NCBI RefSeq assembly: GCF_037078405.1
Contig: NZ_JAYMGZ010000006.1
Location: 1 to 64,000 of the forward strand
Direction of reading: 5' to 3'
Source: Haloarcula sp. DT43
GTDB lineage: Archaea; Halobacteriota; Halobacteria; Halobacteriales; Haloarculaceae
DNA: 64,000 bases
Shown here piece after piece: positions 1-64,000 of this stretch (its first letter is position 1; each line of letters opens with the position of its first letter). The translations under genes and the position numbers were made by a program. Below the pieces are notes generated by a model. That model was not told the origin of the DNA and made no database searches. It worked only from the letters and a program-made list of their open reading frames with translations.

Positions 1-153
1 ACGCACGAACAGAAGTGTTCCTCGCGCTGTGTCTCCGACTCGTCATTGCCATCACCAACTACGAGCGAGGAAACGAACCGGGCTGTGAGAAACTATGAGA
101 TGGATTCTATGACACGCTCCACGTATCAATCTGCTGCTGGGTTGATTTATTCA

Positions 154-1263
154 TTACCTCTCACCATCATTCGATTCAGTACTTCCCGCGTTATCCCGAC
201 TGTCTGCCCTCAATTTGAGGTGAGAGATACTCCCCCTGTCAGCACACTCTGGACAAAGGGGATCTGTGGACTCAGTAATACCCTGAACCCCGACTGTGGA
301 ATCACAGCTTCGGCAGTACCAGCGTAACACGCCATAGTCTTCCGTGAGGTGGGGGAACTGCTGTGCCAGTGTAGGGGTGAGGTACTCGTCAGGATACCCT
401 TCTAGGTACTCAACGACTTTCTCAATGGGATAGCCACTGAACTCTTGGACAAAGCCTGAAGCTCCGTAGTCTTCTCCACTTGTTTCCCCCTTCCCACATC
501 GCTCTCGGTATTCACAGAACTTGCACTCCCAATCGTATTCTGGAACGGGGGGTGGAAGCTCCTCGTTGAGCCGATAATCTGTGTGATCTTTTGCCCACCT
601 GATAACCGTGTCTTCCCAAAACTGCTCGTCGAATTTGACGTGGAAAAACCTCGTTTCCAGCGAATCTCTCCCTCCGTAGATGAGCACGCCTTGGGTCAGC
701 TTGATTTCATATTTTTCCGATAAACCGTATAGATAGGCGTGTAATTGGGCCTTATGATGGCGACTTGGAGACGAGAGATTCGCTACCGAGGACTTTGTCT
801 TGATCTCAGTCGGCAGTACGGGGGTTGCGTCTCGGTCGACTATTACGGGGTCGGTAGCACCCTTGATCCGTAGTTTACCCCCCTCTGTTTCGACTACGAA
901 ATCCACCCAGATACTGTTTTGTACGTACGCATTCCGGTCGGTTACCCATCGCTCTAAGAAAGGGAAGACGATGTCCTCCTCGAATCGGGTGCCAAACCAG
1001 TAAATACCGGAGGGTTCTGAGTTTTCCTCTGGCGCATTGTGCTGGCGATAGAACATCTTGCGGTGGCACTGTACGAGCTGACTGGGACTGTGGCGTTCAG
1101 GATTCGAGACATGACCATTCTCATTGAAAAACGGCGTCCCGTTCTCAATGTTCTGTCTGTACTGCCGTTCTCGATACCAGTCTCGAAACTGCTCAGCAGA
1201 CAATTTCTCTTTCAATTCGACTGCACCAGTTTCGACATCAGACGGGTGTAATTCGGTAGCCAT
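154..1263 (-). CDS. Cas4-like PD-(D/E)XK exonuclease, stand-alone
   Basis: A protein of about 369 aa with the layout of Cas4/RecB-like 5'-3' DNA exonucleases. Visible are a nuclease core with D138 in GATDP, E153 and K155 in PTEIK, and the QLHAY segment at 173-177. A probable [4Fe-4S] cysteine set follows the Cas4 pattern: C66 in QCHRKMFY, then C247, C250 and C256 in CKFCEYRERC. A C-terminal extension with CRSC and CPEC looks like an added zinc finger. ATG at 1263 was chosen because the upstream in-frame ATGs at 1308 and 1305 only add a non-conserved leader. No cas1, cas2 or interference genes lie beside it, so this is a solitary Cas4-like gene of the kind found in archaeal mobile DNA and defence islands. 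Role in DNA-end processing is inferred. Confidence 0.75.
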   Translation of the reverse strand: MATELHPSDVETGAVELKEKLSAEQFRDWYRERQYRQNIENGTPFFNENGHVSNPERHSPSQLVQCHRKMFYRQHNAPEENSEPSGIYWFGTRFEEDIVFPFLERWVTDRNAYVQNSIWVDFVVETEGGKLRIKGATDPVIVDRDATPVLPTEIKTKSSVANLSSPSRHHKAQLHAYLYGLSEKYEIKLTQGVLIYGGRDSLETRFFHVKFDEQFWEDTVIRWAKDHTDYRLNEELPPPVPEYDWECKFCEYRERCGKGETSGEDYGASGFVQEFSGYPIEKVVEYLEGYPDEYLTPTLAQQFPHLTEDYGVLRWYCRSCDSTVGVQGITESTDPLCPECADRGSISHLKLRADSRDNAGSTESNDGER

Positions 1264-1343
1264 AATTGCGACGGGCAGGTTTCGCCCGCCAATCACCATG
1301 GTCATCAACGCGATTCTGATACTTGCTCAATTACCGATTGCGC

Positions 1344-1733
1344 TCATGTGCCGCTCTCGGACTCGCCGTTGCGTATCAATGCCGACACGAGTTCCACGGT
1401 CGAGATATTGGTATCGAGAAGGAGGGCAGCAAGTTCGAAATAGTTGCCTCGGGAGACCATCTGGCGCTTGGGGTCATAGATGACAATACTGGCAGCATCA
1501 AGTGTCGGTAAATGAGTCTGCGAAAGGGCGTTGTACGCATTTCGATATGGTTCACCCGTCGCGTGTGTCTCTCGAACTCCCATTTCTTCGCTGGTGATTT
1601 TTCGCGCCAACTCCCTTGTGCTGAGTACGTTACTGTTTCTCTTCTCTATGATTTGAATCACGAGGCGGCGACGCTTTGTCCGCAGAGCATGGTACAGTGT
1701 AGACAAAAGTGTCTCCAATTCTTCCGAAGTCAC
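1344..1733 (-). CDS. winged-helix protein, DUF7344-like
   Basis: Codes for 129 aa with the pattern of the haloarchaeal DUF7344 winged-helix proteins: an N-terminal helix ending in LRTKRRRLVIQII, then a LSTRELARKI recognition-helix-like stretch, a VRETHATG turn and a hydrophobic C-terminal half with IVIYDPK. It lies just upstream of the Cas4-like gene on the same strand with a gap of 80 bases between the reading frames, so the two may share a transcript. No ligand-binding domain is present. A DNA-binding regulatory role is inferred from fold only; the family name is a recollection of the sequence pattern. Confidence 0.55.
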   Translation of the reverse strand: MTSEELETLLSTLYHALRTKRRRLVIQIIEKRNSNVLSTRELARKITSEEMGVRETHATGEPYRNAYNALSQTHLPTLDAASIVIYDPKRQMVSRGNYFELAALLLDTNISTVELVSALIRNGESESGT

Positions 1734-1911
1734 GATATATCCTCACGAAAATCCTGTATCCGGCTGCCGAACTTGGATTGGGCGGCGATTGTATTCATAC
1801 TGAAAGAATGAGTTGTAAACACAAAAATCTAGGTCTACAATAACTATATTCTATGTCCACAGATGGGTTTTCACACCCTGTTAGGATAGATTTCTGCGTA
1901 GTCGTGTGAGA

Positions 1912-2160
1912 ATGCGACCACGCGTAGATTGGATGACGCAAGGCGACGAACGTATCATGGAGTTTCTGTACGAGAAGGATATCGTGGCGTCACCGTCGGT
2001 TATCGCTGCAAACATCGATTATACGAACGAATATATCTCTCGACGATGTCGGGTACTCGCTGAGGCAGAACTCTTGCAGCGAATAGACGCTTCCAATTAC
2101 CGGCTGACTGACTTTGGCGAGCAGTTCCTCAGCGGTGAGCTCTCATCTGAAGATCTATAG
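1912..2160 (+). CDS. small winged-helix regulator, phage PhiH1 repressor-like
   Basis: An 82-residue protein that is essentially one winged-helix domain. It starts with VDWMTQGDERIMEFL, continues with a helix-turn-helix around SPSVIAANIDYTNEYIS and ends in the wing-like YRLTDFGEQFL. This pattern is characteristic of haloarchaeal proteins related to the Halobacterium phage PhiH1 repressor. The start could be GTG 1906, ATG 1912 or ATG 1933; 1912 is taken. It is the only rightward gene before drmMI and is transcribed divergently from the preceding pair. Such small repressors often accompany proviruses and mobile elements, consistent with the accessory character of this half of the window. Confidence 0.65.
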   Translation: MRPRVDWMTQGDERIMEFLYEKDIVASPSVIAANIDYTNEYISRRCRVLAEAELLQRIDASNYRLTDFGEQFLSGELSSEDL

Positions 2161-2351
2161 GGACCTACATTTATTGGATGGAACCTGCCGTTTAAGCTGT
2201 TCCAATGCTTGATTATAGTGGCTCCACCGCTCACTTGGTCAAGATTAGCGAGATAATCACGACCACTACATAGCCACTATCTTAGACTCAATAACACAAA
2301 GTGAAATTAAACTAAATCAGAATTCGGGGTTGTCCAGTGACATCAAATGGT
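2161..2351. other. intergenic spacer, convergent
   Basis: About 190 AT-rich bases between the convergent small repressor gene and the HhH-methyltransferase gene. I see no open reading frame of note and no clear hairpin. Confidence 0.5.
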
Positions 2352-4595
2352 TCAGTCATCGGACGATATCTTCATATCACGTTCTTGCTTGATTTGAGTG
2401 GCAATATTATTACATTTGTCAGCAAGTATGACCCGTAACGCGCTTCCAATCGATTCCCCTGCTACGGGTGGGACTGCGTTTCCAATCTGTCGGAACCAGC
2501 TGGTGAACGACCCGAGGAAGATATAGTCATCTGGGAACGACTGTAATCTCGCAGCCTCTCGCGGAGTGATTCCTCGGTTTCGCCTTGGATCGTCACGTTC
2601 TGGGTCTGGACAAGCGTGTTCGTAGTAGTCTGGGAGCACGAACCCGTTCGCATCTTTTGCGAGGTGAGCGACTATTGTGGGGGAAGGTTTCGACCATTCG
2701 AGCTTCCGGTATTTGTCTCGAAAACGAGGGTTATCGGCTGTTCCAACGTCATACTCGATATACTCAGCATACTCACCATCGGAATCATACTTGACATCCC
2801 ATCCAGTATCGCCAGGCTGTAGGCCTTCTTCGAACAGGATTCTATCTTTTTCCATGGGGTGTTCCCGCGCCCGGTGGTTGAAGCAGAGCTCGGTTCCCTC
2901 ATGTAGTCCGTTCTGTTTCACGTACTGGCTTTTGGGCCCTCGTCCAGTTTCTGTCATCACCCGTCCGCCCTCCCCACGACGTAAGCGAGGAAGTCCAGAC
3001 AATCCTTGTTTGATATTACGTTCGCAATCAGCTCCGCTGAGATTATCCAACAGGTCCCCAACCTCGTTTTCGCTTACTACGATGTCATTCCGAATCCCGA
3101 CGAGTAGAACACGTTCCCGTTTCTGCGGGATTCCGAGCTCAGTCATGTCCTGCAGACGGAATCCAACTTGATACCCTTCTCCGCTCTCACCGAGAGCTTC
3201 CAAGTCCTCAATTATCCAGTCGATGACGCGTACATCTGTATCACCGACTTTGTTGACCATCCCCTCCACGTTCTCCATCACAATGGCCTTCGGCCGGAGC
3301 TCATCGACGGCTTCGACGTACTTTGTGTACAGACTGGTCCGGTCGTCATCAAGTACGCTGTATTCATCGTCTTTCGCTCGACGGGACCGGTAGCCTGCCT
3401 GTGAGAGTGATTGGCAAGGTGGTCCACCTACAATGATATCAGGGTCAGGCGCGACTTCCTGGATTTCCGCAGACATGTCGATTTCTCTCACGTCGCCACA
3501 GACCACGTTCTGATGGGGGATCTCAGGATGGTTTAGACGGTAGGTCGCAACTGCATCGGGTTCGATATCGATTGCCCAGCGGACATCATACCCCGCTTGA
3601 GAGAGACCATGCGACAGCCCCCCTGCTCCGGCGAACAAATCAACCACAGCAGGTCCTTCACGCTCTTTTCGCTGTTGCTTAAGTCGATACGTCAACAGGA
3701 ATTTCCGAATTTCACAGTCTTCACGGCAGGTATCGCCATCCGCATTGACAGCATGGGTTGCGAGCGCACGGTACAGAATTGGAACATGGCGGTCAATCAA
3801 CTCCTCTTCTAGGTCCGTGTGGCGCCCGGTTGATTCTACTGAAGAAGCGGGATCAAGCAAACCGAGGGAAACCAGTAGCTCGTCAATCTGTGGGTCTGCG
3901 GGCCACACAGGTTTGTCAAATGCGACTTGGAGGAGCCACCAAGCGTCCTGCTCCTCAATTCCCGGAATGGTTCGTAAAAATGTAATGTAAGTAGAATACT
4001 GGACTCGTGAGAAATCACAGAGCGTAGTGCCCTCTGTATAGTGTGTCTCGCTAACGGCTTCAAGTAGTGACTGCAAGCAATCTATTCGTTCCGCGCTTAC
4101 CCCCTTTCGAGGGCTTGCAGCACGGACTGCCTCGTGCAGATCTTCTCGACCCAGAGCTTCGATATTTTCCCAGCTTTCATGGTCTCTGCGGAGGTTTGCC
4201 ACTGTCTTTCTTGGAATCTGGTCGAAGAATCTTTTTGCAGGAGATTCAGTCTGTTTTCCAAGGACTACAGCAGCAACGGTATCAAGTGGGTCATCGCTTT
4301 TAATGAGTGGATCGCCACATGGACACTCCCCTCCGAGATCGCTGCTCTCCCTCTGAATAGCGTGGTACCGACATCCGTCCACACTTTTTGACTGGTTTCG
4401 AGCTATATTCTCAGGGGTAGCACGCGGACAGCCAGCAGGGGGCTGCTGATGACGCCGAATATGTTCTGCAGTGAGCGTGTCTATGAGGAAATCAATATTA
4501 TCCAGAAGTAACTGTCTATGCAATGTCCGTTCAGATTCTGGAGCAGAGCGCACCTGCTCAAATGAAGAACCGCAAGAGGCGGCCGGTCCAGACAT
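2352..4595 (-). CDS. C5-cytosine DNA methyltransferase with N-terminal HhH-GPD glycosylase-like domain
   Basis: A 747-residue fusion. The C-terminal part (from about residue 315) is a complete m5C methyltransferase: DLFAGAGG SAM motif near 320, catalytic Cys394 in GGPPCQS, ENVEGM, PQKRERV and the closing GNAVPP motif. Residues about 101-304 match the endonuclease III/HhH-GPD fold: DPLDTVAAVVLGKQT, the hairpin IPGIEEQDAW (210-219), then PADPQIDELLVSLGLL with the expected catalytic Asp at 234. The Lys that follows the hairpin in bifunctional glycosylases (GRKTA) is replaced by EEQDA. Start at 4595 is preferred because a TTTAAAT box lies about 26 nt upstream, suggesting a leaderless mRNA; ATG 4637 and GTG 4658 are alternatives. 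Expected to methylate host DNA as part of the island; what the glycosylase-like domain does is unknown. Confidence 0.85.
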   Translation of the reverse strand: MSGPAASCGSSFEQVRSAPESERTLHRQLLLDNIDFLIDTLTAEHIRRHQQPPAGCPRATPENIARNQSKSVDGCRYHAIQRESSDLGGECPCGDPLIKSDDPLDTVAAVVLGKQTESPAKRFFDQIPRKTVANLRRDHESWENIEALGREDLHEAVRAASPRKGVSAERIDCLQSLLEAVSETHYTEGTTLCDFSRVQYSTYITFLRTIPGIEEQDAWWLLQVAFDKPVWPADPQIDELLVSLGLLDPASSVESTGRHTDLEEELIDRHVPILYRALATHAVNADGDTCREDCEIRKFLLTYRLKQQRKEREGPAVVDLFAGAGGLSHGLSQAGYDVRWAIDIEPDAVATYRLNHPEIPHQNVVCGDVREIDMSAEIQEVAPDPDIIVGGPPCQSLSQAGYRSRRAKDDEYSVLDDDRTSLYTKYVEAVDELRPKAIVMENVEGMVNKVGDTDVRVIDWIIEDLEALGESGEGYQVGFRLQDMTELGIPQKRERVLLVGIRNDIVVSENEVGDLLDNLSGADCERNIKQGLSGLPRLRRGEGGRVMTETGRGPKSQYVKQNGLHEGTELCFNHRAREHPMEKDRILFEEGLQPGDTGWDVKYDSDGEYAEYIEYDVGTADNPRFRDKYRKLEWSKPSPTIVAHLAKDANGFVLPDYYEHACPDPERDDPRRNRGITPREAARLQSFPDDYIFLGSFTSWFRQIGNAVPPVAGESIGSALRVILADKCNNIATQIKQERDMKISSDD

Positions 4596-4960
4596 AGGAA
4601 CCTTTTCTACACGATATGATTTAAATCTCCTGGTCATACAAGCCGCGAAATTTTTCACTTGGTCATAATCTCGGCCGTGAGCAACTGATACTACCTCCCT
4701 TAGAATTACGACACAGAAATTAGCTCAGTGACCGGTTCTCTATTACTGAGGCTGCCCTCAGTGTAATTAATGACAGCCGCTGACTGATTGTCTCAACTGA
4801 GCCATGGCTCCAATTTGCACCTATTTCAAAGAGAACGGCTCCGTTGGAACCTTCAGAAGTTGATAGAAATAGCTTACTCAATATAGAGGGTGGATTCAGC
4901 AAGCCCCATGGTTCACTTCACAGTCTCGCTGAGAGAGCAATCATGAATTTAGTCCGCGAA
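4596..4960. other. intergenic region upstream of HhH-methyltransferase gene
   Basis: About 365 AT-rich bases without a credible gene. A leftward frame of 60 codons at 4720-4902 has no recognisable features. Near 4620 a TTTAAAT element is placed correctly to be the TATA box of the leftward methyltransferase gene. The only other structure is the short hairpin at 4745-4762. Confidence 0.5.
4745..4762. terminator. short perfect hairpin between two leftward genes
   Basis: ACTGAGG, a 4-base loop, then CCTCAGT: seven perfectly paired bases. It sits downstream of the small PD-(D/E)XK nuclease gene and upstream of the methyltransferase gene, both read leftward. It could mark a transcript end or be an operator; there is no strong T-run to decide. 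Confidence 0.3.
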
Positions 4961-5371
4961 TCATACTCTCTGTGTTGCCTCGGAAAACAGATAGTCACTA
5001 ATGTGATTAGCACTCTGTCGGTTATAATCAGATCCCATTTTCTCTAAGTCCGTGTAGGTAACGCGCTGCCGCTTTCCACTCGCCTCATCAACCGGAATAA
5101 AAAATGTAGCAACCTCAGCTTCCGAATAGCCAGCCAACAAATCAACATCTTTTGTCTCGTAGCGATTGGCGTCAGCTTGGATGTAATACCGGTTCCCCTG
5201 CTCCTGTTTTGCTGTTTTAACCTGAATCTTGAATAGAGTGCCATCCTTGTCGACGATGAGATCGTACGGATGGTTGTGACCAAAGGGGAAAGACACACCG
5301 TACCCTTGCATCATCAGCTCCGAGGCGACGGCTAATTCGGATTTCTCTCCTTGACGGGGGCTGTTGTTCAT
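4961..5371 (-). CDS. small PD-(D/E)XK endonuclease-fold protein
   Basis: Codes for 136 aa resembling the short PD-(D/E)XK proteins related to archaeal Holliday-junction-resolvase-like and intron-encoded nucleases (PDDEXK_5 type). It opens with QGEKSELAVASELMMQGYGV, then HPYDLIV with Asp37, and the IQVKT strand with Gln50 and Lys52 as the active-site triad. The Glu usually seen before the lysine is Gln, a variant known in this fold. ATG 5371 was chosen over 5386 since MNNSPRQGEKS matches the family beginning. It lies downstream of drmC in the same direction with a gap of about 170 bases and may belong to the same defence set. Substrate unknown. Confidence 0.65.
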   Translation of the reverse strand: MNNSPRQGEKSELAVASELMMQGYGVSFPFGHNHPYDLIVDKDGTLFKIQVKTAKQEQGNRYYIQADANRYETKDVDLLAGYSEAEVATFFIPVDEASGKRQRVTYTDLEKMGSDYNRQSANHISDYLFSEATQRV

Positions 5372-5544
5372 GATGCAAGTCTCCACTATTATGCAATAAA
5401 CGTGATCGTAATCGGCAATCTCGGAATTAGCTAGATCTGACTTCGGAGCTGACCGAATCCAAGGATCGATTCGCGCTGTGTATTCACCACGACCTAAATA
5501 AACTGTTACAACTCGAGGGTCTCAACGAAGTCAAAAAACAGAAC

Positions 5545-6486
5545 TTAGTCTAATAGAGATACCGTTGTCGCAGCCTCTGAGTTGCGCAGAAATCTCACAA
5601 GGTCTACGAACCCCTCCACGGGTGGTCCTTCAAGGAGGACGCCAGTCTCAAGATAGTGCTCAAACCCGTAGTCCGTCACATTGGCACTCCCCACGTATGC
5701 TGATCTCTCATCGAATAACATAATTTTGGCATGCAGAGTAAACTCAGGAGTGGCCCCATCTTGCCGACGCTGTGCTGACGGTGTCTCGGCATTCCAGCGG
5801 GTATAGTCTACGCAGGTAAGAAGCGAAAGGTCAATACCACGCTCGTCAGCCCGTTTTGCAAACGACTTCAGCACTGAGTAATTGTACGACTCTGTGTCAG
5901 TGAGATACCGAGAAATTATGCGGACCTCCACGTCCCGGTCCATGGCCGCAAATAGCACTTCTTCGAGATGAGCGAATCCATCTTTTTCGAAGAATGGTGC
6001 GACCAGAGTAATTGAGGATTCACTTCTTTTGACCTGCCGTGTGAGGGTCGGCATCAACCATGCCATTCCGAACGATGTCGGGCTCACGTCCTCGAAGGCA
6101 GGGTCAGAAGGAAACGTCACCAGCGGTGTTGCCTCTGTCGCTGGCGGTTGACGTGCCTCGTATGCATTGACGCTACGCGAAGCATGTCGGGCTCTCTCGA
6201 ACACTCCCCGGCACTCTTCTACGTTGACCCGGTAGGCGCTATCTTCAACGCTCGTTCTGAACGACTCACGAGTGATTGCGTCAGTCTGTGAGAGCTGTCG
6301 AAACACGTCAGTGGATGCTGCAACAGAGACATCGGTTTCGCTTGCAATTTGCTCGGGAGTCACCAGTTCATCACGTCCACCGGACAGAACTAACAGGCCC
6401 TCGAGCTGGGAGAGGAGCTGCTCATCCCGATCAACGTACTCCGCTACAGCGAGGGGCATCCACGTCGATTCAGATTCGTCGTTCAT
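5545..6486 (-). CDS. drmC: DISARM protein DrmC, phospholipase D-like
   Basis: Codes for 313 aa with a C-terminal PLD-family catalytic motif: H252 and K254 in LHAKIMLFDE followed by GSAN at 266-269. A second, weaker half of the fold lies around SSITLVAPFFEKDG. The N-terminal 110 residues look like a winged helix (TPEQIASETDVS...). DrmC is the PLD-like member of DISARM; its biochemical role is not settled and it is reported as dispensable in some systems. The gene follows drmB by 45 bases on the same strand, which fixes the identification by context. Longer than many DrmC proteins because of the added winged-helix-like head. Confidence 0.85.
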   Translation of the reverse strand: MNDESESTWMPLAVAEYVDRDEQLLSQLEGLLVLSGGRDELVTPEQIASETDVSVAASTDVFRQLSQTDAITRESFRTSVEDSAYRVNVEECRGVFERARHASRSVNAYEARQPPATEATPLVTFPSDPAFEDVSPTSFGMAWLMPTLTRQVKRSESSITLVAPFFEKDGFAHLEEVLFAAMDRDVEVRIISRYLTDTESYNYSVLKSFAKRADERGIDLSLLTCVDYTRWNAETPSAQRRQDGATPEFTLHAKIMLFDERSAYVGSANVTDYGFEHYLETGVLLEGPPVEGFVDLVRFLRNSEAATTVSLLD

Positions 6487-6531
6487 ATGAATTGTATATA
6501 ATTCGGTAGTCAGTACACGCCAGGGAGCCGA

Positions 6532-8490
6532 TTACAGTGTCCAGTATCCCGCGATGTCCATGTCAGTGTTCGGCCGACTGCCGAAGAGGAAGTCCCGGGA
6601 CAGAACCTGGTTGAAGTACGAACAGCTGATCTCACTCACGTGCAGGCAGGAGAGACACGCTCCGCCACGCTGTGAGCAGACCGGGTCGTACACACACTCG
6701 TTTCCGTGAATCTCTGCCTGACCGAGGAGGTTATCCAGTTGCTGTTCGACCATCGTGTGCATCCCGCCAATATTGAACTCCTCCCGGTTGTTCGCGTAGA
6801 TGACGACAGAGAGCGCGCGCGGGAAGAGGAACTCACTGAGGTTCGTACGGTCGAACCCACTGATAGTGCTGGCCTGCTTTAGCAGGATATGACTCAGCGT
6901 GTGGACTAGCTGGAACACGTGTTCTGTGACCTGTTCCTCGACCGACTCGTCGAGATCCGTCTGGAACTTGCCATACCGTTCGACCGGCGCGAGGTGATTA
7001 AGCAGAAATGCCCACTGCTCTTCGGTGGAGAGTGACTCGATCTCGCTCCGGGCGTGTTCGAGCGCGGCGTCATCGCGGCTGTTGATCTCCGGGAGCACGA
7101 TATCTCCGTTTACGGCGTCCGGATCACTCGTCCCCGGAATGTTGAGCGCGACCCACAACAGGACCTGTGCGGGGTCGAGGTCGAACTGAACCGCCTCCGT
7201 TTCAGACGTATCGACGAATATTGGCGTTCCGTCCCCGTCACTCGCGCTCTGTGAGAACGCGTTGATCTGTGCTTCCCCTTCTTCACGACTACCACGAGTG
7301 TACCCGTACACGAACGTCTGCACGGGGAAGTCTTCGATGACGCGAACGTCATCGAATCCGAGGGCCTCCAGGTCGTCGTGGTAGCTGTTGATGCGGTCTG
7401 CTTTGTCGGTGAAGCCACGGTCTCGAGCGTTCGTCTCGAGTTCGCCTAGTGTATCCGTCGTGAGCGACTCGCGGCTGAGAACGTACTGGAGAACCTCGTC
7501 ACCGGCTTCGGTGAGCTCAGAGGTCTCTCCGTCTGCATCCAGCGCGAGTGTCTCGTCGAGGCGCTCGAGGATGGTCTTGCTCTCCAGCGACCCTTGCTCG
7601 CGTAGATACTCACGCGCCTCGTCGAGCGTATTTATATCGTCGTGCGTTGTGTAGATTTCCACCACCTTCTCGTCGTCTACCTCCACCTCACCAGTTCGCT
7701 GATGCAGGCTAACGTCTTGGAGTGACGCCGCATCGGACAGTCCGAACAGCTTTGCGATTGCTCTTTTCGCGCCGTCCTCAGAGTTCCGGAGATGCCCGAT
7801 GCCTGCGGTGTGCAGGTTCACCGTTGAGAGATAATGTGGGTAGAAGACACTCCCGGCCCGATGGACTGTCGTGTACATTCCATCGTTTTCCTCTGCTTCG
7901 GGAGCACTGTACTCACAGTTGCAGTTCTGATAGTTCCGCATGGGCGTATCCCACCCGCAGTTACCGACTTCACAGCTCCAGTGGAAGTTCCGAACACGCT
8001 GACTGTTGCGGCGGTTGAGTATGACGTGCTGGTCTCCGTGGTTTGGGCACTTTTGTGGGTAGAGACGGCGAATCTCTCCGCAGGTGTGAACGCTTACAAA
8101 CTGGTACTGTTCGAGGTTGCCGTCACAACCGGATCGGTCACAGGTGAGATCCGGATTGTTGTTCTTGACTTCGTCCGCGGTGTAGTACCCGTGTGCCTTG
8201 TCGCACTTCTGGCACTCGTAGGTAGTGGGGAAGGGCTCGGCCCGAACAGCCTCTGGCACGCCGAAGTGGTAGTGGTCGGTATTGTTCGAGACGAAACCGT
8301 TCTGTCCCCCATCCCAGTTTCGGACGCGTGCGAGGACGCGACCGAGTATGTAGTCCTTGCTGACGGTACCACTCGCGTCGTTCGTTTCGAGCCGCGTGGT
8401 CTTCCAGATGCCGCGCTGCCCGCTGTAGTCGAACGTGTTCTCGGGCAGGAACTGGTAGAGTACCTGCGACTTGCTACGTTCCATTGACAT
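6532..8490 (-). CDS. drmB: DISARM protein DrmB, DUF1998 domain
   Basis: A 652-residue protein. The C-terminal third carries the DUF1998 cysteine cluster (CVYDPVC, GGACLSCLHV, ISCSYFNQVLSR). Near residues 95-165 there are further probable zinc ligands (CQKC, CDRSGCDGN, CGEIRRLYPQKCPNHG). DrmB works with the helicase DrmA as the DNA-binding core of DISARM that recognises and blocks incoming DNA. The start at 8490 lies just downstream of the drmA stop codon (TAA at 8495-8493), with only a couple of bases between them, so the two genes are almost certainly co-transcribed and translationally linked; the earlier in-frame start at 8535 would sit inside drmA. Confidence 0.9.
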   Translation of the reverse strand: MSMERSKSQVLYQFLPENTFDYSGQRGIWKTTRLETNDASGTVSKDYILGRVLARVRNWDGGQNGFVSNNTDHYHFGVPEAVRAEPFPTTYECQKCDKAHGYYTADEVKNNNPDLTCDRSGCDGNLEQYQFVSVHTCGEIRRLYPQKCPNHGDQHVILNRRNSQRVRNFHWSCEVGNCGWDTPMRNYQNCNCEYSAPEAEENDGMYTTVHRAGSVFYPHYLSTVNLHTAGIGHLRNSEDGAKRAIAKLFGLSDAASLQDVSLHQRTGEVEVDDEKVVEIYTTHDDINTLDEAREYLREQGSLESKTILERLDETLALDADGETSELTEAGDEVLQYVLSRESLTTDTLGELETNARDRGFTDKADRINSYHDDLEALGFDDVRVIEDFPVQTFVYGYTRGSREEGEAQINAFSQSASDGDGTPIFVDTSETEAVQFDLDPAQVLLWVALNIPGTSDPDAVNGDIVLPEINSRDDAALEHARSEIESLSTEEQWAFLLNHLAPVERYGKFQTDLDESVEEQVTEHVFQLVHTLSHILLKQASTISGFDRTNLSEFLFPRALSVVIYANNREEFNIGGMHTMVEQQLDNLLGQAEIHGNECVYDPVCSQRGGACLSCLHVSEISCSYFNQVLSRDFLFGSRPNTDMDIAGYWTL

Positions 8491-8492
8491 AG

Positions 8493-11400
8493 TTATCGGT
8501 TGCTGTAGCTGCTGAGGATGTCCTTGTACTTCCACTCGGGATCGATTGGAAGCTGTTCGTCAACGTCACGGAGACTCCGCATCGGAGACCCCGGGAGGCG
8601 TTCGCTCGTCCATTGCCGGTCACTCAGCTGCACCTCGGAAATCGCACTGCGGGTGAGCTGGCTGACATCGTCACTGAACTCCGGTGGGACCTCCGAACCA
8701 CCGTACATGTCCACGAGAATGTTCTCGAGGTCAGCGTCATCGACCGTCGAGAGGAAGTCCTCGGCACGGTCACCGAAGTACATCTGTTCCCCGTCGTCGG
8801 TGTACATGTAGTGGTTGAGCAGAAGCGCCATGAACAGACCTGGCTGCGTCCGCTTGACGCTGTTCTTCGCCCACCGGTTCACTGAGACGGGTTCGACGAG
8901 TCGGTCGAGGAACTGGTGGTACTTCTCGAAGAAGTGGTAGTGACTCAGGTCGCGTTCCCGGATGGGGTGGAGGATGTTGAACACAAGCCCAGGGTGTGAT
9001 CGACCCGCCCGGGAACTGGACTGGATGTACTCAGCAGTGGCACGTGGCATCCCAAAGAACACCATCATGTTGAACCGTTCCACGTCCACCCCGTGACTGA
9101 TCATACTGGTGGCGGTCACCGTGTTGGGCCGGTAGGCAAGTAGCCAGGCGAGGCCCTCCCGAACTTCGGGGGAGGCGGCTCGGAGGGCGACCCGGAACTC
9201 CGTCCGTGGAGTTCTCTCATCGTCGAGTTCTCCCGCGAGGACATCACGCAGTTCCATGATGTCCGGGATGACCGCCTCGTCGACCAGGTCATCGTCGGCG
9301 AGGCTCTGCAGAAGAGACTTGTCCTCGTCCTCCTGCCATGGGTCGTCGAGCTGGTCCAGAATGGTCTGGACCTCCTCGAAGGGCGTCCCACCCGTCATGC
9401 GCTCTGAATTGAGCGGCGGGCGACCCTCCCCACGGAAGTATGCGTTCAGCTGGCTGACGAACGACTGGTCTAGCCGGTCTCCATCCTTCTTCGACAGCAG
9501 GTACGTCAGGCTCGTGCTGTAGAGCGTGAGGATGTCGATAATCTCAGCGATGGAGTCAGCCGACAGGGCCTCACTGGTGTCCGTCCCCTCGAGTTCGACG
9601 CCAGTGAGTAGGTCTTCGGGCGACTCCATCGCCATCAGGAGGAGATCCTGGACCTCCTCGTGGAAGGTGAAGAGCACATCGATGATGGAGTTGATGTGCG
9701 TCTTGCCGTGTGGGATGAGTCCCATGTAGTAGCGCTGTGTATCGGGCTGTTCCATCGCGTAGAAGTTCTCGCGCAGGAAGGGACCTGGCGACGGGAAGCG
9801 CTCTGCAGGACGGAGGAACAGATGGTACACTTGGTCCTCATAGGCCGTGATCGTCGCTGTCGGTGCGAGTATCTTCGTCTTCCCAGCATCGACAATCTCC
9901 TGAAGCGTCTGGACTCCGGTCTCGTAGTGGCCGTCGAAGCTCCCGACGCTCTCCTCGAGGAGGTGGAGCTCGTCTGGAACCATCAGCGATGGAGCCGGGT
10001 CGTACACCTCTATCGGCGACGCCATCATCTCGAACTCGTCTTTGTCGATATCACAGCCGTACTTCTCCGTGCACTCACCGAGGCTGGCGAAGCCGTGCGT
10101 CGGGCACTCGTACTCCATCTCCCCGGTCAGGATGTGTGCCATCTTCCGCTGGTACCCGACTGCAGTGATTTTGTCGATGGTTCCTGCCAGAATGCTCGGT
10201 ACGTAGCGGTAGAGCTCGTTATCGACGACGTGAATCGGGAGCTCGTCTTCCGCGTACACCTCTTGGGCTGCGGTCTCGCGCTTCTGCCAGTCACACTCGA
10301 AGGGGTTCCCAGTACAGACGTGAGCGAGGCGTATATCCTCCGTCACTCGCATCTCGACCCGTGAACCACAGGCTGGACAGCTCGGAACGACCTTCGCCTC
10401 CTCTCTGAGCTCCTTGTCTTGCTTGTAGCGCGTGAAGTTGTCGTTGTTGTAGCCCGTGAGCGCGTTCGGTGTGTTCTTCTTGCCGACGAGGAAGCCGACA
10501 CTGAACGGCCGGGATGGACGACTGCCGATGTCGTCCTGGTCACGGCGGACGAGGTCGGCGTACATGATCGTCTCCGACATCCGCTGAAGCTGCTGAAGCG
10601 ACAGGAGCCGGAGTGGGAATCGCGTCCACGTGGTCACCCCGAAGTGCTTGCCGCGGATACGGTCGAAGAACATGTTCCAGACGGCGACACCGAAGAACGC
10701 CTCGGACTTGCCGCCGCCAGTGGGAAACCAGAGCACGTCGACGACATCGAGGGCACCATCGGCCTCCTCGAAGCGCTCTGAGAGCTCCTCTTCGCCACGC
10801 CAGCTGATTTCATCCCACTCCTCGTACTCGCGGCCAGCGATATCGGGAACGAGCATGACGATGAACACGAGCTGGAATAGTCGCCATGTGTCGAAATCGT
10901 GCATCCGGTCCATGGACTCGTTCATCAGTTCGAACGCTCGCCCGACCGTGTCCGGATGTTCACGGAGCACGCGGATGCCACGTCGGAACCGGACGATTTC
11001 GCGCTCGAACGCGGCCTTGTCCTCTTCGAAGTCCTCGCGGTCGGCATCTGACCAGTCGCCGCGCTTGCTGTACTCCCGGAGGGCCTCCGGGTACGCGGTT
11101 TCGAGGTACTCGTCCATGGCGTCCGCGACCGACTCCAGTACCTCATAGCCGCCGCCGTGAAGGTCAGCGAGTTCGCTAAATGCAGGGTTCACTTCCCGGT
11201 CAGCGGACTCATAGACCCGCTGGCGGTACTGGGGGATGAAGTCCGTTTGGACGTGGTCGGTGTGCGGGTCTGCCCGAGGCGCGGATCGCCCAGGCGTGGC
11301 ATCACCGAGCGTTTCCTCATAGTCCGGCGCAGTTATCGTGCAGTTCCGGCCGTGCCCCCAGAGGTCACGGTTGTAGCGGAAGTCCTCGGGAAGTGGGTCG

Positions 11401-12293
11401 AACGTGAAGGGGGTAAACTCCACGTCGCCGTTCGCCTGGAGGTCAAGCTGAACCTCGAACAGCGTTGGATCGCGGAGCGTGTAGATGTAGTCCCGTTTCG
11501 GCTGTGTGCCCGTGTTTGTGACCTCGATGTCGAGCAGGAGTTCGTTCCCGTTGCTCTCCCGGTCCTCGGTGGTGGTGATCTGTACCGACAGGTCCCAGTC
11601 CGGTATCGCTGGTGTCCCATCTCGTTCCTCGAGGTAGTCGTCGAACGCGCTCTCGCTTTCGAGAACGTAGCTCGGGACATCCTCGTCCGGCTTGTCGTCT
11701 CCGTTATCGAGGTAGATGTCGTCGCGTGCTACAGCCCGTTCACGAGCATCTTCTACAGCCGTTCGAACCGCTTCGGCGGTGCGCTCCTGCACGACCTCCG
11801 GGGTTGTCCGGGTCCCACCCGCAATAGCCTCGTAGGGAACCTCGATCGACGGCACCTCCAGTTCGAGCCGGTCAAAGACCGGAAGGAGCGTTGTATTCTC
11901 CGTATCGTCGTCATCGCGGTCTGCCAGCGAGACGTACTCCTCGCGCCGGTCCATCTCCTCGTAGGTCGGGTTCACACGCACCCACACGCTCCCCGTGATG
12001 TCGAGAGAGATTGTATCTCCCGCAGACCCGTTTCGGATGCGGGTCATGGTGCCGATGGCGCTGGGCTCCATTTTCGACTGGAGGTCGTCATCACTGTCTT
12101 CGAGGTCGCTGTTCGCCTCCGGGGCCAGTGCCCCGGCGAAGAACTTGTCACTCGGGGCGTCGCGCTTGACCCGCGCGTTCTCCCCCTCGAGATTGCCGCT
12201 CACCCGATCAGTGATGCGCTTCCTGAGGTGTCGTGCGATGCGTTCCTCGTCGTCCGGAGGTCCGTCGTCCGAGTCAGGCTGGGACCCTGTCAT
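8493..12293 (-). CDS. drmA: DISARM helicase DrmA
   Basis: A 1266-residue SF2 helicase. Walker A is FPTGGGKS at 523-530, with the unusual Gly-rich loop typical of DUF1998-associated helicases. The DEXH box reads DELHLL, motif III is APTATI, and C-terminal motifs V and VI are visible as SHGVDVERFN and QSSSRAGRSHPG. An inserted zinc-finger-like element (CPACGS...CTGNPFEC) follows the first helicase lobe. The long acidic N-terminus is family-typical. DrmA is the ATPase core of DISARM together with DrmB. A TTTAAG TATA-like box at 12324-12330 and a perfect inverted repeat at 12337-12384 lie immediately upstream, so the short leader and probable regulation can be read directly. Confidence 0.92.
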   Translation of the reverse strand: MTGSQPDSDDGPPDDEERIARHLRKRITDRVSGNLEGENARVKRDAPSDKFFAGALAPEANSDLEDSDDDLQSKMEPSAIGTMTRIRNGSAGDTISLDITGSVWVRVNPTYEEMDRREEYVSLADRDDDDTENTTLLPVFDRLELEVPSIEVPYEAIAGGTRTTPEVVQERTAEAVRTAVEDARERAVARDDIYLDNGDDKPDEDVPSYVLESESAFDDYLEERDGTPAIPDWDLSVQITTTEDRESNGNELLLDIEVTNTGTQPKRDYIYTLRDPTLFEVQLDLQANGDVEFTPFTFDPLPEDFRYNRDLWGHGRNCTITAPDYEETLGDATPGRSAPRADPHTDHVQTDFIPQYRQRVYESADREVNPAFSELADLHGGGYEVLESVADAMDEYLETAYPEALREYSKRGDWSDADREDFEEDKAAFEREIVRFRRGIRVLREHPDTVGRAFELMNESMDRMHDFDTWRLFQLVFIVMLVPDIAGREYEEWDEISWRGEEELSERFEEADGALDVVDVLWFPTGGGKSEAFFGVAVWNMFFDRIRGKHFGVTTWTRFPLRLLSLQQLQRMSETIMYADLVRRDQDDIGSRPSRPFSVGFLVGKKNTPNALTGYNNDNFTRYKQDKELREEAKVVPSCPACGSRVEMRVTEDIRLAHVCTGNPFECDWQKRETAAQEVYAEDELPIHVVDNELYRYVPSILAGTIDKITAVGYQRKMAHILTGEMEYECPTHGFASLGECTEKYGCDIDKDEFEMMASPIEVYDPAPSLMVPDELHLLEESVGSFDGHYETGVQTLQEIVDAGKTKILAPTATITAYEDQVYHLFLRPAERFPSPGPFLRENFYAMEQPDTQRYYMGLIPHGKTHINSIIDVLFTFHEEVQDLLLMAMESPEDLLTGVELEGTDTSEALSADSIAEIIDILTLYSTSLTYLLSKKDGDRLDQSFVSQLNAYFRGEGRPPLNSERMTGGTPFEEVQTILDQLDDPWQEDEDKSLLQSLADDDLVDEAVIPDIMELRDVLAGELDDERTPRTEFRVALRAASPEVREGLAWLLAYRPNTVTATSMISHGVDVERFNMMVFFGMPRATAEYIQSSSRAGRSHPGLVFNILHPIRERDLSHYHFFEKYHQFLDRLVEPVSVNRWAKNSVKRTQPGLFMALLLNHYMYTDDGEQMYFGDRAEDFLSTVDDADLENILVDMYGGSEVPPEFSDDVSQLTRSAISEVQLSDRQWTSERLPGSPMRSLRDVDEQLPIDPEWKYKDILSSYSNR

Positions 12294-12323
12294 GTTGCGC
12301 CTAGCACAACTTATGCTATCCCA

Positions 12324-12330
12324 CTTAAAC
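12324..12330 (-). promoter_or_regulatory. putative TATA box of drmABC
   Basis: On the minus strand the bases read GTTTAAG, preceded by purines as in haloarchaeal BRE-TATA elements. It is about 34 nt upstream of the drmA ATG, which predicts a leader of only a few bases. Confidence 0.5.
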
Positions 12331-12336
12331 CTTTAC

Positions 12337-12384
12337 CTCAGACCAGTACCTTAAACAAGAGCGATAGCTCGGTACTGGTCTGAG
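12337..12384. promoter_or_regulatory. perfect 14-bp inverted repeat in the drmA/drmMI promoter region, candidate operator
   Basis: CTCAGACCAGTACC at 12337-12350 is repeated in exact inverse as GGTACTGGTCTGAG at 12371-12384, with 20 bases between the arms. It lies directly behind the putative drmA TATA box, between two divergent defence genes. A two-arm site of this regularity is likely to bind a dimeric regulator, controlling drmABC and perhaps drmMI. I did not notice another copy in the window. Confidence 0.6.
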
Positions 12385-12425
12385 ATTTTAGCGCCGTGCG
12401 CGTGCGAGCAGCGCATGCGCGTCCC

Positions 12426-12445
12426 GCGTGTGCGCTCGCACACGC
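12426..12445. repeat. GC-rich palindrome upstream of drmMI
   Basis: GCGTGTGCG, two bases, then CGCACACGC: a perfect 9-bp inverted repeat inside an alternating purine-pyrimidine CG-rich patch (about 12394-12448) that contrasts with the AT-rich DNA around it. It may form a hairpin in the 5' leader of drmMI, act as a second operator, or stop leftward transcription. Confidence 0.45.
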
Positions 12446-12560
12446 GCAACCCCTTGATAGAAATCATCAGACAGCCCTCTTCATCAAGTGTTATGTATCA
12501 GAAGTTCCCTGTCTGTATATCAACAGGAGGCGTCCCCTTGGCGCTTCCAATTCAACACAC

Positions 12561-15500
12561 ATGTCTCAGCAATCTCACCCCTACCGCACGAATCGGGACC
12601 TCTTTTCTAACCATTATCTCAATGAGCATCTTCGGCAGACGGAGCCCTGGGAAGAAGTCGACCAGGACGAGATTCGTGATACTTATCAGGAGATTCGAGA
12701 GCTCTGGGAGGACAAGAAGCACAGAGTCGAGGACTACAACGAGTCCTCACTTGAGGATAACTTTATTCGCCCGATGTTCGACCTTCTCGGTATTCCGTTC
12801 GAAGTCGAGCAAACGGTACAACGCAACGCTCGGCGTCCGGACTACGGTTTTTTCCCGAGCAGCGACGCAGGCGATGCGGCATATGACCGTGATGACTTCT
12901 ACGAGGAGGCAATAGCTGTCGCTGACGCAAAGCGATGGGGCCGGAAGCTCGACACCCGTGGCAAAGAGAAACGTGACTTCGAGAACCCGAGCTATCAGAT
13001 CCACCGATATCTCCAGGAGACGCCACCTCAGTGGGCGGTCCTAACGAACGGTGAGAAGTGGCGGCTCTACTACGGACCGACGAGTCACCGACTGGACTCC
13101 TTCTATGAGATTGATCTCCCTGAACTCCTCGACATCGTGGACGAGGAGAATGACTTTGAAGCATTCAAGGAGTTCTACCTGTTCTTCCGTCAGGAAGCGT
13201 TCCTCCCCGACAAGACGGGTGACTGCTTCCTCGACGACATTTACGACGAGAGTAATACCTTCGCCGAGGCGCTTGGGGAGGACCTCCAAGAGAACATCTA
13301 CGAGGCGATTCGCGTGCTCGCAGAGGGATTCCTCGATACGAACGATGACCTCAACGAAGAGACACTGGTTGAGGATCTTGAATTCCTTGACAAATCGTCC
13401 GATTTCGAACAGGCACGACTCGATCTCATCCACGACAGTTCACTCATCTATCTCTACCGGCTCATCTTCGTTCTCTACGCCGAAAGTGAGGGACGAAATC
13501 TCCTCCCGACAGACAACGAGATCTACAGCGGGAGTTATAGTATAAACGAGCTGAAACAGGAAGTGGTTGAGAATCGGGACGCGACCCAGCAGCACTATCA
13601 GACGTGGCAGACTGAACTCTGGGATCAGCTCGACGAACTGTTCGTCCTCATCGACCAGGGAAGCCAGGGACAGGGCATTCCGAAGAAAGATCTCTACATC
13701 CCGGCGTACAACGGTGGTCTATTCCGAACGAGCCCAGATGAGGACGACAGCGTCGAGTCGCAGTTCCTCTCGAACTACGAAGTCGGCGACGCGTATATCG
13801 CTGAGGTCATTGAATTACTCACTCGCCACGAAGCCGACAAAGGCAAAGGAAAGGTGTTCGTCGACTACTCCTCGCTGGACGAGCGGAACCTCGGTTCGAT
13901 TTACGAGGGCCTGCTGGAGTACAAACTTGACGTGGCCGACGAGCCATTGACCGTCGACGATGGTAAATATACTCCTGCCGAGGAAGACGATGACATCGCG
14001 GTCAAGACTGGAGATGTGTATCTCCGCACTGACGACGGGGAACGCAAGGCCACAGGGTCCTACTATACGCCCGAGTACGTCGTCGAGTACATCGTTGACG
14101 AGACGCTCGGACCACTGGTCGATGAGATACAGGAGGACCTCATGTCCCAGAGTGCGGACACGACTCATAGCCGGGAAGGCGGGTTCGCTGACGAGTTCGC
14201 TGAGCAAATCTTCGACCTCACTGTGTTGGATCCCGCGATGGGAAGTGGACATTTTCCGGTCAACGCAGTGGACTATCTCGCTAGGAAGATCATTGATGCC
14301 CAAGAAAAGCAGGACCGACAGGCGATGGACGCTGCAGACGCGGAGGTTCGAGCACCGACAACCGAGGACGGAGAACTACGCGACATCAATTGGGCGCGCC
14401 GAAAGGTCGCTCAGCGGTGTATTTACGGCGTAGACGTTAATCCGCTAGCGACAGAGCTGGCAAAGGTTTCTCTTTGGCTGCGGACGCTCGCTGCGGAGCA
14501 GCCGCTCGCGTTCCTTGACCACCACCTCAAAACAGGAAACTCGCTCGTCGGGAGTGACATCGAAGACGTACTGTCCGACGGCGACGACGAGATTACGGAG
14601 GATGGCCAGCTAACCCTCCAGCAGTCGTTCGACCACACTCGCCAACGTGCAATGGAGCACGTCACTGATCGCTTCCAAGACCTGCTCAACATCGACAATG
14701 AAACACTGGAAGACGCAAAGGAGATGGAAGCAGTTTACGAAGATGTACGTGATGACCCTCTGTACCGGAAGCTATTGGCGATGGCTAACGTCCACACCGC
14801 CGACGCTTTCGGGCTTGATGTACCCGATGACGCCGACGAGCGCATGGCCCGTGCTCTTCACAGTGAGGCGTGGGAGAATATCGAGGAACAGGACTGGTTC
14901 AAGTCGGCTCAGGCAATGGCCGATGATGAGCGCTTCTTCCACTGGGAGCTGGAGTTCCCGATGGCATTCTACGATCAAGACGGGAAGCGGAAGACTGATG
15001 CTGGATTTGACGCGGTAATCGGGAATCCGCCGTACGTAAAGATTCAGAATCTTCGCGGTAGTCAACCAGAGTTTGCTGAATTTCTTGATGAACAATATAT
15101 GACCTCTACTGGACGATTCGATATTTACGCGGCATTTGTCGAGATGGGCAGCCAATTGGCTGCTGGAAAGAATCTTTCGTATATTCTCCCCAACAAGTTC
15201 TTCGAATCCAGCGCAGGAGAAGGCCTTAGAGAATACATCACAAGTAACGGACTATTAGAGAAAATCCTTGACTTCGGCCGTCACCAAGTGTTCGAGGGGG
15301 CGACGACGTACACATGTATTCTGATGCTCGGAGCAGGTGAAAAATTCGAGTATGGCCAAATCAATCAATCTTCCAGAGAGATTCAGAATCTCAATGAGGT
15401 GCAGTTCACTACAATAGACTCTGATGAACTTGGTGATGAGCCATGGATACTCACAGGGCCGAGAGAGCGGGAACTACTGAACCGGATTGAAGAATCTGGA

Positions 15501-16886
15501 ACACCGCTCGGTCAGTACACCGAGTATATTTCGGAAGGAATCGTGTCCGGAGATAACCAGGTACTCTTTGTAGAGATTCTTGATAATGGAGAGGAGATAA
15601 CAGAAGTCAGAACACAGATAGACGAGAAAGTCCGTGAGCTTGAATCAGAAATCGTTCACCCTCTCTCAATGGGTGACGAAATTAATCGGTATGCCAAGCC
15701 GGACGCAAGTATGGGTGTAATCTATGCGTACGAGGAAACCAACTCAGGGACCGACCTAATCCCAGAGCAGCGGCTGGAATCGGACTATCCTAAGGTGTAT
15801 GACTATCTTAGTGAGTATCGTTCTCGACTCGAAGATAGGGGAAGCAAGTCAATGAACTATCCTTCATGGTACTCCCTATGGTGCCCACGCGAGAAAGAGC
15901 TGTTCGAATCGAAAAAACTTCTCACACCCGATATCTGTCAGCATCCGAAATTCACGGAAGATAGACAAGGAAGAAATTATTTCGCAGACACGACTTACGG
16001 ACTGGTACTTAATAAGAACTCAAAATCGCAGAGGAAATTCTTCCTATCGGTACTGAACAGTAGCCTCACCTGGTTCTATATATATCATACGAGTCCCGTT
16101 CTCCGAGGAGATTTCCGCCGGTTCAAAACAACATATCTCGAAACCCTACCGATCATTCAAAAACGACCATCTGGGAATATTAAAAGCCTCTCAGAGGCGT
16201 GGGGTCAGAATGGATTCGAAAATAAAGCTAGAAACTCTCCTATTGACGCGCTTGTTTTCCTAGGAGAAAAGATGGGGGAGCTTCACGACTCTCGCAATAC
16301 ACTCAATCTCAATCTCTTCGAGTACCTTGGTAACTACACAAAAGGACCCAATCTCCCCGATATCGGCCTTTTCCAACCCACTGCATCAAATATTCTCGAT
16401 GCCACCACTGAGGAGTACGAGAAACTGCAGATCGAACGCGCCCGTACGAAATGTAACGACTCGACAGTCACCATCGAAGTGACAGCACGTTACAAGCCGG
16501 AAGAAGAGGACGAGTTCGAGACTGATACCTATGGCTACACGGAGACGGAGTTCGTCAAGGCGTTCACGCTCACGAACTTGAGCGAAGAGGAGGAAGCACT
16601 CGTCGAGGCATTCGTTCCCGTCGTCGTTGAGGAGGAGATTGGGGATTTCTCCGACGGGGCTGGGAAGACAATCTCTCTCATGGATCGATTGAAAGATATC
16701 ACCCTACCTGACCCCGATGACGTGGCTGACGATCTCCGGCGCTACATCGAGACAAAAGAACGAGCCGACGAACTTGACGAGAAAATCGAGAAGACCGACC
16801 AGCTCATCGACGAGATTGTTTACGACCTCTACGACCTGACTGATGAGGAAATCGAGATAGTGGAAGAAGCGGTCGCCGACGACTGA
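12561..16886 (+). CDS. drmMI: DISARM adenine-N6 DNA methyltransferase DrmMI
   Basis: A 1441-residue N6-adenine methyltransferase. Motif I is DPAMGSGHF and motif IV is GNPPYVKIQ; the large C-terminal target-recognition half and a final coiled segment follow. The N-terminal 130 residues resemble a PD-(D/E)XK nuclease module: RRPDYGFF with D94, then VADAKRWG with D122 and K124, as in type IIG-like enzymes. DrmMI marks host DNA so that DISARM spares it. ATG 12561 was chosen over the upstream frame extension from 12396, which is a CG-rich non-protein-like leader. It is divergent from drmABC and co-directional with drmD, with an opposed HNH gene in between. A PglX-type BREX methylase was considered; the neighbours favour DISARM. 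Confidence 0.88.
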   Translation: MSQQSHPYRTNRDLFSNHYLNEHLRQTEPWEEVDQDEIRDTYQEIRELWEDKKHRVEDYNESSLEDNFIRPMFDLLGIPFEVEQTVQRNARRPDYGFFPSSDAGDAAYDRDDFYEEAIAVADAKRWGRKLDTRGKEKRDFENPSYQIHRYLQETPPQWAVLTNGEKWRLYYGPTSHRLDSFYEIDLPELLDIVDEENDFEAFKEFYLFFRQEAFLPDKTGDCFLDDIYDESNTFAEALGEDLQENIYEAIRVLAEGFLDTNDDLNEETLVEDLEFLDKSSDFEQARLDLIHDSSLIYLYRLIFVLYAESEGRNLLPTDNEIYSGSYSINELKQEVVENRDATQQHYQTWQTELWDQLDELFVLIDQGSQGQGIPKKDLYIPAYNGGLFRTSPDEDDSVESQFLSNYEVGDAYIAEVIELLTRHEADKGKGKVFVDYSSLDERNLGSIYEGLLEYKLDVADEPLTVDDGKYTPAEEDDDIAVKTGDVYLRTDDGERKATGSYYTPEYVVEYIVDETLGPLVDEIQEDLMSQSADTTHSREGGFADEFAEQIFDLTVLDPAMGSGHFPVNAVDYLARKIIDAQEKQDRQAMDAADAEVRAPTTEDGELRDINWARRKVAQRCIYGVDVNPLATELAKVSLWLRTLAAEQPLAFLDHHLKTGNSLVGSDIEDVLSDGDDEITEDGQLTLQQSFDHTRQRAMEHVTDRFQDLLNIDNETLEDAKEMEAVYEDVRDDPLYRKLLAMANVHTADAFGLDVPDDADERMARALHSEAWENIEEQDWFKSAQAMADDERFFHWELEFPMAFYDQDGKRKTDAGFDAVIGNPPYVKIQNLRGSQPEFAEFLDEQYMTSTGRFDIYAAFVEMGSQLAAGKNLSYILPNKFFESSAGEGLREYITSNGLLEKILDFGRHQVFEGATTYTCILMLGAGEKFEYGQINQSSREIQNLNEVQFTTIDSDELGDEPWILTGPRERELLNRIEESGTPLGQYTEYISEGIVSGDNQVLFVEILDNGEEITEVRTQIDEKVRELESEIVHPLSMGDEINRYAKPDASMGVIYAYEETNSGTDLIPEQRLESDYPKVYDYLSEYRSRLEDRGSKSMNYPSWYSLWCPREKELFESKKLLTPDICQHPKFTEDRQGRNYFADTTYGLVLNKNSKSQRKFFLSVLNSSLTWFYIYHTSPVLRGDFRRFKTTYLETLPIIQKRPSGNIKSLSEAWGQNGFENKARNSPIDALVFLGEKMGELHDSRNTLNLNLFEYLGNYTKGPNLPDIGLFQPTASNILDATTEEYEKLQIERARTKCNDSTVTIEVTARYKPEEEDEFETDTYGYTETEFVKAFTLTNLSEEEEALVEAFVPVVVEEEIGDFSDGAGKTISLMDRLKDITLPDPDDVADDLRRYIETKERADELDEKIEKTDQLIDEIVYDLYDLTDEEIEIVEEAVADD

Positions 16887-16904
16887 GCTTCGGATACTCC
16901 AACA

Positions 16905-18029
16905 CTACAACCACGAAAGACCAGCATTTAGCTCCTCAAGGAAACCTGGCCGCACTTGAACTTCGGGCGGGAATACAATCGGTTCGCCCTCTTTTTCGGT
17001 TATTGTCTCACGAAGGAACGGATGTGCAGGCTCGAACGACGGACTCGTCCGTATCCGATACTCACTATCGACTGTGAATAGCGCGGCGTCGAACGCCCGG
17101 TGATGGAGTGAGTTCAGCACAAACACGTTCTCCGGATGCTCAGCGAGCTCTGGTCGCTGGCTCCGAGGTAACACGTGAGCCAGATCAAGCAGAGCCTCTT
17201 CCTGGATGCCAGTCAGAGTACACGCCTGCTCATATCGCTCAAACGTTTCAGTCCTGAACGTGTCGCTCACGGCAACTTCGGTCTGCTCGTAACGTCGAAT
17301 GGTTCCACCGACAGAATCGAGCAATTCGCCGGTCGGCCATTGCTTGATCTCTCCGGACCTCACCCACTGTTTCCAGACTTCGGGTGCGTTCTCAGAACTA
17401 TTCGTCCGTACACGGTCGTGTAGCCAGGAGACCGGGACCGAATGTGTGTTCAGGATCGAGAAGTGGAAGAGGTAGTTCGGAATCTGTGCTCCTGACTCGC
17501 CCTGATATGACCGAATCTCGAGGTGGTCGGGAACGCAGAGTCCACAGAACTCGACGGCGCCAGACTGTGGCTTCCGGAAGACGAGGACCGGTGGGACCTC
17601 CTCACGTCGCCCAGATGCCTTTCTGTCGAATGCTTCCTTGATTTTCTGGTTTTGCTTGGACTCGCCGTAGGGGTTGTCTGCCTTGGCATCGCCCCAGTAG
17701 CTGATGTATCCCGAATTGACAGCCAGTGTGTCTTCCCACGGGTCGTCGTGCTGAGAGACGCCCTTGTCGTTTGAGACGAGTATCAGTGCCGCCGGAGTAT
17801 CACTGCGGTCAGTTCCGAGGTCCCGAATACCGCCCGTGTTTTTGATGCCACTGTTCAGCGACCCTCGAATCCACCGTAGAAACTGGTCTTCTGAGTTCCG
17901 GTAGCTTCCCGTGTCCCGATATTGTTCGCCAACTTTGAACGCCCTATTCATGATTTTCGGGATGTGGGTTGGGGAGCGTTCATTCGAGACAGCGAGTACA
18001 TAATAAGAGACCTGAGTACGCAAAGACAT
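16905..18029 (-). CDS. HNH endonuclease with putative modified-base-reading N-terminal domain
   Basis: Codes for 374 aa. The C-terminus is an HNH_2-type nuclease: C270 in ACTLTG, H285 in LAHVLPRS, N301 in ENVFVLN and H310 in HHRAFDAALF. The first 200 residues (EDQFLRWIRG..., SGYISYWGDAK, PPVLVFRKPQSGAVEFCGLCVP) resemble the SRA-like reading domains of modification-dependent restriction enzymes; this half is judged from a few motifs and is less secure. ATG 18029 is preferred over 18137. It lies only 30 bases from the chosen start of divergent drmD, so both promoters must overlap the neighbouring coding DNA. In this position it could be an added effector that cuts foreign modified DNA. Confidence 0.65.
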   Translation of the reverse strand: MSLRTQVSYYVLAVSNERSPTHIPKIMNRAFKVGEQYRDTGSYRNSEDQFLRWIRGSLNSGIKNTGGIRDLGTDRSDTPAALILVSNDKGVSQHDDPWEDTLAVNSGYISYWGDAKADNPYGESKQNQKIKEAFDRKASGRREEVPPVLVFRKPQSGAVEFCGLCVPDHLEIRSYQGESGAQIPNYLFHFSILNTHSVPVSWLHDRVRTNSSENAPEVWKQWVRSGEIKQWPTGELLDSVGGTIRRYEQTEVAVSDTFRTETFERYEQACTLTGIQEEALLDLAHVLPRSQRPELAEHPENVFVLNSLHHRAFDAALFTVDSEYRIRTSPSFEPAHPFLRETITEKEGEPIVFPPEVQVRPGFLEELNAGLSWL

Positions 18030-18058
18030 TAAACCCGAGAGTCGCATCGGACCCATTA

Positions 18059-21001
18059 GTGACCAATTGCCAGTGCGGATTCGAAGTCGGGGACCGCGTA
18101 AGCTTCGCGGGTGGCGATGGTGAAGTGGCGAAAGCAAACCATCGCCCAGATGGCCAGTGTTTGCTGATGATTCTCACTGATAGCGGACAGACAAAGCGCC
18201 CGAGCGCCGTCGTCGACAAAGTCGAGGGCAGCGACACGTTACTGGCAAACCGCGAATTCGATACACCAGACCATTTCAACCTCCGGTCACGGGCTGCGGA
18301 ACTCGACCTCGCCCACCGTCAGGACCGGTTCGTTACCTTGGAGAGCAGTCGCATCGACATCGCACCACACCAGGTGAAGGCCGCCCATGAGATTCTCACC
18401 TCCTACGACCACCGCTATCTGATCGGCGACGAGGTCGGTCTCGGCAAGACTATCGAGGCCGCCATCGTCATCGAGGAACTCGCCGCTCGTGGGCAGGCTG
18501 ACAGGGTACTGATCGTCGCTCCTGCCCCCCTTGCGACGCAATGGCAGGAGGAACTCCGCGAGAAGTTTGACAGCAACTACGTGGTCTACGACCGCGACTA
18601 CGTCGACGCGAAGCGAGGAGCCCACCCGAATAAAAACGTCTGGACACACGACGACCGCATTATCACCTCTATCGACTTCGCAAAGCAGGAGGATATGCTC
18701 GCGGCACTGGATAATCTAGACGAGGAGTGGGACATCGCCATTTTCGACGAATCGCACCACCTCACAGCGCGCCGTGAGGGGAAGCGTGGAATCGATAGGA
18801 CCGAACGCTATCGGGTTGGCGAGGCGGTTTCACAGAACTCCGATGGACTTCTGTTCCTCACCGGAACGCCCCACAAGGGTAAACGCGATCAGTTCTACTT
18901 CATGATCTCGCTGCTTGCCCCATACCGATTCCGTGACGAGCACGATGTCAGCAAGGAAGGGCTCCGGGGTCTGATGATTCGTCGGCTAAAGAGCGAAATG
19001 TACGAGTCCGACGGCTCCAAAATGTTCCCAGAGAAGAATATCGAGACGCTGCCTGTCAAGTTCACGCCTGCGGAACGAGAACTCTACGAGAGTGTCACGG
19101 AGTACATCACAGAACACTACAATCTCGCTCACAGGGAGGACAACGACACTGCAGGCTTCGCCATGGTTCTCTACCAGAAGCGGCTCGTCTCGTCGATTCA
19201 CGCTATCAGGAAGTCGCTCAAAAACCGGATGAAGTCCATCCAGGCCGGTGGCGCTGACCCGAGTGAACTGTCGCAGCTCACCAAGAGTCTTCTCCCACAG
19301 TATCGGGAAGACCCCGAGATGTTGACCGACGCGCAGCGAGGGAAAGTCGAAGAGGAGCTCGGCGGCGTGGCGGCATCAAGTGACCCGGCGAAGGTCAAAC
19401 AGGAACTGCAAATCGTCAGAGAACTCTACAATCAGGCGAAAGCTATCGATGTCGATTCCAAGGCCGAACAGCTGCGTGAGTTCGTTGATGGCGTACTGGC
19501 CGAAGATCCCGACGAGAAAGTACTCATCTTTACTGAGTACACGGACACGCTGGAATACCTCAGAGACCGGTTGTTCAGCGAGCACGATGTCGCCCAGGTC
19601 TACGGCGATCTCTCACAACCTGAGCGGAGACGCCAACTGAAGAAATTCGAGGATGAGGCCAACATCATGCTTGCGACTGACGCGGCCCGCGAAGGGCTAA
19701 ACCTTCAGTTCGCACATATCATGGTCAATTACGACCTCCCGTGGAACCCGACACGGATCGACCAGCGCATCGGTCGGCTCCACCGCTACGGGCAGGAGCG
19801 AACGGTCGAAATTCGGAACCTGTTCGTGGACGATACGCGGGAGAGCGATATCCTTGAACTCCTGCTGAGCAAGCTTGACGAGATTGAGGAAACGCTGGGC
19901 ATGAGTTCCGATGTCCTCGGGCTCGTACTGGACAATGTCGATCTTGAGGACCAGATTATGACTGCTATCACGCACGAGGACGAGGCAGACTCAATTGCTG
20001 CCGATCTTGACGCGATTGTCGAAGACCAAGAAGAGGCTGTGCGCCGTGTCGACCAAGACCTGCTCATACGTGACCGCTTCGACCTGAGTGAGGAAGACCG
20101 GGAAATCCTCGACATCATTGACGAGAGTGCGGAGGATACGATTAGCGAAGCTGACGTTGAATATCTCGTCCGAACCGTGTGCAACGAATTCGGTGGCCGG
20201 ATTGTCAACGTTCGGCCCGGTCCCGCCGATGACGGTGGTGATGTGTTCGACCTTGTCGTTCCAGACCCGATAGCTGGAGGCGAAGTACAGGACCGATATG
20301 ATAGCGCAACTTTCGACCGGAAGAACGCTGTCGAGAACGAGTCCCTCGAATTCATTGCCCTTGATCACCCGGTCGTACGATCGATGATGCAGTTCTGTCT
20401 CGATAGCGATGCAGTCGGAGGGCAGACGGCAGTCCTGACTGGCGGAAGAGATCTGGCGACACCAGGACTGCTCTGTCACTTCCGGGTTGGATACCTCTCT
20501 GGAACAGGTGACACAGTGACGGAACGGCTCGTCCAGGTCTACGTGACACCTGATGGAGTGGAGAAGACTAGCGATATCAATATCACCGGCGGCCTTCCAC
20601 CTTCCGCTGCCGACGATTATCCCGCCGTTGACGCGGTTTCTGCGCGTTCTGACGAGCTTGTAGACCGGGCAGAGGCTGTCTCATGGGATGTTATCGAAGA
20701 TCTGGCAGCAAAGGCGCGAGAAGATCGACAGCGAGAGGCGCGTATTCGCCGCGAGCACACGCAGAAATACTTCGAATATCGCATCGACGACCTTGAGGAC
20801 CGGATTGAGCGTTTCGAAGAGCGCAACACCCAGCCGGATGAAGACATGCGTGTTGTTCTTGCGAAGGCGCGAAACGAACTCAAGGAATTACGAGAGGAAC
20901 GAGATGCAGAGTTGGCGAAACTCGAAGAGGAAGAACAGGTAATCCCAGACGAGCCGGAGCTCATCAACATGGCCGTTGTTGTCAACGCCTTCGAGGATTA
21001 G
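18059..21001 (+). CDS. drmD: DISARM SNF2-type helicase DrmD
   Basis: About 980 aa with all the motifs of SNF2-family ATPases: Walker A GDEVGLGKT (123-131), motif Ia VAPAPLATQW, DESH box (230-233), LTGTPHKG, and in the second lobe EYTDTLEYL, ATDAAREGLNLQF and DQRIGRLHRYGQ. The N-terminus carries a small beta domain (GDRVSFAGGDGEVAK), and the C-terminus ends in a charged coiled coil (about 900-960). DrmD is the helicase that defines class 1 DISARM. The start is uncertain: GTG 18059 gives the compact domain beginning; TTG 17969 would overlap the HNH gene. It probably belongs with drmMI on the rightward side of the system. Confidence 0.88.
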   Translation: MTNCQCGFEVGDRVSFAGGDGEVAKANHRPDGQCLLMILTDSGQTKRPSAVVDKVEGSDTLLANREFDTPDHFNLRSRAAELDLAHRQDRFVTLESSRIDIAPHQVKAAHEILTSYDHRYLIGDEVGLGKTIEAAIVIEELAARGQADRVLIVAPAPLATQWQEELREKFDSNYVVYDRDYVDAKRGAHPNKNVWTHDDRIITSIDFAKQEDMLAALDNLDEEWDIAIFDESHHLTARREGKRGIDRTERYRVGEAVSQNSDGLLFLTGTPHKGKRDQFYFMISLLAPYRFRDEHDVSKEGLRGLMIRRLKSEMYESDGSKMFPEKNIETLPVKFTPAERELYESVTEYITEHYNLAHREDNDTAGFAMVLYQKRLVSSIHAIRKSLKNRMKSIQAGGADPSELSQLTKSLLPQYREDPEMLTDAQRGKVEEELGGVAASSDPAKVKQELQIVRELYNQAKAIDVDSKAEQLREFVDGVLAEDPDEKVLIFTEYTDTLEYLRDRLFSEHDVAQVYGDLSQPERRRQLKKFEDEANIMLATDAAREGLNLQFAHIMVNYDLPWNPTRIDQRIGRLHRYGQERTVEIRNLFVDDTRESDILELLLSKLDEIEETLGMSSDVLGLVLDNVDLEDQIMTAITHEDEADSIAADLDAIVEDQEEAVRRVDQDLLIRDRFDLSEEDREILDIIDESAEDTISEADVEYLVRTVCNEFGGRIVNVRPGPADDGGDVFDLVVPDPIAGGEVQDRYDSATFDRKNAVENESLEFIALDHPVVRSMMQFCLDSDAVGGQTAVLTGGRDLATPGLLCHFRVGYLSGTGDTVTERLVQVYVTPDGVEKTSDINITGGLPPSAADDYPAVDAVSARSDELVDRAEAVSWDVIEDLAAKAREDRQREARIRREHTQKYFEYRIDDLEDRIERFEERNTQPDEDMRVVLAKARNELKELREERDAELAKLEEEEQVIPDEPELINMAVVVNAFED

Positions 21002-21030
21002 ATAGCGTCTCTGTCTCGATATTCTGTGAG

Positions 21031-22377
21031 CTAACCTTCGAGGGTCTCTTCTCTAATCGCATGCCCCACAGCGTGCGCTAATCGCGGCGGTACGGCGTTT
21101 CCAACAAGTCGATACGCGTCCGTCCTGCCCCCCGGGAACCAGTACGAATCACGAAACGACTGTAACCGTGCGGCCTCTCGGACAGTGAGCGACCGTGCTT
21201 CGGTGGGGTGGATAAACATGTGACCATCCTTCTGAATATGCGCGAGGATGGTTGACGCTGGCTTGGAGGGATTCTGTTTCTTATATTTGTCCGGGAACAC
21301 GTCACCTCGGTAGGGGTGAAGGTCTTGGCTAACTTCCCCGATATTCCAACCCACACCGTGCCCAAGCAATTTGTAGATGGACAGGTCCAGATGGTTGTGC
21401 CACCGGCAACTGTGATTCCGTAGCGTCTGATCGTTCCAGTCGTCGCCATCCGGAATGTCACGCAACCATTCTTGATACGGTGACACCGGAGGGAGCGTAT
21501 ATTCCGTCGCTTCTTGTGGCGGCATCTCTCCGCTTGGTGAGACTGGTGGCAGGTCCATAATCGCGTCCGAAACAGTTAGATACGGTCGTGTAGCCGTGTT
21601 CTCCTTGTCAAAGGGCGGTACGGCTGGCTCCGTATCGAATGCACTCTGTGCGGACTCCCCGAAGGCATTGGGGCTACACCGTACCCGCATATTTCGTTCT
21701 GCCTCGTTTTTCGGTTCACGGTGTGTTCTCCACTTATTTAGGTTCGGGAGCGTGCTCCCTTCACGCGTTCCGATGAAGAAAACCCGTTTTCGATGCTGGG
21801 GGACCCCATAATCAGCTGCATCGGCTACTTCCCAGTCTGCGTGATACCCGAGCCCCTCCATCTCTTCGAGAATAATCTCAGGAACTGGCGTATCATTGCC
21901 GACTGGTTCTTCAGTAGACTCTGATTCTGTCGGTAGAGACTTCTGAACTGTGTCTGTCTCGACCACGGCAGTATCGTTGAGCAATCCCGGAACGTTCTCC
22001 ATGACGAAGGCTGCCGGCTGGAAGTGCTCAACATACCGGAGAAAGTCACGGTACAGCAGATTTCGGTCGTCCTCTTCGGTCGATCTATGTTCCAGTGAGC
22101 CGAGTTTTGCCCGTCCAATAGTAGAAAATGAGGGACAAGGTGGTCCGCCTGCCACAAGATCAAGTGTCCCCGGTTCGATGTCTGGCCCGCCTATTTCTGG
22201 GTCAGTTTCACGAATGTCACCTTCGACTACGTGGTCACCGTGATTTCGACGGTAGGTTTCCACCGCAGCAGCGTCGCTGTCAATTGCCCAGCGGATATCG
22301 AAACCTGCGTTCTGGAGTCCCTGTGTAAACCCTCCGGCCCCACAAAATAGGTCGATTGCCGACGGCCGTTCTCCCAT
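21031..22377 (-). CDS. C5-cytosine DNA methyltransferase (DrmMII-like)
   Basis: A 448-residue, single-domain m5C methyltransferase: FCGAGGFTQG SAM motif, catalytic Cys81 in GGPPCPSFS, ENVPGLL, PQHRKRVFF, a variable target-recognition region at about 260-370 and the closing GNAVPP. It converges on drmD, the stop codons being about 30 bases apart. Class 2 DISARM uses a C5 methylase (DrmMII) where class 1 uses the adenine methylase; this island carries the class 1 set plus this enzyme. Whether it protects host DNA for DISARM or is an orphan is not shown by the sequence. It is clearly a different enzyme from the 2352-4595 fusion. Confidence 0.88.
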   Translation of the reverse strand: MGERPSAIDLFCGAGGFTQGLQNAGFDIRWAIDSDAAAVETYRRNHGDHVVEGDIRETDPEIGGPDIEPGTLDLVAGGPPCPSFSTIGRAKLGSLEHRSTEEDDRNLLYRDFLRYVEHFQPAAFVMENVPGLLNDTAVVETDTVQKSLPTESESTEEPVGNDTPVPEIILEEMEGLGYHADWEVADAADYGVPQHRKRVFFIGTREGSTLPNLNKWRTHREPKNEAERNMRVRCSPNAFGESAQSAFDTEPAVPPFDKENTATRPYLTVSDAIMDLPPVSPSGEMPPQEATEYTLPPVSPYQEWLRDIPDGDDWNDQTLRNHSCRWHNHLDLSIYKLLGHGVGWNIGEVSQDLHPYRGDVFPDKYKKQNPSKPASTILAHIQKDGHMFIHPTEARSLTVREAARLQSFRDSYWFPGGRTDAYRLVGNAVPPRLAHAVGHAIREETLEG

Positions 22378-22789
22378 TATTTGTCTAATTGCAGAGGACA
22401 GGCAAAGAGATTAGGAACCGGGATTGCTTCCAAAGCTATCGAGTAGCACAAAGAATCGTTTTTGGATGTATAACTGCTCGGCGTCCTACCCGACGAGCAA
22501 CTCAGTGTGAACTACCAAAAAAACCTCACATCACACTTTTTGACTAATCCCCAAGGCGCAGAGCTACACAAACCCAGTGCTTCTTGTGGTTCAGCGAAAG
22601 CCAGAGTGATTTATTACTCATTCATCACCGCAAAAAGCGTGCGGAACTGAGTCCGTTGGCTTGCTATTTCCGCACCGGGGTGTAGATCTCGAGATACTCT
22701 GACACGCTAAGCGCCGTGTTTCTATTCCATGATCTGCTTATCCGGACTGATCAATAAAATTGATGACGAGATGGGTCGTCCCCATATCG
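22378..22789. other. AT-rich intergenic DNA at the island edge
   Basis: Roughly 410 bases without a credible gene between the methyltransferase start and the CRISPR remnant. On the minus strand a run of 28 sense codons ending in EYLEIYTPVRK at about 22672 could be the tail of a decayed gene; it is too short to identify. Frequent stops in all frames suggest decayed sequence. Confidence 0.4.
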
Positions 22790-22946
22790 GTTTCAAACGG
22801 ACCCTTGTGGAGTTGAAGCTCCTAATTGAGCGCATCGAGGTTATGCTCAAAATTTTCAGACTGATCCTTGTGGGGTGAAACATGTCTTCGAGCGTTGTGA
22901 TATCTTTCTTGTGTGGGTTTCAGATGGATCCTTGTGTGATTGAAGT
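22790..22946 (+). CRISPR. degenerate three-repeat CRISPR remnant (type I-B haloarchaeal repeat)
   Basis: Three diverged copies of a 30-nt repeat lie at 22790-22819, 22853-22881 (one base shorter) and 22917-22946. Each follows the haloarchaeal pattern GTTTCAGACGGACCCTTGTG plus a GATTGAAGC-like tail, with several substitutions per copy. The spacers are 33 and 35 nt, within the normal range for such arrays. No cas genes are next to it. The repeats differ from one another, as in an array no longer copied or used; the direction is taken from the usual orientation of the GTTTCAGA end. Confidence 0.72.
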
Positions 22947-23272
22947 AGCATCGAGATCGAAAACAGCACGATCGATGCCGACCGTTCCAAACTTCCCCAC
23001 AGCTGCTATCCTGATTGGTATTTCTAATCTCCGCATTCTCGTCCGCTGCTAGACCGACCCCCTTCTCTCTGTACGACATTCGCGGATGTCTCTCCGAATT
23101 GCGATGGTGACACATAGTTCGAATCCGCTTCTTTGGATGTAAAAAACCGCCAGACAGCGATACTGTCAGACAAAATCGTTCGCTCGGGGAACGAAATCAA
23201 GCGCGTCGGCGGTAGCTAGTATATAAATGTCCCACTGCCGTCTGTCGGATTCTAACCGTTCGGAAAAGGAAC
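22947..23272. other. intergenic DNA between CRISPR remnant and tRNA-Arg
   Basis: About 325 bases. I see no further CRISPR-like repeat and no supported gene. This is the expected place for an island attachment junction, because the 3' end of the tRNA faces it, but no duplicated tRNA tail could be recognised within the window. Confidence 0.4.
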
Positions 23273-23346
23273 GGGCGCTGAGGGATTTGAACCCCCGACG
23301 GTTTGGTCCGAAGCCAAGCACTCTGTCCAAGCTGAGCTAAGCGCCC
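23273..23346 (-). tRNA. tRNA-Arg (anticodon UCG)
   Basis: Read on the minus strand this 74-nt sequence folds as a cloverleaf. The acceptor stem is GGGCGCT with AGCGCCC, the D arm is GCTC...GAGT, the anticodon loop is CTTCGGA with anticodon TCG, and the T arm is GGGGG-TTCAAAT-CCCTC. The anticodon stem has four firm pairs and a C-A mismatch at the top. CCA is not encoded. It marks the change from AT-richer island DNA to GC-rich chromosome, with the 3' end on the island side. Confidence 0.92.
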
Positions 23347-23374
23347 TGTATCCCATGGTATGACGACGTTATGG

Positions 23375-23380
23375 TTTAAA
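23375..23380 (-). promoter_or_regulatory. TATA box of tRNA-Arg
   Basis: TTTAAA within GGTTTAAACC lies about 30 nt upstream of the mature tRNA 5' end, the normal distance for an archaeal TATA element. Confidence 0.6.
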
Positions 23381-23420
23381 CCAACCGGTTCCGCCGCGTG
23401 ACGGTGCCGCGGTGACGGGA

Positions 23421-23696
23421 TTATTCCGAAGTCGCTGCAGCGGGGTCGCCGTCAGTGTCGGCGGCGACGTCGGCCACGACGGCTTCCGTGTCGACGTCTC
23501 GTTCTTCGGCGAGTGCCTCGATGATGGCGCGCTGTTCGGCCAGTTCGGTCTCCATCCCGTCGACGCGGGTGTTGGTCTCGTCGACGGTGCTCCGCAGGTC
23601 TTCGAGCTGGGTCTTCAGCTCGTTGACCTTCTTGTAGAGGTCCTCGGCGATGTCGGCGACCTTCTGTATCTTTTTCGCGGTGGAACCCAGTCCCAT
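23421..23696 (-). CDS. small coiled-coil protein of unknown function
   Basis: Codes for 91 aa starting MGLGSTAKKIQKVADIAEDL; ATG 23696 is preferred to ATG 23702. Most of the protein is one long amphipathic helix with heptad-like spacing (VNELKTQLEDLRSTVDETNT), followed by an acidic alanine-rich tail. I recognise this as a type common in haloarchaea (a DUF5798-like family, by recollection), without a known role. It has typical host codon use and lies between the tRNA and a divergent membrane-protein gene. Confidence 0.65.
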   Translation of the reverse strand: MGLGSTAKKIQKVADIAEDLYKKVNELKTQLEDLRSTVDETNTRVDGMETELAEQRAIIEALAEERDVDTEAVVADVAADTDGDPAAATSE

Positions 23697-23775
23697 GGCC
23701 ACCGGTACGGAGAGCCGACATTTCCTCGTTTCGCTCGAACGTCGCTGTTAAGACGCCGCCGGCCACAGCGACGGT

Positions 23776-24189
23776 ATGGACGACTTGCGGCTCGCTCCAA
23801 CTGTCGGTATCGTCGGCTGCGTTCTGTATCTCCTTGCGCTCGCGGTTCCGTACGGGCTCGTCGAGACGGCGAGCGCCGTGGGGGCGTACTACAACTCGGG
23901 GGCGTTGTCCCCGCTGTTACCGGGCGTGTTCGCGCTCGTCTGTATCATCGTGCTGGCGGCCGGCCGCGAGGGGCGGTCTGACCCGAGCGTCGCGGCAGGC
24001 GCGAGCATCGGGATGGGCGTGTTTATCGTCGTTTTGAGTCTCCTCTGGGCGGTCACCGTCCCCGAGAGTCTCGTGCTGGGGCTGACCGAGTCGACGCTGA
24101 TGGAACACCACCGCTGGGGCGTCGTCGCCGCCGGCTGTCTCATCCCGCTGGGTGGCACGTGGTTCGCCCGGGCGCTGGACCTGCTGTAG
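23776..24189 (+). CDS. four-helix membrane protein, unknown function
   Basis: A 137-residue protein consisting largely of four hydrophobic segments: about residues 8-28, 45-62, 75-95 and 112-130. Short loops link them and there is no signal peptide, motif or metal-binding pattern. The start is 80 bases from the divergent coiled-coil gene, so the two share a promoter region. It ends about 80 bases before the SRP RNA. Function cannot be inferred. Confidence 0.7.
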   Translation: MDDLRLAPTVGIVGCVLYLLALAVPYGLVETASAVGAYYNSGALSPLLPGVFALVCIIVLAAGREGRSDPSVAAGASIGMGVFIVVLSLLWAVTVPESLVLGLTESTLMEHHRWGVVAAGCLIPLGGTWFARALDLL

Positions 24190-24244
24190 GCCCGTCCGCC
24201 CACCGGGGCGTCGTCCAGCGGTCTGTGGGCGCATCCGAAAGGCC

Positions 24245-24250
24245 CTTATG
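24245..24250 (+). promoter_or_regulatory. TATA-like element of the 7S RNA gene
   Basis: CTTATG preceded by CGAAAGGCC lies about 24 nt before the inferred 5' end of the SRP RNA, matching a haloarchaeal BRE-TATA arrangement. Confidence 0.45.
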
Positions 24251-24270
24251 GGGTGGCGGCGGAGTTTCAG

Positions 24271-24583
24271 ATGGACTAGGTCGGGGGGCTAGGCCCCCCT
24301 CCTCGCCCGCACTGTGGTCTTGAGCGGGGACCGAACACCGGGGGCGTCCGGTCTGACGGACGTGGACCCCGTGAGCTAACGTGGAAGCCTCGTCCCACGG
24401 GGACGGCGGTCCGCGTGGTCGCACCTGCAGGGGTGTGCCCACGTGGTTAAACGATGGCACTCCGCCAGGCACGGAAGTGAGCAGCGGACCATCGAACACC
24501 CGTCGCTCGTGGGGTCGCGGGGTGGAGGAGGCAAACGGGATTACCCGCGTCCGAACGCCGGGCTATCCTGGCTGTCCGTCCAT
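24271..24583 (+). ncRNA. 7S signal recognition particle RNA
   Basis: About 313 nt, the usual archaeal 7S length. The S-domain signature is present as GGCACGGAAGTGAGCAGCGG, equivalent to the conserved GGAAGnnAGCAGC loop bound by SRP54. The 5' portion has the GTCGGGGGGCTAGGCCCCC Alu-domain helix, and the ends pair (ATGGAC at the 5' end with GTCCAT at the 3' end), as in the archaeal helix 1. The ends are set from this pairing and from the upstream TATA-like element. It forms the SRP with SRP19 and SRP54 for membrane targeting. Confidence 0.88.
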
Positions 24584-24955
24584 TCATACCTTCTGCACCG
24601 ACGAACAGGCCCTTCCAGACGCACCGCCGGAGAAGCGGCAGGCCCGCCGGACGAGCGCGTGTCGTAGTGAGTCGAACCGAGAAGCGTGCCATCGATAGTG
24701 ACTGCTGTCTCTAATCTGTATTGCGGCGGGGTATCGAGATGCTGCTACTTCGGTGTCGGATTCCAACTTCGAATGCCGTAATGCTGTATTCACAGCCATT
24801 TATCGCCCGCTAATCGATATTCTTGTACGCTATTTCTATATACAGTTAGGAATTTTCGGATATATTTGCAGAAGGTTAAAATATGGCTGTGTAAGGCCGT
24901 ATAAAACGACTTCCTCGCCGCTTCTATAAATACCGTTACTGCTTTGGCCCGTAGA
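24584..24955. other. intergenic region downstream of the 7S RNA
   Basis: About 370 bases with no supported protein gene. The first 110 bases are GC-rich and contain a GCCG-GAGAAG-CGGC hairpin; the last 200 are strongly AT-rich, with several TATA-like runs. In Haloferax I recall an H/ACA-type guide RNA close to the 7S gene, so a small RNA in the GC-rich portion is possible but not demonstrated here. Confidence 0.3.
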
Positions 24956-26614
24956 CTACGGCGGCTGGCCGTCGGCGTGCCACTCCTGGAGTTCGGTGCG
25001 CCGGATTTTCCCGCTGGTCGTCTGTGGCAACGCGTCGGCGAACTCGATTTCGCGGGGGTACTCGTACTCGGCGAGGTGGGTCCGAACGACGGACTCGATT
25101 TCCGACCGGAGCGGTTCCCGCGCTGGCGCGTCCGCGGCCGTCTGGACGTAGGCCTTGATGATTTCGCCCCGCGTGTCGTCGGGCACGCCGATGACGCCGG
25201 CCTGAACCACGTCGGGGTGTTCGAGAATCGCGCTCTCGACCTCCATCGGCCCGACGCGGTAGCCGCTCGTGATGATAACGTCGTCCTTGCGCGATTTGAA
25301 CCAGACGTAGCCGTCGTCGTCCTGCCGGGCCAGGTCGCCGGTGACGAACCACCCCTCGACCTCCTTGGCCGCCGTCTTTTCCGGCATGTTCCAGTACTCG
25401 TCGAAGAACACCGAGCGGTCGTAGGGGCGCAGCGCTATCTCGCCGAGTTCGCCGGCCGGGACGGGGTCGGCGACGCCGCGGTCGGCGGCTTCGGGGTCCA
25501 GAACCGCCAGGTCGTACCCCGGCAGTGGCTTGCCCATGCTGCCGGGCCGGGTGTCGAACCAGTTCGAGTTGTTGGCGACGACGAGGTTCAGTTCCGTCTG
25601 GCCGTAGAACTCGTTGATTGTCACCGAGTCGAACGTCTCCGCCACCCAGTCGACGATTTCCGGCGTCAGCGACTCGCCGCCGACGGCGATGGTCTCGACG
25701 TCGAGGTCGTACGTCGCCGTCGGGTTCTCGACTGCCATCAGCATTCGCAGGGCCGTCGCCGGCACGAACGACCGGGTGACGCCGAACTCCGAGAGCAGGC
25801 CGAACGCCGCGTCGGCGTCGAAGCCCGAGGTGGGGTAGCCGACGACGGTCCCGCCGTGGTGCCACGTCGCAAAGAGCGTCCCGCCCAGCGCCGCGCCCCA
25901 GGCCCAGTCGGCGGGCGTCCAGACGGTCGCGTCCGGGCCGAGTCCCTGGTCGAAGAAGTTGTACGCCGCCGCCGCGCGCCCGAGCCAGAGCGCGTGGGAG
26001 TGGCGGACGCCCTTCGGCGGCCCCGTCGACCCGCTCGTGTACAGTATCGCCGTGTCGGTGGCCGGCGTCGCGTCGTAGGCTTCGATAGCCGCGTTGTCCG
26101 GCGCGGCGAGCACGTCCTCGAAGGCGTGAACGTTACCCGCCGGCGCGTCGGTCTCGATTTCGACCACGTGGTCCAGTGCCGGACAGTCGTCCCGGACCGC
26201 GTCGATATCGTCGCGTACTGCCGGGTCGACGACGGCGACGGTCGCGCCGGCGTCGGCCAGTCGGTACCGGAGCGCGTCCGTGCCGAACAGGACCGTCAGC
26301 GGAACCGACACGGCCCCGAGCTTCCAGTTCGCCAGGTGCGTTATCGGGTTCTGTGGCTTCTGTGGCACGACGACGCCGACTCGGTCGCCGGCCCCGACGC
26401 CGAGGTCGGCCAGCCCCGCCGCGAGCCGGTCGGAGAGCACGTCCAGCTCGCTGAACGTGTACTGTTCGCGCCGCCCGTCGGGGTCGGCCTGTTCGAGCGC
26501 CACCCGCTCGGGGTCGTCGTGTTTCCGCAGGAAGTCGACGGCCGGGTTGTACGACGACGGCAGGTCCCAGGTGAACCGCTCGCGTGCCTCGTCGTGGTCC
26601 TCGAAGTCCGGCAT
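24956..26614 (-). CDS. AMP-forming acyl-CoA synthetase
   Basis: About 552 aa of the ANL (acyl-CoA synthetase/luciferase) superfamily. Visible motifs are the P-loop-like LYTSGSTGPPKGV, the NEFYGQTEL adenylate-binding motif, GWFVTGDLAR, the hinge KSRKDDVIITSGYRVGP and the catalytic lysine in QTTSGKIRRTEL. The sequence is closest in pattern to acetyl/medium-chain acyl-CoA ligases, activating a carboxylic acid to its CoA thioester with ATP going to AMP. MPDFEDHDEAR at 26614 is taken as the start (26629 is also possible); longer versions would run into the divergent methyltransferase promoter. The chain length of the acid cannot be read from sequence. Confidence 0.82.
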   Translation of the reverse strand: MPDFEDHDEARERFTWDLPSSYNPAVDFLRKHDDPERVALEQADPDGRREQYTFSELDVLSDRLAAGLADLGVGAGDRVGVVVPQKPQNPITHLANWKLGAVSVPLTVLFGTDALRYRLADAGATVAVVDPAVRDDIDAVRDDCPALDHVVEIETDAPAGNVHAFEDVLAAPDNAAIEAYDATPATDTAILYTSGSTGPPKGVRHSHALWLGRAAAAYNFFDQGLGPDATVWTPADWAWGAALGGTLFATWHHGGTVVGYPTSGFDADAAFGLLSEFGVTRSFVPATALRMLMAVENPTATYDLDVETIAVGGESLTPEIVDWVAETFDSVTINEFYGQTELNLVVANNSNWFDTRPGSMGKPLPGYDLAVLDPEAADRGVADPVPAGELGEIALRPYDRSVFFDEYWNMPEKTAAKEVEGWFVTGDLARQDDDGYVWFKSRKDDVIITSGYRVGPMEVESAILEHPDVVQAGVIGVPDDTRGEIIKAYVQTAADAPAREPLRSEIESVVRTHLAEYEYPREIEFADALPQTTSGKIRRTELQEWHADGQPP

Positions 26615-26726
26615 CACTGTCCAGACCATGCCGTCCCCGTCGGCTGGCTGTGTGTTGCGTTTTTCGGTCGGGACGCCGTCGCGGTCGAGCCGGCAGAACT
26701 TTCCGTCTCCGCCTCCCGACTCGACC

Positions 26727-27329
26727 GTGGACTCCAACGATATTCGCGCGGCGTGGGCCGACCGCTCGGGCGAATACTCTCCTACGTATTATGCGTACTA
26801 CGGGGCTGACGAGACGAGCGAGTTGCTGCAGTCGATACTCGAAGACCACGTTGACCGGGACGCGGCCGTTCTGGAGGTGGGCTGTAGCTCCGGGCGGCAC
26901 CTCGCCGCGCTGTCCGAGGCCGGCTACTCCGACCTGACCGGCGTCGACATCAACGCCGACGCGCTGGACGTGCTCGCGGAGACGTATCCCGAGCTCGCGG
27001 CCGACGGTTCGTTCCACGCGATGGCTATCGAGGAGTTCGTCGCGGACGTCGCGGACGACGCCTACGACGTCGTCTTCTCCGTCGAAACGCTCCAGCACAT
27101 CCATCCGGACGCCGACTGGGCGTTCGGCGAACTGGCACGCATCGTCGACGACCTGCTGATAACCGTCGAGAACGAGGACGGCGACGCGGGCGAAGTGAAC
27201 TACGTCGACGACGACGTCCCGCTGTACTACCGGGACTGGAACGCGGTGTTCACTTCCCGTGGACTCACTGAACTCGAGTCCAGGGACGGAGACCGGGACA
27301 CCGTCCGCGTATTCCGCGATATGGGGTAG
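26727..27329 (+). CDS. class I SAM-dependent methyltransferase
   Basis: Codes for 200 aa. The nucleotide-binding motif I is AVLEVGCSSGRHLAAL, followed by the acidic LTGVDINADAL and the family-typical DVVFSVETLQHI. It begins with a GTG codon (MDSNDIRAAWADRSGEY); no in-frame ATG precedes it in the region between the divergent genes. The substrate is unknown, since the C-terminal half is short and has no distinctive domain. It is transcribed divergently from the acyl-CoA synthetase gene. Confidence 0.75.
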   Translation: MDSNDIRAAWADRSGEYSPTYYAYYGADETSELLQSILEDHVDRDAAVLEVGCSSGRHLAALSEAGYSDLTGVDINADALDVLAETYPELAADGSFHAMAIEEFVADVADDAYDVVFSVETLQHIHPDADWAFGELARIVDDLLITVENEDGDAGEVNYVDDDVPLYYRDWNAVFTSRGLTELESRDGDRDTVRVFRDMG

Positions 27330-27964
27330 GATACGCGGTAGCTACGTCCAGCCGATAGATTCCAGCGACGCTCTGCGCGTTTTGAGACGAGCTACCGGCC
27401 GTACCGTCGTCGAAACGACCAGTCCAAAACGAGGTGCGGATGTTCGAGACGAGAACCGAAGTAGCGTCGGTCAGACTGGCGAACGAAGCGCGCGTGTGAG
27501 ACGGCAGCGGATAGGGGAGTGGGCATCGCCCGGGTGAGATTGCAAACTACGGCCGAATGAAGCGGAGAAAATCTTGTGTTGGCGAATGCTTATATTGTCC
27601 TTTCTATCCACACATCTATTCCGTCAAATGGGGCCGTGAGTCATAGATGCCGAAAAAGTATTCAGCTATTTGGAACTGTCGTGGCGGAAATCACACGACT
27701 GAAATCCGACAGCTGTATCTTCACCGCCGCAAAACGGGCTCCTGGGCGCGATTTGGGACGTTTTACCGTGTATCCGTCGGAAAGACAGAATAACGTATGT
27801 ACGCCTGTCATTCGAGTTGTTCAGTATTACTGAATGCTGGCCCGGTTGCGCAGAGGCCGGCTACCGACTGGGAGCAGGACGGGCACGCCGGTCGGCCCCA
27901 CAGCACCACCGTGTGTGTCGTTGTCAGCACAAGATTCATATATTGTTGTAGTTTGCTACTCTGT
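27330..27964. other. long intergenic region upstream of the sugar-acid cluster
   Basis: About 635 bases, AT-richer than the flanking genes, without a supported gene. Near its right end it holds a CATATATT TATA box at 27937-27944, about 25 nt before the FAH-gene ATG (leaderless mRNA). The near-palindromic candidate operator lies at 27819-27835. Confidence 0.5.
27819..27835. promoter_or_regulatory. candidate IclR operator, copy 1
   Basis: GTTCAGTATTACTGAAT, a near-perfect palindrome of the form GTTCA-N7-TGAAY, lies about 100 nt upstream of the TATA box of the FAH gene. The same motif occurs around the iclR-type regulator gene at 38182, 39177 and 39335. Position upstream of the promoter would suit an activator. 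Confidence 0.5.
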
Positions 27965-28828
27965 ATGAGGTACTACCAGCTACGCGACGGTAACTCACAG
28001 CGCTTAGCGGTCGCAACCGACGACGGGGCGTACGACCTGACCAGCGTCAAGCCACAGCTCCGGACGTTCCGTGACCTCCTCAAGGCGGCCTCGATTGCGG
28101 ACACTGCACCGGATAGAGTCAGCGCTCGCCATCTCGACGACGCCGACCCGGTGTCGGAGGAGCGACTCGATGCGGACGCGATAGACCCGGTCGGCGCGGA
28201 CGAGGTCTGGGCCGCGGGCGTCACGTACCAGATAAGCGAGGAAGCCCGCAAGGACGAGAGCGACATGCCGGAGATGTATCTCAACGTCTACGACGCCGAG
28301 CGACCGGAGATTTTCTTCAAGTCGACGCCCAACCGGACCGTCGGCCCCGACGAGGACGTCGGCATTCGCGCGGACTCCGAGTGGGACGTTCCCGAACCCG
28401 AACTCGGTATCGTGCTCTACGAGGGCGACATCGTCGGCTACACCATCGGCAACGACATGAGCAGTCGGTCTATCGAGGGCGAGAACCCACTCTACCTTCC
28501 GCAGGCCAAGGTGTACGACCGCTGTTGCTCGGTCGGCCCGACGGTCGTCACCGACATCGAGGACCCCCACTCGCTGTCGCTCTCGATGACGATTCACCGG
28601 AACGGCGAGTGTCTCTACAGCGGCGAGACGAACACGAGCGAGATGGACCGGACCTGTGAGGGCCTCGTCTCGACGTACACCGCACACAACGCGGTCCCGG
28701 AACTGTCCGTGCTGCTCACCGGGACGTGTCTCGTCCCCGACGACGACTTCACCCTGCAGGAGGGCGACGAAGTCGCTATCAGCATCGAGGACATCGGCAC
28801 ACTGAAAAACTCAGTCACCGTCGTCTGA
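27965..28828 (+). CDS. FAH-family enzyme (2-keto-3-deoxy-sugar-acid dehydratase or diketo acid hydrolase)
   Basis: Codes for 287 aa of the fumarylacetoacetate hydrolase fold. The metal-binding region reads VPEPELGIVL and is followed by GYTIGNDMSSRSIEGENP; FKSTPNR lies upstream. In archaeal sugar-acid routes, FAH-type proteins act as 2-keto-3-deoxy-pentonate dehydratases (xylose/arabinose route to 2-oxoglutarate) or as 2,4-diketo-3-deoxy-acid hydrolases (rhamnose/fucose-type route). The neighbouring dehydratase and pentose-type importer fit the first; the nearby SDR fits the second. The start at 27965 is fixed by a TATA box about 25 nt upstream; longer reading would run into the operator-containing spacer. 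Confidence 0.78.
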   Translation: MRYYQLRDGNSQRLAVATDDGAYDLTSVKPQLRTFRDLLKAASIADTAPDRVSARHLDDADPVSEERLDADAIDPVGADEVWAAGVTYQISEEARKDESDMPEMYLNVYDAERPEIFFKSTPNRTVGPDEDVGIRADSEWDVPEPELGIVLYEGDIVGYTIGNDMSSRSIEGENPLYLPQAKVYDRCCSVGPTVVTDIEDPHSLSLSMTIHRNGECLYSGETNTSEMDRTCEGLVSTYTAHNAVPELSVLLTGTCLVPDDDFTLQEGDEVAISIEDIGTLKNSVTVV

Positions 28829-28949
28829 AGCACCGACTGAGGTACGACTGCGGAGTCGCCGGTAGCCACCGCTCTCAGGGCTCCGTCCCGTGATACCACA
28901 CCGCGACCCGGAACTGTTTTTATTGTGGGCCTGAATGTTTGCCTGTCGC

Positions 28950-30182
28950 ATGAGCTACGCAGACCTACGAGACCCGAATGCAGAGTACACCATGCGCGAC
29001 CTCTCGGCGGAGACCATGGGCCTTACCGACTCCCGGGGCGAGAGGCGCGACGTGGAGATAACCGACGTCCAGACCGTCATCGTCGACGGGAACTACCCGT
29101 GGACGCTCGTCCGCGTGTACACCGACGCGGGCGTCGCCGGGAACGGCGAAGCCTACTGGGGTGGTGCGATTCCTGAAATCATCGAGCGGCTCAAGCCGTT
29201 CGTCGTCGGCGAGAACCCGCTGGACATCGACCGCCTCTACGAGCACATGGTCCAGAAGATGTCCGGCGAGGGCTCCGTCGCCGGCAAGGACATCGCCGCC
29301 ATCTCCGGTATCGAACTGGCGCTGCACGACGTGGCCGGGAAGATACTCGACGTGCCCGCCTACCAGCTGCTGGGCGGCAAGTACCGCGACGAGGTCCGGA
29401 CCTACTGTGACTGTCACACCGAGGAGGAGGCCGACCCCGAGGCCTGCGCCGACGAGGCCGAGCGCGTCGTCGACGAACTGGGCTACGACGCCCTGAAGTT
29501 CGACCTCGACGTGCCAAGCGGCCACGAGAAGGACCGCGCGAACCGCCACCTCCGCCAGCCCGAAATCGAACACAAGGCAGAAATCGTCAAGCGCGTCACC
29601 GAGCGCGTCGGCGACAAGGCCGACGCCGCCTTCGACTGCCACTGGGCCTTCGCCAGCGGGAGCGCAAAGCGCCTCGCGCGCGAACTCGAACAGTACGACG
29701 TGTGGTGGCTCGAAGACCCCGTCCCGCCGGAGAACCACGACGTCCAGCGCGAGGTCACACAGTCCACGGGGACGCCCATCGCGGTCGGCGAGAACGTTTA
29801 CCGGACCCACGGCCAGCGGAACCTGATTACGGATCAGGCCGTCGACATCATCGCGCCGGACTGCCCGAAGGTCGGCGGGATGCGCGAGACGGCGAAAATT
29901 GCGACGCTCGCGGACATGTTCTACGTCCCCGTCGCGATGCACAACGTCTCCTCGCCCATCGGGACGATGGCCTCCGCGCAGGTCGGCGCGGCCATCCCGA
30001 ACGCGCTCGCCGTCGAGTATCACTCCTACGAACTGGGCTGGTGGGAGGACCTGGTCGAGCAGGACGACCTCATCCAGGACGGCTACATGCCCATCCCCGA
30101 GGAACCGGGCCTCGGTCTGACGCTGGACTTCGACGCCGTCGAGGAGCACCTCGCCGACGGCCAGGAACTGTTCGACGAGTAA
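28950..30182 (+). CDS. enolase-superfamily sugar-acid dehydratase
   Basis: A 410-residue member of the mandelate racemase/muconate-lactonizing group. The capping domain is N-terminal. The barrel shows KFDLD (general-base lysine region), metal ligands in AAFDCHWAF, WWLEDPVPPEN and IAVGENVYR, and a catalytic His in VAMHNVSSP. This set is typical of acid-sugar dehydratases (xylonate, arabinonate, gluconate, rhamnonate). In Haloferax the D-xylonate dehydratase XacD is of this type. It is 120 bases downstream of the FAH gene on the same strand, and the enzymes would act in consecutive steps. Which sugar acid is used is not determined. Confidence 0.82.
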   Translation: MSYADLRDPNAEYTMRDLSAETMGLTDSRGERRDVEITDVQTVIVDGNYPWTLVRVYTDAGVAGNGEAYWGGAIPEIIERLKPFVVGENPLDIDRLYEHMVQKMSGEGSVAGKDIAAISGIELALHDVAGKILDVPAYQLLGGKYRDEVRTYCDCHTEEEADPEACADEAERVVDELGYDALKFDLDVPSGHEKDRANRHLRQPEIEHKAEIVKRVTERVGDKADAAFDCHWAFASGSAKRLARELEQYDVWWLEDPVPPENHDVQREVTQSTGTPIAVGENVYRTHGQRNLITDQAVDIIAPDCPKVGGMRETAKIATLADMFYVPVAMHNVSSPIGTMASAQVGAAIPNALAVEYHSYELGWWEDLVEQDDLIQDGYMPIPEEPGLGLTLDFDAVEEHLADGQELFDE

Positions 30183-30436
30183 CGACCCACCGATTTCCGA
30201 CACAGCGGACCTGACGGTCGTGGAACGACACTGCCGTCGGAGCTTGTTCGGCCCGCGTTGATTCTCCGTGTTCTTCCGACGCCTGTGCTGGGCCCGTCGT
30301 ACGTGGCTCGCTGTCGACCCTCGATGCGGCGTCTCGGGCACGTGACCGGTTCTCCAGGTATTTTACAGAATTAACTATTATCATCGTATAACGTTCCGGT
30401 AGATTTATTTGCGTGAGCCGCAGTGTACAATAGTGT
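30183..30436. promoter_or_regulatory. promoter region of the ABC importer operon
   Basis: About 250 bases between the dehydratase gene and the binding-protein gene. A GATTTATTT TATA-like element near 30402-30410 lies about 30 nt before the ATG at 30437. The preceding 60 bases are AT-rich. No copy of the GTTCA-N7-TGAAY motif was seen here. Confidence 0.45.
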
Positions 30437-31810
30437 ATGACTGATAATGACAGACTGGACGTGAGCACGGACAGGCGGAAGTACATGGCGGCACTCGGTG
30501 CCGGAATCGCCGCAGGCGTCGCGGGCTGTTCGGGTGACGGTGGCGACGGCAGTGGCGGCGACGGCGGGAGCGGTGACGGCAGTAGCGGCGACGGTGGCAG
30601 CACAAGTGGTGACGGGGGTAGTGGCAGCCAGTGGTCGAACACGCTCGAAGTCCTGCACGGCTGGGCGGGTGGCGACGGCGAGGCGGCTATCAACGCTCTC
30701 ATCGAGGTGTTCCAGGAGGAATACCCCGACATGGACACCGATTTCCAGGCGGTCGGGGCGAGCGCCAACGTCAACCTCAACGCGACAATCCTCCGGCGGA
30801 TGGTCAACGGGAACCCGATGAGTTCCTTCGCCAACTGGCCCGGGAACAATCTCGAACGCTACCGGGGCAACCTCAAGGACCTCGAAGCGGACGTCTGGGA
30901 GGCCGAAGGGTACAAGGACGTGATGCAGGACCGCGCGGTCGAACTGTGTACGTTCAACGGACAGATGCCCGCGGTCCCGCTGGGCTCACACCGGATGAAC
31001 AACCTGTTCTACAACATCTCCGCGTTCGAGGAGGCCGGAGTCGACCCGGAGAGCCTCGACGGCATGGACGCGCTGATGGACGCGCTCGATGCCATCGACC
31101 AGGAGACCGACATCACGCCGATGGGACAGGCCATGGTCGCCCCGTGGACCGTCCTCCAGCTCTGGGTGCAGGTGCTACAGAGCCACGCCGGCGTCGAGGC
31201 GTACACGGACTTCCTCGACGGCAACGGCGACCGACAGGCCATAATCGAGTCGCTCGAACTCGTCCAGGAAATCCAGGAGAACTACATCACGAACGACGCG
31301 TCGACGTCCAGCTTCACCGACATGGGCGGCAAGATGATAGCCGGCGACGTGGCCTGTATGCACCAGGGGAACTGGCTCGCCGGCCAGTTCCGCGTCGACG
31401 ATTCGTTCAATTTCCAGGAGCACTGGGACTGGATTGCCTTCCCCGGCACCGAGGGCACGTACACGTACCACATCGACGCTATCGTCGCCCCGGCCAACAA
31501 CCCGAGCGAGGCAGAGACCATCGCGTGGGAGAAGTACGTCGGCACGAAGGAGGCCCAAATCGCCTTCAACAACCTCAAAGGCTCCGTGCCGCTCCGGACC
31601 GACATCGACCCGAGCGAACTCGGCGACTTCATCGGGCTGACCTACGAGGACCTCACGAGTTCGGACGCGTACCCGCCGACGCTCGCCCACGGCCTCGCCG
31701 TGACGCCCGAGCAGATGGGTAACTGCAAGACGGCGATGAGCGAGCACATGATGGGCCCGTACGATGTCGAAGCCGCCGCCGACGGCCTCCTCAACGCCGT
31801 CTCGGAGTGA
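30437..31810 (+). CDS. xacG: sugar ABC transporter substrate-binding lipoprotein (XacG-like)
   Basis: A 457-residue family 1 extracellular solute-binding protein. It has a twin-arginine signal (DRRKYMAALGAG) followed by the lipobox AGC at about residue 33, so it is exported folded by Tat and anchored by a lipid. A glycine/serine/aspartate-rich linker of some 40 residues follows. Two-lobe features such as GKMIAGDVACMHQGNW and LKGSVPLRTDID are typical of oligosaccharide/monosaccharide binders. It heads a five-gene importer operon (binding protein, two permeases, two ATPases), the same order as XacGHIJK, which imports xylose and arabinose in Haloferax. The ligand is inferred. Confidence 0.8.
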   Translation: MTDNDRLDVSTDRRKYMAALGAGIAAGVAGCSGDGGDGSGGDGGSGDGSSGDGGSTSGDGGSGSQWSNTLEVLHGWAGGDGEAAINALIEVFQEEYPDMDTDFQAVGASANVNLNATILRRMVNGNPMSSFANWPGNNLERYRGNLKDLEADVWEAEGYKDVMQDRAVELCTFNGQMPAVPLGSHRMNNLFYNISAFEEAGVDPESLDGMDALMDALDAIDQETDITPMGQAMVAPWTVLQLWVQVLQSHAGVEAYTDFLDGNGDRQAIIESLELVQEIQENYITNDASTSSFTDMGGKMIAGDVACMHQGNWLAGQFRVDDSFNFQEHWDWIAFPGTEGTYTYHIDAIVAPANNPSEAETIAWEKYVGTKEAQIAFNNLKGSVPLRTDIDPSELGDFIGLTYEDLTSSDAYPPTLAHGLAVTPEQMGNCKTAMSEHMMGPYDVEAAADGLLNAVSE

Positions 31811-31857
31811 GGGAGCGAACCGAACGATTTACTTTTCGAACATGAACTATTCAAGCC

Positions 31858-32814
31858 ATGGCTACTACTGACAAAACAGAAACGGCGAAACCGCAGGCCG
31901 AAGAGGTCGGGTGGGAGACGAAGGTCCGGTACTTTCTGAACAGCGACCTCGTCCGGTCGTCGCCGTACTGGGGTATCCCGTTTTTCCTGATGGGTATCGC
32001 CGTCTACGGCGGCATCGGTTTCAACACCGCCATTTCGTTGACGGACGCCCGCGGGCTGACGCCACCGAACTACAGCCCCGGGAATCTGGATTTCGAGATG
32101 TACACGCAAGCACTGGGGAGCAGCGCGTTCCTGAGTGCGGCCCAGAACAACCTCGTGTTGTTGATAGTCTTCACCACGGTCTGTCTGCTTCTGGGGCTGT
32201 TTCTCGCTATCCTGCTCGACCAGGGTATCCGCTACAACAACACGGTCCAGACGATATACCTGCTGCCGATGGCGCTTTCCTTCGTCATCACGGCGCAGGT
32301 GTGGCTCTGGATTTACAACTACGACTTCGGGCTGATGAACATCATCACCCGGGCGGTCGGCATCGGGTCCGTCGACTGGATAGGGAACCCGTCTATCGCC
32401 CTGGGCTCGGTGATATTCGCCCTCATCTGGCAGTTCAGCGGCTACACGATGGTCGTCTATCTCGCCGGCCTGCGGTCGCTGCCCGACGACCAGTTCGAAG
32501 CGGCACACGTCGACGGCGCGAGCACGCTCAAGACGTACATCCGCATCATCATCCCGCAGATGAAGGAGGCGTCGGTCAGCGCGGCCGTCGTCCTGATGGT
32601 GTTCGCCCTGAAGGCGTTCACCTTCCTCTACGCGCTGACCGGTCGCTACCGGCCGCCCAACGGGACTGACATCCTGGCGACGCTGATGGTTCGTCAGGCG
32701 TTCAAGCTCGGGAAGTGGGCGTACTCGGCGGCCATCGCCACGTACCTCCTCATCCTGGCGCTCGGCGTCATCGCGCCGTACCTCTACTACCAGTACAGAC
32801 AGGGGAGCCTCTAA
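31858..32814 (+). CDS. xacH: sugar ABC transporter permease (XacH-like)
   Basis: A 318-residue integral membrane protein with six predicted helices, the first at about residues 41-62. The ATPase-coupling EAA loop is visible as EAAHVDGASTLKTYIRIIIPQM near residues 218-240. It belongs to the MalF/UgpA-type permeases and pairs with the next gene. It starts 47 bases after the binding-protein gene and ends 2 bases before the second permease, so all five genes form one operon. Confidence 0.85.
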   Translation: MATTDKTETAKPQAEEVGWETKVRYFLNSDLVRSSPYWGIPFFLMGIAVYGGIGFNTAISLTDARGLTPPNYSPGNLDFEMYTQALGSSAFLSAAQNNLVLLIVFTTVCLLLGLFLAILLDQGIRYNNTVQTIYLLPMALSFVITAQVWLWIYNYDFGLMNIITRAVGIGSVDWIGNPSIALGSVIFALIWQFSGYTMVVYLAGLRSLPDDQFEAAHVDGASTLKTYIRIIIPQMKEASVSAAVVLMVFALKAFTFLYALTGRYRPPNGTDILATLMVRQAFKLGKWAYSAAIATYLLILALGVIAPYLYYQYRQGSL

Positions 32815-32816
32815 CA

Positions 32817-33746
32817 ATGGCCAGTTCATCATCCGACCAGACGTTCGACGTGGCATCGCTCGTCGAGGACTACAGCCTCTATCGCATCAGCCAGTACGTC
32901 CTGGTCATCCTGTTTATCGGCTTCTTCCTCGCGCCGCTCGAGACGGGCATCATGACGGCGTTCAAGACGAACCGCGCCGTCGCGGAGACGATTCCGCTCG
33001 TGCCGCCGCTGGGCGAAGGGTTCACCCTCGACAACATGACGTTCGCGCTGAACGCGCTCTCCGGTGCGTTCTTCAACTCCCTGTTCATGGCGATTCCGGC
33101 GACCATCGGGAGCGTCCTGTTCGGGAGCATGGCCGCCTACGGCCTCACGATGGTCGACTGGCGCGGTCAGCTGGGCGTGTTGGTGTTGTTCCTCATCGGC
33201 ATCTTCCTGCCGTACCAGGCCGTGCTGGTCCCGCTGGCGCGGTTCTGGAACAACATCTTCCCGCTCGCATCGATGGTCGAACCGCTGTTCGTCCTGGCTC
33301 CGTTCCTGCAGGACTACCACGCGAACCTCGTGCCGCTTATCATCACGCACATCGCGTACGGGATTCCCATCTGTACCATCCTCTTCCGGTCGTACTACCA
33401 GGGGCTCCCCACGTCGTACGTCGAGGCGGCGAAGATAGACGGCGCGTCGATAACGAAGATATACCGCCGAATCATCCTGCCCATCTCGAAGCCGATGTTC
33501 GGCGTCGTGTTCATCTACCAGTTCACGCAGATATACAACGAGTTCCTCTTCGCGTTCACGCTCATCTCCGGCTCGGACACGCCCGAGGCCGTCGTGACGC
33601 TGATTCTCCCCGCCGTGGGGGCGTCGACCTCCGGCGTCGACTTCGGTATCCGGATGTCGGCGGCGTTCCTCGCGGCACTGCCGACGCTTATCATCTACGT
33701 CGCGTTCGCTGAACAGTTCGCTGAAGGGCTCAAGACAGGAGGATAA
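32817..33746 (+). CDS. xacI: sugar ABC transporter permease (XacI-like)
   Basis: A 309-residue membrane protein of the MalG/UgpE type. The EAA loop is EAAKIDGASITKIYRRIILP and there are six hydrophobic helices. ATG 32817 immediately follows the stop of the previous gene; the longer upstream frame from 32715 overlaps it and is not used. It ends 2 bases before the first ATPase gene. It forms the membrane channel together with the XacH-like subunit. Confidence 0.85.
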   Translation: MASSSSDQTFDVASLVEDYSLYRISQYVLVILFIGFFLAPLETGIMTAFKTNRAVAETIPLVPPLGEGFTLDNMTFALNALSGAFFNSLFMAIPATIGSVLFGSMAAYGLTMVDWRGQLGVLVLFLIGIFLPYQAVLVPLARFWNNIFPLASMVEPLFVLAPFLQDYHANLVPLIITHIAYGIPICTILFRSYYQGLPTSYVEAAKIDGASITKIYRRIILPISKPMFGVVFIYQFTQIYNEFLFAFTLISGSDTPEAVVTLILPAVGASTSGVDFGIRMSAAFLAALPTLIIYVAFAEQFAEGLKTGG

Positions 33747-33748
33747 CA

Positions 33749-34897
33749 ATGGGACGAATCCAAATCTCACACATGACGAAGCGGTTCGGCGACACGACGG
33801 CAGTCGACGATCTCTCGCTCGACATCCCCGACAGCGAGTTCCTGGTGCTCGTCGGCCCGTCGGGCTGTGGAAAGTCGACGACGCTGCGCTGTATCGCCGG
33901 GCTGGAAACCCCGACCGAGGGCAGCATCTACATCGGCGGCGAGCACATGAACTACCGGGTGCCACAGAACCGGGACATCGCGATGGTGTTCCAGGACTAC
34001 GCCCTGTACCCCCACATGACCGTCCGGGAGAACATCCGGTTCGGCCTGGAGGAGGAGTCGGGGTACACGCCCGAGGAACGCGACGCCCGCGTCGAGGAAA
34101 TCGCGGACCTGCTGGGCATCGCGTCGATGCTCGACCGGAACCCCGACGAACTCTCCGGCGGCCAGCAACAGCGGGTCGCGCTGGGGCGGGCCATCGTCCG
34201 GGACCCAGAAGTGTTCCTGATGGACGAGCCGCTGTCGAACCTGGACGCGGAGCTCCGGGCCCAGATGCGGACCGAACTCCAGCAGTTGCAGAACCGGTTC
34301 GACGTGACGACGGTGTACGTCACGCACAACCAGACGGAGGCGATGACCATGAGCGACCGCATCGCCGTCCTGAACAAGGGTGAGCTCCAGCAGGTCGGCG
34401 AGCCGCTGGAGCTGTACCACGCCCCGGAGAACCGCTTCGTGGCCGGCTTCATCGGCGAGCCGTCGATGAACTTCCTCGAAGGGCGACACCGGAACGGCAC
34501 GTTCGCCAGCGAGTACTTCGAGTACCCCCTCGACAGCGGTATCGTAGACAGCGTCGGCGACGCCAGCGACGTAGTGCTCGGCGTCAGGCCCGAGGACATC
34601 GAGCTGAAGCGGCTCCCCGAGGGCGGGTCCAGCGGGCTCGCGGACCACGAGTTCCGCATGACTGTCTCCGTCGTCGAACCCCACGGCGACCGGAACGTCG
34701 TCCACCTGCGACACCCGGAGGACGCCTCCGAGACCGAGGCGATACACGCGCTCGCGCCCGGCACCACCGTCGTCGACGCCGGGACCGACGTTGTCGTGTC
34801 GGTCGACCCCGACACCGTCCACGTCTTCGAGACGGCCACCGGCGAGGCGTTGCACAACCGTCGTCTCGAATCCGAGGTGGAGGTGCAGAATGTCTGA
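33749..34897 (+). CDS. xacJ: sugar ABC transporter ATP-binding protein (XacJ-like)
   Basis: A 382-residue MalK/UgpC-type ATPase: Walker A GPSGCGKST at 36-44, Q-loop VFQDYALYPHMTV, signature LSGGQQQR, Walker B VFLMDEPLSNLDA and switch His in VTHNQTEA. The C-terminal third is a regulatory TOBE/OB domain (LGVRPEDIELK...). Its sequence, including HMNYRVPQNRDIAMVF, agrees well with what I remember of Haloferax XacJ. It energises sugar uptake together with the second ATPase. The final 8 bases overlap the start of the next gene. Confidence 0.85.
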   Translation: MGRIQISHMTKRFGDTTAVDDLSLDIPDSEFLVLVGPSGCGKSTTLRCIAGLETPTEGSIYIGGEHMNYRVPQNRDIAMVFQDYALYPHMTVRENIRFGLEEESGYTPEERDARVEEIADLLGIASMLDRNPDELSGGQQQRVALGRAIVRDPEVFLMDEPLSNLDAELRAQMRTELQQLQNRFDVTTVYVTHNQTEAMTMSDRIAVLNKGELQQVGEPLELYHAPENRFVAGFIGEPSMNFLEGRHRNGTFASEYFEYPLDSGIVDSVGDASDVVLGVRPEDIELKRLPEGGSSGLADHEFRMTVSVVEPHGDRNVVHLRHPEDASETEAIHALAPGTTVVDAGTDVVVSVDPDTVHVFETATGEALHNRRLESEVEVQNV

Positions 34898-36044
34898 GCT
34901 GTCACTCGACCACGTGACGAAGGTGTACCAGGACGACGACGAGGAAATCGTCGCCGTCGACGACATCTCTGTCGACATCGAGGACGAGGAGTTCCTGGTG
35001 CTCGTCGGCCCGTCGGGCTGTGGGAAGTCGACGACGCTGCGGATGATAGCCGGCCTCGAAACCATCACCGAGGGCGAGATACGGCTCGGCGGGACCGTCA
35101 TCAACGACGTTGACACCCAGGACCGCGACATCGCGATGGTGTTCCAGTCCTACGCGCTGTACCCGCACCTGACGGCCCGCGGGAACATGTCCTTCGGGCT
35201 CGAAGAGTCCACCGACCTGCCGGACGCCGACATCGACGAGCGCGTCGAGGAGGTGGCGGCGATGATGGGCATCGACGACCTGCTGGACCGCAAGCCGGGG
35301 GAGCTCTCCGGCGGTCAGCAACAGCGCATCGCGCTGGGTCGGGCCATCGTTCGGGACCCGGAGCTGTTCCTGATGGACGAGCCGCTGTCGAACCTGGACG
35401 CGAAGCTCCGGGCGGAGATGCGGACCGAACTCCAGCAGCTCCAGCGCCAACTGGGCGTGACGACCATCTACGTCACCCACGACCAGACGGAGGCGATGAC
35501 GATGAGCGACCGCATCGCCGTCATGGACCAGGGTGAGCTCCAGCAGGTCGGCGAGCCGCTGGAGCTGTACCACGACCCGAACAACATGTTCGTGGCCGGG
35601 TTCATCGGCGAGCCGTCGATGAACTTCCTCCACGGGGAGTACACCGACGGGTCGTTCGTCAGCGAGCTGTTCGAGTACCCGGTGAGTCGCGACGTCGAGG
35701 ACGCCGTCGCCGGGAGCTCGGAACTGGTGCTCGGCATCCGGCCGGAGGAAATCGAACTTCTCGACGACGCCGCCGTCGGCGACGACCCGGCCCACGAGTA
35801 CGAGATGCACGTGACCGTCGTCGAGCCGATGGGCGACCAGAACGTCGTCCACCTCTCGCGGCCGGGGACCGACGACATGGCCGACAACCTCGTCGCCGTG
35901 ACCGAAGGCCTCCGCGACGTGGCCGAGGACAGCACCGCGACGGTCCGGCTGCCGCCGGACGCGGTCCACTTCTTCGACGGCGGCACCGGGACGTCGCTGC
36001 ACAACCGGCAGCTCGACCTCACCGAGGAAACGCTCCGGCTCTGA
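34890..36044 (+). CDS. xacK: sugar ABC transporter ATP-binding protein (XacK-like)
   Basis: A 384-residue paralogue of the preceding ATPase: Walker A GPSGCGKST at 40-48, signature LSGGQQQR, Walker B LFLMDEPLSNLDA, His in VTHDQTEA and a C-terminal regulatory OB domain. ATG 34890 overlaps the previous stop by 8 bases, showing translational coupling. Large stretches of the two ATPases are nearly identical, so they probably arose by duplication and act as a heterodimer on the two permeases. Confidence 0.85.
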   Translation: MSELSLDHVTKVYQDDDEEIVAVDDISVDIEDEEFLVLVGPSGCGKSTTLRMIAGLETITEGEIRLGGTVINDVDTQDRDIAMVFQSYALYPHLTARGNMSFGLEESTDLPDADIDERVEEVAAMMGIDDLLDRKPGELSGGQQQRIALGRAIVRDPELFLMDEPLSNLDAKLRAEMRTELQQLQRQLGVTTIYVTHDQTEAMTMSDRIAVMDQGELQQVGEPLELYHDPNNMFVAGFIGEPSMNFLHGEYTDGSFVSELFEYPVSRDVEDAVAGSSELVLGIRPEEIELLDDAAVGDDPAHEYEMHVTVVEPMGDQNVVHLSRPGTDDMADNLVAVTEGLRDVAEDSTATVRLPPDAVHFFDGGTGTSLHNRQLDLTEETLRL

Positions 36045-36073
36045 CCGCGGCCGCGGTTTTCGCGTGGTCGGAC

Positions 36074-36847
36074 TTACAGCGCGCTGTCGGCGAAGCCGCC
36101 GTCGACGGTCAGCACTTCGCCCGTGACGTACGAGGCAGCGTCACTGCCAAGGAACACGGCGGCACCGACTATCTCCTCCCGCTCGGCGACGCGCCCGGCA
36201 AGCGCCCGCTCGTCGATTTTCTCGCGCTTTTCGGTGCCCTCGGCGTACGTGTCTGCGTTCTGTGGTGTGATGACGAAGCCGGGCGCTATCGCGTTGACCC
36301 TGATGCCGGGCGCGAGTTCTTTGGCCGACGCTCGGGTGAACGCCTCGACGCCGCCCTTGGCCGCGGCGTACGCCGGCAGGTCGGCCATCGACAGGCGGGC
36401 GGCCATCGATGAGATGTTGATTATCGAGCCGTCCTCGTCCATCGCGGGGGCCAGCTCCTGCGTGACCCGGCGGACGCCGTCAAGCGCCACGTCGGTGACG
36501 AAGTCCCAGTCGTCGTCGCTGATGTCGAGCACGCGCTTGCGGGAGATAGCGCCCTGCGAGGCGACCACGACGTCGATGCCGCCGAACGCGTCGACGGCTG
36601 TCTCGCGGAGCCGTTCCAGCGAATCGGCGTCCGTCACGTCGCAGGTGACGCGGGCGGTGTCCGCGCCGCGGTCCTCGATGGCGTCGGCGGTCTCGGCGAC
36701 GGCGTCCTCGCTCCGACTCGTGGCGATGACGTCCGCGCCTTCCGTGGCGAAACCCAGCGCGATGGCCTGTCCGATGCCGCTCGTCCCGCCGACGACGACG
36801 GCGCGTTTGTCACTAACCGTTACTGGCGTGTGTTCGTACTCAACCAT
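36074..36847 (-). CDS. short-chain dehydrogenase/reductase
   Basis: A 257-residue SDR. The dinucleotide-binding motif is VVVGGTSGIGQAIAL, the catalytic Ser is in NISSMAARLS and the YxxxK motif is YAAAK; the end is VTGEVLTVDGG. The classical SDR architecture suggests oxidation of a sugar, sugar acid or 3-keto group with NAD(P). It converges on the importer operon and is divergent from the zinc dehydrogenase. In a rhamnose-type pathway it would be either the sugar dehydrogenase or the 2-keto-3-deoxy-acid dehydrogenase; the context does not decide. Confidence 0.8.
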   Translation of the reverse strand: MVEYEHTPVTVSDKRAVVVGGTSGIGQAIALGFATEGADVIATSRSEDAVAETADAIEDRGADTARVTCDVTDADSLERLRETAVDAFGGIDVVVASQGAISRKRVLDISDDDWDFVTDVALDGVRRVTQELAPAMDEDGSIINISSMAARLSMADLPAYAAAKGGVEAFTRASAKELAPGIRVNAIAPGFVITPQNADTYAEGTEKREKIDERALAGRVAEREEIVGAAVFLGSDAASYVTGEVLTVDGGFADSAL

Positions 36848-36907
36848 ACCTGTTCAGTGGACGCTCGCCCACATTACGCTTTTGGGATTGTGCGGCGGAA
36901 TCCCATA

Positions 36908-36915
36908 GAATTATA
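36908..36915 (+). promoter_or_regulatory. TATA box of the zinc dehydrogenase gene
   Basis: GAATTATA lies about 28 nt upstream of the ATG at 36940, giving an almost leaderless transcript. A GTTCAGT half-site of the candidate operator occurs nearby at 36852. Confidence 0.45.
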
Positions 36916-36939
36916 CGGACCGGCGACCACCCGACACAC

Positions 36940-37983
36940 ATGCGTGGACTAGCCAAAGTTAGTCGTACCAGCGGCGCAATGGAGTTCATCGACCGAGAAC
37001 GGCCCGAGCCGGCTGCCGACGAGGCCCTCGTGGAAATCGATTACGCCGGACTGTGTGGCAGTGACGCAGGCATCTACGAGTTCGAGTCCGCCTTCGAGCG
37101 GATGAACCTCCCGACAGTCATCGGCCACGAGTACGCCGGCCGCGTGGTCGAGACCGGCGACAGCGTCACGAAGTTCGCCGTCGGCGACCGCGTCGTCGAG
37201 CGCCCCATCCGCGGCTGTGGCGACTGCTACCAGTGTGAAATCGGCTCGGCGAACGTCTGCCAGGACGCGGTCATCACCGGCGTCGACCACGACGGCGCGT
37301 ACGAGCAGTTCATCACCGTCCCGGAGCGGGCGCTGCACCCGGTCCCCGACTCCGTCGAACAGCAACACGCCGCCGTCGTCGAGCCTACGAGCATCGGCGC
37401 GCGGGCGGTCATCGAGAACTCCCGGGTCTCCCCCGGCGACCGCGTGCTGGTCGAGGGGCCCGGCCCCATCGGCCAACTGACCGCACAGATAGCCGCCGCA
37501 CAGGGCGGTACGGTGACGGTCTCGGGCGTCGGCCCGGACGCCAACTATCGGCTGCCGCTGGCCGAGGACCTGGGCTTCGAGACTATCAACGTCGCCGAGG
37601 ACGACTTCGAGGCCCGGCGCGACGAGCAGACGGACGGCATCGGCTACGACGTGGTCTTCGACACGACCGGCCATCCGTCCGGGCTCCCCTCCGCCGTCGA
37701 CGCGGTCCGCAAGGGCGGCCAGATAGTCCTCGTCGGCCAGACCGGCGAGACGTCGATGGAGTACTCCCCGCTGGTCCGCTCGGAAATCGACCTGCAGTGT
37801 TCCTACGCGTCGATGTACGAGGACTTCGAGCGCGCGCTCAGACTCATCGACAGCGGCGACGTGGACTGTGAGACGTTCATCGACGACCGGTTCTCACTGG
37901 AAGACGCCGACGAGGCCTTCGAGTCGTTCATCGGCGGCGAGACGTGCAAGCCGGTGTTCGACGTGTCCGAGGTGTGGGCGTAA
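36940..37983 (+). CDS. zinc-dependent medium-chain alcohol dehydrogenase
   Basis: A 347-residue MDR enzyme. The catalytic zinc site includes Cys in AGLCGSDAG and the GHEYAG motif. The structural zinc site is intact (CGDCYQCEIGSANVC). The NAD(P)-binding fold shows VEGPGPIGQLTAQIAA. It resembles sorbitol/threonine/galactitol-type dehydrogenases; a sugar or polyol is the likely substrate given the neighbours. The pattern of two divergent dehydrogenases next to an importer and dehydratase suggests coordinated use of a sugar and its alcohol or acid. Confidence 0.8.
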   Translation: MRGLAKVSRTSGAMEFIDRERPEPAADEALVEIDYAGLCGSDAGIYEFESAFERMNLPTVIGHEYAGRVVETGDSVTKFAVGDRVVERPIRGCGDCYQCEIGSANVCQDAVITGVDHDGAYEQFITVPERALHPVPDSVEQQHAAVVEPTSIGARAVIENSRVSPGDRVLVEGPGPIGQLTAQIAAAQGGTVTVSGVGPDANYRLPLAEDLGFETINVAEDDFEARRDEQTDGIGYDVVFDTTGHPSGLPSAVDAVRKGGQIVLVGQTGETSMEYSPLVRSEIDLQCSYASMYEDFERALRLIDSGDVDCETFIDDRFSLEDADEAFESFIGGETCKPVFDVSEVWA

Positions 37984-38404
37984 GCGGGTAGCCGGCCGCG
38001 GCGACGCCCCGTCGCAGTCTGCTGACTACTTGTCCCACATTACAGAACGACCGTTTCGATACAGAATTCGATAAACGGGCCACATAACCGGACGGTACGG
38101 CCGCGAACGCCGTGGTCATGCCTGTTATTTCACTATCGGCAGTTGCTTGTGACCGATTCTGTCCTGAATTGCCGTCTATGTGTTCACTATTGTAAGACGA
38201 AGCGTCCGGACGGTCCCTCGGCGGCGCGGCGACACCGGGACAGTGTAGGTTCGGGGCGCTCGGTCGAACCGATACCGTGCCGGTGCGCTACCGGCCGCAC
38301 TAATATGTGTCCTGGTATAGAAGTATATAAAAGTCCGGCCATAACTCCCGTCTCGTCCCAGATGCTTGAACAACTGTTTAGTAGGAGGGGTCCCATGTCC
38401 GGGT
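37984..38404. other. intergenic region upstream of the IclR-type regulator gene
   Basis: About 420 bases without a supported gene. A strong GTATATAA TATA box at 38323-38330 predicts a start near 38352 and a leader of about 50 nt for the regulator gene. A degenerate copy of the candidate operator lies at 38182-38198, upstream of that promoter. Confidence 0.5.
38182..38198. promoter_or_regulatory. candidate IclR operator, degenerate copy
   Basis: GTTCACTATTGTAAGAC matches the first eleven bases of the reverse complement of the copy at 39335 (GTTCACTATTGATGAAC) but has lost the right half-site. Its location about 140 nt before the regulator TATA box suggests autoregulation. Confidence 0.35.
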
Positions 38405-39169
38405 ATGGCAAAGACTGCGCAGAATCCAGTCAAATCGGTCGAAACGACGTTCAAGGTGCTCGACGCGCTGAAAGACCTGGACGGGGCCGGGGTCACGGAA
38501 CTCGCTCAGCACCTCGACATCCCCAAGAGTACGGTGCACAACTACCTGAGCACGCTGGAACAGGAGGAGTACATCGTCAACAGGGACGGCGTCTACGAGG
38601 TCGGACTCCGCTTCCTGGAGCTGGGTGCGTACGCTCGCCACCGGGAGAAACTGTTCAAAATCGCCAAGCCGGAGGTCGACAGGCTGGCGTCGGAGACCGG
38701 CGAACTGGCGAACATCCTCGTCGAGGAGCACGGCCGCGGGTCGTACCTCTACCGGGCGCGCGGGGACAAGGCCGTCCAGGTCAAGGCCCACGTCGGGACG
38801 CGCGTGCCGCTCCACACGACGGCGCTGGGAAAGACGATTCTCGCGCACATGTCGACCGAGCAGGTCGACGAAATCGTCGACCGCCACGGCCTCGGCGGGG
38901 AGGCCAGCAAGTCCATCACCACCCGGGCGGACCTGGAGGAGGAGCTGGCGGACGTACGGGAGCGCGGCGTTGCGTTCGACGACGAGGAGCGTCTGGAAGG
39001 GCTCCGCTGTGTCGCCGCACCGGTACTCAACCACGACAACGAGGTCATCGGTGCCATCAGCGTCTCGGGGCCGACGAACCGGTTCCGCGGCGAGCGGTTC
39101 CGCGAGGAACTCCCACAGAAGGTACTTGAGGTCGCAAACGTCATCGAACTGAACGTCACCTACTCGTGA
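38405..39169 (+). CDS. IclR-family transcriptional regulator (XacR-like)
   Basis: A 254-residue IclR protein: winged helix at about residues 8-70 (VTELAQHLDIPKSTVHNYLSTL), a linker helix and a C-terminal effector domain with ARGDKAVQVKAHVG, PLHTTALGKTILA and VAAPVLNHDNEVIGAISVSG. ATG 38405 gives the normal family length. In Haloferax the pentose-pathway genes are controlled by the IclR-type activator XacR, so this is the obvious regulator of the neighbouring importer and enzymes. A repeated 17-bp near-palindrome beside it is a candidate binding site; the link is inferred. Confidence 0.85.
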   Translation: MAKTAQNPVKSVETTFKVLDALKDLDGAGVTELAQHLDIPKSTVHNYLSTLEQEEYIVNRDGVYEVGLRFLELGAYARHREKLFKIAKPEVDRLASETGELANILVEEHGRGSYLYRARGDKAVQVKAHVGTRVPLHTTALGKTILAHMSTEQVDEIVDRHGLGGEASKSITTRADLEEELADVRERGVAFDDEERLEGLRCVAAPVLNHDNEVIGAISVSGPTNRFRGERFREELPQKVLEVANVIELNVTYS

Positions 39170-39176
39170 CGAGCTT

Positions 39177-39193
39177 GTTCAGTATTGGTGAAC
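39177..39193. promoter_or_regulatory. candidate IclR operator, copy 2
   Basis: GTTCAGTATTGGTGAAC: perfect 5-bp arms GTTCA and TGAAC with 7 bases between. It begins 8 bases after the regulator stop codon. Confidence 0.5.
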
Positions 39194-39334
39194 GTCGATT
39201 CAGCCCCGGAACGGTGACGGCTGCATAATCGGTTCGATACGGAAACGTCGTAGCTCGGTCGGGCAGGCCCCCGGAACGTACAGGCAGTACCCGTCAGTTC
39301 GGCACGTCGCCGGTGACCACCGCCTAGCCGCATT

Positions 39335-39351
39335 GTTCATCAATAGTGAAC
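39335..39351. promoter_or_regulatory. candidate IclR operator, copy 3
   Basis: GTTCATCAATAGTGAAC: the same perfect arms and spacing, read best on the opposite strand as GTTCACTATTGATGAAC. It lies about 80 bases before a strong TATA box. Confidence 0.5.
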
Positions 39352-39748
39352 CACTTTTCAGCGTTCTCTCGGGCGGTTCAGTGACAATTGCTACCACGAT
39401 TTCGGTACGTTCCGGAAATATATAACACGCGTACTAGTGTTATTACCATCTCCAAGCGGCGAGCACTGCTCGTGTTCTCCGTAGAAACGGTCGAAATAGT
39501 AGTCGATGTCTAGTTATAGTGCGAAAACCGTTCTACTTCCACCCTCTAAGTCTATATATCCCAAATATAGCTATACTCCGTCGAAGAGAGGTATAGGATT
39601 TCGAGATGCGTGGTTACTTCACGCGTTCTCGGAACGTGTAGCGCCGGAGTCGCGCGGGAAGCCGAGCGATTCGTCTTTCGGTTCGTGCCGGTACACCGAC
39701 AGTCGCTGTCGTGTCGACGCAGGTGCCACCGTGCCGGACTGGGCGAGG

Positions 39749-39925
39749 TCAGGCGAGGAACTGGACGCCCAGCGCCAGCAGAAACAGTACCACGACTCCG
39801 ACCGACGACAGTTCGAGCCACCGGGACCGCCCGTCCGCGGACCTGATAGTCGCGACGAACAGTGTGCCGACGACGCCGACGACCACGACCAGTGCGAGGT
39901 ACACCGCGTTGAGTGCTGATGCCAT
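39749..39925 (-). CDS. small two-helix membrane protein
   Basis: A 58-residue protein starting MASALNAVYLALVVVVGVVG, with two hydrophobic helices (about 6-26 and 41-57) joined by a charged loop (RSADGRSRWLE). It has an ATG start and GC-rich third codon positions typical of genes here. Divergent from the following CxxC protein gene. No function can be assigned; it would be missed by length filters. Confidence 0.55.
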   Translation of the reverse strand: MASALNAVYLALVVVVGVVGTLFVATIRSADGRSRWLELSSVGVVVLFLLALGVQFLA

Positions 39926-40015
39926 ACGCTACCATTGCACAGCGGCACAGTAAACCCTAGTGGTCGAGCGGCGTCCTCCACAACGGTAATGGGACCCTGT
40001 CACATAGACAGGGGC

Positions 40016-40414
40016 ATGCGTCTCGAACTGCGGGTCTGTAAACACTGCTACGAGGGGGAGCACGGCAACGACCAGAAGACGGCTGTGACACAGGACATGG
40101 TCGCCTGCGCCGAGCAGGTCCGCGAGTACAAGGACCTCATCGGGCTCGACGCGCTCTACATCACGAAGGTGTCGGAGGGCGACCCCGGCGGTGCGGAGGC
40201 GCTCGACGTCATCGTCGCCAGCATCGAGGGCGACCAGGTCGCGCTCTCGGACACGCAACTGGTCATGGAGGACGGGGACGGCAACATGCTCGTCTACCCG
40301 GAGCCCAAGGACATCCTCCAGGTCCTGACCCGGAACCTGAACCAGATTCAGGAGCAGACCCGCCAGGACGTCGAAGTCGAGCTCTCACCGGAAGGACGGG
40401 CGCTCATCGCATAA
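40016..40414 (+). CDS. conserved-looking hypothetical protein with N-terminal CxxC
   Basis: A 132-residue acidic soluble protein that starts MRLELRVCKHCYEGEHGN; the CKHC pair and nearby His and Glu could bind a metal. The rest appears to be a mixed alpha/beta fold with no motif that I recognise. ATG 40016 fits the sequence better than the earlier 39935 start. It converges on the cytochrome b subunit gene of the formate dehydrogenase-like cluster, with less than 20 bases between the stops. Confidence 0.65.
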   Translation: MRLELRVCKHCYEGEHGNDQKTAVTQDMVACAEQVREYKDLIGLDALYITKVSEGDPGGAEALDVIVASIEGDQVALSDTQLVMEDGDGNMLVYPEPKDILQVLTRNLNQIQEQTRQDVEVELSPEGRALIA

Positions 40415-40431
40415 AAAAGCCGTCGGTCGAC

Positions 40432-41475
40432 TCAGTTCTCGCTGTCGCCTGCGTCGGGCCGGCCACCGTCGGTCTGGGGTTCGCCCCCGTCGGCCGCCGT
40501 CGTCGGTTCCCGCTCCTGTTCTAGCTGCTGTTCCCAACGGATGCGCAGGACGTTCCCGTACATCGACAGCACGAGTCCGACGCCGAGCACGATCATCCCG
40601 AGGTTGATACCGACGGTCAACAGGATGCTCGACGGCCCGCCACCGATGGCGAGTTCGCGGGGCACTGGGTACCCCTCATCGAAGATGCTCCCGACGAGCA
40701 CCGAGACGATGCCGATGACGGTCATCGCCCCGAAGACGGTCGAGACGGTGCGCCAGGACGGCGACAGCGAGAGCCGTTCGATGCCGGTGGTGTCCGGCTC
40801 CTCGTCGTCGTCGCCGTGGTGTTCCGGCACCATGCTCCGGGGGATGAACGCCTTCGTCTCGACGGGGTAGAAGGCGGGGTGCATCCCGTGTTCGAAGATG
40901 TGGAACATGACCCCCATCAGCATGATGACGCCCAGCAGGCCGTGGAACGTCACGAAGGCCATCGCGGCCGCCTTGGTCTGGAACATCGCGGCGAGCCCGG
41001 TCTTGCTCCAGATGAGCAGCCCCGAGATAGCGAGCAGGGTCAGCTCGATGGAGAAGATGGCGACGACGCCCTTCCCGATGTAGGACAACAGCGGGACTTC
41101 GTCGGCCTTGTAGCCGGCGAACTGCCGCGCGCTCGGGTGGCGTTCGTCGGCCCGGCCCAGCACGAACTGGACGTCCTGGATGAACGCGTCGATGTCGTCT
41201 TTCGCCGGGAGAATCTTCGAGAAGTTGCTCCGCCCGGTCGAGGATATCAGCTGCAGGGTTATCCAGAAGACGACGAGCGCGACCAGCCCGATGCCGGTGA
41301 TGCGGTGAATCGCCGTCACGCCCGAGGCCCCGCCCATGAGCGTGAGCATCCACCACAGTTCGTCGTTGAACATGATGGCGTAGCCGGTGAAAAACAGCAG
41401 GAACACGTCCAGTCCCAGCAGCGAGTGGAACAGGGTCGTCACGCGCGTGAACTTCCCGTGGTCTAGGTTGCTCAC
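40432..41475 (-). CDS. formate dehydrogenase-like cytochrome b (gamma) subunit
   Basis: A 347-residue membrane protein with about six helices, including four with His residues as in the FdnI/FdhC type of di-heme cytochrome b: LFHSLLGLDVFLLFF, IHRITGIGLVALVV, FHGLLGVIMLM and MFHIFEHGMHP. The C-terminus is a charged cytoplasmic tail. It would take electrons from the periplasm-facing FeS subunit and reduce the quinone pool. Its start overlaps the preceding small-membrane gene by ATGA. It is the last gene of the four-gene cluster. Confidence 0.8.
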   Translation of the reverse strand: MSNLDHGKFTRVTTLFHSLLGLDVFLLFFTGYAIMFNDELWWMLTLMGGASGVTAIHRITGIGLVALVVFWITLQLISSTGRSNFSKILPAKDDIDAFIQDVQFVLGRADERHPSARQFAGYKADEVPLLSYIGKGVVAIFSIELTLLAISGLLIWSKTGLAAMFQTKAAAMAFVTFHGLLGVIMLMGVMFHIFEHGMHPAFYPVETKAFIPRSMVPEHHGDDDEEPDTTGIERLSLSPSWRTVSTVFGAMTVIGIVSVLVGSIFDEGYPVPRELAIGGGPSSILLTVGINLGMIVLGVGLVLSMYGNVLRIRWEQQLEQEREPTTAADGGEPQTDGGRPDAGDSEN

Positions 41476-41882
41476 GCGCCGTCACCCCCCTGTCCGTCGC
41501 CGCGGGCCGGCGAGCCGCCGTCGGCCGCGACGGCCTCGCCCACGTCCTCTCCCGGGTCGCGCATCTTGCCGGCCAGGCGCTGGAACGCCGCCCAGTGGAT
41601 GAACACCATCACGAGGATGAACGCGCCCATGATGACGTCGGCCGCGTGGATGAGCGCGATGAGGAAATCGAGTGCGGGGATGGTGTTGCCGAACACCCAG
41701 TCCGAGCCGATGCCGCCGCCCTCGACGGTCGGGTTGACCCGGTACAGCGACTCGTAGCCGACTCTGAACCCCTGTGCCCAGAGGACGGACAGCGCCGCGA
41801 CGGCGAGGCCGACGACCGCGCTGACGAGCACCGAGGTCCGGCTGTAGCCGTTCACGTCCGGAAGGTCCTCCCTGTCAGTCAT
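41472..41882 (-). CDS. small membrane subunit of the formate dehydrogenase-like cluster
   Basis: A 136-residue protein with two hydrophobic helices (about 18-37 and 72-97); the second contains two His residues in LIHAADVIMG and VFIHWAAF, which could ligate heme or stabilise the cytochrome. The C-terminal tail is glycine- and aspartate-rich. It overlaps both neighbours by four bases (ATGA), so is strictly co-translated with the FeS and cytochrome subunits. I do not recognise the family; a role as an accessory membrane anchor is inferred. Confidence 0.65.
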   Translation of the reverse strand: MTDREDLPDVNGYSRTSVLVSAVVGLAVAALSVLWAQGFRVGYESLYRVNPTVEGGGIGSDWVFGNTIPALDFLIALIHAADVIMGAFILVMVFIHWAAFQRLAGKMRDPGEDVGEAVAADGGSPARGDGQGGDGA

Positions 41883-42541
41883 TGGAACTCACTGGCGTCG
41901 TCGCCGAAGATGATGTCCATGGCCACGTCGTTGAAGAACGTGCCGCTGTCCCTGTTGTCCAGTTCGTCCGAAATCTGTGCCGGGGTCCCGACCAGGATAG
42001 CGTCGGTGGCGCACTCCTCGGCGCAGGCCGGCCCTTTGCCGACGTCCTGGCGCTCCTCGCACATGGTACACTTGTCCATGGTGCCGCCGCTGCCGACGAG
42101 GTTGGCGACCCCCGAATCCTCGTCGGGGAACTGGGGCGCGCCGAACGGACACGCCGAGAGGCAGTACTGACAGCCGATACAGAGGTCGTCCCGGACCCGC
42201 ACGAAGCCGTTCTCCTTCGAGATGAGCGAGTCGGTCGGACACACCGAGACACACGGCGCGTTCGAGCAGTGGTAACACTGCATCGGCACCGCCGTCTCGC
42301 CGGGCGACTCGCCCTGGCCTATCGCCTTGCCGCTGCTGGCGTTGAGCCCCGACGCGGCCTCCTGGCCTTCGAGCATCGTCGCGATACTGATTCGCTGTTC
42401 GTCGCGTGGAACGTCCCACGTTCGTTTACAGGAGACGACACAGCCGCCACAGTCGATACACGCTTCGACGTCCGGGAAGATGCGCGCATCCTCGCCGGTA
42501 CTCATCACGCCGTCGTGCATCACTTCGTTGCCTGTTGACAT
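41879..42541 (-). CDS. iron-sulfur subunit, DMSO-reductase/formate dehydrogenase beta type
   Basis: A 220-residue ferredoxin-like protein with four cysteine clusters, as in FdnH/DmsB: CIDCGGCVVSCKRTW, CYHCSNAPCVSVCPTDS, CIGCQYCLSACPFGAP and CTMCEERQDVGKGPACAEECA. It would carry four [4Fe-4S] clusters between the catalytic and cytochrome b subunits. There is no signal peptide of its own, so it probably rides with the Tat-exported catalytic subunit. The start is 11 bases after the catalytic-subunit stop. Confidence 0.88.
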   Translation of the reverse strand: MSTGNEVMHDGVMSTGEDARIFPDVEACIDCGGCVVSCKRTWDVPRDEQRISIATMLEGQEAASGLNASSGKAIGQGESPGETAVPMQCYHCSNAPCVSVCPTDSLISKENGFVRVRDDLCIGCQYCLSACPFGAPQFPDEDSGVANLVGSGGTMDKCTMCEERQDVGKGPACAEECATDAILVGTPAQISDELDNRDSGTFFNDVAMDIIFGDDASEFQ

Positions 42542-42552
42542 GCTAGCTCACC

Positions 42553-45500
42553 TCATTGCACCGTCGAGTTGTCGCGGACGTCGAAGTCCTTCTGCGTCCC
42601 GACGTCGTTCTCGTCTTGCGGGAACGTGAGGTCGAGGTCGACATCCATGTTGAATTCGTTGATTACCTCCTCGGTCGCCGGGTAGACGCCGACCATCGAC
42701 ACTTTCGTCTCCTGCATCTGTGTCTCCACGTCGTACCCCCGGGACGTGATGGCGTTGGCCGAGTCCCCGATAGCGTAGGGCACGTGTCCGTCGGGGTACT
42801 TGTCCTCCAGGCTCTGCCCTTTGAACACGCCGCCCCAGTGGTACGGCAGGAACACTTCCTGTGGGTTCGGTCGGTTCGTCACCCGCGCCTTCACCAAGAC
42901 GGACCCGCGGTCCGTCGAAGCGATGACGATCAGGTCGCCGCCGTCGATGCCCAGGTCTTCCGCCATGTCCGGATGGACTTCGGCGTACATGTGGGGCTGG
43001 AGGTCGGCGGTGTGGATGTTGTTCCGCGTCTCCGCGCCGCCGCCCTGGTGTTCGACCTGCCGCCCGCTGGTCATGATGGTGTCCAGGTCCGGGCCGTCCT
43101 CCTGGTTGTGGATGATGTCCGTGGCCCGCTCCTGCTCGACGAGGTTGTTCTGGTCGAGCCGGTAGAAGTTCCGCTGCTGGCCGTTTGCCGGCCACTCCGC
43201 CAGCAGTTCCGTGTCCGGACCCTCGATGGGCTCGCGGTGGACCGGCACCTTGTCGAGGAAACTCCAGACGACGGCTCGCGCCCGGCCGCGCCCGGTCGGC
43301 GCGTCGGGCTGGGCGTAGTCGTACTCCTCGTAGAACTCGGGGTCGACCCCCTGCCCGATCATCGTTTCGAGGTACTCGTCGAACACCGCGCTCCCCGTGT
43401 CGGGATTGTTCAGCGCCTGTGCGGCGGTGTACACCGACTCCTGGTTGTCGAGCGCGTACTGCTGTGGGATGGTGAGCTCGTCCGGCTGGACCTCCTGTTC
43501 GGGGTCGACGAGGCTCTGTGGCGGCGTCACCTTCCAGCCCGGATACTCGGGGATGCCGTGAATCATGCCGTCCGCGGCCGTGTCGTCGTCGTCGGCCCAC
43601 TCGGGGTTGTACGGCGCACGGGTCAGGTCGAGCGCTTCCTCCTGGCTCTCGTACCGGTCGCCGACGGCGTCGAGCGTCTCCTGCATCGGGTACTCCTCGT
43701 CCGTCGGCATCGCCTCCCAGTCCTCGGGTGTGGGTGCCTGGACGCCCCAGCGGGTCCGGAAGTCCTGGCCCCCGTTGTTGGGGTCCAGGTCGTCGTTCCA
43801 GATAATCGGGGTGCCCGGGTGGTCCTCGCCCCAGCAGGGCCAGGGAAGCATCCAGTACTCGCCCGCGACTGGCGTCCCCTCCGCTCCCTTGAGGTCCTCG
43901 TTGGAGAACGCCCAGTCGTACTCCAGGTGTTGCTGGAGCCGTTCGGGGGTCTGCCGGTAGCCGATGGTGTTGGTCCCGAGGTTGAACTCCCGGACGGCCC
44001 CCTCGTAGCTGGACTTGCCGTTGTACAGCTCCGAGCCCGCGCCCCAGTCGAAGTGCTCGCCGAAGCCCAGATACCCGGCCAGCTCCTGCATTATCTGGAG
44101 GTCCGGCTTGGAGTTGTGGGCCGGCGAGCGGACCGGCTCGGACCACTGCACCGACCGGTTCGTGTTGGTCAGCGACCGGTGGTGTTCGTACTGGCTCGAC
44201 GCCGGCAACAGCAACACCGGCGGGCCGTCCTCGTAGTCCGGGAGGACGCTCGCCACCGAGGGGAACACGTCGATGACGACCAGCAGGTCGAGGTTCTCCA
44301 TCCCCTCTTTCATCTGCTCCATCTCGCTGATGGAGTTCGCCGAGTGCCCCCAGAAGAACGCGATTTTCGTCTGGTCGGGCTGGTATATCGGCGTCTCCTG
44401 GTACCGGTCCTCCTGGTCGAGCGCCGACTCGAACCAGCGGGCCACCGTCAGCCCGTTCTGGAACATCATCGAGTTCTCGGCCGGGTTCTCCGGGCCGTGG
44501 TCGGTGTTTGGCGGCAGCGAGTCCGCGTCCTCGTTGCCCTCGTACACCGGGCTCTGGCGGACGTACTTGTCCGGCGGCATCAGCTCGAACCGGTTGTACA
44601 TGTCCGCAAACGAGGTGGAGCCGCTGGTTTCGGGGGTGCGGTCCCAGATTTCGGCCCACCAGGACCAGCCGCCGGCCGTGAGGCCGTAGTACCCCGGCAG
44701 GATGTGGCTCGCGACGGCCAGGTCCGTCGCGCCTTGGACGTTCGCGTGGCCGCGCATGACCTGGAGGCCGCCGCCGCTCCGGGCCGCGCTCCCGGACGCG
44801 AGGCTGGTCATGGCGTACGAGCGGATGTTCTGGGTCCCGTTGTTGTGCTGGGTCCCGCCCATAGCCCACTCTATCTGGATGTGGGGCCGGGCCTCGTCTA
44901 TCATGTCGGCGATGCGCTCGATGTCCTCGGCGGACACCCAGGTTATCTCCTCGACGGTCTCCTTGTCGTACTCGTCGAGTTCCGCGTCGACGTCCTCCCA
45001 GCCCTGGACGCGGTCGGTCAGCATGTTCTGCCCGCTGTCGTCCGCGTCGGGGTCCATCGCGAGCCCGTGCTTGTCGCGGAGCTCTTTGATGATACCCATC
45101 ATCAGGGCCACGTCGGTGCCCGGACGGAACCGCATGAACTCGTCGGCGTGGGCCGACGTCTTCGTGAACCGCGGGTCCAGATTGAGGATGGTCCCGCCGC
45201 GTTTCTGCCCCTCGAGGATGTGCTGCATCGCGATGGGGTGTGCCTCGGCGGGGTTCTGGCCGATGATGATGTTCAGGTCGAAGTTCCGGTAGTCCTGAAC
45301 GGTGTTCGTCATCGCGCCGTAGCCCCAGGTGTTTGCCAGCCCCGTCACCGTCGTGGAGTGACAGATTCGGGCCTGGTGGTCGATGTTGTTCGTGCCCATG
45401 AACGCCGCCAGCTTCCGGATGGCGTAGGCCTCCTCGTTGGAGTGGTGGGCGCTGCCGAGCAACATCACGCTCTCGCGGCTGTGCTCGGCGTCGACGTCGA

Positions 45501-45954
45501 CGGCCTCGTCGGGTGAGGTGTCGTCGTCCGGCCACAGCGCCCGGATGTCCGTCGCCAGCCGGTCGTAGGCCTCGTTCCAGCCGAGTTTGCGCCACTCCCC
45601 GTCCTCCTGTATCATCGGGTGTTTGAGGCGCTTCTCGGAGTGTTCGGTCTCGTAGATGCCGGCTCCCTTCGAACACAGCGACCCGGCGTTTATCGGGTGT
45701 TCGTGCCACGGCTCCATGCCGACGAAGGAGTTGCCCTCCTTCTCGCCACGGAAGCCACAGCCTACCGAACAGTAGTTACAGATGGTCTTGGTCAGTTCGG
45801 TGTCCGTGTCGGTCCCGTCCGTTTCCTCGCCGCTCTCCTGGAGTGCCCGACCGGCACCGCTGACGCCGAGGGCGACGCCCCCCGCGAGGGCGCTCGCCTT
45901 CATGAACGAGCGGCGGTCGAGGTCCAGTGAGACTGGTTCCTGTTGTGTACTCAT
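42553..45954 (-). CDS. formate dehydrogenase-like molybdopterin oxidoreductase, catalytic subunit
   Basis: A 1133-residue bis-MGD enzyme. The Tat signal is DRRSFMKASALAGG at residues 13-26. The N-terminal [4Fe-4S] motif is CNYCSVGC with C59, C62, C66 and C94. The metal ligand is Cys198 in ARICHSTT followed by GLANTWGYGAMTN, the formate-dehydrogenase pattern; the position is Cys and no selenocysteine is needed. The C-terminal MopB domain begins near residue 960. It should oxidise formate to CO2 on the outer face of the membrane. ATG 45954 puts the signal peptide at the right distance; 45999 is possible. Mo or W cannot be told apart. Confidence 0.85.
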   Translation of the reverse strand: MSTQQEPVSLDLDRRSFMKASALAGGVALGVSGAGRALQESGEETDGTDTDTELTKTICNYCSVGCGFRGEKEGNSFVGMEPWHEHPINAGSLCSKGAGIYETEHSEKRLKHPMIQEDGEWRKLGWNEAYDRLATDIRALWPDDDTSPDEAVDVDAEHSRESVMLLGSAHHSNEEAYAIRKLAAFMGTNNIDHQARICHSTTVTGLANTWGYGAMTNTVQDYRNFDLNIIIGQNPAEAHPIAMQHILEGQKRGGTILNLDPRFTKTSAHADEFMRFRPGTDVALMMGIIKELRDKHGLAMDPDADDSGQNMLTDRVQGWEDVDAELDEYDKETVEEITWVSAEDIERIADMIDEARPHIQIEWAMGGTQHNNGTQNIRSYAMTSLASGSAARSGGGLQVMRGHANVQGATDLAVASHILPGYYGLTAGGWSWWAEIWDRTPETSGSTSFADMYNRFELMPPDKYVRQSPVYEGNEDADSLPPNTDHGPENPAENSMMFQNGLTVARWFESALDQEDRYQETPIYQPDQTKIAFFWGHSANSISEMEQMKEGMENLDLLVVIDVFPSVASVLPDYEDGPPVLLLPASSQYEHHRSLTNTNRSVQWSEPVRSPAHNSKPDLQIMQELAGYLGFGEHFDWGAGSELYNGKSSYEGAVREFNLGTNTIGYRQTPERLQQHLEYDWAFSNEDLKGAEGTPVAGEYWMLPWPCWGEDHPGTPIIWNDDLDPNNGGQDFRTRWGVQAPTPEDWEAMPTDEEYPMQETLDAVGDRYESQEEALDLTRAPYNPEWADDDDTAADGMIHGIPEYPGWKVTPPQSLVDPEQEVQPDELTIPQQYALDNQESVYTAAQALNNPDTGSAVFDEYLETMIGQGVDPEFYEEYDYAQPDAPTGRGRARAVVWSFLDKVPVHREPIEGPDTELLAEWPANGQQRNFYRLDQNNLVEQERATDIIHNQEDGPDLDTIMTSGRQVEHQGGGAETRNNIHTADLQPHMYAEVHPDMAEDLGIDGGDLIVIASTDRGSVLVKARVTNRPNPQEVFLPYHWGGVFKGQSLEDKYPDGHVPYAIGDSANAITSRGYDVETQMQETKVSMVGVYPATEEVINEFNMDVDLDLTFPQDENDVGTQKDFDVRDNSTVQ

Positions 45955-46042
45955 GGCGAATGGTGCCCACCCATTACCGATGCTGTCCGCGTCTGCCACG
46001 CAGTCTGGTCTGTCATTGTCTGTCTAGACGTACCACACATTC

Positions 46043-46083
46043 GGTGTCATCCATGATAAAAGGTGTCATATTTTGCAATGACA
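46043..46083. promoter_or_regulatory. repeated TGTCAT sites in the divergent fdh promoter region
   Basis: GGTGTCAT occurs at 46043-46050 and 46062-46069, and the second pairs with ATGACA at 46078-46083 to give TGTCAT-N8-ATGACA. A TTTTATC stretch at about 46054-46060 is a plausible TATA box for the leftward fdh operon, so a protein bound here would block it. Candidate operator. Confidence 0.45.
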
Positions 46084-46105
46084 GTTCGTGTAATTTACCT
46101 GCCGA

Positions 46106-46117
46106 CCAAAATTTTGG
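46106..46117. promoter_or_regulatory. 12-bp perfect palindrome
   Basis: CCAAAATTTTGG lies about 70 bases before the ATG of the rightward HdrA/MvhD-like gene and outside its likely TATA-like element near 46160. It may be a regulatory site or part of an AT-rich promoter. Confidence 0.35.
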
Positions 46118-46188
46118 GGGTTGAATTCGCGAATAGATGTGTGAACGCTCCGCAAGGTCTATAACCGGGACAGGGTTTTGCATGATTA

Positions 46189-48321
46189 ATGAACACGGGT
46201 GCCTTCGTGTGTTCCTGCGGGGGATCGTGCGACATCGACCTGGAAGCGGTCCGGGACGGGGTCGACGACGTCGACGTCGTGGCCAGTTCCGAACTGCTCT
46301 GTCAGGACGGGCTGGCCGGGATGTCACAGGTCATCGAGGAGTACGACCTCGACCAGATAATCGCGACGACGCCGGAGCCGTCGTGTCAGGAGCGCATCCG
46401 CGGCCTCGCCGACGAACACGACCTCCACCCCGAGGCGTCGGTGTTCGTCGACCACCGGGAGACGAACGCCTGGGTCCACGACGAGGCGGCGGCCACCGAC
46501 AAGACGGCCCGGCTCATCAACGCGACGGAGGCCGGCCTGCGCGAGGAAGCGCCGTCGCGGACGGTGTCGAAAGACGCCGGGAACCGAGTCGCCGTCGTCG
46601 GCGACCCCGGAGCCGCCCGGTCGCTGACCGACGACGCCGACGTGCTGTTCATCGCGGACGGGCAGGAGTTCGCCGACGTCGAAGGGCTCGCAGACGTGGC
46701 GATGGAGCGCGGGCGCGTCGTCGATATCGAGGGCTCCTACGGCGAGTACGAACTCACCCTTGAGGCCCGCGTCACCGACGACTGCATCGACTGCATGGAC
46801 TGCGTGCGGGAGGGCCCCGACGGCATGGTGACGGAGTTCCCCGTCGACATCCACCCCGACGCACCGGACGGCGCGTGGACGGACACCTGCCCGACCGACG
46901 CCATCGACCTGGCGGGGGTCACGCGCACCGTCGAGGTCGACCAGGTCATCTACCCCGGCGGTCGCGACGACGCCCGCGGCGGCCGGCTGGGTTTCTACAC
47001 CGGGCCGGTCGACGCCGGCACCATCGCCGCCGTCGAGTCACAGCTTGGCGGCATCGAGAAGCCACAGTTCCTCGACCTGGAGATGGACGTCTGTGCCGCC
47101 GGTGCGTCCAGTCAGGAGGGGTGTACGGCCTGCGTCGACGCCTGCCCCCACGGCGCAGTCGACCGACCGACCATCGACTCCGTCGAGTTCGACGAGGTCG
47201 CCTGCGAGAACTGCGGGGCCTGTACGAGTGCCTGTCCGACGGGCGCGACACAGCTCCGCGAGCCGTCGAACCGCCGGCTCGCCCGCGAGGTCGAGGCGTT
47301 GCTGGAGGACGACGCGGACGGGGGCCTGCTGTCCCGTGGCGACGGCGGTATCGACACCCAGGTCGTCGCGTTCGTCTGCTCGGAGTACGCTATGGAGCGG
47401 CTCCGGGCGCACGGACGCAAGGCCGTCCGGTCGGGCGACCTCGACTACCCGCCCATCCTCCCGGTCCGGGTCAACTGCACGGACACGGTCGGCGAGGCCC
47501 ACGTCATGCACGCGCTGGCGGCCGGCGCGGACGGCGTCGCCATCGTCGGCTGTGGCGGCTCCTGCCTCCACTCCGGGCCGGACCCGAAGCAGGACCTCGT
47601 CGACCGGCTCAATCAGGCGACGACCGACCTCGGGCTCGGTGACCGCGTCGGGTTCTTCGCGCCGGAGGCCGGCAACCCCGAGGCGTTCGTCGAGTCGCTC
47701 TCGGGCTTCGTCGAGTTCGGGCTCGACGAGACGCCGATTCCGGCCGGCAACTACGAGGCGACGGGCCGCAGCGACGCCGACCGCGAGGAGCCCCGCCCCA
47801 ACCCCGACTTCGACAGCCACGGCTGGACCCTAGAGAGCGTCCGGGCCATCCTTGACCACGTCGACCCCGAGCGGGAGGTGATTCGCGGGCTGAAGGACTT
47901 CGGCGTCATGGACGTCAGCGACGCATGCACGCTGACGCCGACCTGTACGAACCTCTGTCCGACCGACGCTATCCAGCGGACCGGCGAGGGCGAACTGGCG
48001 TTCAACCACGCGGACTGCGTGAACTGCGGGCTCTGCGAGGAGGGGTGCCCGGAGACGGCGATTACGATGCACGACGGACTGGACCTCTCCCTGCTCCCGG
48101 AGAACCGGGGCGGCGAGGCCTGGGTGACCGTCCACGACGGCGACATGCTCGAATGCGTCCGCTGTGGCAAACCGTTCACCAGCGTCGCCTCCGCGGCGAA
48201 AATCGAGGAGGAGGTCGGCAGTCAGGTCGAGGGCCTGGCCCCCGACGCCGACCACTCGGTCTTCGAGTACTGTAGCGACTGTCGGAGCCGCCTGCTGTTC
48301 GACCAGGGGGAGAAGCGATGA
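46189..48321 (+). CDS. HdrA-like / ferredoxin / MvhD fusion electron-transfer protein
   Basis: A 710-residue soluble iron-sulfur protein. It starts with the HdrA-like CSCGGSC motif (8-14). Residues 132-143 look like a Rossmann strand, but the usual GxGxxG reads GDPGAA. Ferredoxin-type clusters follow near 199-234 and 312-350. Residues about 390-495 match MvhD/FlpD (VVAFVCSEYAM, VNCTDTVGEAHVM, VGCGGSC). A third ferredoxin module lies at about 578-632, and CxxC pairs are near the C-terminus. MvhD-HdrA couples dehydrogenases to other acceptors in methanogens; here the pairing with formate dehydrogenase suggests electron transfer from formate to ferredoxin or another soluble partner. It is divergent from the fdh operon and overlaps the torD-like gene. 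Confidence 0.72.
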   Translation: MNTGAFVCSCGGSCDIDLEAVRDGVDDVDVVASSELLCQDGLAGMSQVIEEYDLDQIIATTPEPSCQERIRGLADEHDLHPEASVFVDHRETNAWVHDEAAATDKTARLINATEAGLREEAPSRTVSKDAGNRVAVVGDPGAARSLTDDADVLFIADGQEFADVEGLADVAMERGRVVDIEGSYGEYELTLEARVTDDCIDCMDCVREGPDGMVTEFPVDIHPDAPDGAWTDTCPTDAIDLAGVTRTVEVDQVIYPGGRDDARGGRLGFYTGPVDAGTIAAVESQLGGIEKPQFLDLEMDVCAAGASSQEGCTACVDACPHGAVDRPTIDSVEFDEVACENCGACTSACPTGATQLREPSNRRLAREVEALLEDDADGGLLSRGDGGIDTQVVAFVCSEYAMERLRAHGRKAVRSGDLDYPPILPVRVNCTDTVGEAHVMHALAAGADGVAIVGCGGSCLHSGPDPKQDLVDRLNQATTDLGLGDRVGFFAPEAGNPEAFVESLSGFVEFGLDETPIPAGNYEATGRSDADREEPRPNPDFDSHGWTLESVRAILDHVDPEREVIRGLKDFGVMDVSDACTLTPTCTNLCPTDAIQRTGEGELAFNHADCVNCGLCEEGCPETAITMHDGLDLSLLPENRGGEAWVTVHDGDMLECVRCGKPFTSVASAAKIEEEVGSQVEGLAPDADHSVFEYCSDCRSRLLFDQGEKR

Positions 48322-48944
48322 ACGATGCGGCCGTCTACGAGGCCCGCCTCGAACTGGTCGATTTCGTCATCGACGTGTTCTGGGACGTGCCCGACGAGGC
48401 GTTCGTCGAGCGGCTGTTGAGCGACGACGTCCAGCTACCGGGGGACTCCATCAACGACCAGCTGGACGAGGGCTTCGAGACCCTGCAGAGGTGGCGAGAC
48501 GACAACGCGGACCGGCCGGTCTCGGCGGTGCGGGACGACCTCGAACGGGAGTACACGAACCTGCTCGTCGGCCCGCGCCCGCCGGTGTTGCCCCACGAGA
48601 CGAACTACCGCGAGGACACGGAGTTCATCGGCGAGGGACTGGCCGAAGTCGACGCCAGCTACGCCGCGGCAGGGTGGGCACCGCCCGAGGACTACCCCGA
48701 GGAGAACGACTTCGTCGCCGTCGAACTGGCGTTCCTGCGCTATCTCATCGAGCGCCAGCGTGCGGGCGACGAGGAGACCGTCGGCTACGAGCGGGTGTTC
48801 ATCGAGCAACACCTCAGCGAGTGGGTCGTCGACTTCGCCGACGAGATGCGCGAGGAGGCCGACGGGGGGCTGTTCCTCGCGGCGGCGCTCGTCTGCGAGG
48901 GGCTGGTCCGCTTCGAGGACGAAATCGTCGCTCAAATCGGCTAG
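48318..48944 (+). CDS. TorD/DmsD-family molybdoenzyme chaperone
   Basis: A 208-residue all-helical protein. The conserved segment YTNLLVGPRPPVLPHETNYR contains the family pattern for the groove that binds Tat signal peptides. Chaperones of this family hold the catalytic subunit until molybdopterin is inserted, before Tat export. The start overlaps the preceding stop by ATGA. Its obvious client is the Tat-exported formate-dehydrogenase-like subunit encoded on the other side of the promoter. Confidence 0.8.
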   Translation: MNDAAVYEARLELVDFVIDVFWDVPDEAFVERLLSDDVQLPGDSINDQLDEGFETLQRWRDDNADRPVSAVRDDLEREYTNLLVGPRPPVLPHETNYREDTEFIGEGLAEVDASYAAAGWAPPEDYPEENDFVAVELAFLRYLIERQRAGDEETVGYERVFIEQHLSEWVVDFADEMREEADGGLFLAAALVCEGLVRFEDEIVAQIG

Positions 48945-48945
48945 G

Positions 48946-49179
48946 CTACCGGATGCGGAGGACGAGCCCCACGCTGGCGACGAGCCCGACGACCATCAGG
49001 ACCTTCACTGCGGGCAGCAGGAACGCCATCGCCTGTTCCATGAGGAAGAGCGACCGCCAGGTGTTGACCGACCGCGCGACGACCGCGACGGCTCCAGCGC
49101 CCGCGACCAGCACGCAGAGCAGCGTCACGGAGGCCGCCGCGACGACGCCGAAGGGGTTCGCGCGCAGTCGCTCACGCAT
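48946..49179 (-). CDS. small membrane protein (third of a three-gene set)
   Basis: Codes for 77 aa with two long hydrophobic helices (about 10-33 and 50-72), starting MRERLRANPFGVV. The upstream gene overlaps it by 8 bases. No motif is recognised. It lies convergent to the chaperone gene with one base between the stop codons. Confidence 0.6.
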   Translation of the reverse strand: MRERLRANPFGVVAAASVTLLCVLVAGAGAVAVVARSVNTWRSLFLMEQAMAFLLPAVKVLMVVGLVASVGLVLRIR

Positions 49180-49447
49180 CGGGCACCACCCGCCGACCGA
49201 CGACGAGGACCACGAACAGCGGCACGAGGACCATCAGGAGGCGGCTGACGAACAGCCCGATGTAGCTGATGGTCGATTCGAGGTGAATCGCCCAGTGCCA
49301 GCTCCCCTTGAGTTCGGCGATGAGGCCGACGGTGCCGACCACGAGCAGCGACAGCGCCAGGAGCACGACGAGGGTGTAGACCAGCGTCCGGAGATAGCCG
49401 AGCACCGTCGCGGCGTCAACCCGCGAGGCTGACTGTTCGGTCGCCAT
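49172..49447 (-). CDS. small membrane protein (second of a three-gene set)
   Basis: Codes for 91 aa with two hydrophobic helices (about 18-43 and 60-84); the loop contains SWHWAIHLEST with two His residues. The ATG shares one base with the stop of the preceding 49-residue gene. Presumably an assembly or subunit-type membrane protein; family not recognised. Confidence 0.6.
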   Translation of the reverse strand: MATEQSASRVDAATVLGYLRTLVYTLVVLLALSLLVVGTVGLIAELKGSWHWAIHLESTISYIGLFVSRLLMVLVPLFVVLVVGRRVVPDA

Positions 49448-49596
49448 CAGGGCTCCTCCCCGGCCCAGTGTTGCTGGTAGATGTCGTACGTGATGACGAC
49501 GAGGACCACCAGCCCGACGCCCAGAACCGCCGCGCCCGTGTCGGGCGGAAACGGGAGGTCGAGCCCCGACCCCGTGTGCATGAGGATACTTAGCAT
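49447..49596 (-). CDS. 49-residue single-helix membrane protein (first of a three-gene set)
   Basis: Starts MLSILMHTGSGLDLPFPPDT, then one hydrophobic helix (AAVLGVGLVVLVVITY) and ends in a polar tail. The stop codon overlaps the start of the next gene by one base (TGATG), so the three are translated together. Too short for ordinary gene callers. Context suggests a link with the nearby respiratory enzymes, unproven. Confidence 0.55.
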   Translation of the reverse strand: MLSILMHTGSGLDLPFPPDTGAAVLGVGLVVLVVITYDIYQQHWAGEEP

Positions 49597-49731
49597 GGAG
49601 TGTGGTACGGACTGGCGAGTAAAAAACCGTTGTGACCTGTCCGGGCCGTCGGCGAGCGTCGGAGACGGCGACGACAGCGCGTGTGAGACAAAGCTTTTCT
49701 CCGCGTAGCCCTACCGTTGTGATACCATACC

Positions 49732-50949
49732 ATGACGTCCCGCCGCGGGCTGTTGCTCCGCCTCTCCGCGCTCTCCGGAGCGGCCGGGCTGAGCGGCTGT
49801 TCGTCCCTGCTCGCCAGGCAGGCGTCGTCGCCGACGGGGGACCTGGACCCGAACCCGCGGGCCGGCGAACTCCCGGTGCGGCAACACGCCTGGAACGAGC
49901 GCCTCCGGAGCGACGCCGCCGGCAACGACCTGCCCCCCCGTCACTTCCGGCTGTTCATGCTCGACCTCGACACCGAGCCGTCGGACGCGGCCGCGGAGAC
50001 CGTCGAACTGGCGATGCGGACGCTTGAAGACGCCTACGAGTTCGACAGCGGAGGACTCCTGCACATGCTCGCCTGGGGGACGAGCTACTTCGAGACCTAC
50101 GGCTCGCTCGGGTCGTCGCCGATACGTCGCCCGCGGGTCCTCTCCCGGACGGACGACCCCGACCTGCAGGCCTTCGACGCGATGCTCGTCCTGGCCAGCG
50201 ACGTGCCCTCGCATCTCGCGGCCGCCGAATCGGCGCTGTTCGACACCCGACCGACGCTCGCGGGCGCGGAGATTCAGGGCCGACTCGGCGACGTGTTCAC
50301 CGTCGCCGACCGCCGCGGCGGGTTCGTCGGCGAGGGGCTCCCGGCGGCCCACGCCAATGCGGAGGGCGTCCCCGCCGACATCCCCGAGGACTCGTACATG
50401 TTCTCGGGCTTCTTCGCCGGCCGGGCCGGCACGCAGGCCAGCGAGGACCGCGTCACCATCGACGACGGCCCCTACGCCGGCGGAACGACGATACACCTCT
50501 CTCGAATCAACGAGGCCTTCGACACCTGGTGGGAACTCGCCCAGTCAGACCGCGTCGAGCGGCTGTTCTCGGCGGCGTTCTCGCCGGACGACATCGACAG
50601 GGGTGACCTCCCCTTCGCCGACATGGTCCGCGAGCACGCGAGGGAGAACGGCCGGGTCGGTCACTTCGAGAAGGTCGCCCGCGCCCGCAAGGACGGGGAG
50701 CCGCTTCTCCTCCGACGGGACTTCAACACCATCGACGGCGGCCAGGCCGGGATTCACTTCCTCTCCTTACAGGAGCGGCTCAGCGACTTCGAGGAGGTCC
50801 GGGACGCGATGAACGGCTGGTGGCTCCGGGAGGAACACGAGGACCTCAGAGACCGGCAGAACAACGGCCTGTTGGAGTTCATCGAGGTCGCGTCGCGCTC
50901 GAACTTCTACGTCCCGCCCCGCGACAAGCGGGCCTTCCCGGCCCCGTAG
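49732..50949 (+). CDS. Tat-exported lipoprotein resembling Dyp-type peroxidases
   Basis: A 405-residue protein with a twin-arginine signal (TSRRGLLLRL) and lipobox LSGC at residues 20-23. The C-terminal half follows the Dyp fold: SGFFAG at 225-230 in place of GFxDG, a GGTTIHLSRI strand, REHARENG with His302 as possible heme ligand, LLLRRDF with Arg328 and GIHFLSLQ. The usual catalytic Asp of GxxDG is Ala229. This suggests a haloarchaeal Dyp relative whose peroxidase chemistry may be altered or lost. Divergent from the three small membrane genes, which lie just upstream. Confidence 0.6.
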   Translation: MTSRRGLLLRLSALSGAAGLSGCSSLLARQASSPTGDLDPNPRAGELPVRQHAWNERLRSDAAGNDLPPRHFRLFMLDLDTEPSDAAAETVELAMRTLEDAYEFDSGGLLHMLAWGTSYFETYGSLGSSPIRRPRVLSRTDDPDLQAFDAMLVLASDVPSHLAAAESALFDTRPTLAGAEIQGRLGDVFTVADRRGGFVGEGLPAAHANAEGVPADIPEDSYMFSGFFAGRAGTQASEDRVTIDDGPYAGGTTIHLSRINEAFDTWWELAQSDRVERLFSAAFSPDDIDRGDLPFADMVREHARENGRVGHFEKVARARKDGEPLLLRRDFNTIDGGQAGIHFLSLQERLSDFEEVRDAMNGWWLREEHEDLRDRQNNGLLEFIEVASRSNFYVPPRDKRAFPAP

Positions 50950-50989
50950 CTGCCGCTCGTCGCCTGCGAGCGCCGAAAAGGGTCCCGGG

Positions 50990-51121
50990 CTACTCCTCGT
51001 CGTCCGATGTCGTGTCGTTCTGGTTCACGTCGCCCGGCCAGACGCCGTGGTCCCAGACCTCGAAGCCGTTGAACGTCTCTGTCGCGCCCTTCGGTTTCCA
51101 CTCGCTTTCCTCGTGTGCCAT
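50990..51121 (-). CDS. 43-residue acidic protein
   Basis: Starts MAHEESEWKPKGATETFNGF and ends in an acidic DDEE tail. It has many Trp and Gly-Asp residues and no hydrophobic segment. The reading frame is short, but codon use and the clean start after a TATA-like run (about 51122-51130) support it. Function unknown. Confidence 0.45.
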   Translation of the reverse strand: MAHEESEWKPKGATETFNGFEVWDHGVWPGDVNQNDTTSDDEE

Positions 51122-51165
51122 TGTATATCAACTATCGTGTGGTTCCGGCTTAAGTGTTGGTGCCG

Positions 51166-51510
51166 TCACTCCGAGGGCGTCCCCGGCGGTTTCTGCTCGT
51201 CGGTGACCTCGTCGAGGAACGCGTTGGCGTAGAGGTCGACGTGCATCTTCAGGACCGCGCTCTCGTCGACGCCGTTCTCCTCGGCCTGCCGGCGGAGCAA
51301 CGCGGCCAGTTCCTCGGTCGGTTCGTACCGAATCTCGCGGCCGTCGACCTCGAAGGTCACGTCGTGGGACTGGGAGACGAGGTGTTCGATTTCCAGCAGC
51401 GCCTGCTCGACCTTGGTCTCCAGCGCCTCGTCGATGTCCTCCAGCCGCCGGTCCGCCCACTCCTGGGCCGCCTCGTAGAGGCGGTCGCTCACCTCGAAGG
51501 CGAGCGTCAA
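51166..51510 (-). CDS. hypothetical protein coupled to a zinc-ribbon protein
   Basis: A 114-residue acidic helical protein. It probably starts at TTG 51510, whose TTGA overlaps the stop of the preceding zinc-ribbon gene; an ATG further upstream lies inside that gene. The segment YEAAQEWADRRLEDIDEALE is amphipathic. No catalytic motif is seen. Confidence 0.5.
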   Translation of the reverse strand: MTLAFEVSDRLYEAAQEWADRRLEDIDEALETKVEQALLEIEHLVSQSHDVTFEVDGREIRYEPTEELAALLRRQAEENGVDESAVLKMHVDLYANAFLDEVTDEQKPPGTPSE

Positions 51511-51650
51511 AACGACACCCCCTCGCCCTCGAACTCGGGCGTCCACAGCGTCGTCTCCTCACACACCGGACACTCCTGCCGGCGCGGCTGTCCCTCGAAC
51601 GCCGAGAGGTCTATCATCTGACCGCACTCCTCGCAACTGTAGTAGGTCAT
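51507..51650 (-). CDS. 47-residue zinc-ribbon protein
   Basis: Starts MTYYSCEECGQMIDL. Two CxxC pairs (CEEC and CPVC) form a complete zinc ribbon. It overlaps the upstream membrane protein gene by ATGA and the downstream gene by TTGA. Small zinc-ribbon proteins of this kind are common in haloarchaea; the partner is unknown. Confidence 0.55.
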   Translation of the reverse strand: MTYYSCEECGQMIDLSAFEGQPRRQECPVCEETTLWTPEFEGEGVSF

Positions 51651-51913
51651 TCGTCCGACGGGGGCCAGGACTGTGGTGCCGGGTCCGACTCGGTTATCTC
51701 GGAGTACAGGACCACGAGCACCCCGAGGACGATAGTCAGCACGAGCACGCCGGCGAGACCGCCCAGCGCGTTCCGGCCGACGAACGTCGCTGTGCCGGTC
51801 GCGTAGTCGATGGTCGACAGTACCTCCAACAGCGTCAGTAACAGCCAGACGAAGGCACCCAGTACCACGAACGTGAGTATTTTCGACTGTTGGACCGCGG
51901 TTCGGAGTGTCAT
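51647..51913 (-). CDS. small two-helix membrane protein
   Basis: An 88-residue protein with helices at about 11-32 and 46-69 and an acidic tail (SEITESDPAPQSWP). It heads a three-gene unit with four-base overlaps to the zinc-ribbon gene and its follower. Family not recognised. Confidence 0.6.
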   Translation of the reverse strand: MTLRTAVQQSKILTFVVLGAFVWLLLTLLEVLSTIDYATGTATFVGRNALGGLAGVLVLTIVLGVLVVLYSEITESDPAPQSWPPSDE

Positions 51914-51961
51914 TGTCGTTCGTGTATGACAATGGCCAGCAAGTGTTATAAATATACGGCG

Positions 51962-52681
51962 TCACTCCCCGGCGAGGTCCCAGTCCGCCTTCTCGGCGGC
52001 GTCGGCAAGCGGGACGAACTCCCAGCCCGTCCGCTCGGCGATGGGTTCGTCGTCCGGGCGGCCGACCAGGACCATCCGCTCGGCGTAGAACATCGAGTGC
52101 TCGTCGATGTCGGCGAGTCGCTCGGCCGGCTCTTGGCCCGCGCCGCTGAAGAAGTCGGCGTCGATGCCGTGGTCGCGCTGGAACTTGTTGATGACGAAGG
52201 CGTCGACGTCGCCGACGATGCCGACCCAGTCGGCCCAGCCGCGGGCCTCCTGAAAGACCCGCTGCGGGTCGGAAAACTGCCGGGCCGCGTCGTAGGTCAC
52301 GGCCATCGTCATGTCGTCGATGCCGCCGCCGTGGGGGCCGCTCGCCTCGACGGACTCCTCGCCGGCGGCCGGGTCCGCAGCGACGTTCGCGGCCGGGTCG
52401 GTGTCGGCCGCGGCCGCGCCGCCCGCGCCGCCGCTGCCCGTCGGGATGCCGACCGGCTTGTCCTTGTTCTCCCGCGGGACGTGGGGGACCGGCTGACCGC
52501 CCGGGCTGTCGGCCGATTCGCTGTCCGCGCCCGCTGCGTCGGCGGCCGGCGCTGCCCCGTCCCCGGCCGGCTCCGGTTCGTCCTCGGGTTCGCCCTCCCC
52601 GCTCCAGAACCAGTCGCCCCGGTTCGGCGTCTCTTCGTCGTCCTGTACGTCGAGGTCGTCGAGGTCTATCTTGTCTGTCAT
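51962..52681 (-). CDS. hypothetical protein coupled to the aldehyde oxidoreductase homologue
   Basis: Codes for 239 aa. The first 100 residues are low-complexity and acidic (alanine, aspartate, glycine-rich). The conserved-looking C-terminal half begins near DDMTMAVTYDAARQFSDPQR and includes VGIVGDVDAFVINKFQRDHG. It overlaps the upstream aldehyde oxidoreductase gene by ATGA, so is its obligate co-product. I recall a DUF7124-type haloarchaeal protein with such a domain, with low confidence. The longer open frame running on to 54457 is only an antisense-free extension through the neighbouring gene. Confidence 0.6.
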   Translation of the reverse strand: MTDKIDLDDLDVQDDEETPNRGDWFWSGEGEPEDEPEPAGDGAAPAADAAGADSESADSPGGQPVPHVPRENKDKPVGIPTGSGGAGGAAAADTDPAANVAADPAAGEESVEASGPHGGGIDDMTMAVTYDAARQFSDPQRVFQEARGWADWVGIVGDVDAFVINKFQRDHGIDADFFSGAGQEPAERLADIDEHSMFYAERMVLVGRPDDEPIAERTGWEFVPLADAAEKADWDLAGE

Positions 52682-54447
52682 TCTCCGAGTGCGCTGTCTG
52701 CCGGTAGCGTCGACCGGTCGACGGCGTCCGCGAGGCCGAGCCGCTCGACCGTCTCGCGGGTGGGCCGGCCGTCGGCGTCCCAGCCCCGCTGGCTGTAGTA
52801 CTCGTCGAGCATCGCGTCGAAGGACTCGGCGTCGATTGCCGCGCCCGCGTTCGGACCCGAGTCGAGCGGTTCCTGCAGTTTCGCCGGGAGTTCGTCGTCG
52901 GCCCGCGAGACGCCCTCGCGGACGTTGAACAGCCGGGTCAGCGTCCAGACGCGCTCGCCGACGGTGGCGAGGTCGCCGTCCACCTCTAGGCCGACCGCGT
53001 CGAGCCACTCCGCGCCGAGGTCGTCGAAGGCGTCGCCGACGAAGTCGTCCACGACGAGACACCACAGCACCGAGCGCTGGTCCTGTTCGCGGATGACGGC
53101 GGCGGCCGCCCGCTCGGGCGTCCAGTCGCCGTCGAAGGCCTCCCGCTCGATGGGGAGCGCGCGCCGGTGACAGGCCCCACGGTCGCTGGTCGCGTACGCC
53201 AGCGCCATGCTCCGCGCGCCGCGAGGGTCGTAGGCGGGCAGTTCCATCGCCTTGACCGTCGGCAGGAGGTCGTCCCCGCCCAGGCGGTCCGAGGCCGCGT
53301 CGACGCCGTCGGCCAGGGCGTCGCCCAGCACCGTCTCCCGCGCGACGACCGCCTCCAGGAGCGCCCGCGCGTCCTCGGGATTCCCGTACTCGAACGAACT
53401 GTCGAGCAGGCCGGCGTCGCTGGCTTTGATGGCCCACGCGACGGCGCTCCCGGCGCTGATGAGGTCCAGCCCCAGCCGGTTGCAGGTCTCGCCCAGCGCG
53501 GCCACGGCGTCGAAGTCGTCGATACCCAGGCCGGCCCCGAGGCTCATCGCCGTCGCCCCGCGCGGGACGGTCTCGCCGTCCTCCGTCTGGACGCGGAAGC
53601 CGCCGGGGCTGCCCTCGTCGTCGTACTCCCGGCCCGCGGCGAGTTCCTGGACGGCCTCGATGCCGACGCCGTCGGCCCCCTCGAACTGGCCGTCCTCCCA
53701 GCCGCGTGTCGAGAGCGCGCCGACCTCGTTGGCGAAATCGACCGTCTCGACGGTCCCGCTGGCCTGCAGCCACTGGCCGGTGTCGCCCTCGCGGTACCGC
53801 TCCGCGTACCGTTCCCGGAGCTCCGCGAGGTCCGTCGGCGGGTCGCCGCGGACGACGACGGCCTTCAGCCGCTTCGCGCCCATCACCGCCCCGGCACCGC
53901 CCCGCCCGGCGTGGTGTTCCCCGCCGTCGGAGGCGATGGTGGCGAACGCGACGCCCTGCTCGCCGGCCGGACCGATACACGCCACCGCGGCGTCGGGGAA
54001 CGCTGCCGCGGTTTCGGCCGTGTCCCGACCCCACGTCTCGGCGGGTTCGACCGTCGCGCCGTCGTCCTCGACGACGAGTTTGACCGGCTCCGGGGCGCGC
54101 CCGGTGACCAGAATCCCGACGTGGTCCCGCAGCGCGCCGGCCAGCGTGGCCGGGAACGACCCGCCCGCGTAGGAGTCGAGGAAGCCGCCGGTCAGGGGCG
54201 ACTTCGTGACCGCCGCGTAGCGCGTCTCGCCCGGCAACAGCCCGGAGACGGGACCGAGCATGAACGACAGGACGTTCTCCGGCCCCAGCGGGTCCGTGCC
54301 GGCGTCGAGTTCGTCGTACAGGTACCGGGCACCGAGCCCCTTGCCGCCCACGAACTGCCGACGCCACCGCTCCGGCACCGGACGGCTCTCGACCGACGAC
54401 GACGACAGGTCGACGCGCAGTATCCGGTTCCGGTTGGCTACTGTCAT
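52678..54447 (-). CDS. aldehyde ferredoxin oxidoreductase homologue lacking the FeS cysteine triplet
   Basis: A 589-residue AOR-family protein. The N-terminal domain has FVGGKGLGARYLYDEL and the pterin-binding segments LTGGFLDSYAGG and DRGACHRR are present; NRLGLDLISAGSAVAWA agrees with the family. The conserved CxxCxxxC expected at about residues 275-285 is missing; that stretch reads REYDDEGSPGGF. Cys463, near the place of the usual fourth ligand, is present. Only four Cys are in the whole protein. Tungsten-type AORs oxidise aldehydes to acids with ferredoxin; this one may bind the metal cofactor without the cluster, or may have lost activity. The start at 54447 is preferred over 54453. It ends overlapped with the following gene. 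Confidence 0.75.
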   Translation of the reverse strand: MTVANRNRILRVDLSSSSVESRPVPERWRRQFVGGKGLGARYLYDELDAGTDPLGPENVLSFMLGPVSGLLPGETRYAAVTKSPLTGGFLDSYAGGSFPATLAGALRDHVGILVTGRAPEPVKLVVEDDGATVEPAETWGRDTAETAAAFPDAAVACIGPAGEQGVAFATIASDGGEHHAGRGGAGAVMGAKRLKAVVVRGDPPTDLAELRERYAERYREGDTGQWLQASGTVETVDFANEVGALSTRGWEDGQFEGADGVGIEAVQELAAGREYDDEGSPGGFRVQTEDGETVPRGATAMSLGAGLGIDDFDAVAALGETCNRLGLDLISAGSAVAWAIKASDAGLLDSSFEYGNPEDARALLEAVVARETVLGDALADGVDAASDRLGGDDLLPTVKAMELPAYDPRGARSMALAYATSDRGACHRRALPIEREAFDGDWTPERAAAAVIREQDQRSVLWCLVVDDFVGDAFDDLGAEWLDAVGLEVDGDLATVGERVWTLTRLFNVREGVSRADDELPAKLQEPLDSGPNAGAAIDAESFDAMLDEYYSQRGWDADGRPTRETVERLGLADAVDRSTLPADSALGE

Positions 54448-54536
54448 CACCACCCACTCCGCCGTCTGTCGACTAAAGGATTATCCCCATCAATCATGCA
54501 CGAAGCACCTTTCCCCCAGAGCCGAGAAGTCGGGGT

Positions 54537-55142
54537 ATGCGCGCAGGAGCCATCGTCGCGGGCGGCCGGTCGACGCGGTTCGGGGACAGCGACAAGGCCG
54601 TCGCCGACCTCGCGGGGACGCCGATGATACGCCGCGTCGCCGACCGGCTGGGCGGAGTCGTCGACGAACTCGTCGTGAACTGCCGGACCGACCAGGTCGA
54701 GGCCATCGAGGCGGCGCTGTCGGACCACGCGCTCGACCCGCGGTTCGCTCCCGACGAGGACCCCGACCAGGGACCGATGGCGGGTATCCGGACCGCGCTG
54801 GGAGCCGTCGAAAGCGAGTACGCCGCCGTGGTCGCGTGTGACATGCCCTTCGTCGACCCGGCGTTCGTCGACTACCTGTTCGAGCGGGCCCGGTCCCACG
54901 AGGCCGCGGTCCCGCGTCCCGACGAGTGGTTCCAGACGACGCAGGCGGTGTACCACGCCGACGCGATGGCCGACGCCTGCCGGCGGGCGCTGGACCGCGG
55001 CGAGCACAGAATCGTCGAACCGCTGTTCGACCTTGAGTACGTCGTCGTCGAGCGCGAGGAGGTGCTGGAACACACCACGGAGGCCACCTTCCGGAATCTC
55101 AACACCCGCGAGGAGTTCGAGGCCGCGGCCGAGCAGTTCTGA
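54537..55142 (+). CDS. mobA: molybdenum cofactor guanylyltransferase MobA
   Basis: A 201-residue nucleotidyltransferase. The GTP-binding loop is IVAGGRSTRFGDSDKA, followed by GPMAGI and ACDMPFVDP with metal-binding Asp. MobA attaches GMP to molybdopterin, giving the MGD used by the formate-dehydrogenase-like enzyme in this cluster. It is divergent from the aldehyde oxidoreductase homologue and convergent with the yqeC-like gene. Confidence 0.88.
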   Translation: MRAGAIVAGGRSTRFGDSDKAVADLAGTPMIRRVADRLGGVVDELVVNCRTDQVEAIEAALSDHALDPRFAPDEDPDQGPMAGIRTALGAVESEYAAVVACDMPFVDPAFVDYLFERARSHEAAVPRPDEWFQTTQAVYHADAMADACRRALDRGEHRIVEPLFDLEYVVVEREEVLEHTTEATFRNLNTREEFEAAAEQF

Positions 55143-55150
55143 CGGCCCGC

Positions 55151-55870
55151 TCAGACGACCGCCACCAGCGGGTCGTCGGCCCGCATCTCCGCGAGGACGA
55201 CCCGCGGGACGTCGGCCCGTTCGTGGAGCGCCGCGGCGACGGCCCGCGCGCTCGCTTCGAGGTCGGCGTCGTCGACCATGTTGAGCAGGGGCACCGCGGT
55301 CGCGTCGGCGGGCACGTCCTTCAGCCCGCCGCGGTCGCTGGCGAGCACCGCGGCGACGTCGGCCGGTCGAATCTCGTCGCCGGGGTCGAGTCCGGTAATC
55401 GCGGCCACCTCGTCGACCCGGTGGACGATGTCGTCGGTCAGCGGTTCGCCGATTACGTGCGCGCTGGCGATGGGGACGACCGTCGACGCCGTCTCGGGGA
55501 GCTGTGGCTCGCGGTCGCTCGGTGCCTTGAACTCCCGCATCCGCGCGCCGTCGGCTTTCACCAGAACCGGGTGGTCGACGGCGGCCAGGTCGGCCACCGT
55601 CGCCGTGTCGTAGCCCCGATAGCGGTCCGGCCGCTCCTGGGCCGGGACGACGCCCAGCGGCCACGCGGTCGCCGCGTCGATGGCGTCCCGCGGGGCCTCC
55701 GTCACGACGACCTCCGCGACCCAGCCGTCGAAAATCGGAATCCGGACCGTCGCGGTGACGACCGCGCGGTCCAGCCGCCGTGCGAGCGTCGCCATCGTCG
55801 TCTTCTTGCCCCCTGCGCCGACGAAACAGATGGTCCCGTGCCGCGCGTCCAGCGCGTCGACGATGTCCAT
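55151..55870 (-). CDS. YqeC-like protein (selenium-dependent hydroxylase accessory family)
   Basis: A 239-residue protein with a P-loop-like motif FVGAGGKKTTMATLA near residue 16, LVKADGARMREFKAPSD and a C-terminal DLEASARAVAAAL helix. This pattern fits the YqeC family, found mostly with selenium-dependent molybdenum hydroxylases in bacteria. In this cluster it is likely to serve molybdenum enzyme maturation. Head-to-tail with nothing; divergent from moaA by about 100 bases. Confidence 0.7.
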   Translation of the reverse strand: MDIVDALDARHGTICFVGAGGKKTTMATLARRLDRAVVTATVRIPIFDGWVAEVVVTEAPRDAIDAATAWPLGVVPAQERPDRYRGYDTATVADLAAVDHPVLVKADGARMREFKAPSDREPQLPETASTVVPIASAHVIGEPLTDDIVHRVDEVAAITGLDPGDEIRPADVAAVLASDRGGLKDVPADATAVPLLNMVDDADLEASARAVAAALHERADVPRVVLAEMRADDPLVAVV

Positions 55871-55970
55871 ACGCCCTGCAGGGCGGTGGCCGGATTAACC
55901 GTTACCCCGGCGGCCGAACCGGGACAGTCACGTCATTTAAGGGGATGTGCTGTGAATAGTTAGCAAGGAA

Positions 55971-57053
55971 ATGCTCGAAGACGACTTCGGTCGCGAGGTG
56001 TCCGGTGTCCGCGTCTCCCTCACGGACCGGTGTAACTTCGACTGCGTCTACTGCCACAACGAGGGGCTGGGCGACACGCGGGGCCCGATGGAGGCACAGG
56101 ACGACGAACTCAGCGCCGACACTATCGTCGCCTTCCTCGAAGTCGCCGCCGAGTTCGGCGTCGACTCGGTGAAGTTCACGGGCGGGGAGCCGATGCTCCG
56201 GGAGGACCTGGAGGAAATCGTCCGGCGCGCCCCCGACGAGATGGAGGTGTCGATGACCACGAACGGGACCTTCCTCCCCGGCCGCGCCCCGGACCTCGTC
56301 GACGCCGGGCTGGAACGGGTGAACGTCTCCCAGGACGCGCTGGACAGCGAGGCCTTCGCTGAACTGACCCAGAGCGGGGCCTACGACCGCGTCCTCGAAG
56401 GCGTCGAAGCGGCGCTGGACGCCGGCCTCGCGCCGGTGAAGCTCAACATGGTCGTGTTCGAGCCGACCGCCGGCTACGTCCCGAAGATGGTCGACCACGT
56501 CGCCGAGAACCCCGGCCTCCAGCTCCAGCTCATCGAGTACATGCCGGAGCTGGCCGGCCACCCGGAGTGGGCCATCGACATCGACCGCGTCCACGACTGG
56601 CTCGAGGACCGCGCCGACACGGTCGAACACCGCGAGATGCACGACCGCAAGCGCTACTGGATACACGGCCGCGACGCGGCGGTCGAGAGCGGGGGCGCGA
56701 CCACCTCGCTGGCCGCCTCCGACGGCGGCATGCGGACGGAGCCGGTCAACAACCACAACAGCGGGATGGTCGAAATCGTCGACCCCGTCGGCAACGAGAA
56801 CTTCTGTGCGAACTGCCACCGCGTGCGGCTCACCCACGACGGCTACCTGAAGGGCTGTCTGAACCGCAACGACGACCTGCGCGACATCGGCACGACCAAG
56901 GAGTCGATGCGCGCCGCGTTCCGCGAGACCGTCGACACCCGCGTTCCCTACTACGGCGAGTACATGGTCGAAACCGAGGACGGCGAGTGGGAGATAAACG
57001 AGGCGTACATCGACACCGACGGGGACCGTGCGCCCTACGAGTACTCCGAGTAG
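55971..57053 (+). CDS. moaA: GTP 3',8-cyclase MoaA
   Basis: A 360-residue radical SAM enzyme. The N-terminal cluster motif is CNFDCVYC (C21, C25, C28), followed by [13 protein letters not shown]. The second C-terminal [4Fe-4S] site is [12 protein letters not shown] with a third Cys in LKGCL. MoaA, with MoaC, converts GTP to the first pterin of the molybdenum cofactor. It is slightly longer than typical because of an insertion before the C-terminal cluster (about residues 225-260). The gene is followed by the molybdate transporter. Confidence 0.9.
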
Positions 57054-57104
57054 CGCCCGCCCCGACCAAACGCTCTTACTGTTCCGTCGTGTAAATCGGC
57101 CAGA

Positions 57105-58190
57105 ATGGGCGTCCCGTTCCGCGACCGGACGGCGGTCTCGCTGTCGTGGAACGAGCTGACCGGGGCGGTGGGGGACTCGGCGACGGTGCTCCCGGTCGTC
57201 GTCGCCGTCGCCGTGCTGACGGAGCTTTCGCTGCCGGTCATGCTCGTCTGGTTCGGCGTGTTCCAGGTCGTCTGGGGGCTGTACTACGGCGTCCCCATCT
57301 CCGTCGAGCCGATGAAGGCCTTCGCCGCCCTCGTGGTCGCCAGAACGATTTCGACCGGCGAACTCGTCGTCGCGGGACTGCTCGTGGCCGTCGTCTTGCT
57401 CGCGCTTGGCACCTCGCGGTCGCTCGGCACGGTCAATCGGTACGTCGACGACACTGTCGTCCGCGGGGTCCAACTGGGCGTCGCCCTGGTCCTGTTGGAG
57501 ACGGGCGTCGGGCTCGGGCTCAGCGACCCGCGGCTGGTCGCCGTCGCCGTCGGTGTGGTCGCCGTCCTCGCGGCGGTCGGCTACGGCGGGCAGAGCGCCT
57601 TCGCCGTCTTCGTCCTCGGGGTCGTCCTGGCCCTCGCCGAGACCGGAGTACCGACGCCGGCCGTCCCCGCCGTCGACGCCATGTTCATGCTCCCGGAAAT
57701 AACGCTGTCGGCACAGACGGCCGAGGCCGTCCTCGCCCAGATTGCGGTCACGGTGGGCAACGCCGCCCTCGCCACGTCGGTCCTGCTGGCCGACTACTTC
57801 GACCGGGACGTGTCGGCCGACCAGCTCTCGAACAGCATGGGGCTGATGAACCTGGCGGCGGTCCCGTTCGGCGCGTTCCCGATGTGTCACGGCAGCGGCG
57901 GCGTCGCCGGGAAGTACGCCTTCGGAGCCAGGACGGCCGGCGCGAACCTGATACTCGGCGCGGGCTACGTCCTGACCGCGTTCCTCGCCGTCGGTGTCGT
58001 CGCGGCCTACCCGACGGCCCTGCTCGGAGTCATCCTGGTGTTGATTGCCCTCCAGCTGGGCTGGACCGGCGTCTCCCGGACGGACGACCTGGCGGTCGTC
58101 GCGGCAATCGGCGGCCTCGGCGTGCTCGTCAACCTCGGCCTGGCGTTCGTTCTCGGCGTCGCCGTCCAGCAACTTCGCGCCCGCCTGTGA
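57105..58190 (+). CDS. MOT1-type molybdate/sulfate transporter
   Basis: A 361-residue membrane protein with about ten hydrophobic helices. Family motifs are WNELTGAVGDSATVLP at the start, GVPISVEPMKAFAAL, and PMCHGSGGVAGKYAFGART near residue 264. These are typical of the MOT1 branch of SulP-related molybdate transporters. It lies 50 bases after moaA in the same direction and would supply molybdate for the cofactor genes around it. Confidence 0.85.
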   Translation: MGVPFRDRTAVSLSWNELTGAVGDSATVLPVVVAVAVLTELSLPVMLVWFGVFQVVWGLYYGVPISVEPMKAFAALVVARTISTGELVVAGLLVAVVLLALGTSRSLGTVNRYVDDTVVRGVQLGVALVLLETGVGLGLSDPRLVAVAVGVVAVLAAVGYGGQSAFAVFVLGVVLALAETGVPTPAVPAVDAMFMLPEITLSAQTAEAVLAQIAVTVGNAALATSVLLADYFDRDVSADQLSNSMGLMNLAAVPFGAFPMCHGSGGVAGKYAFGARTAGANLILGAGYVLTAFLAVGVVAAYPTALLGVILVLIALQLGWTGVSRTDDLAVVAAIGGLGVLVNLGLAFVLGVAVQQLRARL

Positions 58191-58242
58191 CGGCCGACCG
58201 GCCCACAGACGCTTGTATCAGGAGGCCGAACCGTCGGGACAG

Positions 58243-59256
58243 ATGCGCCCCGCAACGGAACTGGAGAACGTGCTCGGAGAGGGCGAATCGCTCACCATCG
58301 TCTGTCACAACAACCCCGACCCCGACTGCCTGGCCAGCGCGCTCGCGCTCGGCCGCATCGCCGCCGCCGTCGGCATCGACGAGCGGCGCATCCTCTACAG
58401 CGGCGAGATTTCCCACCAGCAGAACCGCTCGTTCGTCAATCTGCTGGAGATGGACGTCCAGGAGTTCGACGCGGCCGACGTGACCGACCGGGACCCCATG
58501 GACCTGCTCGCCTTCGTCGACCACTCTGTTCCCGGCTCGAACAACCGGGTCCCCGAGGGGGTCCCTGTCGACATCGTCATCGACCACCACCCGGCCGAGG
58601 ACATCGACGCCCGGTTCGTCGACCACCGGGTGGAAATCGGGGCGACGGCGACGATACTGACCGAGTACCTCCGGGACCTCGACATCGAACTCGACGACCG
58701 CCTGGCGACGGCGTTGCTGTTTGCCATCCGCCGGGAGACGCTGGGGTTCCTGCGCGGCGTGACGCCCGACGAGTACGGGGCCGCCGGGTTCCTGACGGAC
58801 GCGGCCGATTCGGACCTGTTGCGCCAGCTCTCCTCGCCGTCGGTCAGCGGCGCGACCGTCGACGCCATCGCGGACGCAATCGAGAACCGGACGGTCCGCG
58901 GGTCGGTACTGATATCACACGTCGGCCGGACGGGGGAGCGGGACGCGCTCCCGCAGGCGGCCGACTACCTGGCGACCCTGGAGGGCGTCGAGACGGCCAT
59001 CGTCTTCGGCGTCGTCGAGGACACCATCCAGCTCAGCGCCCGGTCGACGGACGCGCGGGTCCACATCGGCGACGTTCTACACGACGCCCTGGGCGACGTC
59101 GGGAGCGCCGGCGGCCACCGCGAGATGGCCGGCGGCGAGGTGCCGCTTGGCATCTTCGCCGACTACACGAACGACGACGCGGTCTTCGTCGACATCGTCG
59201 AGCAAGTCATCTCGGCGCGGCTCTTCGCCGGGCTGAACCTCGCCGAGGAGGAGTGA
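58243..59256 (+). CDS. DHH-family phosphoesterase
   Basis: A 337-residue DHH/DHHA1 protein. The DHH-domain motifs are HNNPDPDCLAS, FVDHS and IDHHPAED; the DHHA1 domain carries GGHREMAGG. The type resembles NrnA/pAp phosphatase or archaeal RecJ-like nucleases without added domains. The start at ATG 58243 is the first credible one after the transporter; upstream frame belongs to the transporter region. It probably degrades oligonucleotides or pAp. Confidence 0.8.
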   Translation: MRPATELENVLGEGESLTIVCHNNPDPDCLASALALGRIAAAVGIDERRILYSGEISHQQNRSFVNLLEMDVQEFDAADVTDRDPMDLLAFVDHSVPGSNNRVPEGVPVDIVIDHHPAEDIDARFVDHRVEIGATATILTEYLRDLDIELDDRLATALLFAIRRETLGFLRGVTPDEYGAAGFLTDAADSDLLRQLSSPSVSGATVDAIADAIENRTVRGSVLISHVGRTGERDALPQAADYLATLEGVETAIVFGVVEDTIQLSARSTDARVHIGDVLHDALGDVGSAGGHREMAGGEVPLGIFADYTNDDAVFVDIVEQVISARLFAGLNLAEEE

Positions 59257-59262
59257 GGCCGG

Positions 59263-61185
59263 TCAGGACAGCCGGAACGTCTCCAGGTTCTTCGGGTTGT
59301 GGGTCCGCATGTTGAACTTCTGGTACAGCGCCGAGGAGAGCTGGTTCGTCGAGGACTCGTCGCCGTGGACACAGAGAATCTTCTCCGGCCGCGGGTGCAT
59401 CGTCTCGACGAACGACTCCAGGCCCTGCCGGTCGGCGTGGCCGGAGAAGCCGTCGACCGTCTCGACGGCGAGCCTGAGGCTCACCCGCTCGGCGCGTGGC
59501 CCGCTCGTGTCCCCGAGGGTAATCTCGTCCTGCCCGCGCTGAATCTGGCGACCGAGCGTCCCCTCGGCCTGGTAGCCGACGAAGGCCATCGTGTTGTCCG
59601 GGTCGCTGCCCAGCAGCCGGAGCCAGGACATCACGGGGCCGCCGGTGACCATCCCAGAGGTGGTCAGGATGATGGCCGGCTCGTCGTCGGCGATGTCCCG
59701 TCGCATCTCGTCGCCGCCGTCGACCTGCTCGAACTGCTCGGCGAGGAAGGGGTTCTCGTCCTCGTAGAGGATGCGCCGGCGGAGGTCGTCCCGGAGGTAC
59801 TCCGGGTACGCCGTGTGGATGGCCGTCGCCTCCCGAATCATCCCGTCCAAGTACACTGGCATCGTCGGGATGTCGCCCTCCCGCATCGCCTCTTCGAGGA
59901 CGAGCATGAGCTCCTGGGAGCGGCCGACGGCGAAGGCCGGAATCAGTATCTTGCCGCCCCGCTCGTGGGCTTCGTTGATGACGTCCCTGAGGACGCGCTC
60001 GGAGTCGGACTGGTCGGTCTGATAGTCGTTTTTCCCGCCGTAGGTGGATTCGAGGACGAGTGTCTCCACCCGCGGGAAGTCGTTGACAGCGCCGTCGAGC
60101 AGGCGGGTGTCCTTGTAGTGGATGTCCCCGGAGAAGGCGACGTTGTACCGCCCCTCGCCGATGTGGAAGTGACACACCGCCGACCCGAGGATGTGGCCGG
60201 CGTTGTGCATCGTGAGCTTGATGTCCGGCGCGATGTCGGTGACGTTGCCGAACTCCAGGGGAATCGTGTGTTTCAGCGCGTCACGGACCTGCTGGCTCTC
60301 GTAGGGCGGGGTGCGCCCTTCCTTCGAGGCCACGTCGAGGTAGTCCAGTTGCAGGAGACCCATCAAGTCCCGCGTCGGCGCGGTGGTGTAAATCGGCCCG
60401 TCGTAGCCGTACTTGAACAGGATGGGGATGAGCGCGGAGTGGTCCAGGTGGGCGTGGGTCAACACGACGGCGTCCAGCGAGTTCGGGCCCGCAGCCAGCG
60501 CCTCGGGAGCCTGGAGGTACGGCACCTCCCCCTCCGCACCGGGCTTGTCGCCACAGTCGATGAGGATGCGAGATTCGGGCGTCGAGAGGATGAACGACGC
60601 GCGCCCGACCTCCCGGCAACAGCCCAGCGTGGTGAGTCGGACCCAGTCCTCGTCGCTCGTCGTGGGGCGGTTTATCTGGCGGCCGACGCGCTGGAGGATG
60701 TCTCGCCGTTCCTCGCGTTCCTGCTTGAGGTAGTTCCGGACGTTCGAGACGGTCGAGGACTCCATCGGCGGCGTCCGGACGACCTCGGGGGTCCAGCCGA
60801 CGGAGGCCGATATCTCGTCGAGGGTCGCCCCGTGGCGGCCGATGACGCGGCCGGGCTTCTCGGCCTCGATGAACACTTCGCCGGTCTGGCGGTCGAAGTC
60901 GAGGTTCTGGACGCCGGCGTCCTCGGGAATCGTCTGCGTGATTCGGGCCTCGGCCTCGTTAGGCGGGACGAGAGCGCCCTGCGTGGGCCGGACGTTGATA
61001 CGCTTGCGGAGCGTCTGGGCGAGGTTCCGGACGATGCCGTCGCGGTTGGCGACCGTCTGTGCGTCCGGCGTGTAGATGACCAGTTCCGGCCCCTCGAAAG
61101 CGACCGATTCGATTTCGATGTCGTCCGGTGTCTCTTCTTCGACCTGTGCTTTGATTCGATCAAGTGTCTCGTCTGCGGAACTCAT
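59263..61185 (-). CDS. fttA: archaeal transcription termination factor FttA (aCPSF1)
   Basis: A 640-residue beta-CASP ribonuclease. Residues 1-180 hold the archaeal N-terminal KH-type domains (GRVIGRHGATL at 112-122). The metallo-beta-lactamase core has HAHLDH at 244-249, HILGSAV and SGDIHY. The beta-CASP part includes IILTTSGMVTGGP and ends with the metal-binding H in FSGHADRQGL and CVHGDESS. FttA cleaves nascent RNA and releases RNA polymerase. The stop lies a few bases from that of the convergent DHH gene. Essential in studied archaea. Confidence 0.92.
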   Translation of the reverse strand: MSSADETLDRIKAQVEEETPDDIEIESVAFEGPELVIYTPDAQTVANRDGIVRNLAQTLRKRINVRPTQGALVPPNEAEARITQTIPEDAGVQNLDFDRQTGEVFIEAEKPGRVIGRHGATLDEISASVGWTPEVVRTPPMESSTVSNVRNYLKQEREERRDILQRVGRQINRPTTSDEDWVRLTTLGCCREVGRASFILSTPESRILIDCGDKPGAEGEVPYLQAPEALAAGPNSLDAVVLTHAHLDHSALIPILFKYGYDGPIYTTAPTRDLMGLLQLDYLDVASKEGRTPPYESQQVRDALKHTIPLEFGNVTDIAPDIKLTMHNAGHILGSAVCHFHIGEGRYNVAFSGDIHYKDTRLLDGAVNDFPRVETLVLESTYGGKNDYQTDQSDSERVLRDVINEAHERGGKILIPAFAVGRSQELMLVLEEAMREGDIPTMPVYLDGMIREATAIHTAYPEYLRDDLRRRILYEDENPFLAEQFEQVDGGDEMRRDIADDEPAIILTTSGMVTGGPVMSWLRLLGSDPDNTMAFVGYQAEGTLGRQIQRGQDEITLGDTSGPRAERVSLRLAVETVDGFSGHADRQGLESFVETMHPRPEKILCVHGDESSTNQLSSALYQKFNMRTHNPKNLETFRLS

Positions 61186-61345
61186 ACGTGTGGAGATGGG
61201 AGGCCCGATAGCCGTCGGAAAACCACGGCTCTCGACTGCCGTTATCTAGCGGGAGTGCGAGCACGGTAAAGAACCTTTGCTTGTCTCGCCCGGCGTCCCG
61301 GCGGGAACCGGCGAATTTTAGTGTGGGACTGCGAGATATCTCCAT

Positions 61346-61528
61346 ATGGGCTTTGGTAGCTACGATGAATCCGAACAGAAGGACAACGACGTAGACGCGG
61401 ACGACAGCGACGGCGTTGCGGTCCACGAGAACGACCACGACGGGTCGGTCTCCTTCGAGACGGAGGCATCGACGAGCGACCTCGTCGACAAGCTCGGCGA
61501 CATGAAAGACGAAGACGACGAGGAGTAA
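61346..61528 (+). CDS. short acidic protein (DUF5786-like)
   Basis: A 60-residue acidic protein starting MGFGSYDESEQKDNDV, with an EASTSDLVDKLGDM segment that can form a helix. I recognise the beginning as a conserved haloarchaeal small-protein family (DUF5786 by recollection). The function is unknown. It is divergent from fttA. Confidence 0.65.
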   Translation: MGFGSYDESEQKDNDVDADDSDGVAVHENDHDGSVSFETEASTSDLVDKLGDMKDEDDEE

Positions 61529-61543
61529 GCGCCTCGAATACCG

Positions 61544-61894
61544 TCAGAACGGCGATTCCCGTCCGACTTTTTCGGCGAGTTCGCCGCGTTCGTCCAACTG
61601 TTCGAGGATGTCGCTCCCGCCGATGAACTCCCCGTCGACGAACGTCTGTGGAATCGTCTCGCGCCCGCTGTGCCGTTCGAGCGCCTCGCGGTAGGCGTCT
61701 GTCGCTTTGAGGACGTCCACCGTCTCGATGTCCTCGCGGTACTGTTTCAGGAGGCCGAGCGCCTTCTTCGAGTAGCCACACTGGGGCATCAGCTCGTTGC
61801 CTTTCATGAACAGCACGACCTCGTTGTCCGCGATGACGCTGTCGACCTGTTCTGTGACCTCTTCGGGCGAGAGTTCTTCGGGCTCGAATGCCAT
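61544..61894 (-). CDS. monothiol glutaredoxin, Grx4-like
   Basis: A 116-residue glutaredoxin. The active site is CGYS (usually CGFS) in MPQCGYSKKAL, with TIPQTFVDGEFIGGSDIL for glutathione-like thiol binding. This class carries or transfers [2Fe-2S] clusters, often as a complex with BolA, encoded just upstream on the same strand. Haloarchaea use gamma-glutamylcysteine rather than glutathione, so the cluster ligand would differ. ATG 61894 is preferred to 61900. Confidence 0.85.
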   Translation of the reverse strand: MAFEPEELSPEEVTEQVDSVIADNEVVLFMKGNELMPQCGYSKKALGLLKQYREDIETVDVLKATDAYREALERHSGRETIPQTFVDGEFIGGSDILEQLDERGELAEKVGRESPF

Positions 61895-61954
61895 ACGCAC
61901 CCTAACGGCGTCGGCAATAAAGGCGTACCGACGGTGTGGCTCGTCGGCGACTGC

Positions 61955-62197
61955 CTACTCGGCTTCCTCGGGCGTCAGCGTCGTCAGCTCGATGGCGTGG
62001 ATGTCGCGTGTCAGGTGGTCCCCCAGCGCGTCGTGGACGAGCTGGTGCTGGTCGACCAGCGACTCCCCCTCGAACGCCGGCGAGACCACGCGAACGGCGT
62101 AGTGTTTGTCGTCGTCGGGGTCACGCGGCGTGGTGACCGTCGCCCGTGCCTCCGGGAGCGCTTCCTCGATGAGTTCGGCGACCGCATCCTCGTCCAT
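61955..62197 (-). CDS. BolA-family protein
   Basis: An 80-residue protein with the BolA pattern: DDKHYAVRVVSPAFEGESLVDQHQLVHDALG, where the conserved His is in VDQHQLVH. BolA proteins act with CGFS glutaredoxins in iron-sulfur trafficking; the glutaredoxin gene lies immediately downstream. The start at 62197 (MDEDAVAELIEEA) is typical. A role in supplying clusters to the FeS enzymes in this window is plausible but not shown. Confidence 0.82.
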   Translation of the reverse strand: MDEDAVAELIEEALPEARATVTTPRDPDDDKHYAVRVVSPAFEGESLVDQHQLVHDALGDHLTRDIHAIELTTLTPEEAE

Positions 62198-62243
62198 ACG
62201 CGCCCTCAGGGGCGCGGCGGGCAAAACAGTTGGCGTCCCGTCG

Positions 62244-62420
62244 TCACCAGTCGGGCGACAGCTCCCGACCGATGCCGACGCCCAGGGCGGCCAGTCCGAG
62301 AAGCGCCAGCGCGACCCCGCCGAGCCAGACCGCCGACTGCGGGGCCGCGAGGCGGACCGTCCAGAGCCCGGCGACCAGCGCCATCCCGCCGGTCACGACC
62401 AGTTCGACGAACCGCTCCAT
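62244..62420 (-). CDS. 58-residue two-helix membrane protein
   Basis: Starts MERFVELVVTGGMALVAGLW, followed by a second helix (AVWLGGVALALLGLAALGVG) and a short tail. It has a clean ATG, GC-rich third positions and no competing gene on the other strand. It lies upstream of bolA and opposite the DCC gene. Confidence 0.55.
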   Translation of the reverse strand: MERFVELVVTGGMALVAGLWTVRLAAPQSAVWLGGVALALLGLAALGVGIGRELSPDW

Positions 62421-62499
62421 GTCCGTGCCTGCGGCGACCGTCGGTAAATCCCTGCCGGCCGAACCACAGGTGTTTGTGCGTCGGGCGCGTAGCTCCGGT

Positions 62500-62883
62500 A
62501 TGAGCGACGCGACGCTCGTCTACGACGACGACTGCGGCTTCTGTACGTGGTGGGCGGATTTCATCGGGCAGCGGTCGGACCTCGACATCGTCGGCTTCTC
62601 CGAACTCGACGGGGACCTGCTCGAACGGCTGCCCGACGACTACGAGACCTGTTCACACCTGGTGACCGACGAGGATGTGTACTCCTGCGGGGAGTCCATC
62701 GAAACGGCACTCACGCACACCGACCTGGGCGAGCCGGCGCGGCCGCTGGTCTCGTTTCTCCGCCAGTTCGAGGACTACGAGCGGCTCCGCGAGCGTGCCT
62801 ATCGGCGGGTCGCCGAGAACCGGTCGAAGTGGGGGAAGGTCATGTCGAAGACGCCGCCCGCCCGCCGGGACGGGTCGGACTGA
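62500..62883 (+). CDS. DCC-family thiol-disulfide oxidoreductase
   Basis: A 127-residue protein of the DCC/DUF393 family: YDDDCGFCTWW near residues 8-18 gives the DxxCxxC motif, with a thioredoxin-like fold, and SCGESIETAL further on. The start at ATG 62500 is clear. It is convergent with the LMF-like membrane protein gene; in some genomes DCC proteins and LMF-like or HTTM membrane proteins are neighbours. The partner here may be the adjacent gene. Confidence 0.8.
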   Translation: MSDATLVYDDDCGFCTWWADFIGQRSDLDIVGFSELDGDLLERLPDDYETCSHLVTDEDVYSCGESIETALTHTDLGEPARPLVSFLRQFEDYERLRERAYRRVAENRSKWGKVMSKTPPARRDGSD

Positions 62884-62889
62884 CCCCGT

Positions 62890-64000
62890 TCAGACCTCGG
62901 CGAGTCGCAGGTCGCCCTCGCTGACCGGGCTGACGTAGGTGCCGACGCGTTCGCGCGCCCACCACTGCCCGGTCTCGCGGCGTTCGTCGGGCGTCGTGAA
63001 CCGGTAGCGGTAGCGGACCGCGCGGACGTACGTTGGCGTCGTCTCCGGGAACGGTACCGAGGCGAGCAGTTTCTCGGTGGCCTCGTCGCCGGCCAGCAGT
63101 CGGTCCAGCAGCGCGAGGAACCACGGGCTGCGCCGCGGCGAGGGAGCCATCGCCGCGAACCACAGCTGCCAGTCCAGCCGGTAGTGGTACGGCGCGACCT
63201 GGCGGGGCCGTCGGGCGGGGTCCGTTGGCTTGCCCTCGAACTCGTAGGTCCGCCACTCCGTGTCGGCCGTGACTGTCTCGTCCGTGGTCCCCTGGACGAC
63301 GACTTCGTAGCGGTCGCGAGTGATAGAGCCGAACGCGCCGTAGGTGTTGACCAGCCGGAGCGGGTCGAAGGCGGTGTTCATCACCTGCCGCTCCGAGAGC
63401 ATGTTCCGGACCGGCCCGACGCTGCGCCAGAGGACGACGGCGGCGAGCGCGACCGACAGCACCTGCAGGTACAGCGGCGGCGCGCCCGCGCTCGGTGCGG
63501 TGACCGGGAGCGCCGACGCCAGGACCGCGTCGCTGAACGCCGCGACTGCCTGGACGATTGTGAGGGCGTTGAGCCACGAGAAGTTCCCCGTCAGCATGAG
63601 CCAGCCCTGGAAGCCGATGGTCGCAACGCCCGCCACCGACGCCCACGGCTGGGGGGCGAAATAGAGGAACGGGACGGCGACCTCGACGACGTGGTTGCCG
63701 AGCACCTCCAGCCGGTGGAACCGGTCGGGGAGGTGGTGGGCGTACCAGCTCAGGGGGTTCGGAATCGGCTGTGTCTCGTAGTGGTAGTCCAGCGCGGTGC
63801 AGTCGCGCCAGCAGTCGTCGCCGCGCAGTTTGATGAGCCCTGCCCCGAACATATTGCGGAACAGCAGCCACTTCAGGAGCCACAGCACGACGACCGGCGG
63901 TCCCGTCGACCCCGCGCCGAGAAACGCAGCGAGGAAGCCGGTCTCAAGCAGCATCGACTCCCAGCCGTAGCCGTAGAAGGTCCCCCCGGCGTTGACGAAA
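62890..64000 (-). CDS. lipase maturation factor-like membrane protein, 5' end beyond the window
   Basis: The window holds at least 370 residues of an LMF1-family membrane protein. The reading frame stays open to the right edge with FYGYGWESMLLETGFLA, so it starts outside. Family signatures are the FGAGLIKLRGDDCWRDCTALDYHYETQP region and PRQVAPYHYRLDWQLWFAAM near the C-terminus. Several hydrophobic helices follow the signature. In animals LMF1 matures secreted lipases; the archaeal function is not known. Close to the DCC gene. Confidence 0.82.
   Translation of the reverse strand, partial: FVNAGGTFYGYGWESMLLETGFLAAFLGAGSTGPPVVVLWLLKWLLFRNMFGAGLIKLRGDDCWRDCTALDYHYETQPIPNPLSWYAHHLPDRFHRLEVLGNHVVEVAVPFLYFAPQPWASVAGVATIGFQGWLMLTGNFSWLNALTIVQAVAAFSDAVLASALPVTAPSAGAPPLYLQVLSVALAAVVLWRSVGPVRNMLSERQVMNTAFDPLRLVNTYGAFGSITRDRYEVVVQGTTDETVTADTEWRTYEFEGKPTDPARRPRQVAPYHYRLDWQLWFAAMAPSPRRSPWFLALLDRLLAGDEATEKLLASVPFPETTPTYVRAVRYRYRFTTPDERRETGQWWARERVGTYVSPVSEGDLRLAEV

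What the first reader, a model, noticed from the sequence alone, without database searches (positions are those of the whole stretch)
2352..4595. C5-cytosine methyltransferase fused to an HhH-GPD glycosylase-like domain with a changed active site
The N-terminal region aligns by eye with endonuclease III from the helix before the hairpin to the catalytic Asp, but the hairpin GxGRKTA is IEEQDA, so the bifunctional lysine is lost while the Asp is kept. A domain that could recognise or remove a base, joined to one that methylates cytosine, is unusual. It might excise the product of 5mC deamination (T in T:G) made by its own activity, remove a phage base modification, or only help find DNA. Two Cys near the end of the domain (CREDC) recall the endonuclease III cluster, but only in part.
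Basis: partly seen in the sequence, partly recalled or inferred. Interest (0 to 1): 0.75.

Follow-up and report, generated by a model that had tools for sequence, protein, structure and literature searches.

The report
Antiviral DNA methylase with worn-down repair domain
A salt-loving archaeon carries, next to a DISARM antiviral gene cluster, a cytosine DNA methylase joined to a domain descended from the repair enzyme endonuclease III that has lost most of its catalytic parts; the pairing recurs beside antiviral genes in 23 of 24 related gene copies, so the domain probably helps the methylase handle DNA rather than cutting out bases.

Summary
Window 2352-4595 (-) encodes a 747-aa C5-cytosine methyltransferase (residues ~316-720) whose N-terminal ~310 residues have an HhH-GPD fold of the endonuclease III (EndoIII) type: profile against Nth, hhalign E 5.6e-14; PDB profile hit E 1.4e-5; structure match Z 14.7 over 226 residues.

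I found 24 such fusions, all in haloarchaea; 23 lie beside drmA genes. In 392 sampled genomes, 18 of 19 carriers have DrmA, against 48 overall (p ~ 3e-17). It is a DISARM-associated methylase.

An active glycosylase is not well supported. Asp234 is replaced in 4 of 24 (at least three independent changes), the second hairpin glycine is mostly lost, there is no lysine, the Gln wedge and Asp-Thr-His motif are not conserved, and the iron-sulphur ligand set is gone. Haloarchaeal Nth proteins keep these features. The domain is under purifying selection.

Most likely it is a non-excising DNA-engaging or docking module on a DISARM self-marking methylase. T:G repair or phage-base excision remains possible but unproven. 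I found no published description.

The parts
2352..4595 (-). 747-aa C5-cytosine methyltransferase with an N-terminal HhH-GPD-like domain (called FUS here); start codon ATG at 4595
   Evidence: aligned start codons in homologues, TTTAAA box 30 nt upstream
3696..4307 (-). HhH-GPD (EndoIII-type) core, residues ~97-300
   Evidence: hhalign against Nth E 5.6e-14; PDB profile hit E 1.4e-5; fold Z 14.7
4308..4430 (-). family-specific Cys insertion, residues 56-96 (C56, C75, C91, C93), possible metal site
   Evidence: 24/24, 24/24, 23/24 and 24/24 Cys; low model confidence here
3894..3896 (-). Asp234 codon, equivalent to EndoIII catalytic Asp138
   Evidence: D in 20 of 24 homologues
3945..3965 (-). 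altered hairpin P211-G-I-E-E-Q-D217 in place of P-G-V-G-R-K-T
2436..3650 (-). C5 methyltransferase domain, residues ~316-720, with a conserved target-recognition region (504-670)
   Evidence: PF00145 E 1.5e-59; motif residues GGPPCQ, EN, QxRxR and GNAxPP invariant in the family
5545..6486 (-). drmC (PLD nuclease)
   Evidence: PADLOC DrmC E 1.3e-14; PF13091 E 8e-13
6532..8535 (-). drmB
   Evidence: PADLOC DrmB E 2e-52
8493..12293 (-). drmA helicase
   Evidence: PADLOC DrmA E 1e-151
12396..16886 (+). drmMI-like adenine methyltransferase
   Evidence: PADLOC DrmMI E 3.5e-98
17969..21001 (+). drmD-like SNF2 helicase (also close to BrxHII)
   Evidence: NF038317 408 bits, under its cut-off of 610; PADLOC BrxHII 555 bits
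21031..22377 (-). second C5 methyltransferase (C5MT2), no N-terminal extension, frequent partner of FUS
   Evidence: PF00145 E 1.5e-66; co-occurrence

Best explanation
This is a C5-cytosine methyltransferase belonging to a haloarchaeal DISARM locus. Its N-terminal half is an EndoIII-derived HhH-GPD domain that has been kept as a non-excising module. Shown: the fold, the ancestry, the fusion across haloarchaea, the link to drmA/B/C, the intact methyltransferase motifs and the purifying selection. Inferred: the domain engages DNA, possibly damaged, bent or replication-associated DNA, or docks on a partner such as a DISARM protein. It would thereby load the methyltransferase so that host DNA carries 5mC and escapes DrmAB. 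It does not normally remove a base.
For: HhH-GPD fold and ancestry (NCBIfam MonDNAglycDR2438 matches 20 of 20 members, best E 6.4e-8). Loss of catalytic and DNA-contact signatures: Asp234 in 20 of 24; second hairpin Gly kept in 3 of 24 and the first Gly lost in 3; no Lys or consistent Glu at the Lys120 position; the Gln41-equivalent variable; Asp-Thr-His changed to Asp-Pro-x; no Fe-S ligand set. The Asp changed at least 3-4 times on the tree. Haloarchaeal Nth in the same order keep GxGxKTA, VDTHV and the cysteines, so this is not a halophile effect. Purifying selection on the domain: dN/dS about 0.08-0.15, against about 0.04-0.12 in the methyltransferase core. DISARM link: 18 of 19 carriers have DrmA versus 48 of 392 genomes, p 2.6e-17; 23 of 24 loci have drmA nearby. 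[quoted passage not shown] DrmAB ATPase activity is reduced on 5mC DNA (PMC9142583).
Against: The Asp is intact in all 15 members of the window's own clade, so activity may persist there. The reshaped hairpin is often acidic, which weakens the claim of DNA binding by the usual route and equally allows a protein-docking role. No direct evidence of DNA binding exists. In G154 the fusion stands without drm genes within about 60 kb. Thirty DrmA-positive genomes lack the fusion, and the C5 methyltransferases found at such loci have no such N-terminal domain, so it is not essential to DISARM in general.
Confidence: 0.5

Rival explanations
1. Active monofunctional glycosylase: the N-terminal domain removes T from T:G, or U, produced by deamination at the methylase's own target sites, like MIG or Vsr encoded beside C5 methyltransferases but in one polypeptide.
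For: Asp234 aligns with catalytic Asp138 and is D in 20 of 24 and in all 15 of the window's clade. Lack of Lys fits a monofunctional enzyme. The closest NCBIfam model is a monofunctional glycosylase. A thymine-DNA glycosylase (1kea) and ROS1 are among the structure matches.
Against: Asp lost in several lineages; Gln wedge, GxG hairpin and Thr-His beside the Asp not conserved. The partner C5MT2 carries no such domain. The host has five other HhH-GPD proteins over the Pfam cut-off. The strict DISARM link would not be expected for general T:G repair.
Confidence: 0.17
2. Protein-docking module: the HhH-GPD fold has been repurposed to bind another DISARM protein, with no DNA role.
For: DISARM link. 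Invariant aromatic and basic residues W219, W220, K228, W231 together with a degenerate, often acidic hairpin.
Against: The fusion occurs with two DrmA types about 30% identical to each other, so a specific DrmA contact would have to survive that divergence. It also occurs without drm genes in G154.
Confidence: 0.18
3. Base-excision restriction or anti-modification enzyme: the domain excises an unmethylated or virus-modified base, making the fusion a one-protein restriction glycosylase and methylase.
For: Restriction glycosylases exist (PMC10273834). Sis-HhH-GPD shows that HhH-GPD enzymes can work without the Asp (PMC11754123). The gene sits in a defence locus.
Against: PabI-type restriction glycosylases are, to my knowledge, a different fold. 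Positions 216 and 234 are both variable. DISARM already supplies effectors.
Confidence: 0.06
4. Decaying relic: an accidental fusion with no function.
For: The domain evolves about twice as fast as the methyltransferase core.
Against: Kept in 24 diverse members with invariant residues and dN/dS near 0.1.
Confidence: 0.03

Closest known systems
Endonuclease III family, especially D. radiodurans EndoIII-1 (DR2438) and EndoIII-3
   Same: HhH-GPD fold, helix order, Pro-Gly hairpin position, Asp position
   Different: fused to a methyltransferase; no Lys, GxG hairpin, DTH motif or [4Fe-4S] ligand set; a Cys insertion before the core
DISARM cytosine methyltransferase DrmMII
   Same: C5 methyltransferase beside drmA/B/C; DrmMII profile 222 bits
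   Different: an N-terminal domain of ~310 aa; C5 methyltransferases at fusion-negative haloarchaeal DISARM loci lack it; generic type II C5 methyltransferase models score higher
MIG mismatch glycosylase encoded beside a C5 methyltransferase on plasmid pFV1 (pairing from general knowledge)
   Same: pairs an HhH-GPD protein with a C5 methyltransferase; a thermostable thymine-DNA glycosylase (1kea) is among the structure matches, Z 12.1
   Different: separate genes there; MIG keeps its catalytic signatures
ROS1/DEMETER plant 5mC glycosylases
   Same: HhH-GPD fold linked to 5mC; ROS1 Z 13.2
   Different: ROS1 erases 5mC and is bifunctional with a Lys (general knowledge); here the partner domain writes 5mC

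Membership tests
HhH-GPD / EndoIII superfamily (by descent) | HhH-GPD fold over the whole domain | tested here: met
   Z 14.7 over 226 residues to 4uob; hhalign E 5.6e-14
EndoIII enzyme family | catalytic Asp | tested here: inconclusive
   present in this copy as Asp234; 20 of 24 in the family
EndoIII enzyme family | catalytic Lys (bifunctional) | tested here: not met
   Gln216 here; no Lys at this position in 24 members
EndoIII enzyme family | GxG hairpin (HhH) | tested here: not met
   second Gly replaced by Glu here and kept in only 3 of 24
EndoIII enzyme family | four Cys binding [4Fe-4S] at the C-terminal side | tested here: not met
   only two Cys, 20 and 22 of 24
EndoIII enzyme family | base-excision activity | not testable with these tools
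   needs an assay
C5-cytosine methyltransferase | motifs I, IV (PCQ), VI (ENV), VIII (QxRxR), IX-X | tested here: met
   PF00145 E 1.5e-59; motif residues invariant
DISARM | drmA, drmB, drmC in one locus with a methyltransferase | tested here: met
   PADLOC matches; NCBIfam DrmB, DrmC and DrmD cut-offs not reached
DISARM | antiviral activity | not testable with these tools
   needs infection tests
DrmMII | C5 methyltransferase of the DISARM locus | tested here: inconclusive
   position fits; DrmMII model 222 bits but generic C5 methyltransferase models reach 270 bits

The most novel reading that the evidence does not exclude
A single protein that both writes 5mC as the self mark of an antiviral system and excises a base, either the deaminated product at its own sites or an unmarked or virus-modified base: a writer-editor for DISARM.
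Probability: 0.15. Interest if true: 0.85.

Novelty: new variant of a known kind. Interest (0 to 1): 0.52.

Why it matters
DISARM tells self from non-self partly through methylation, and how its methyltransferases reach and mark host DNA is poorly known. A conserved, DISARM-linked methylase carrying a repurposed repair domain gives a concrete handle on that step. It also shows a repair-enzyme fold reused, apparently without its chemistry, inside an immunity gene. If the domain proves active, it would be the first enzyme I know of that joins 5mC writing with base excision in one chain.

Tried and rejected
Pfam on the N-terminal domain alone: no significant family; one of 20 members matched HhH-GPD, at only E 0.004. 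Single-sequence PDB search: chance match only. Phages and viral contigs: no relative; the viral structure library gave no match at E <= 0.001; one PHROG matched a single member. Asp loss as proof of inactivity: rejected after reading PMC11754123. ARMADA in place of DISARM: considered because the helicase is BrxHII-like (PMC12458937), but DrmB- and DrmC-like genes are present, which fits class 1 DISARM. Literature: no paper on such a fusion among those held; most subscription papers are not held. Target sequence of the methylase: not determined. The full-length model is poor in the C-terminal third and was not used for domain arrangement.

Full report
WHAT IS THERE. The finding's coordinates are right. 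The minus-strand gene at 2352-4595 encodes 747 residues. The longer mechanical ORF starts at 4658 with GTG, but homologous start codons align at the ATG at 4595, and a TTTAAA box lies 30 nt upstream of it, as in leaderless haloarchaeal genes (general knowledge). Residues ~316-720 are a C5-cytosine methyltransferase (PF00145 E 1.5e-59) with invariant motif residues across 20 homologues.

IS THE N-TERMINAL DOMAIN HhH-GPD? Yes, by four routes. (a) A family profile from 20 homologues hits EndoIII-1 of D. radiodurans in the PDB at E 1.4e-5. (b) It hits haloarchaeal Nth-like genes at E down to 3e-11; a single-sequence search reached 1e-6. (c) Profile-profile comparison with an Nth alignment gives E 5.6e-14 over residues 97-295 (the E. 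coli Nth row in that alignment was entered from memory and checked only for length 211, Lys120 and Asp138). (d) The predicted structure (pLDDT 81.6, pTM 0.82) matches EndoIII at Foldseek E 2e-5 and Z 14.7 over 226 residues. All 20 members also match the NCBIfam model of the monofunctional glycosylase DR2438, best E 6.4e-8 but far under its cut-off.

IS IT A GLYCOSYLASE? In 24 homologues, Asp234 (EndoIII Asp138) is D in 20 and G, S, N or A in four. A tree needs four changes, three of them forced by well-supported branches. In the 15-member clade that holds the window protein it is always D. The Lys120 position is never Lys and has no constant substitute. The second hairpin glycine is kept in 3 of 24, and the first is lost in 3. 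The Gln41-equivalent position is variable. The Thr-His after the Asp is replaced. The four Fe-S cysteines are reduced to two, and these are not universal. Nth proteins of related haloarchaea keep the hairpin, VDTHV and the cysteines. What is invariant instead: C56, C75, C93 (C91 in 23 of 24), R129, W142, W219, W220, K228, P229, W231, P232, E263, R269. The domain is under purifying selection, dN/dS about 0.08-0.15. A caution: Sis-HhH-GPD works with Ser at the Asp position, using Glu134, which by spacing falls at the Lys120 position (PMC11754123). [quoted passage not shown]

SURROUNDINGS. The window holds drmC, drmB, drmA, drmMI-like and drmD-like genes plus a second C5 methyltransferase. Of 392 sampled haloarchaeal genomes, 19 carry the fusion, 48 carry DrmA, and 18 of the 19 carry both (p 2.6e-17). 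All loci but one (G154) have drmA close by. The fusion occurs with two DrmA types: one class-1-like with drmD and drmMI, and one divergent (about 30% identity; G374, G259, G172, G191). In three of these four (G374, G259, G172) no separate second C5 methyltransferase was found within the region read. The C5 methyltransferases found at fusion-negative haloarchaeal DISARM loci are mostly 320-409-aa ORFs without the N-terminal domain. Copies lie on plasmids of DL31, Natronobeatus and Halarchaeum, and none was found in phage or viral collections.

INTERPRETATION. DrmAB activity is reduced on 5mC DNA (PMC9142583), so a DISARM C5 methyltransferase marks self DNA. I think the EndoIII-derived domain was kept to engage DNA or a partner and lost its excision chemistry, at least in part of the family. 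This is inference. An active T:G glycosylase in the window's clade is not excluded.

NOVELTY. No description of this fusion was found in the held papers, which exclude most subscription journals. I rate it a new variant of a known kind: a DISARM cytosine methyltransferase with a degenerate glycosylase domain.

Noticed in passing
window 16905-18137 (-): AspBHI-N-like modified-base-recognition domain plus HNH nuclease (PF18062 E 3e-39, PF13391) inside the DISARM locus, recurring in about 10 of 24 loci; a modification-dependent nuclease next to 5mC writers is odd.
   Followed up: partly
window 21031-22377 (-): Second C5 methyltransferase found near the fusion gene in at least 13 of 24 loci; in G154 the pair stands alone without drm genes within about 60 kb.
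   Followed up: partly
window 4961-5386 (-): Small PD-(D/E)XK nuclease (PF11645 E 1.3e-22) between drmC and the fusion gene.
   Followed up: no
window 4308-4430 (-), residues 56-96: Four near-invariant cysteines (C-x18-C-x15-C-x-C) inserted before the HhH-GPD core; possible zinc or other metal site; no family match found.
   Followed up: partly
L145:2975-5116: 714-aa C5 methyltransferase ORF in another haloarchaeal DISARM locus with ~300 residues after the methylase domain that match no Pfam family.
   Followed up: partly
L164 (halophilic archaeon DL31 plasmid), 20085-20420 and 20445-22241: The deposited annotation starts the fusion gene too late and calls an opposite-strand ORF over the N-terminal domain, which may be one reason the domain was overlooked.
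   Followed up: no
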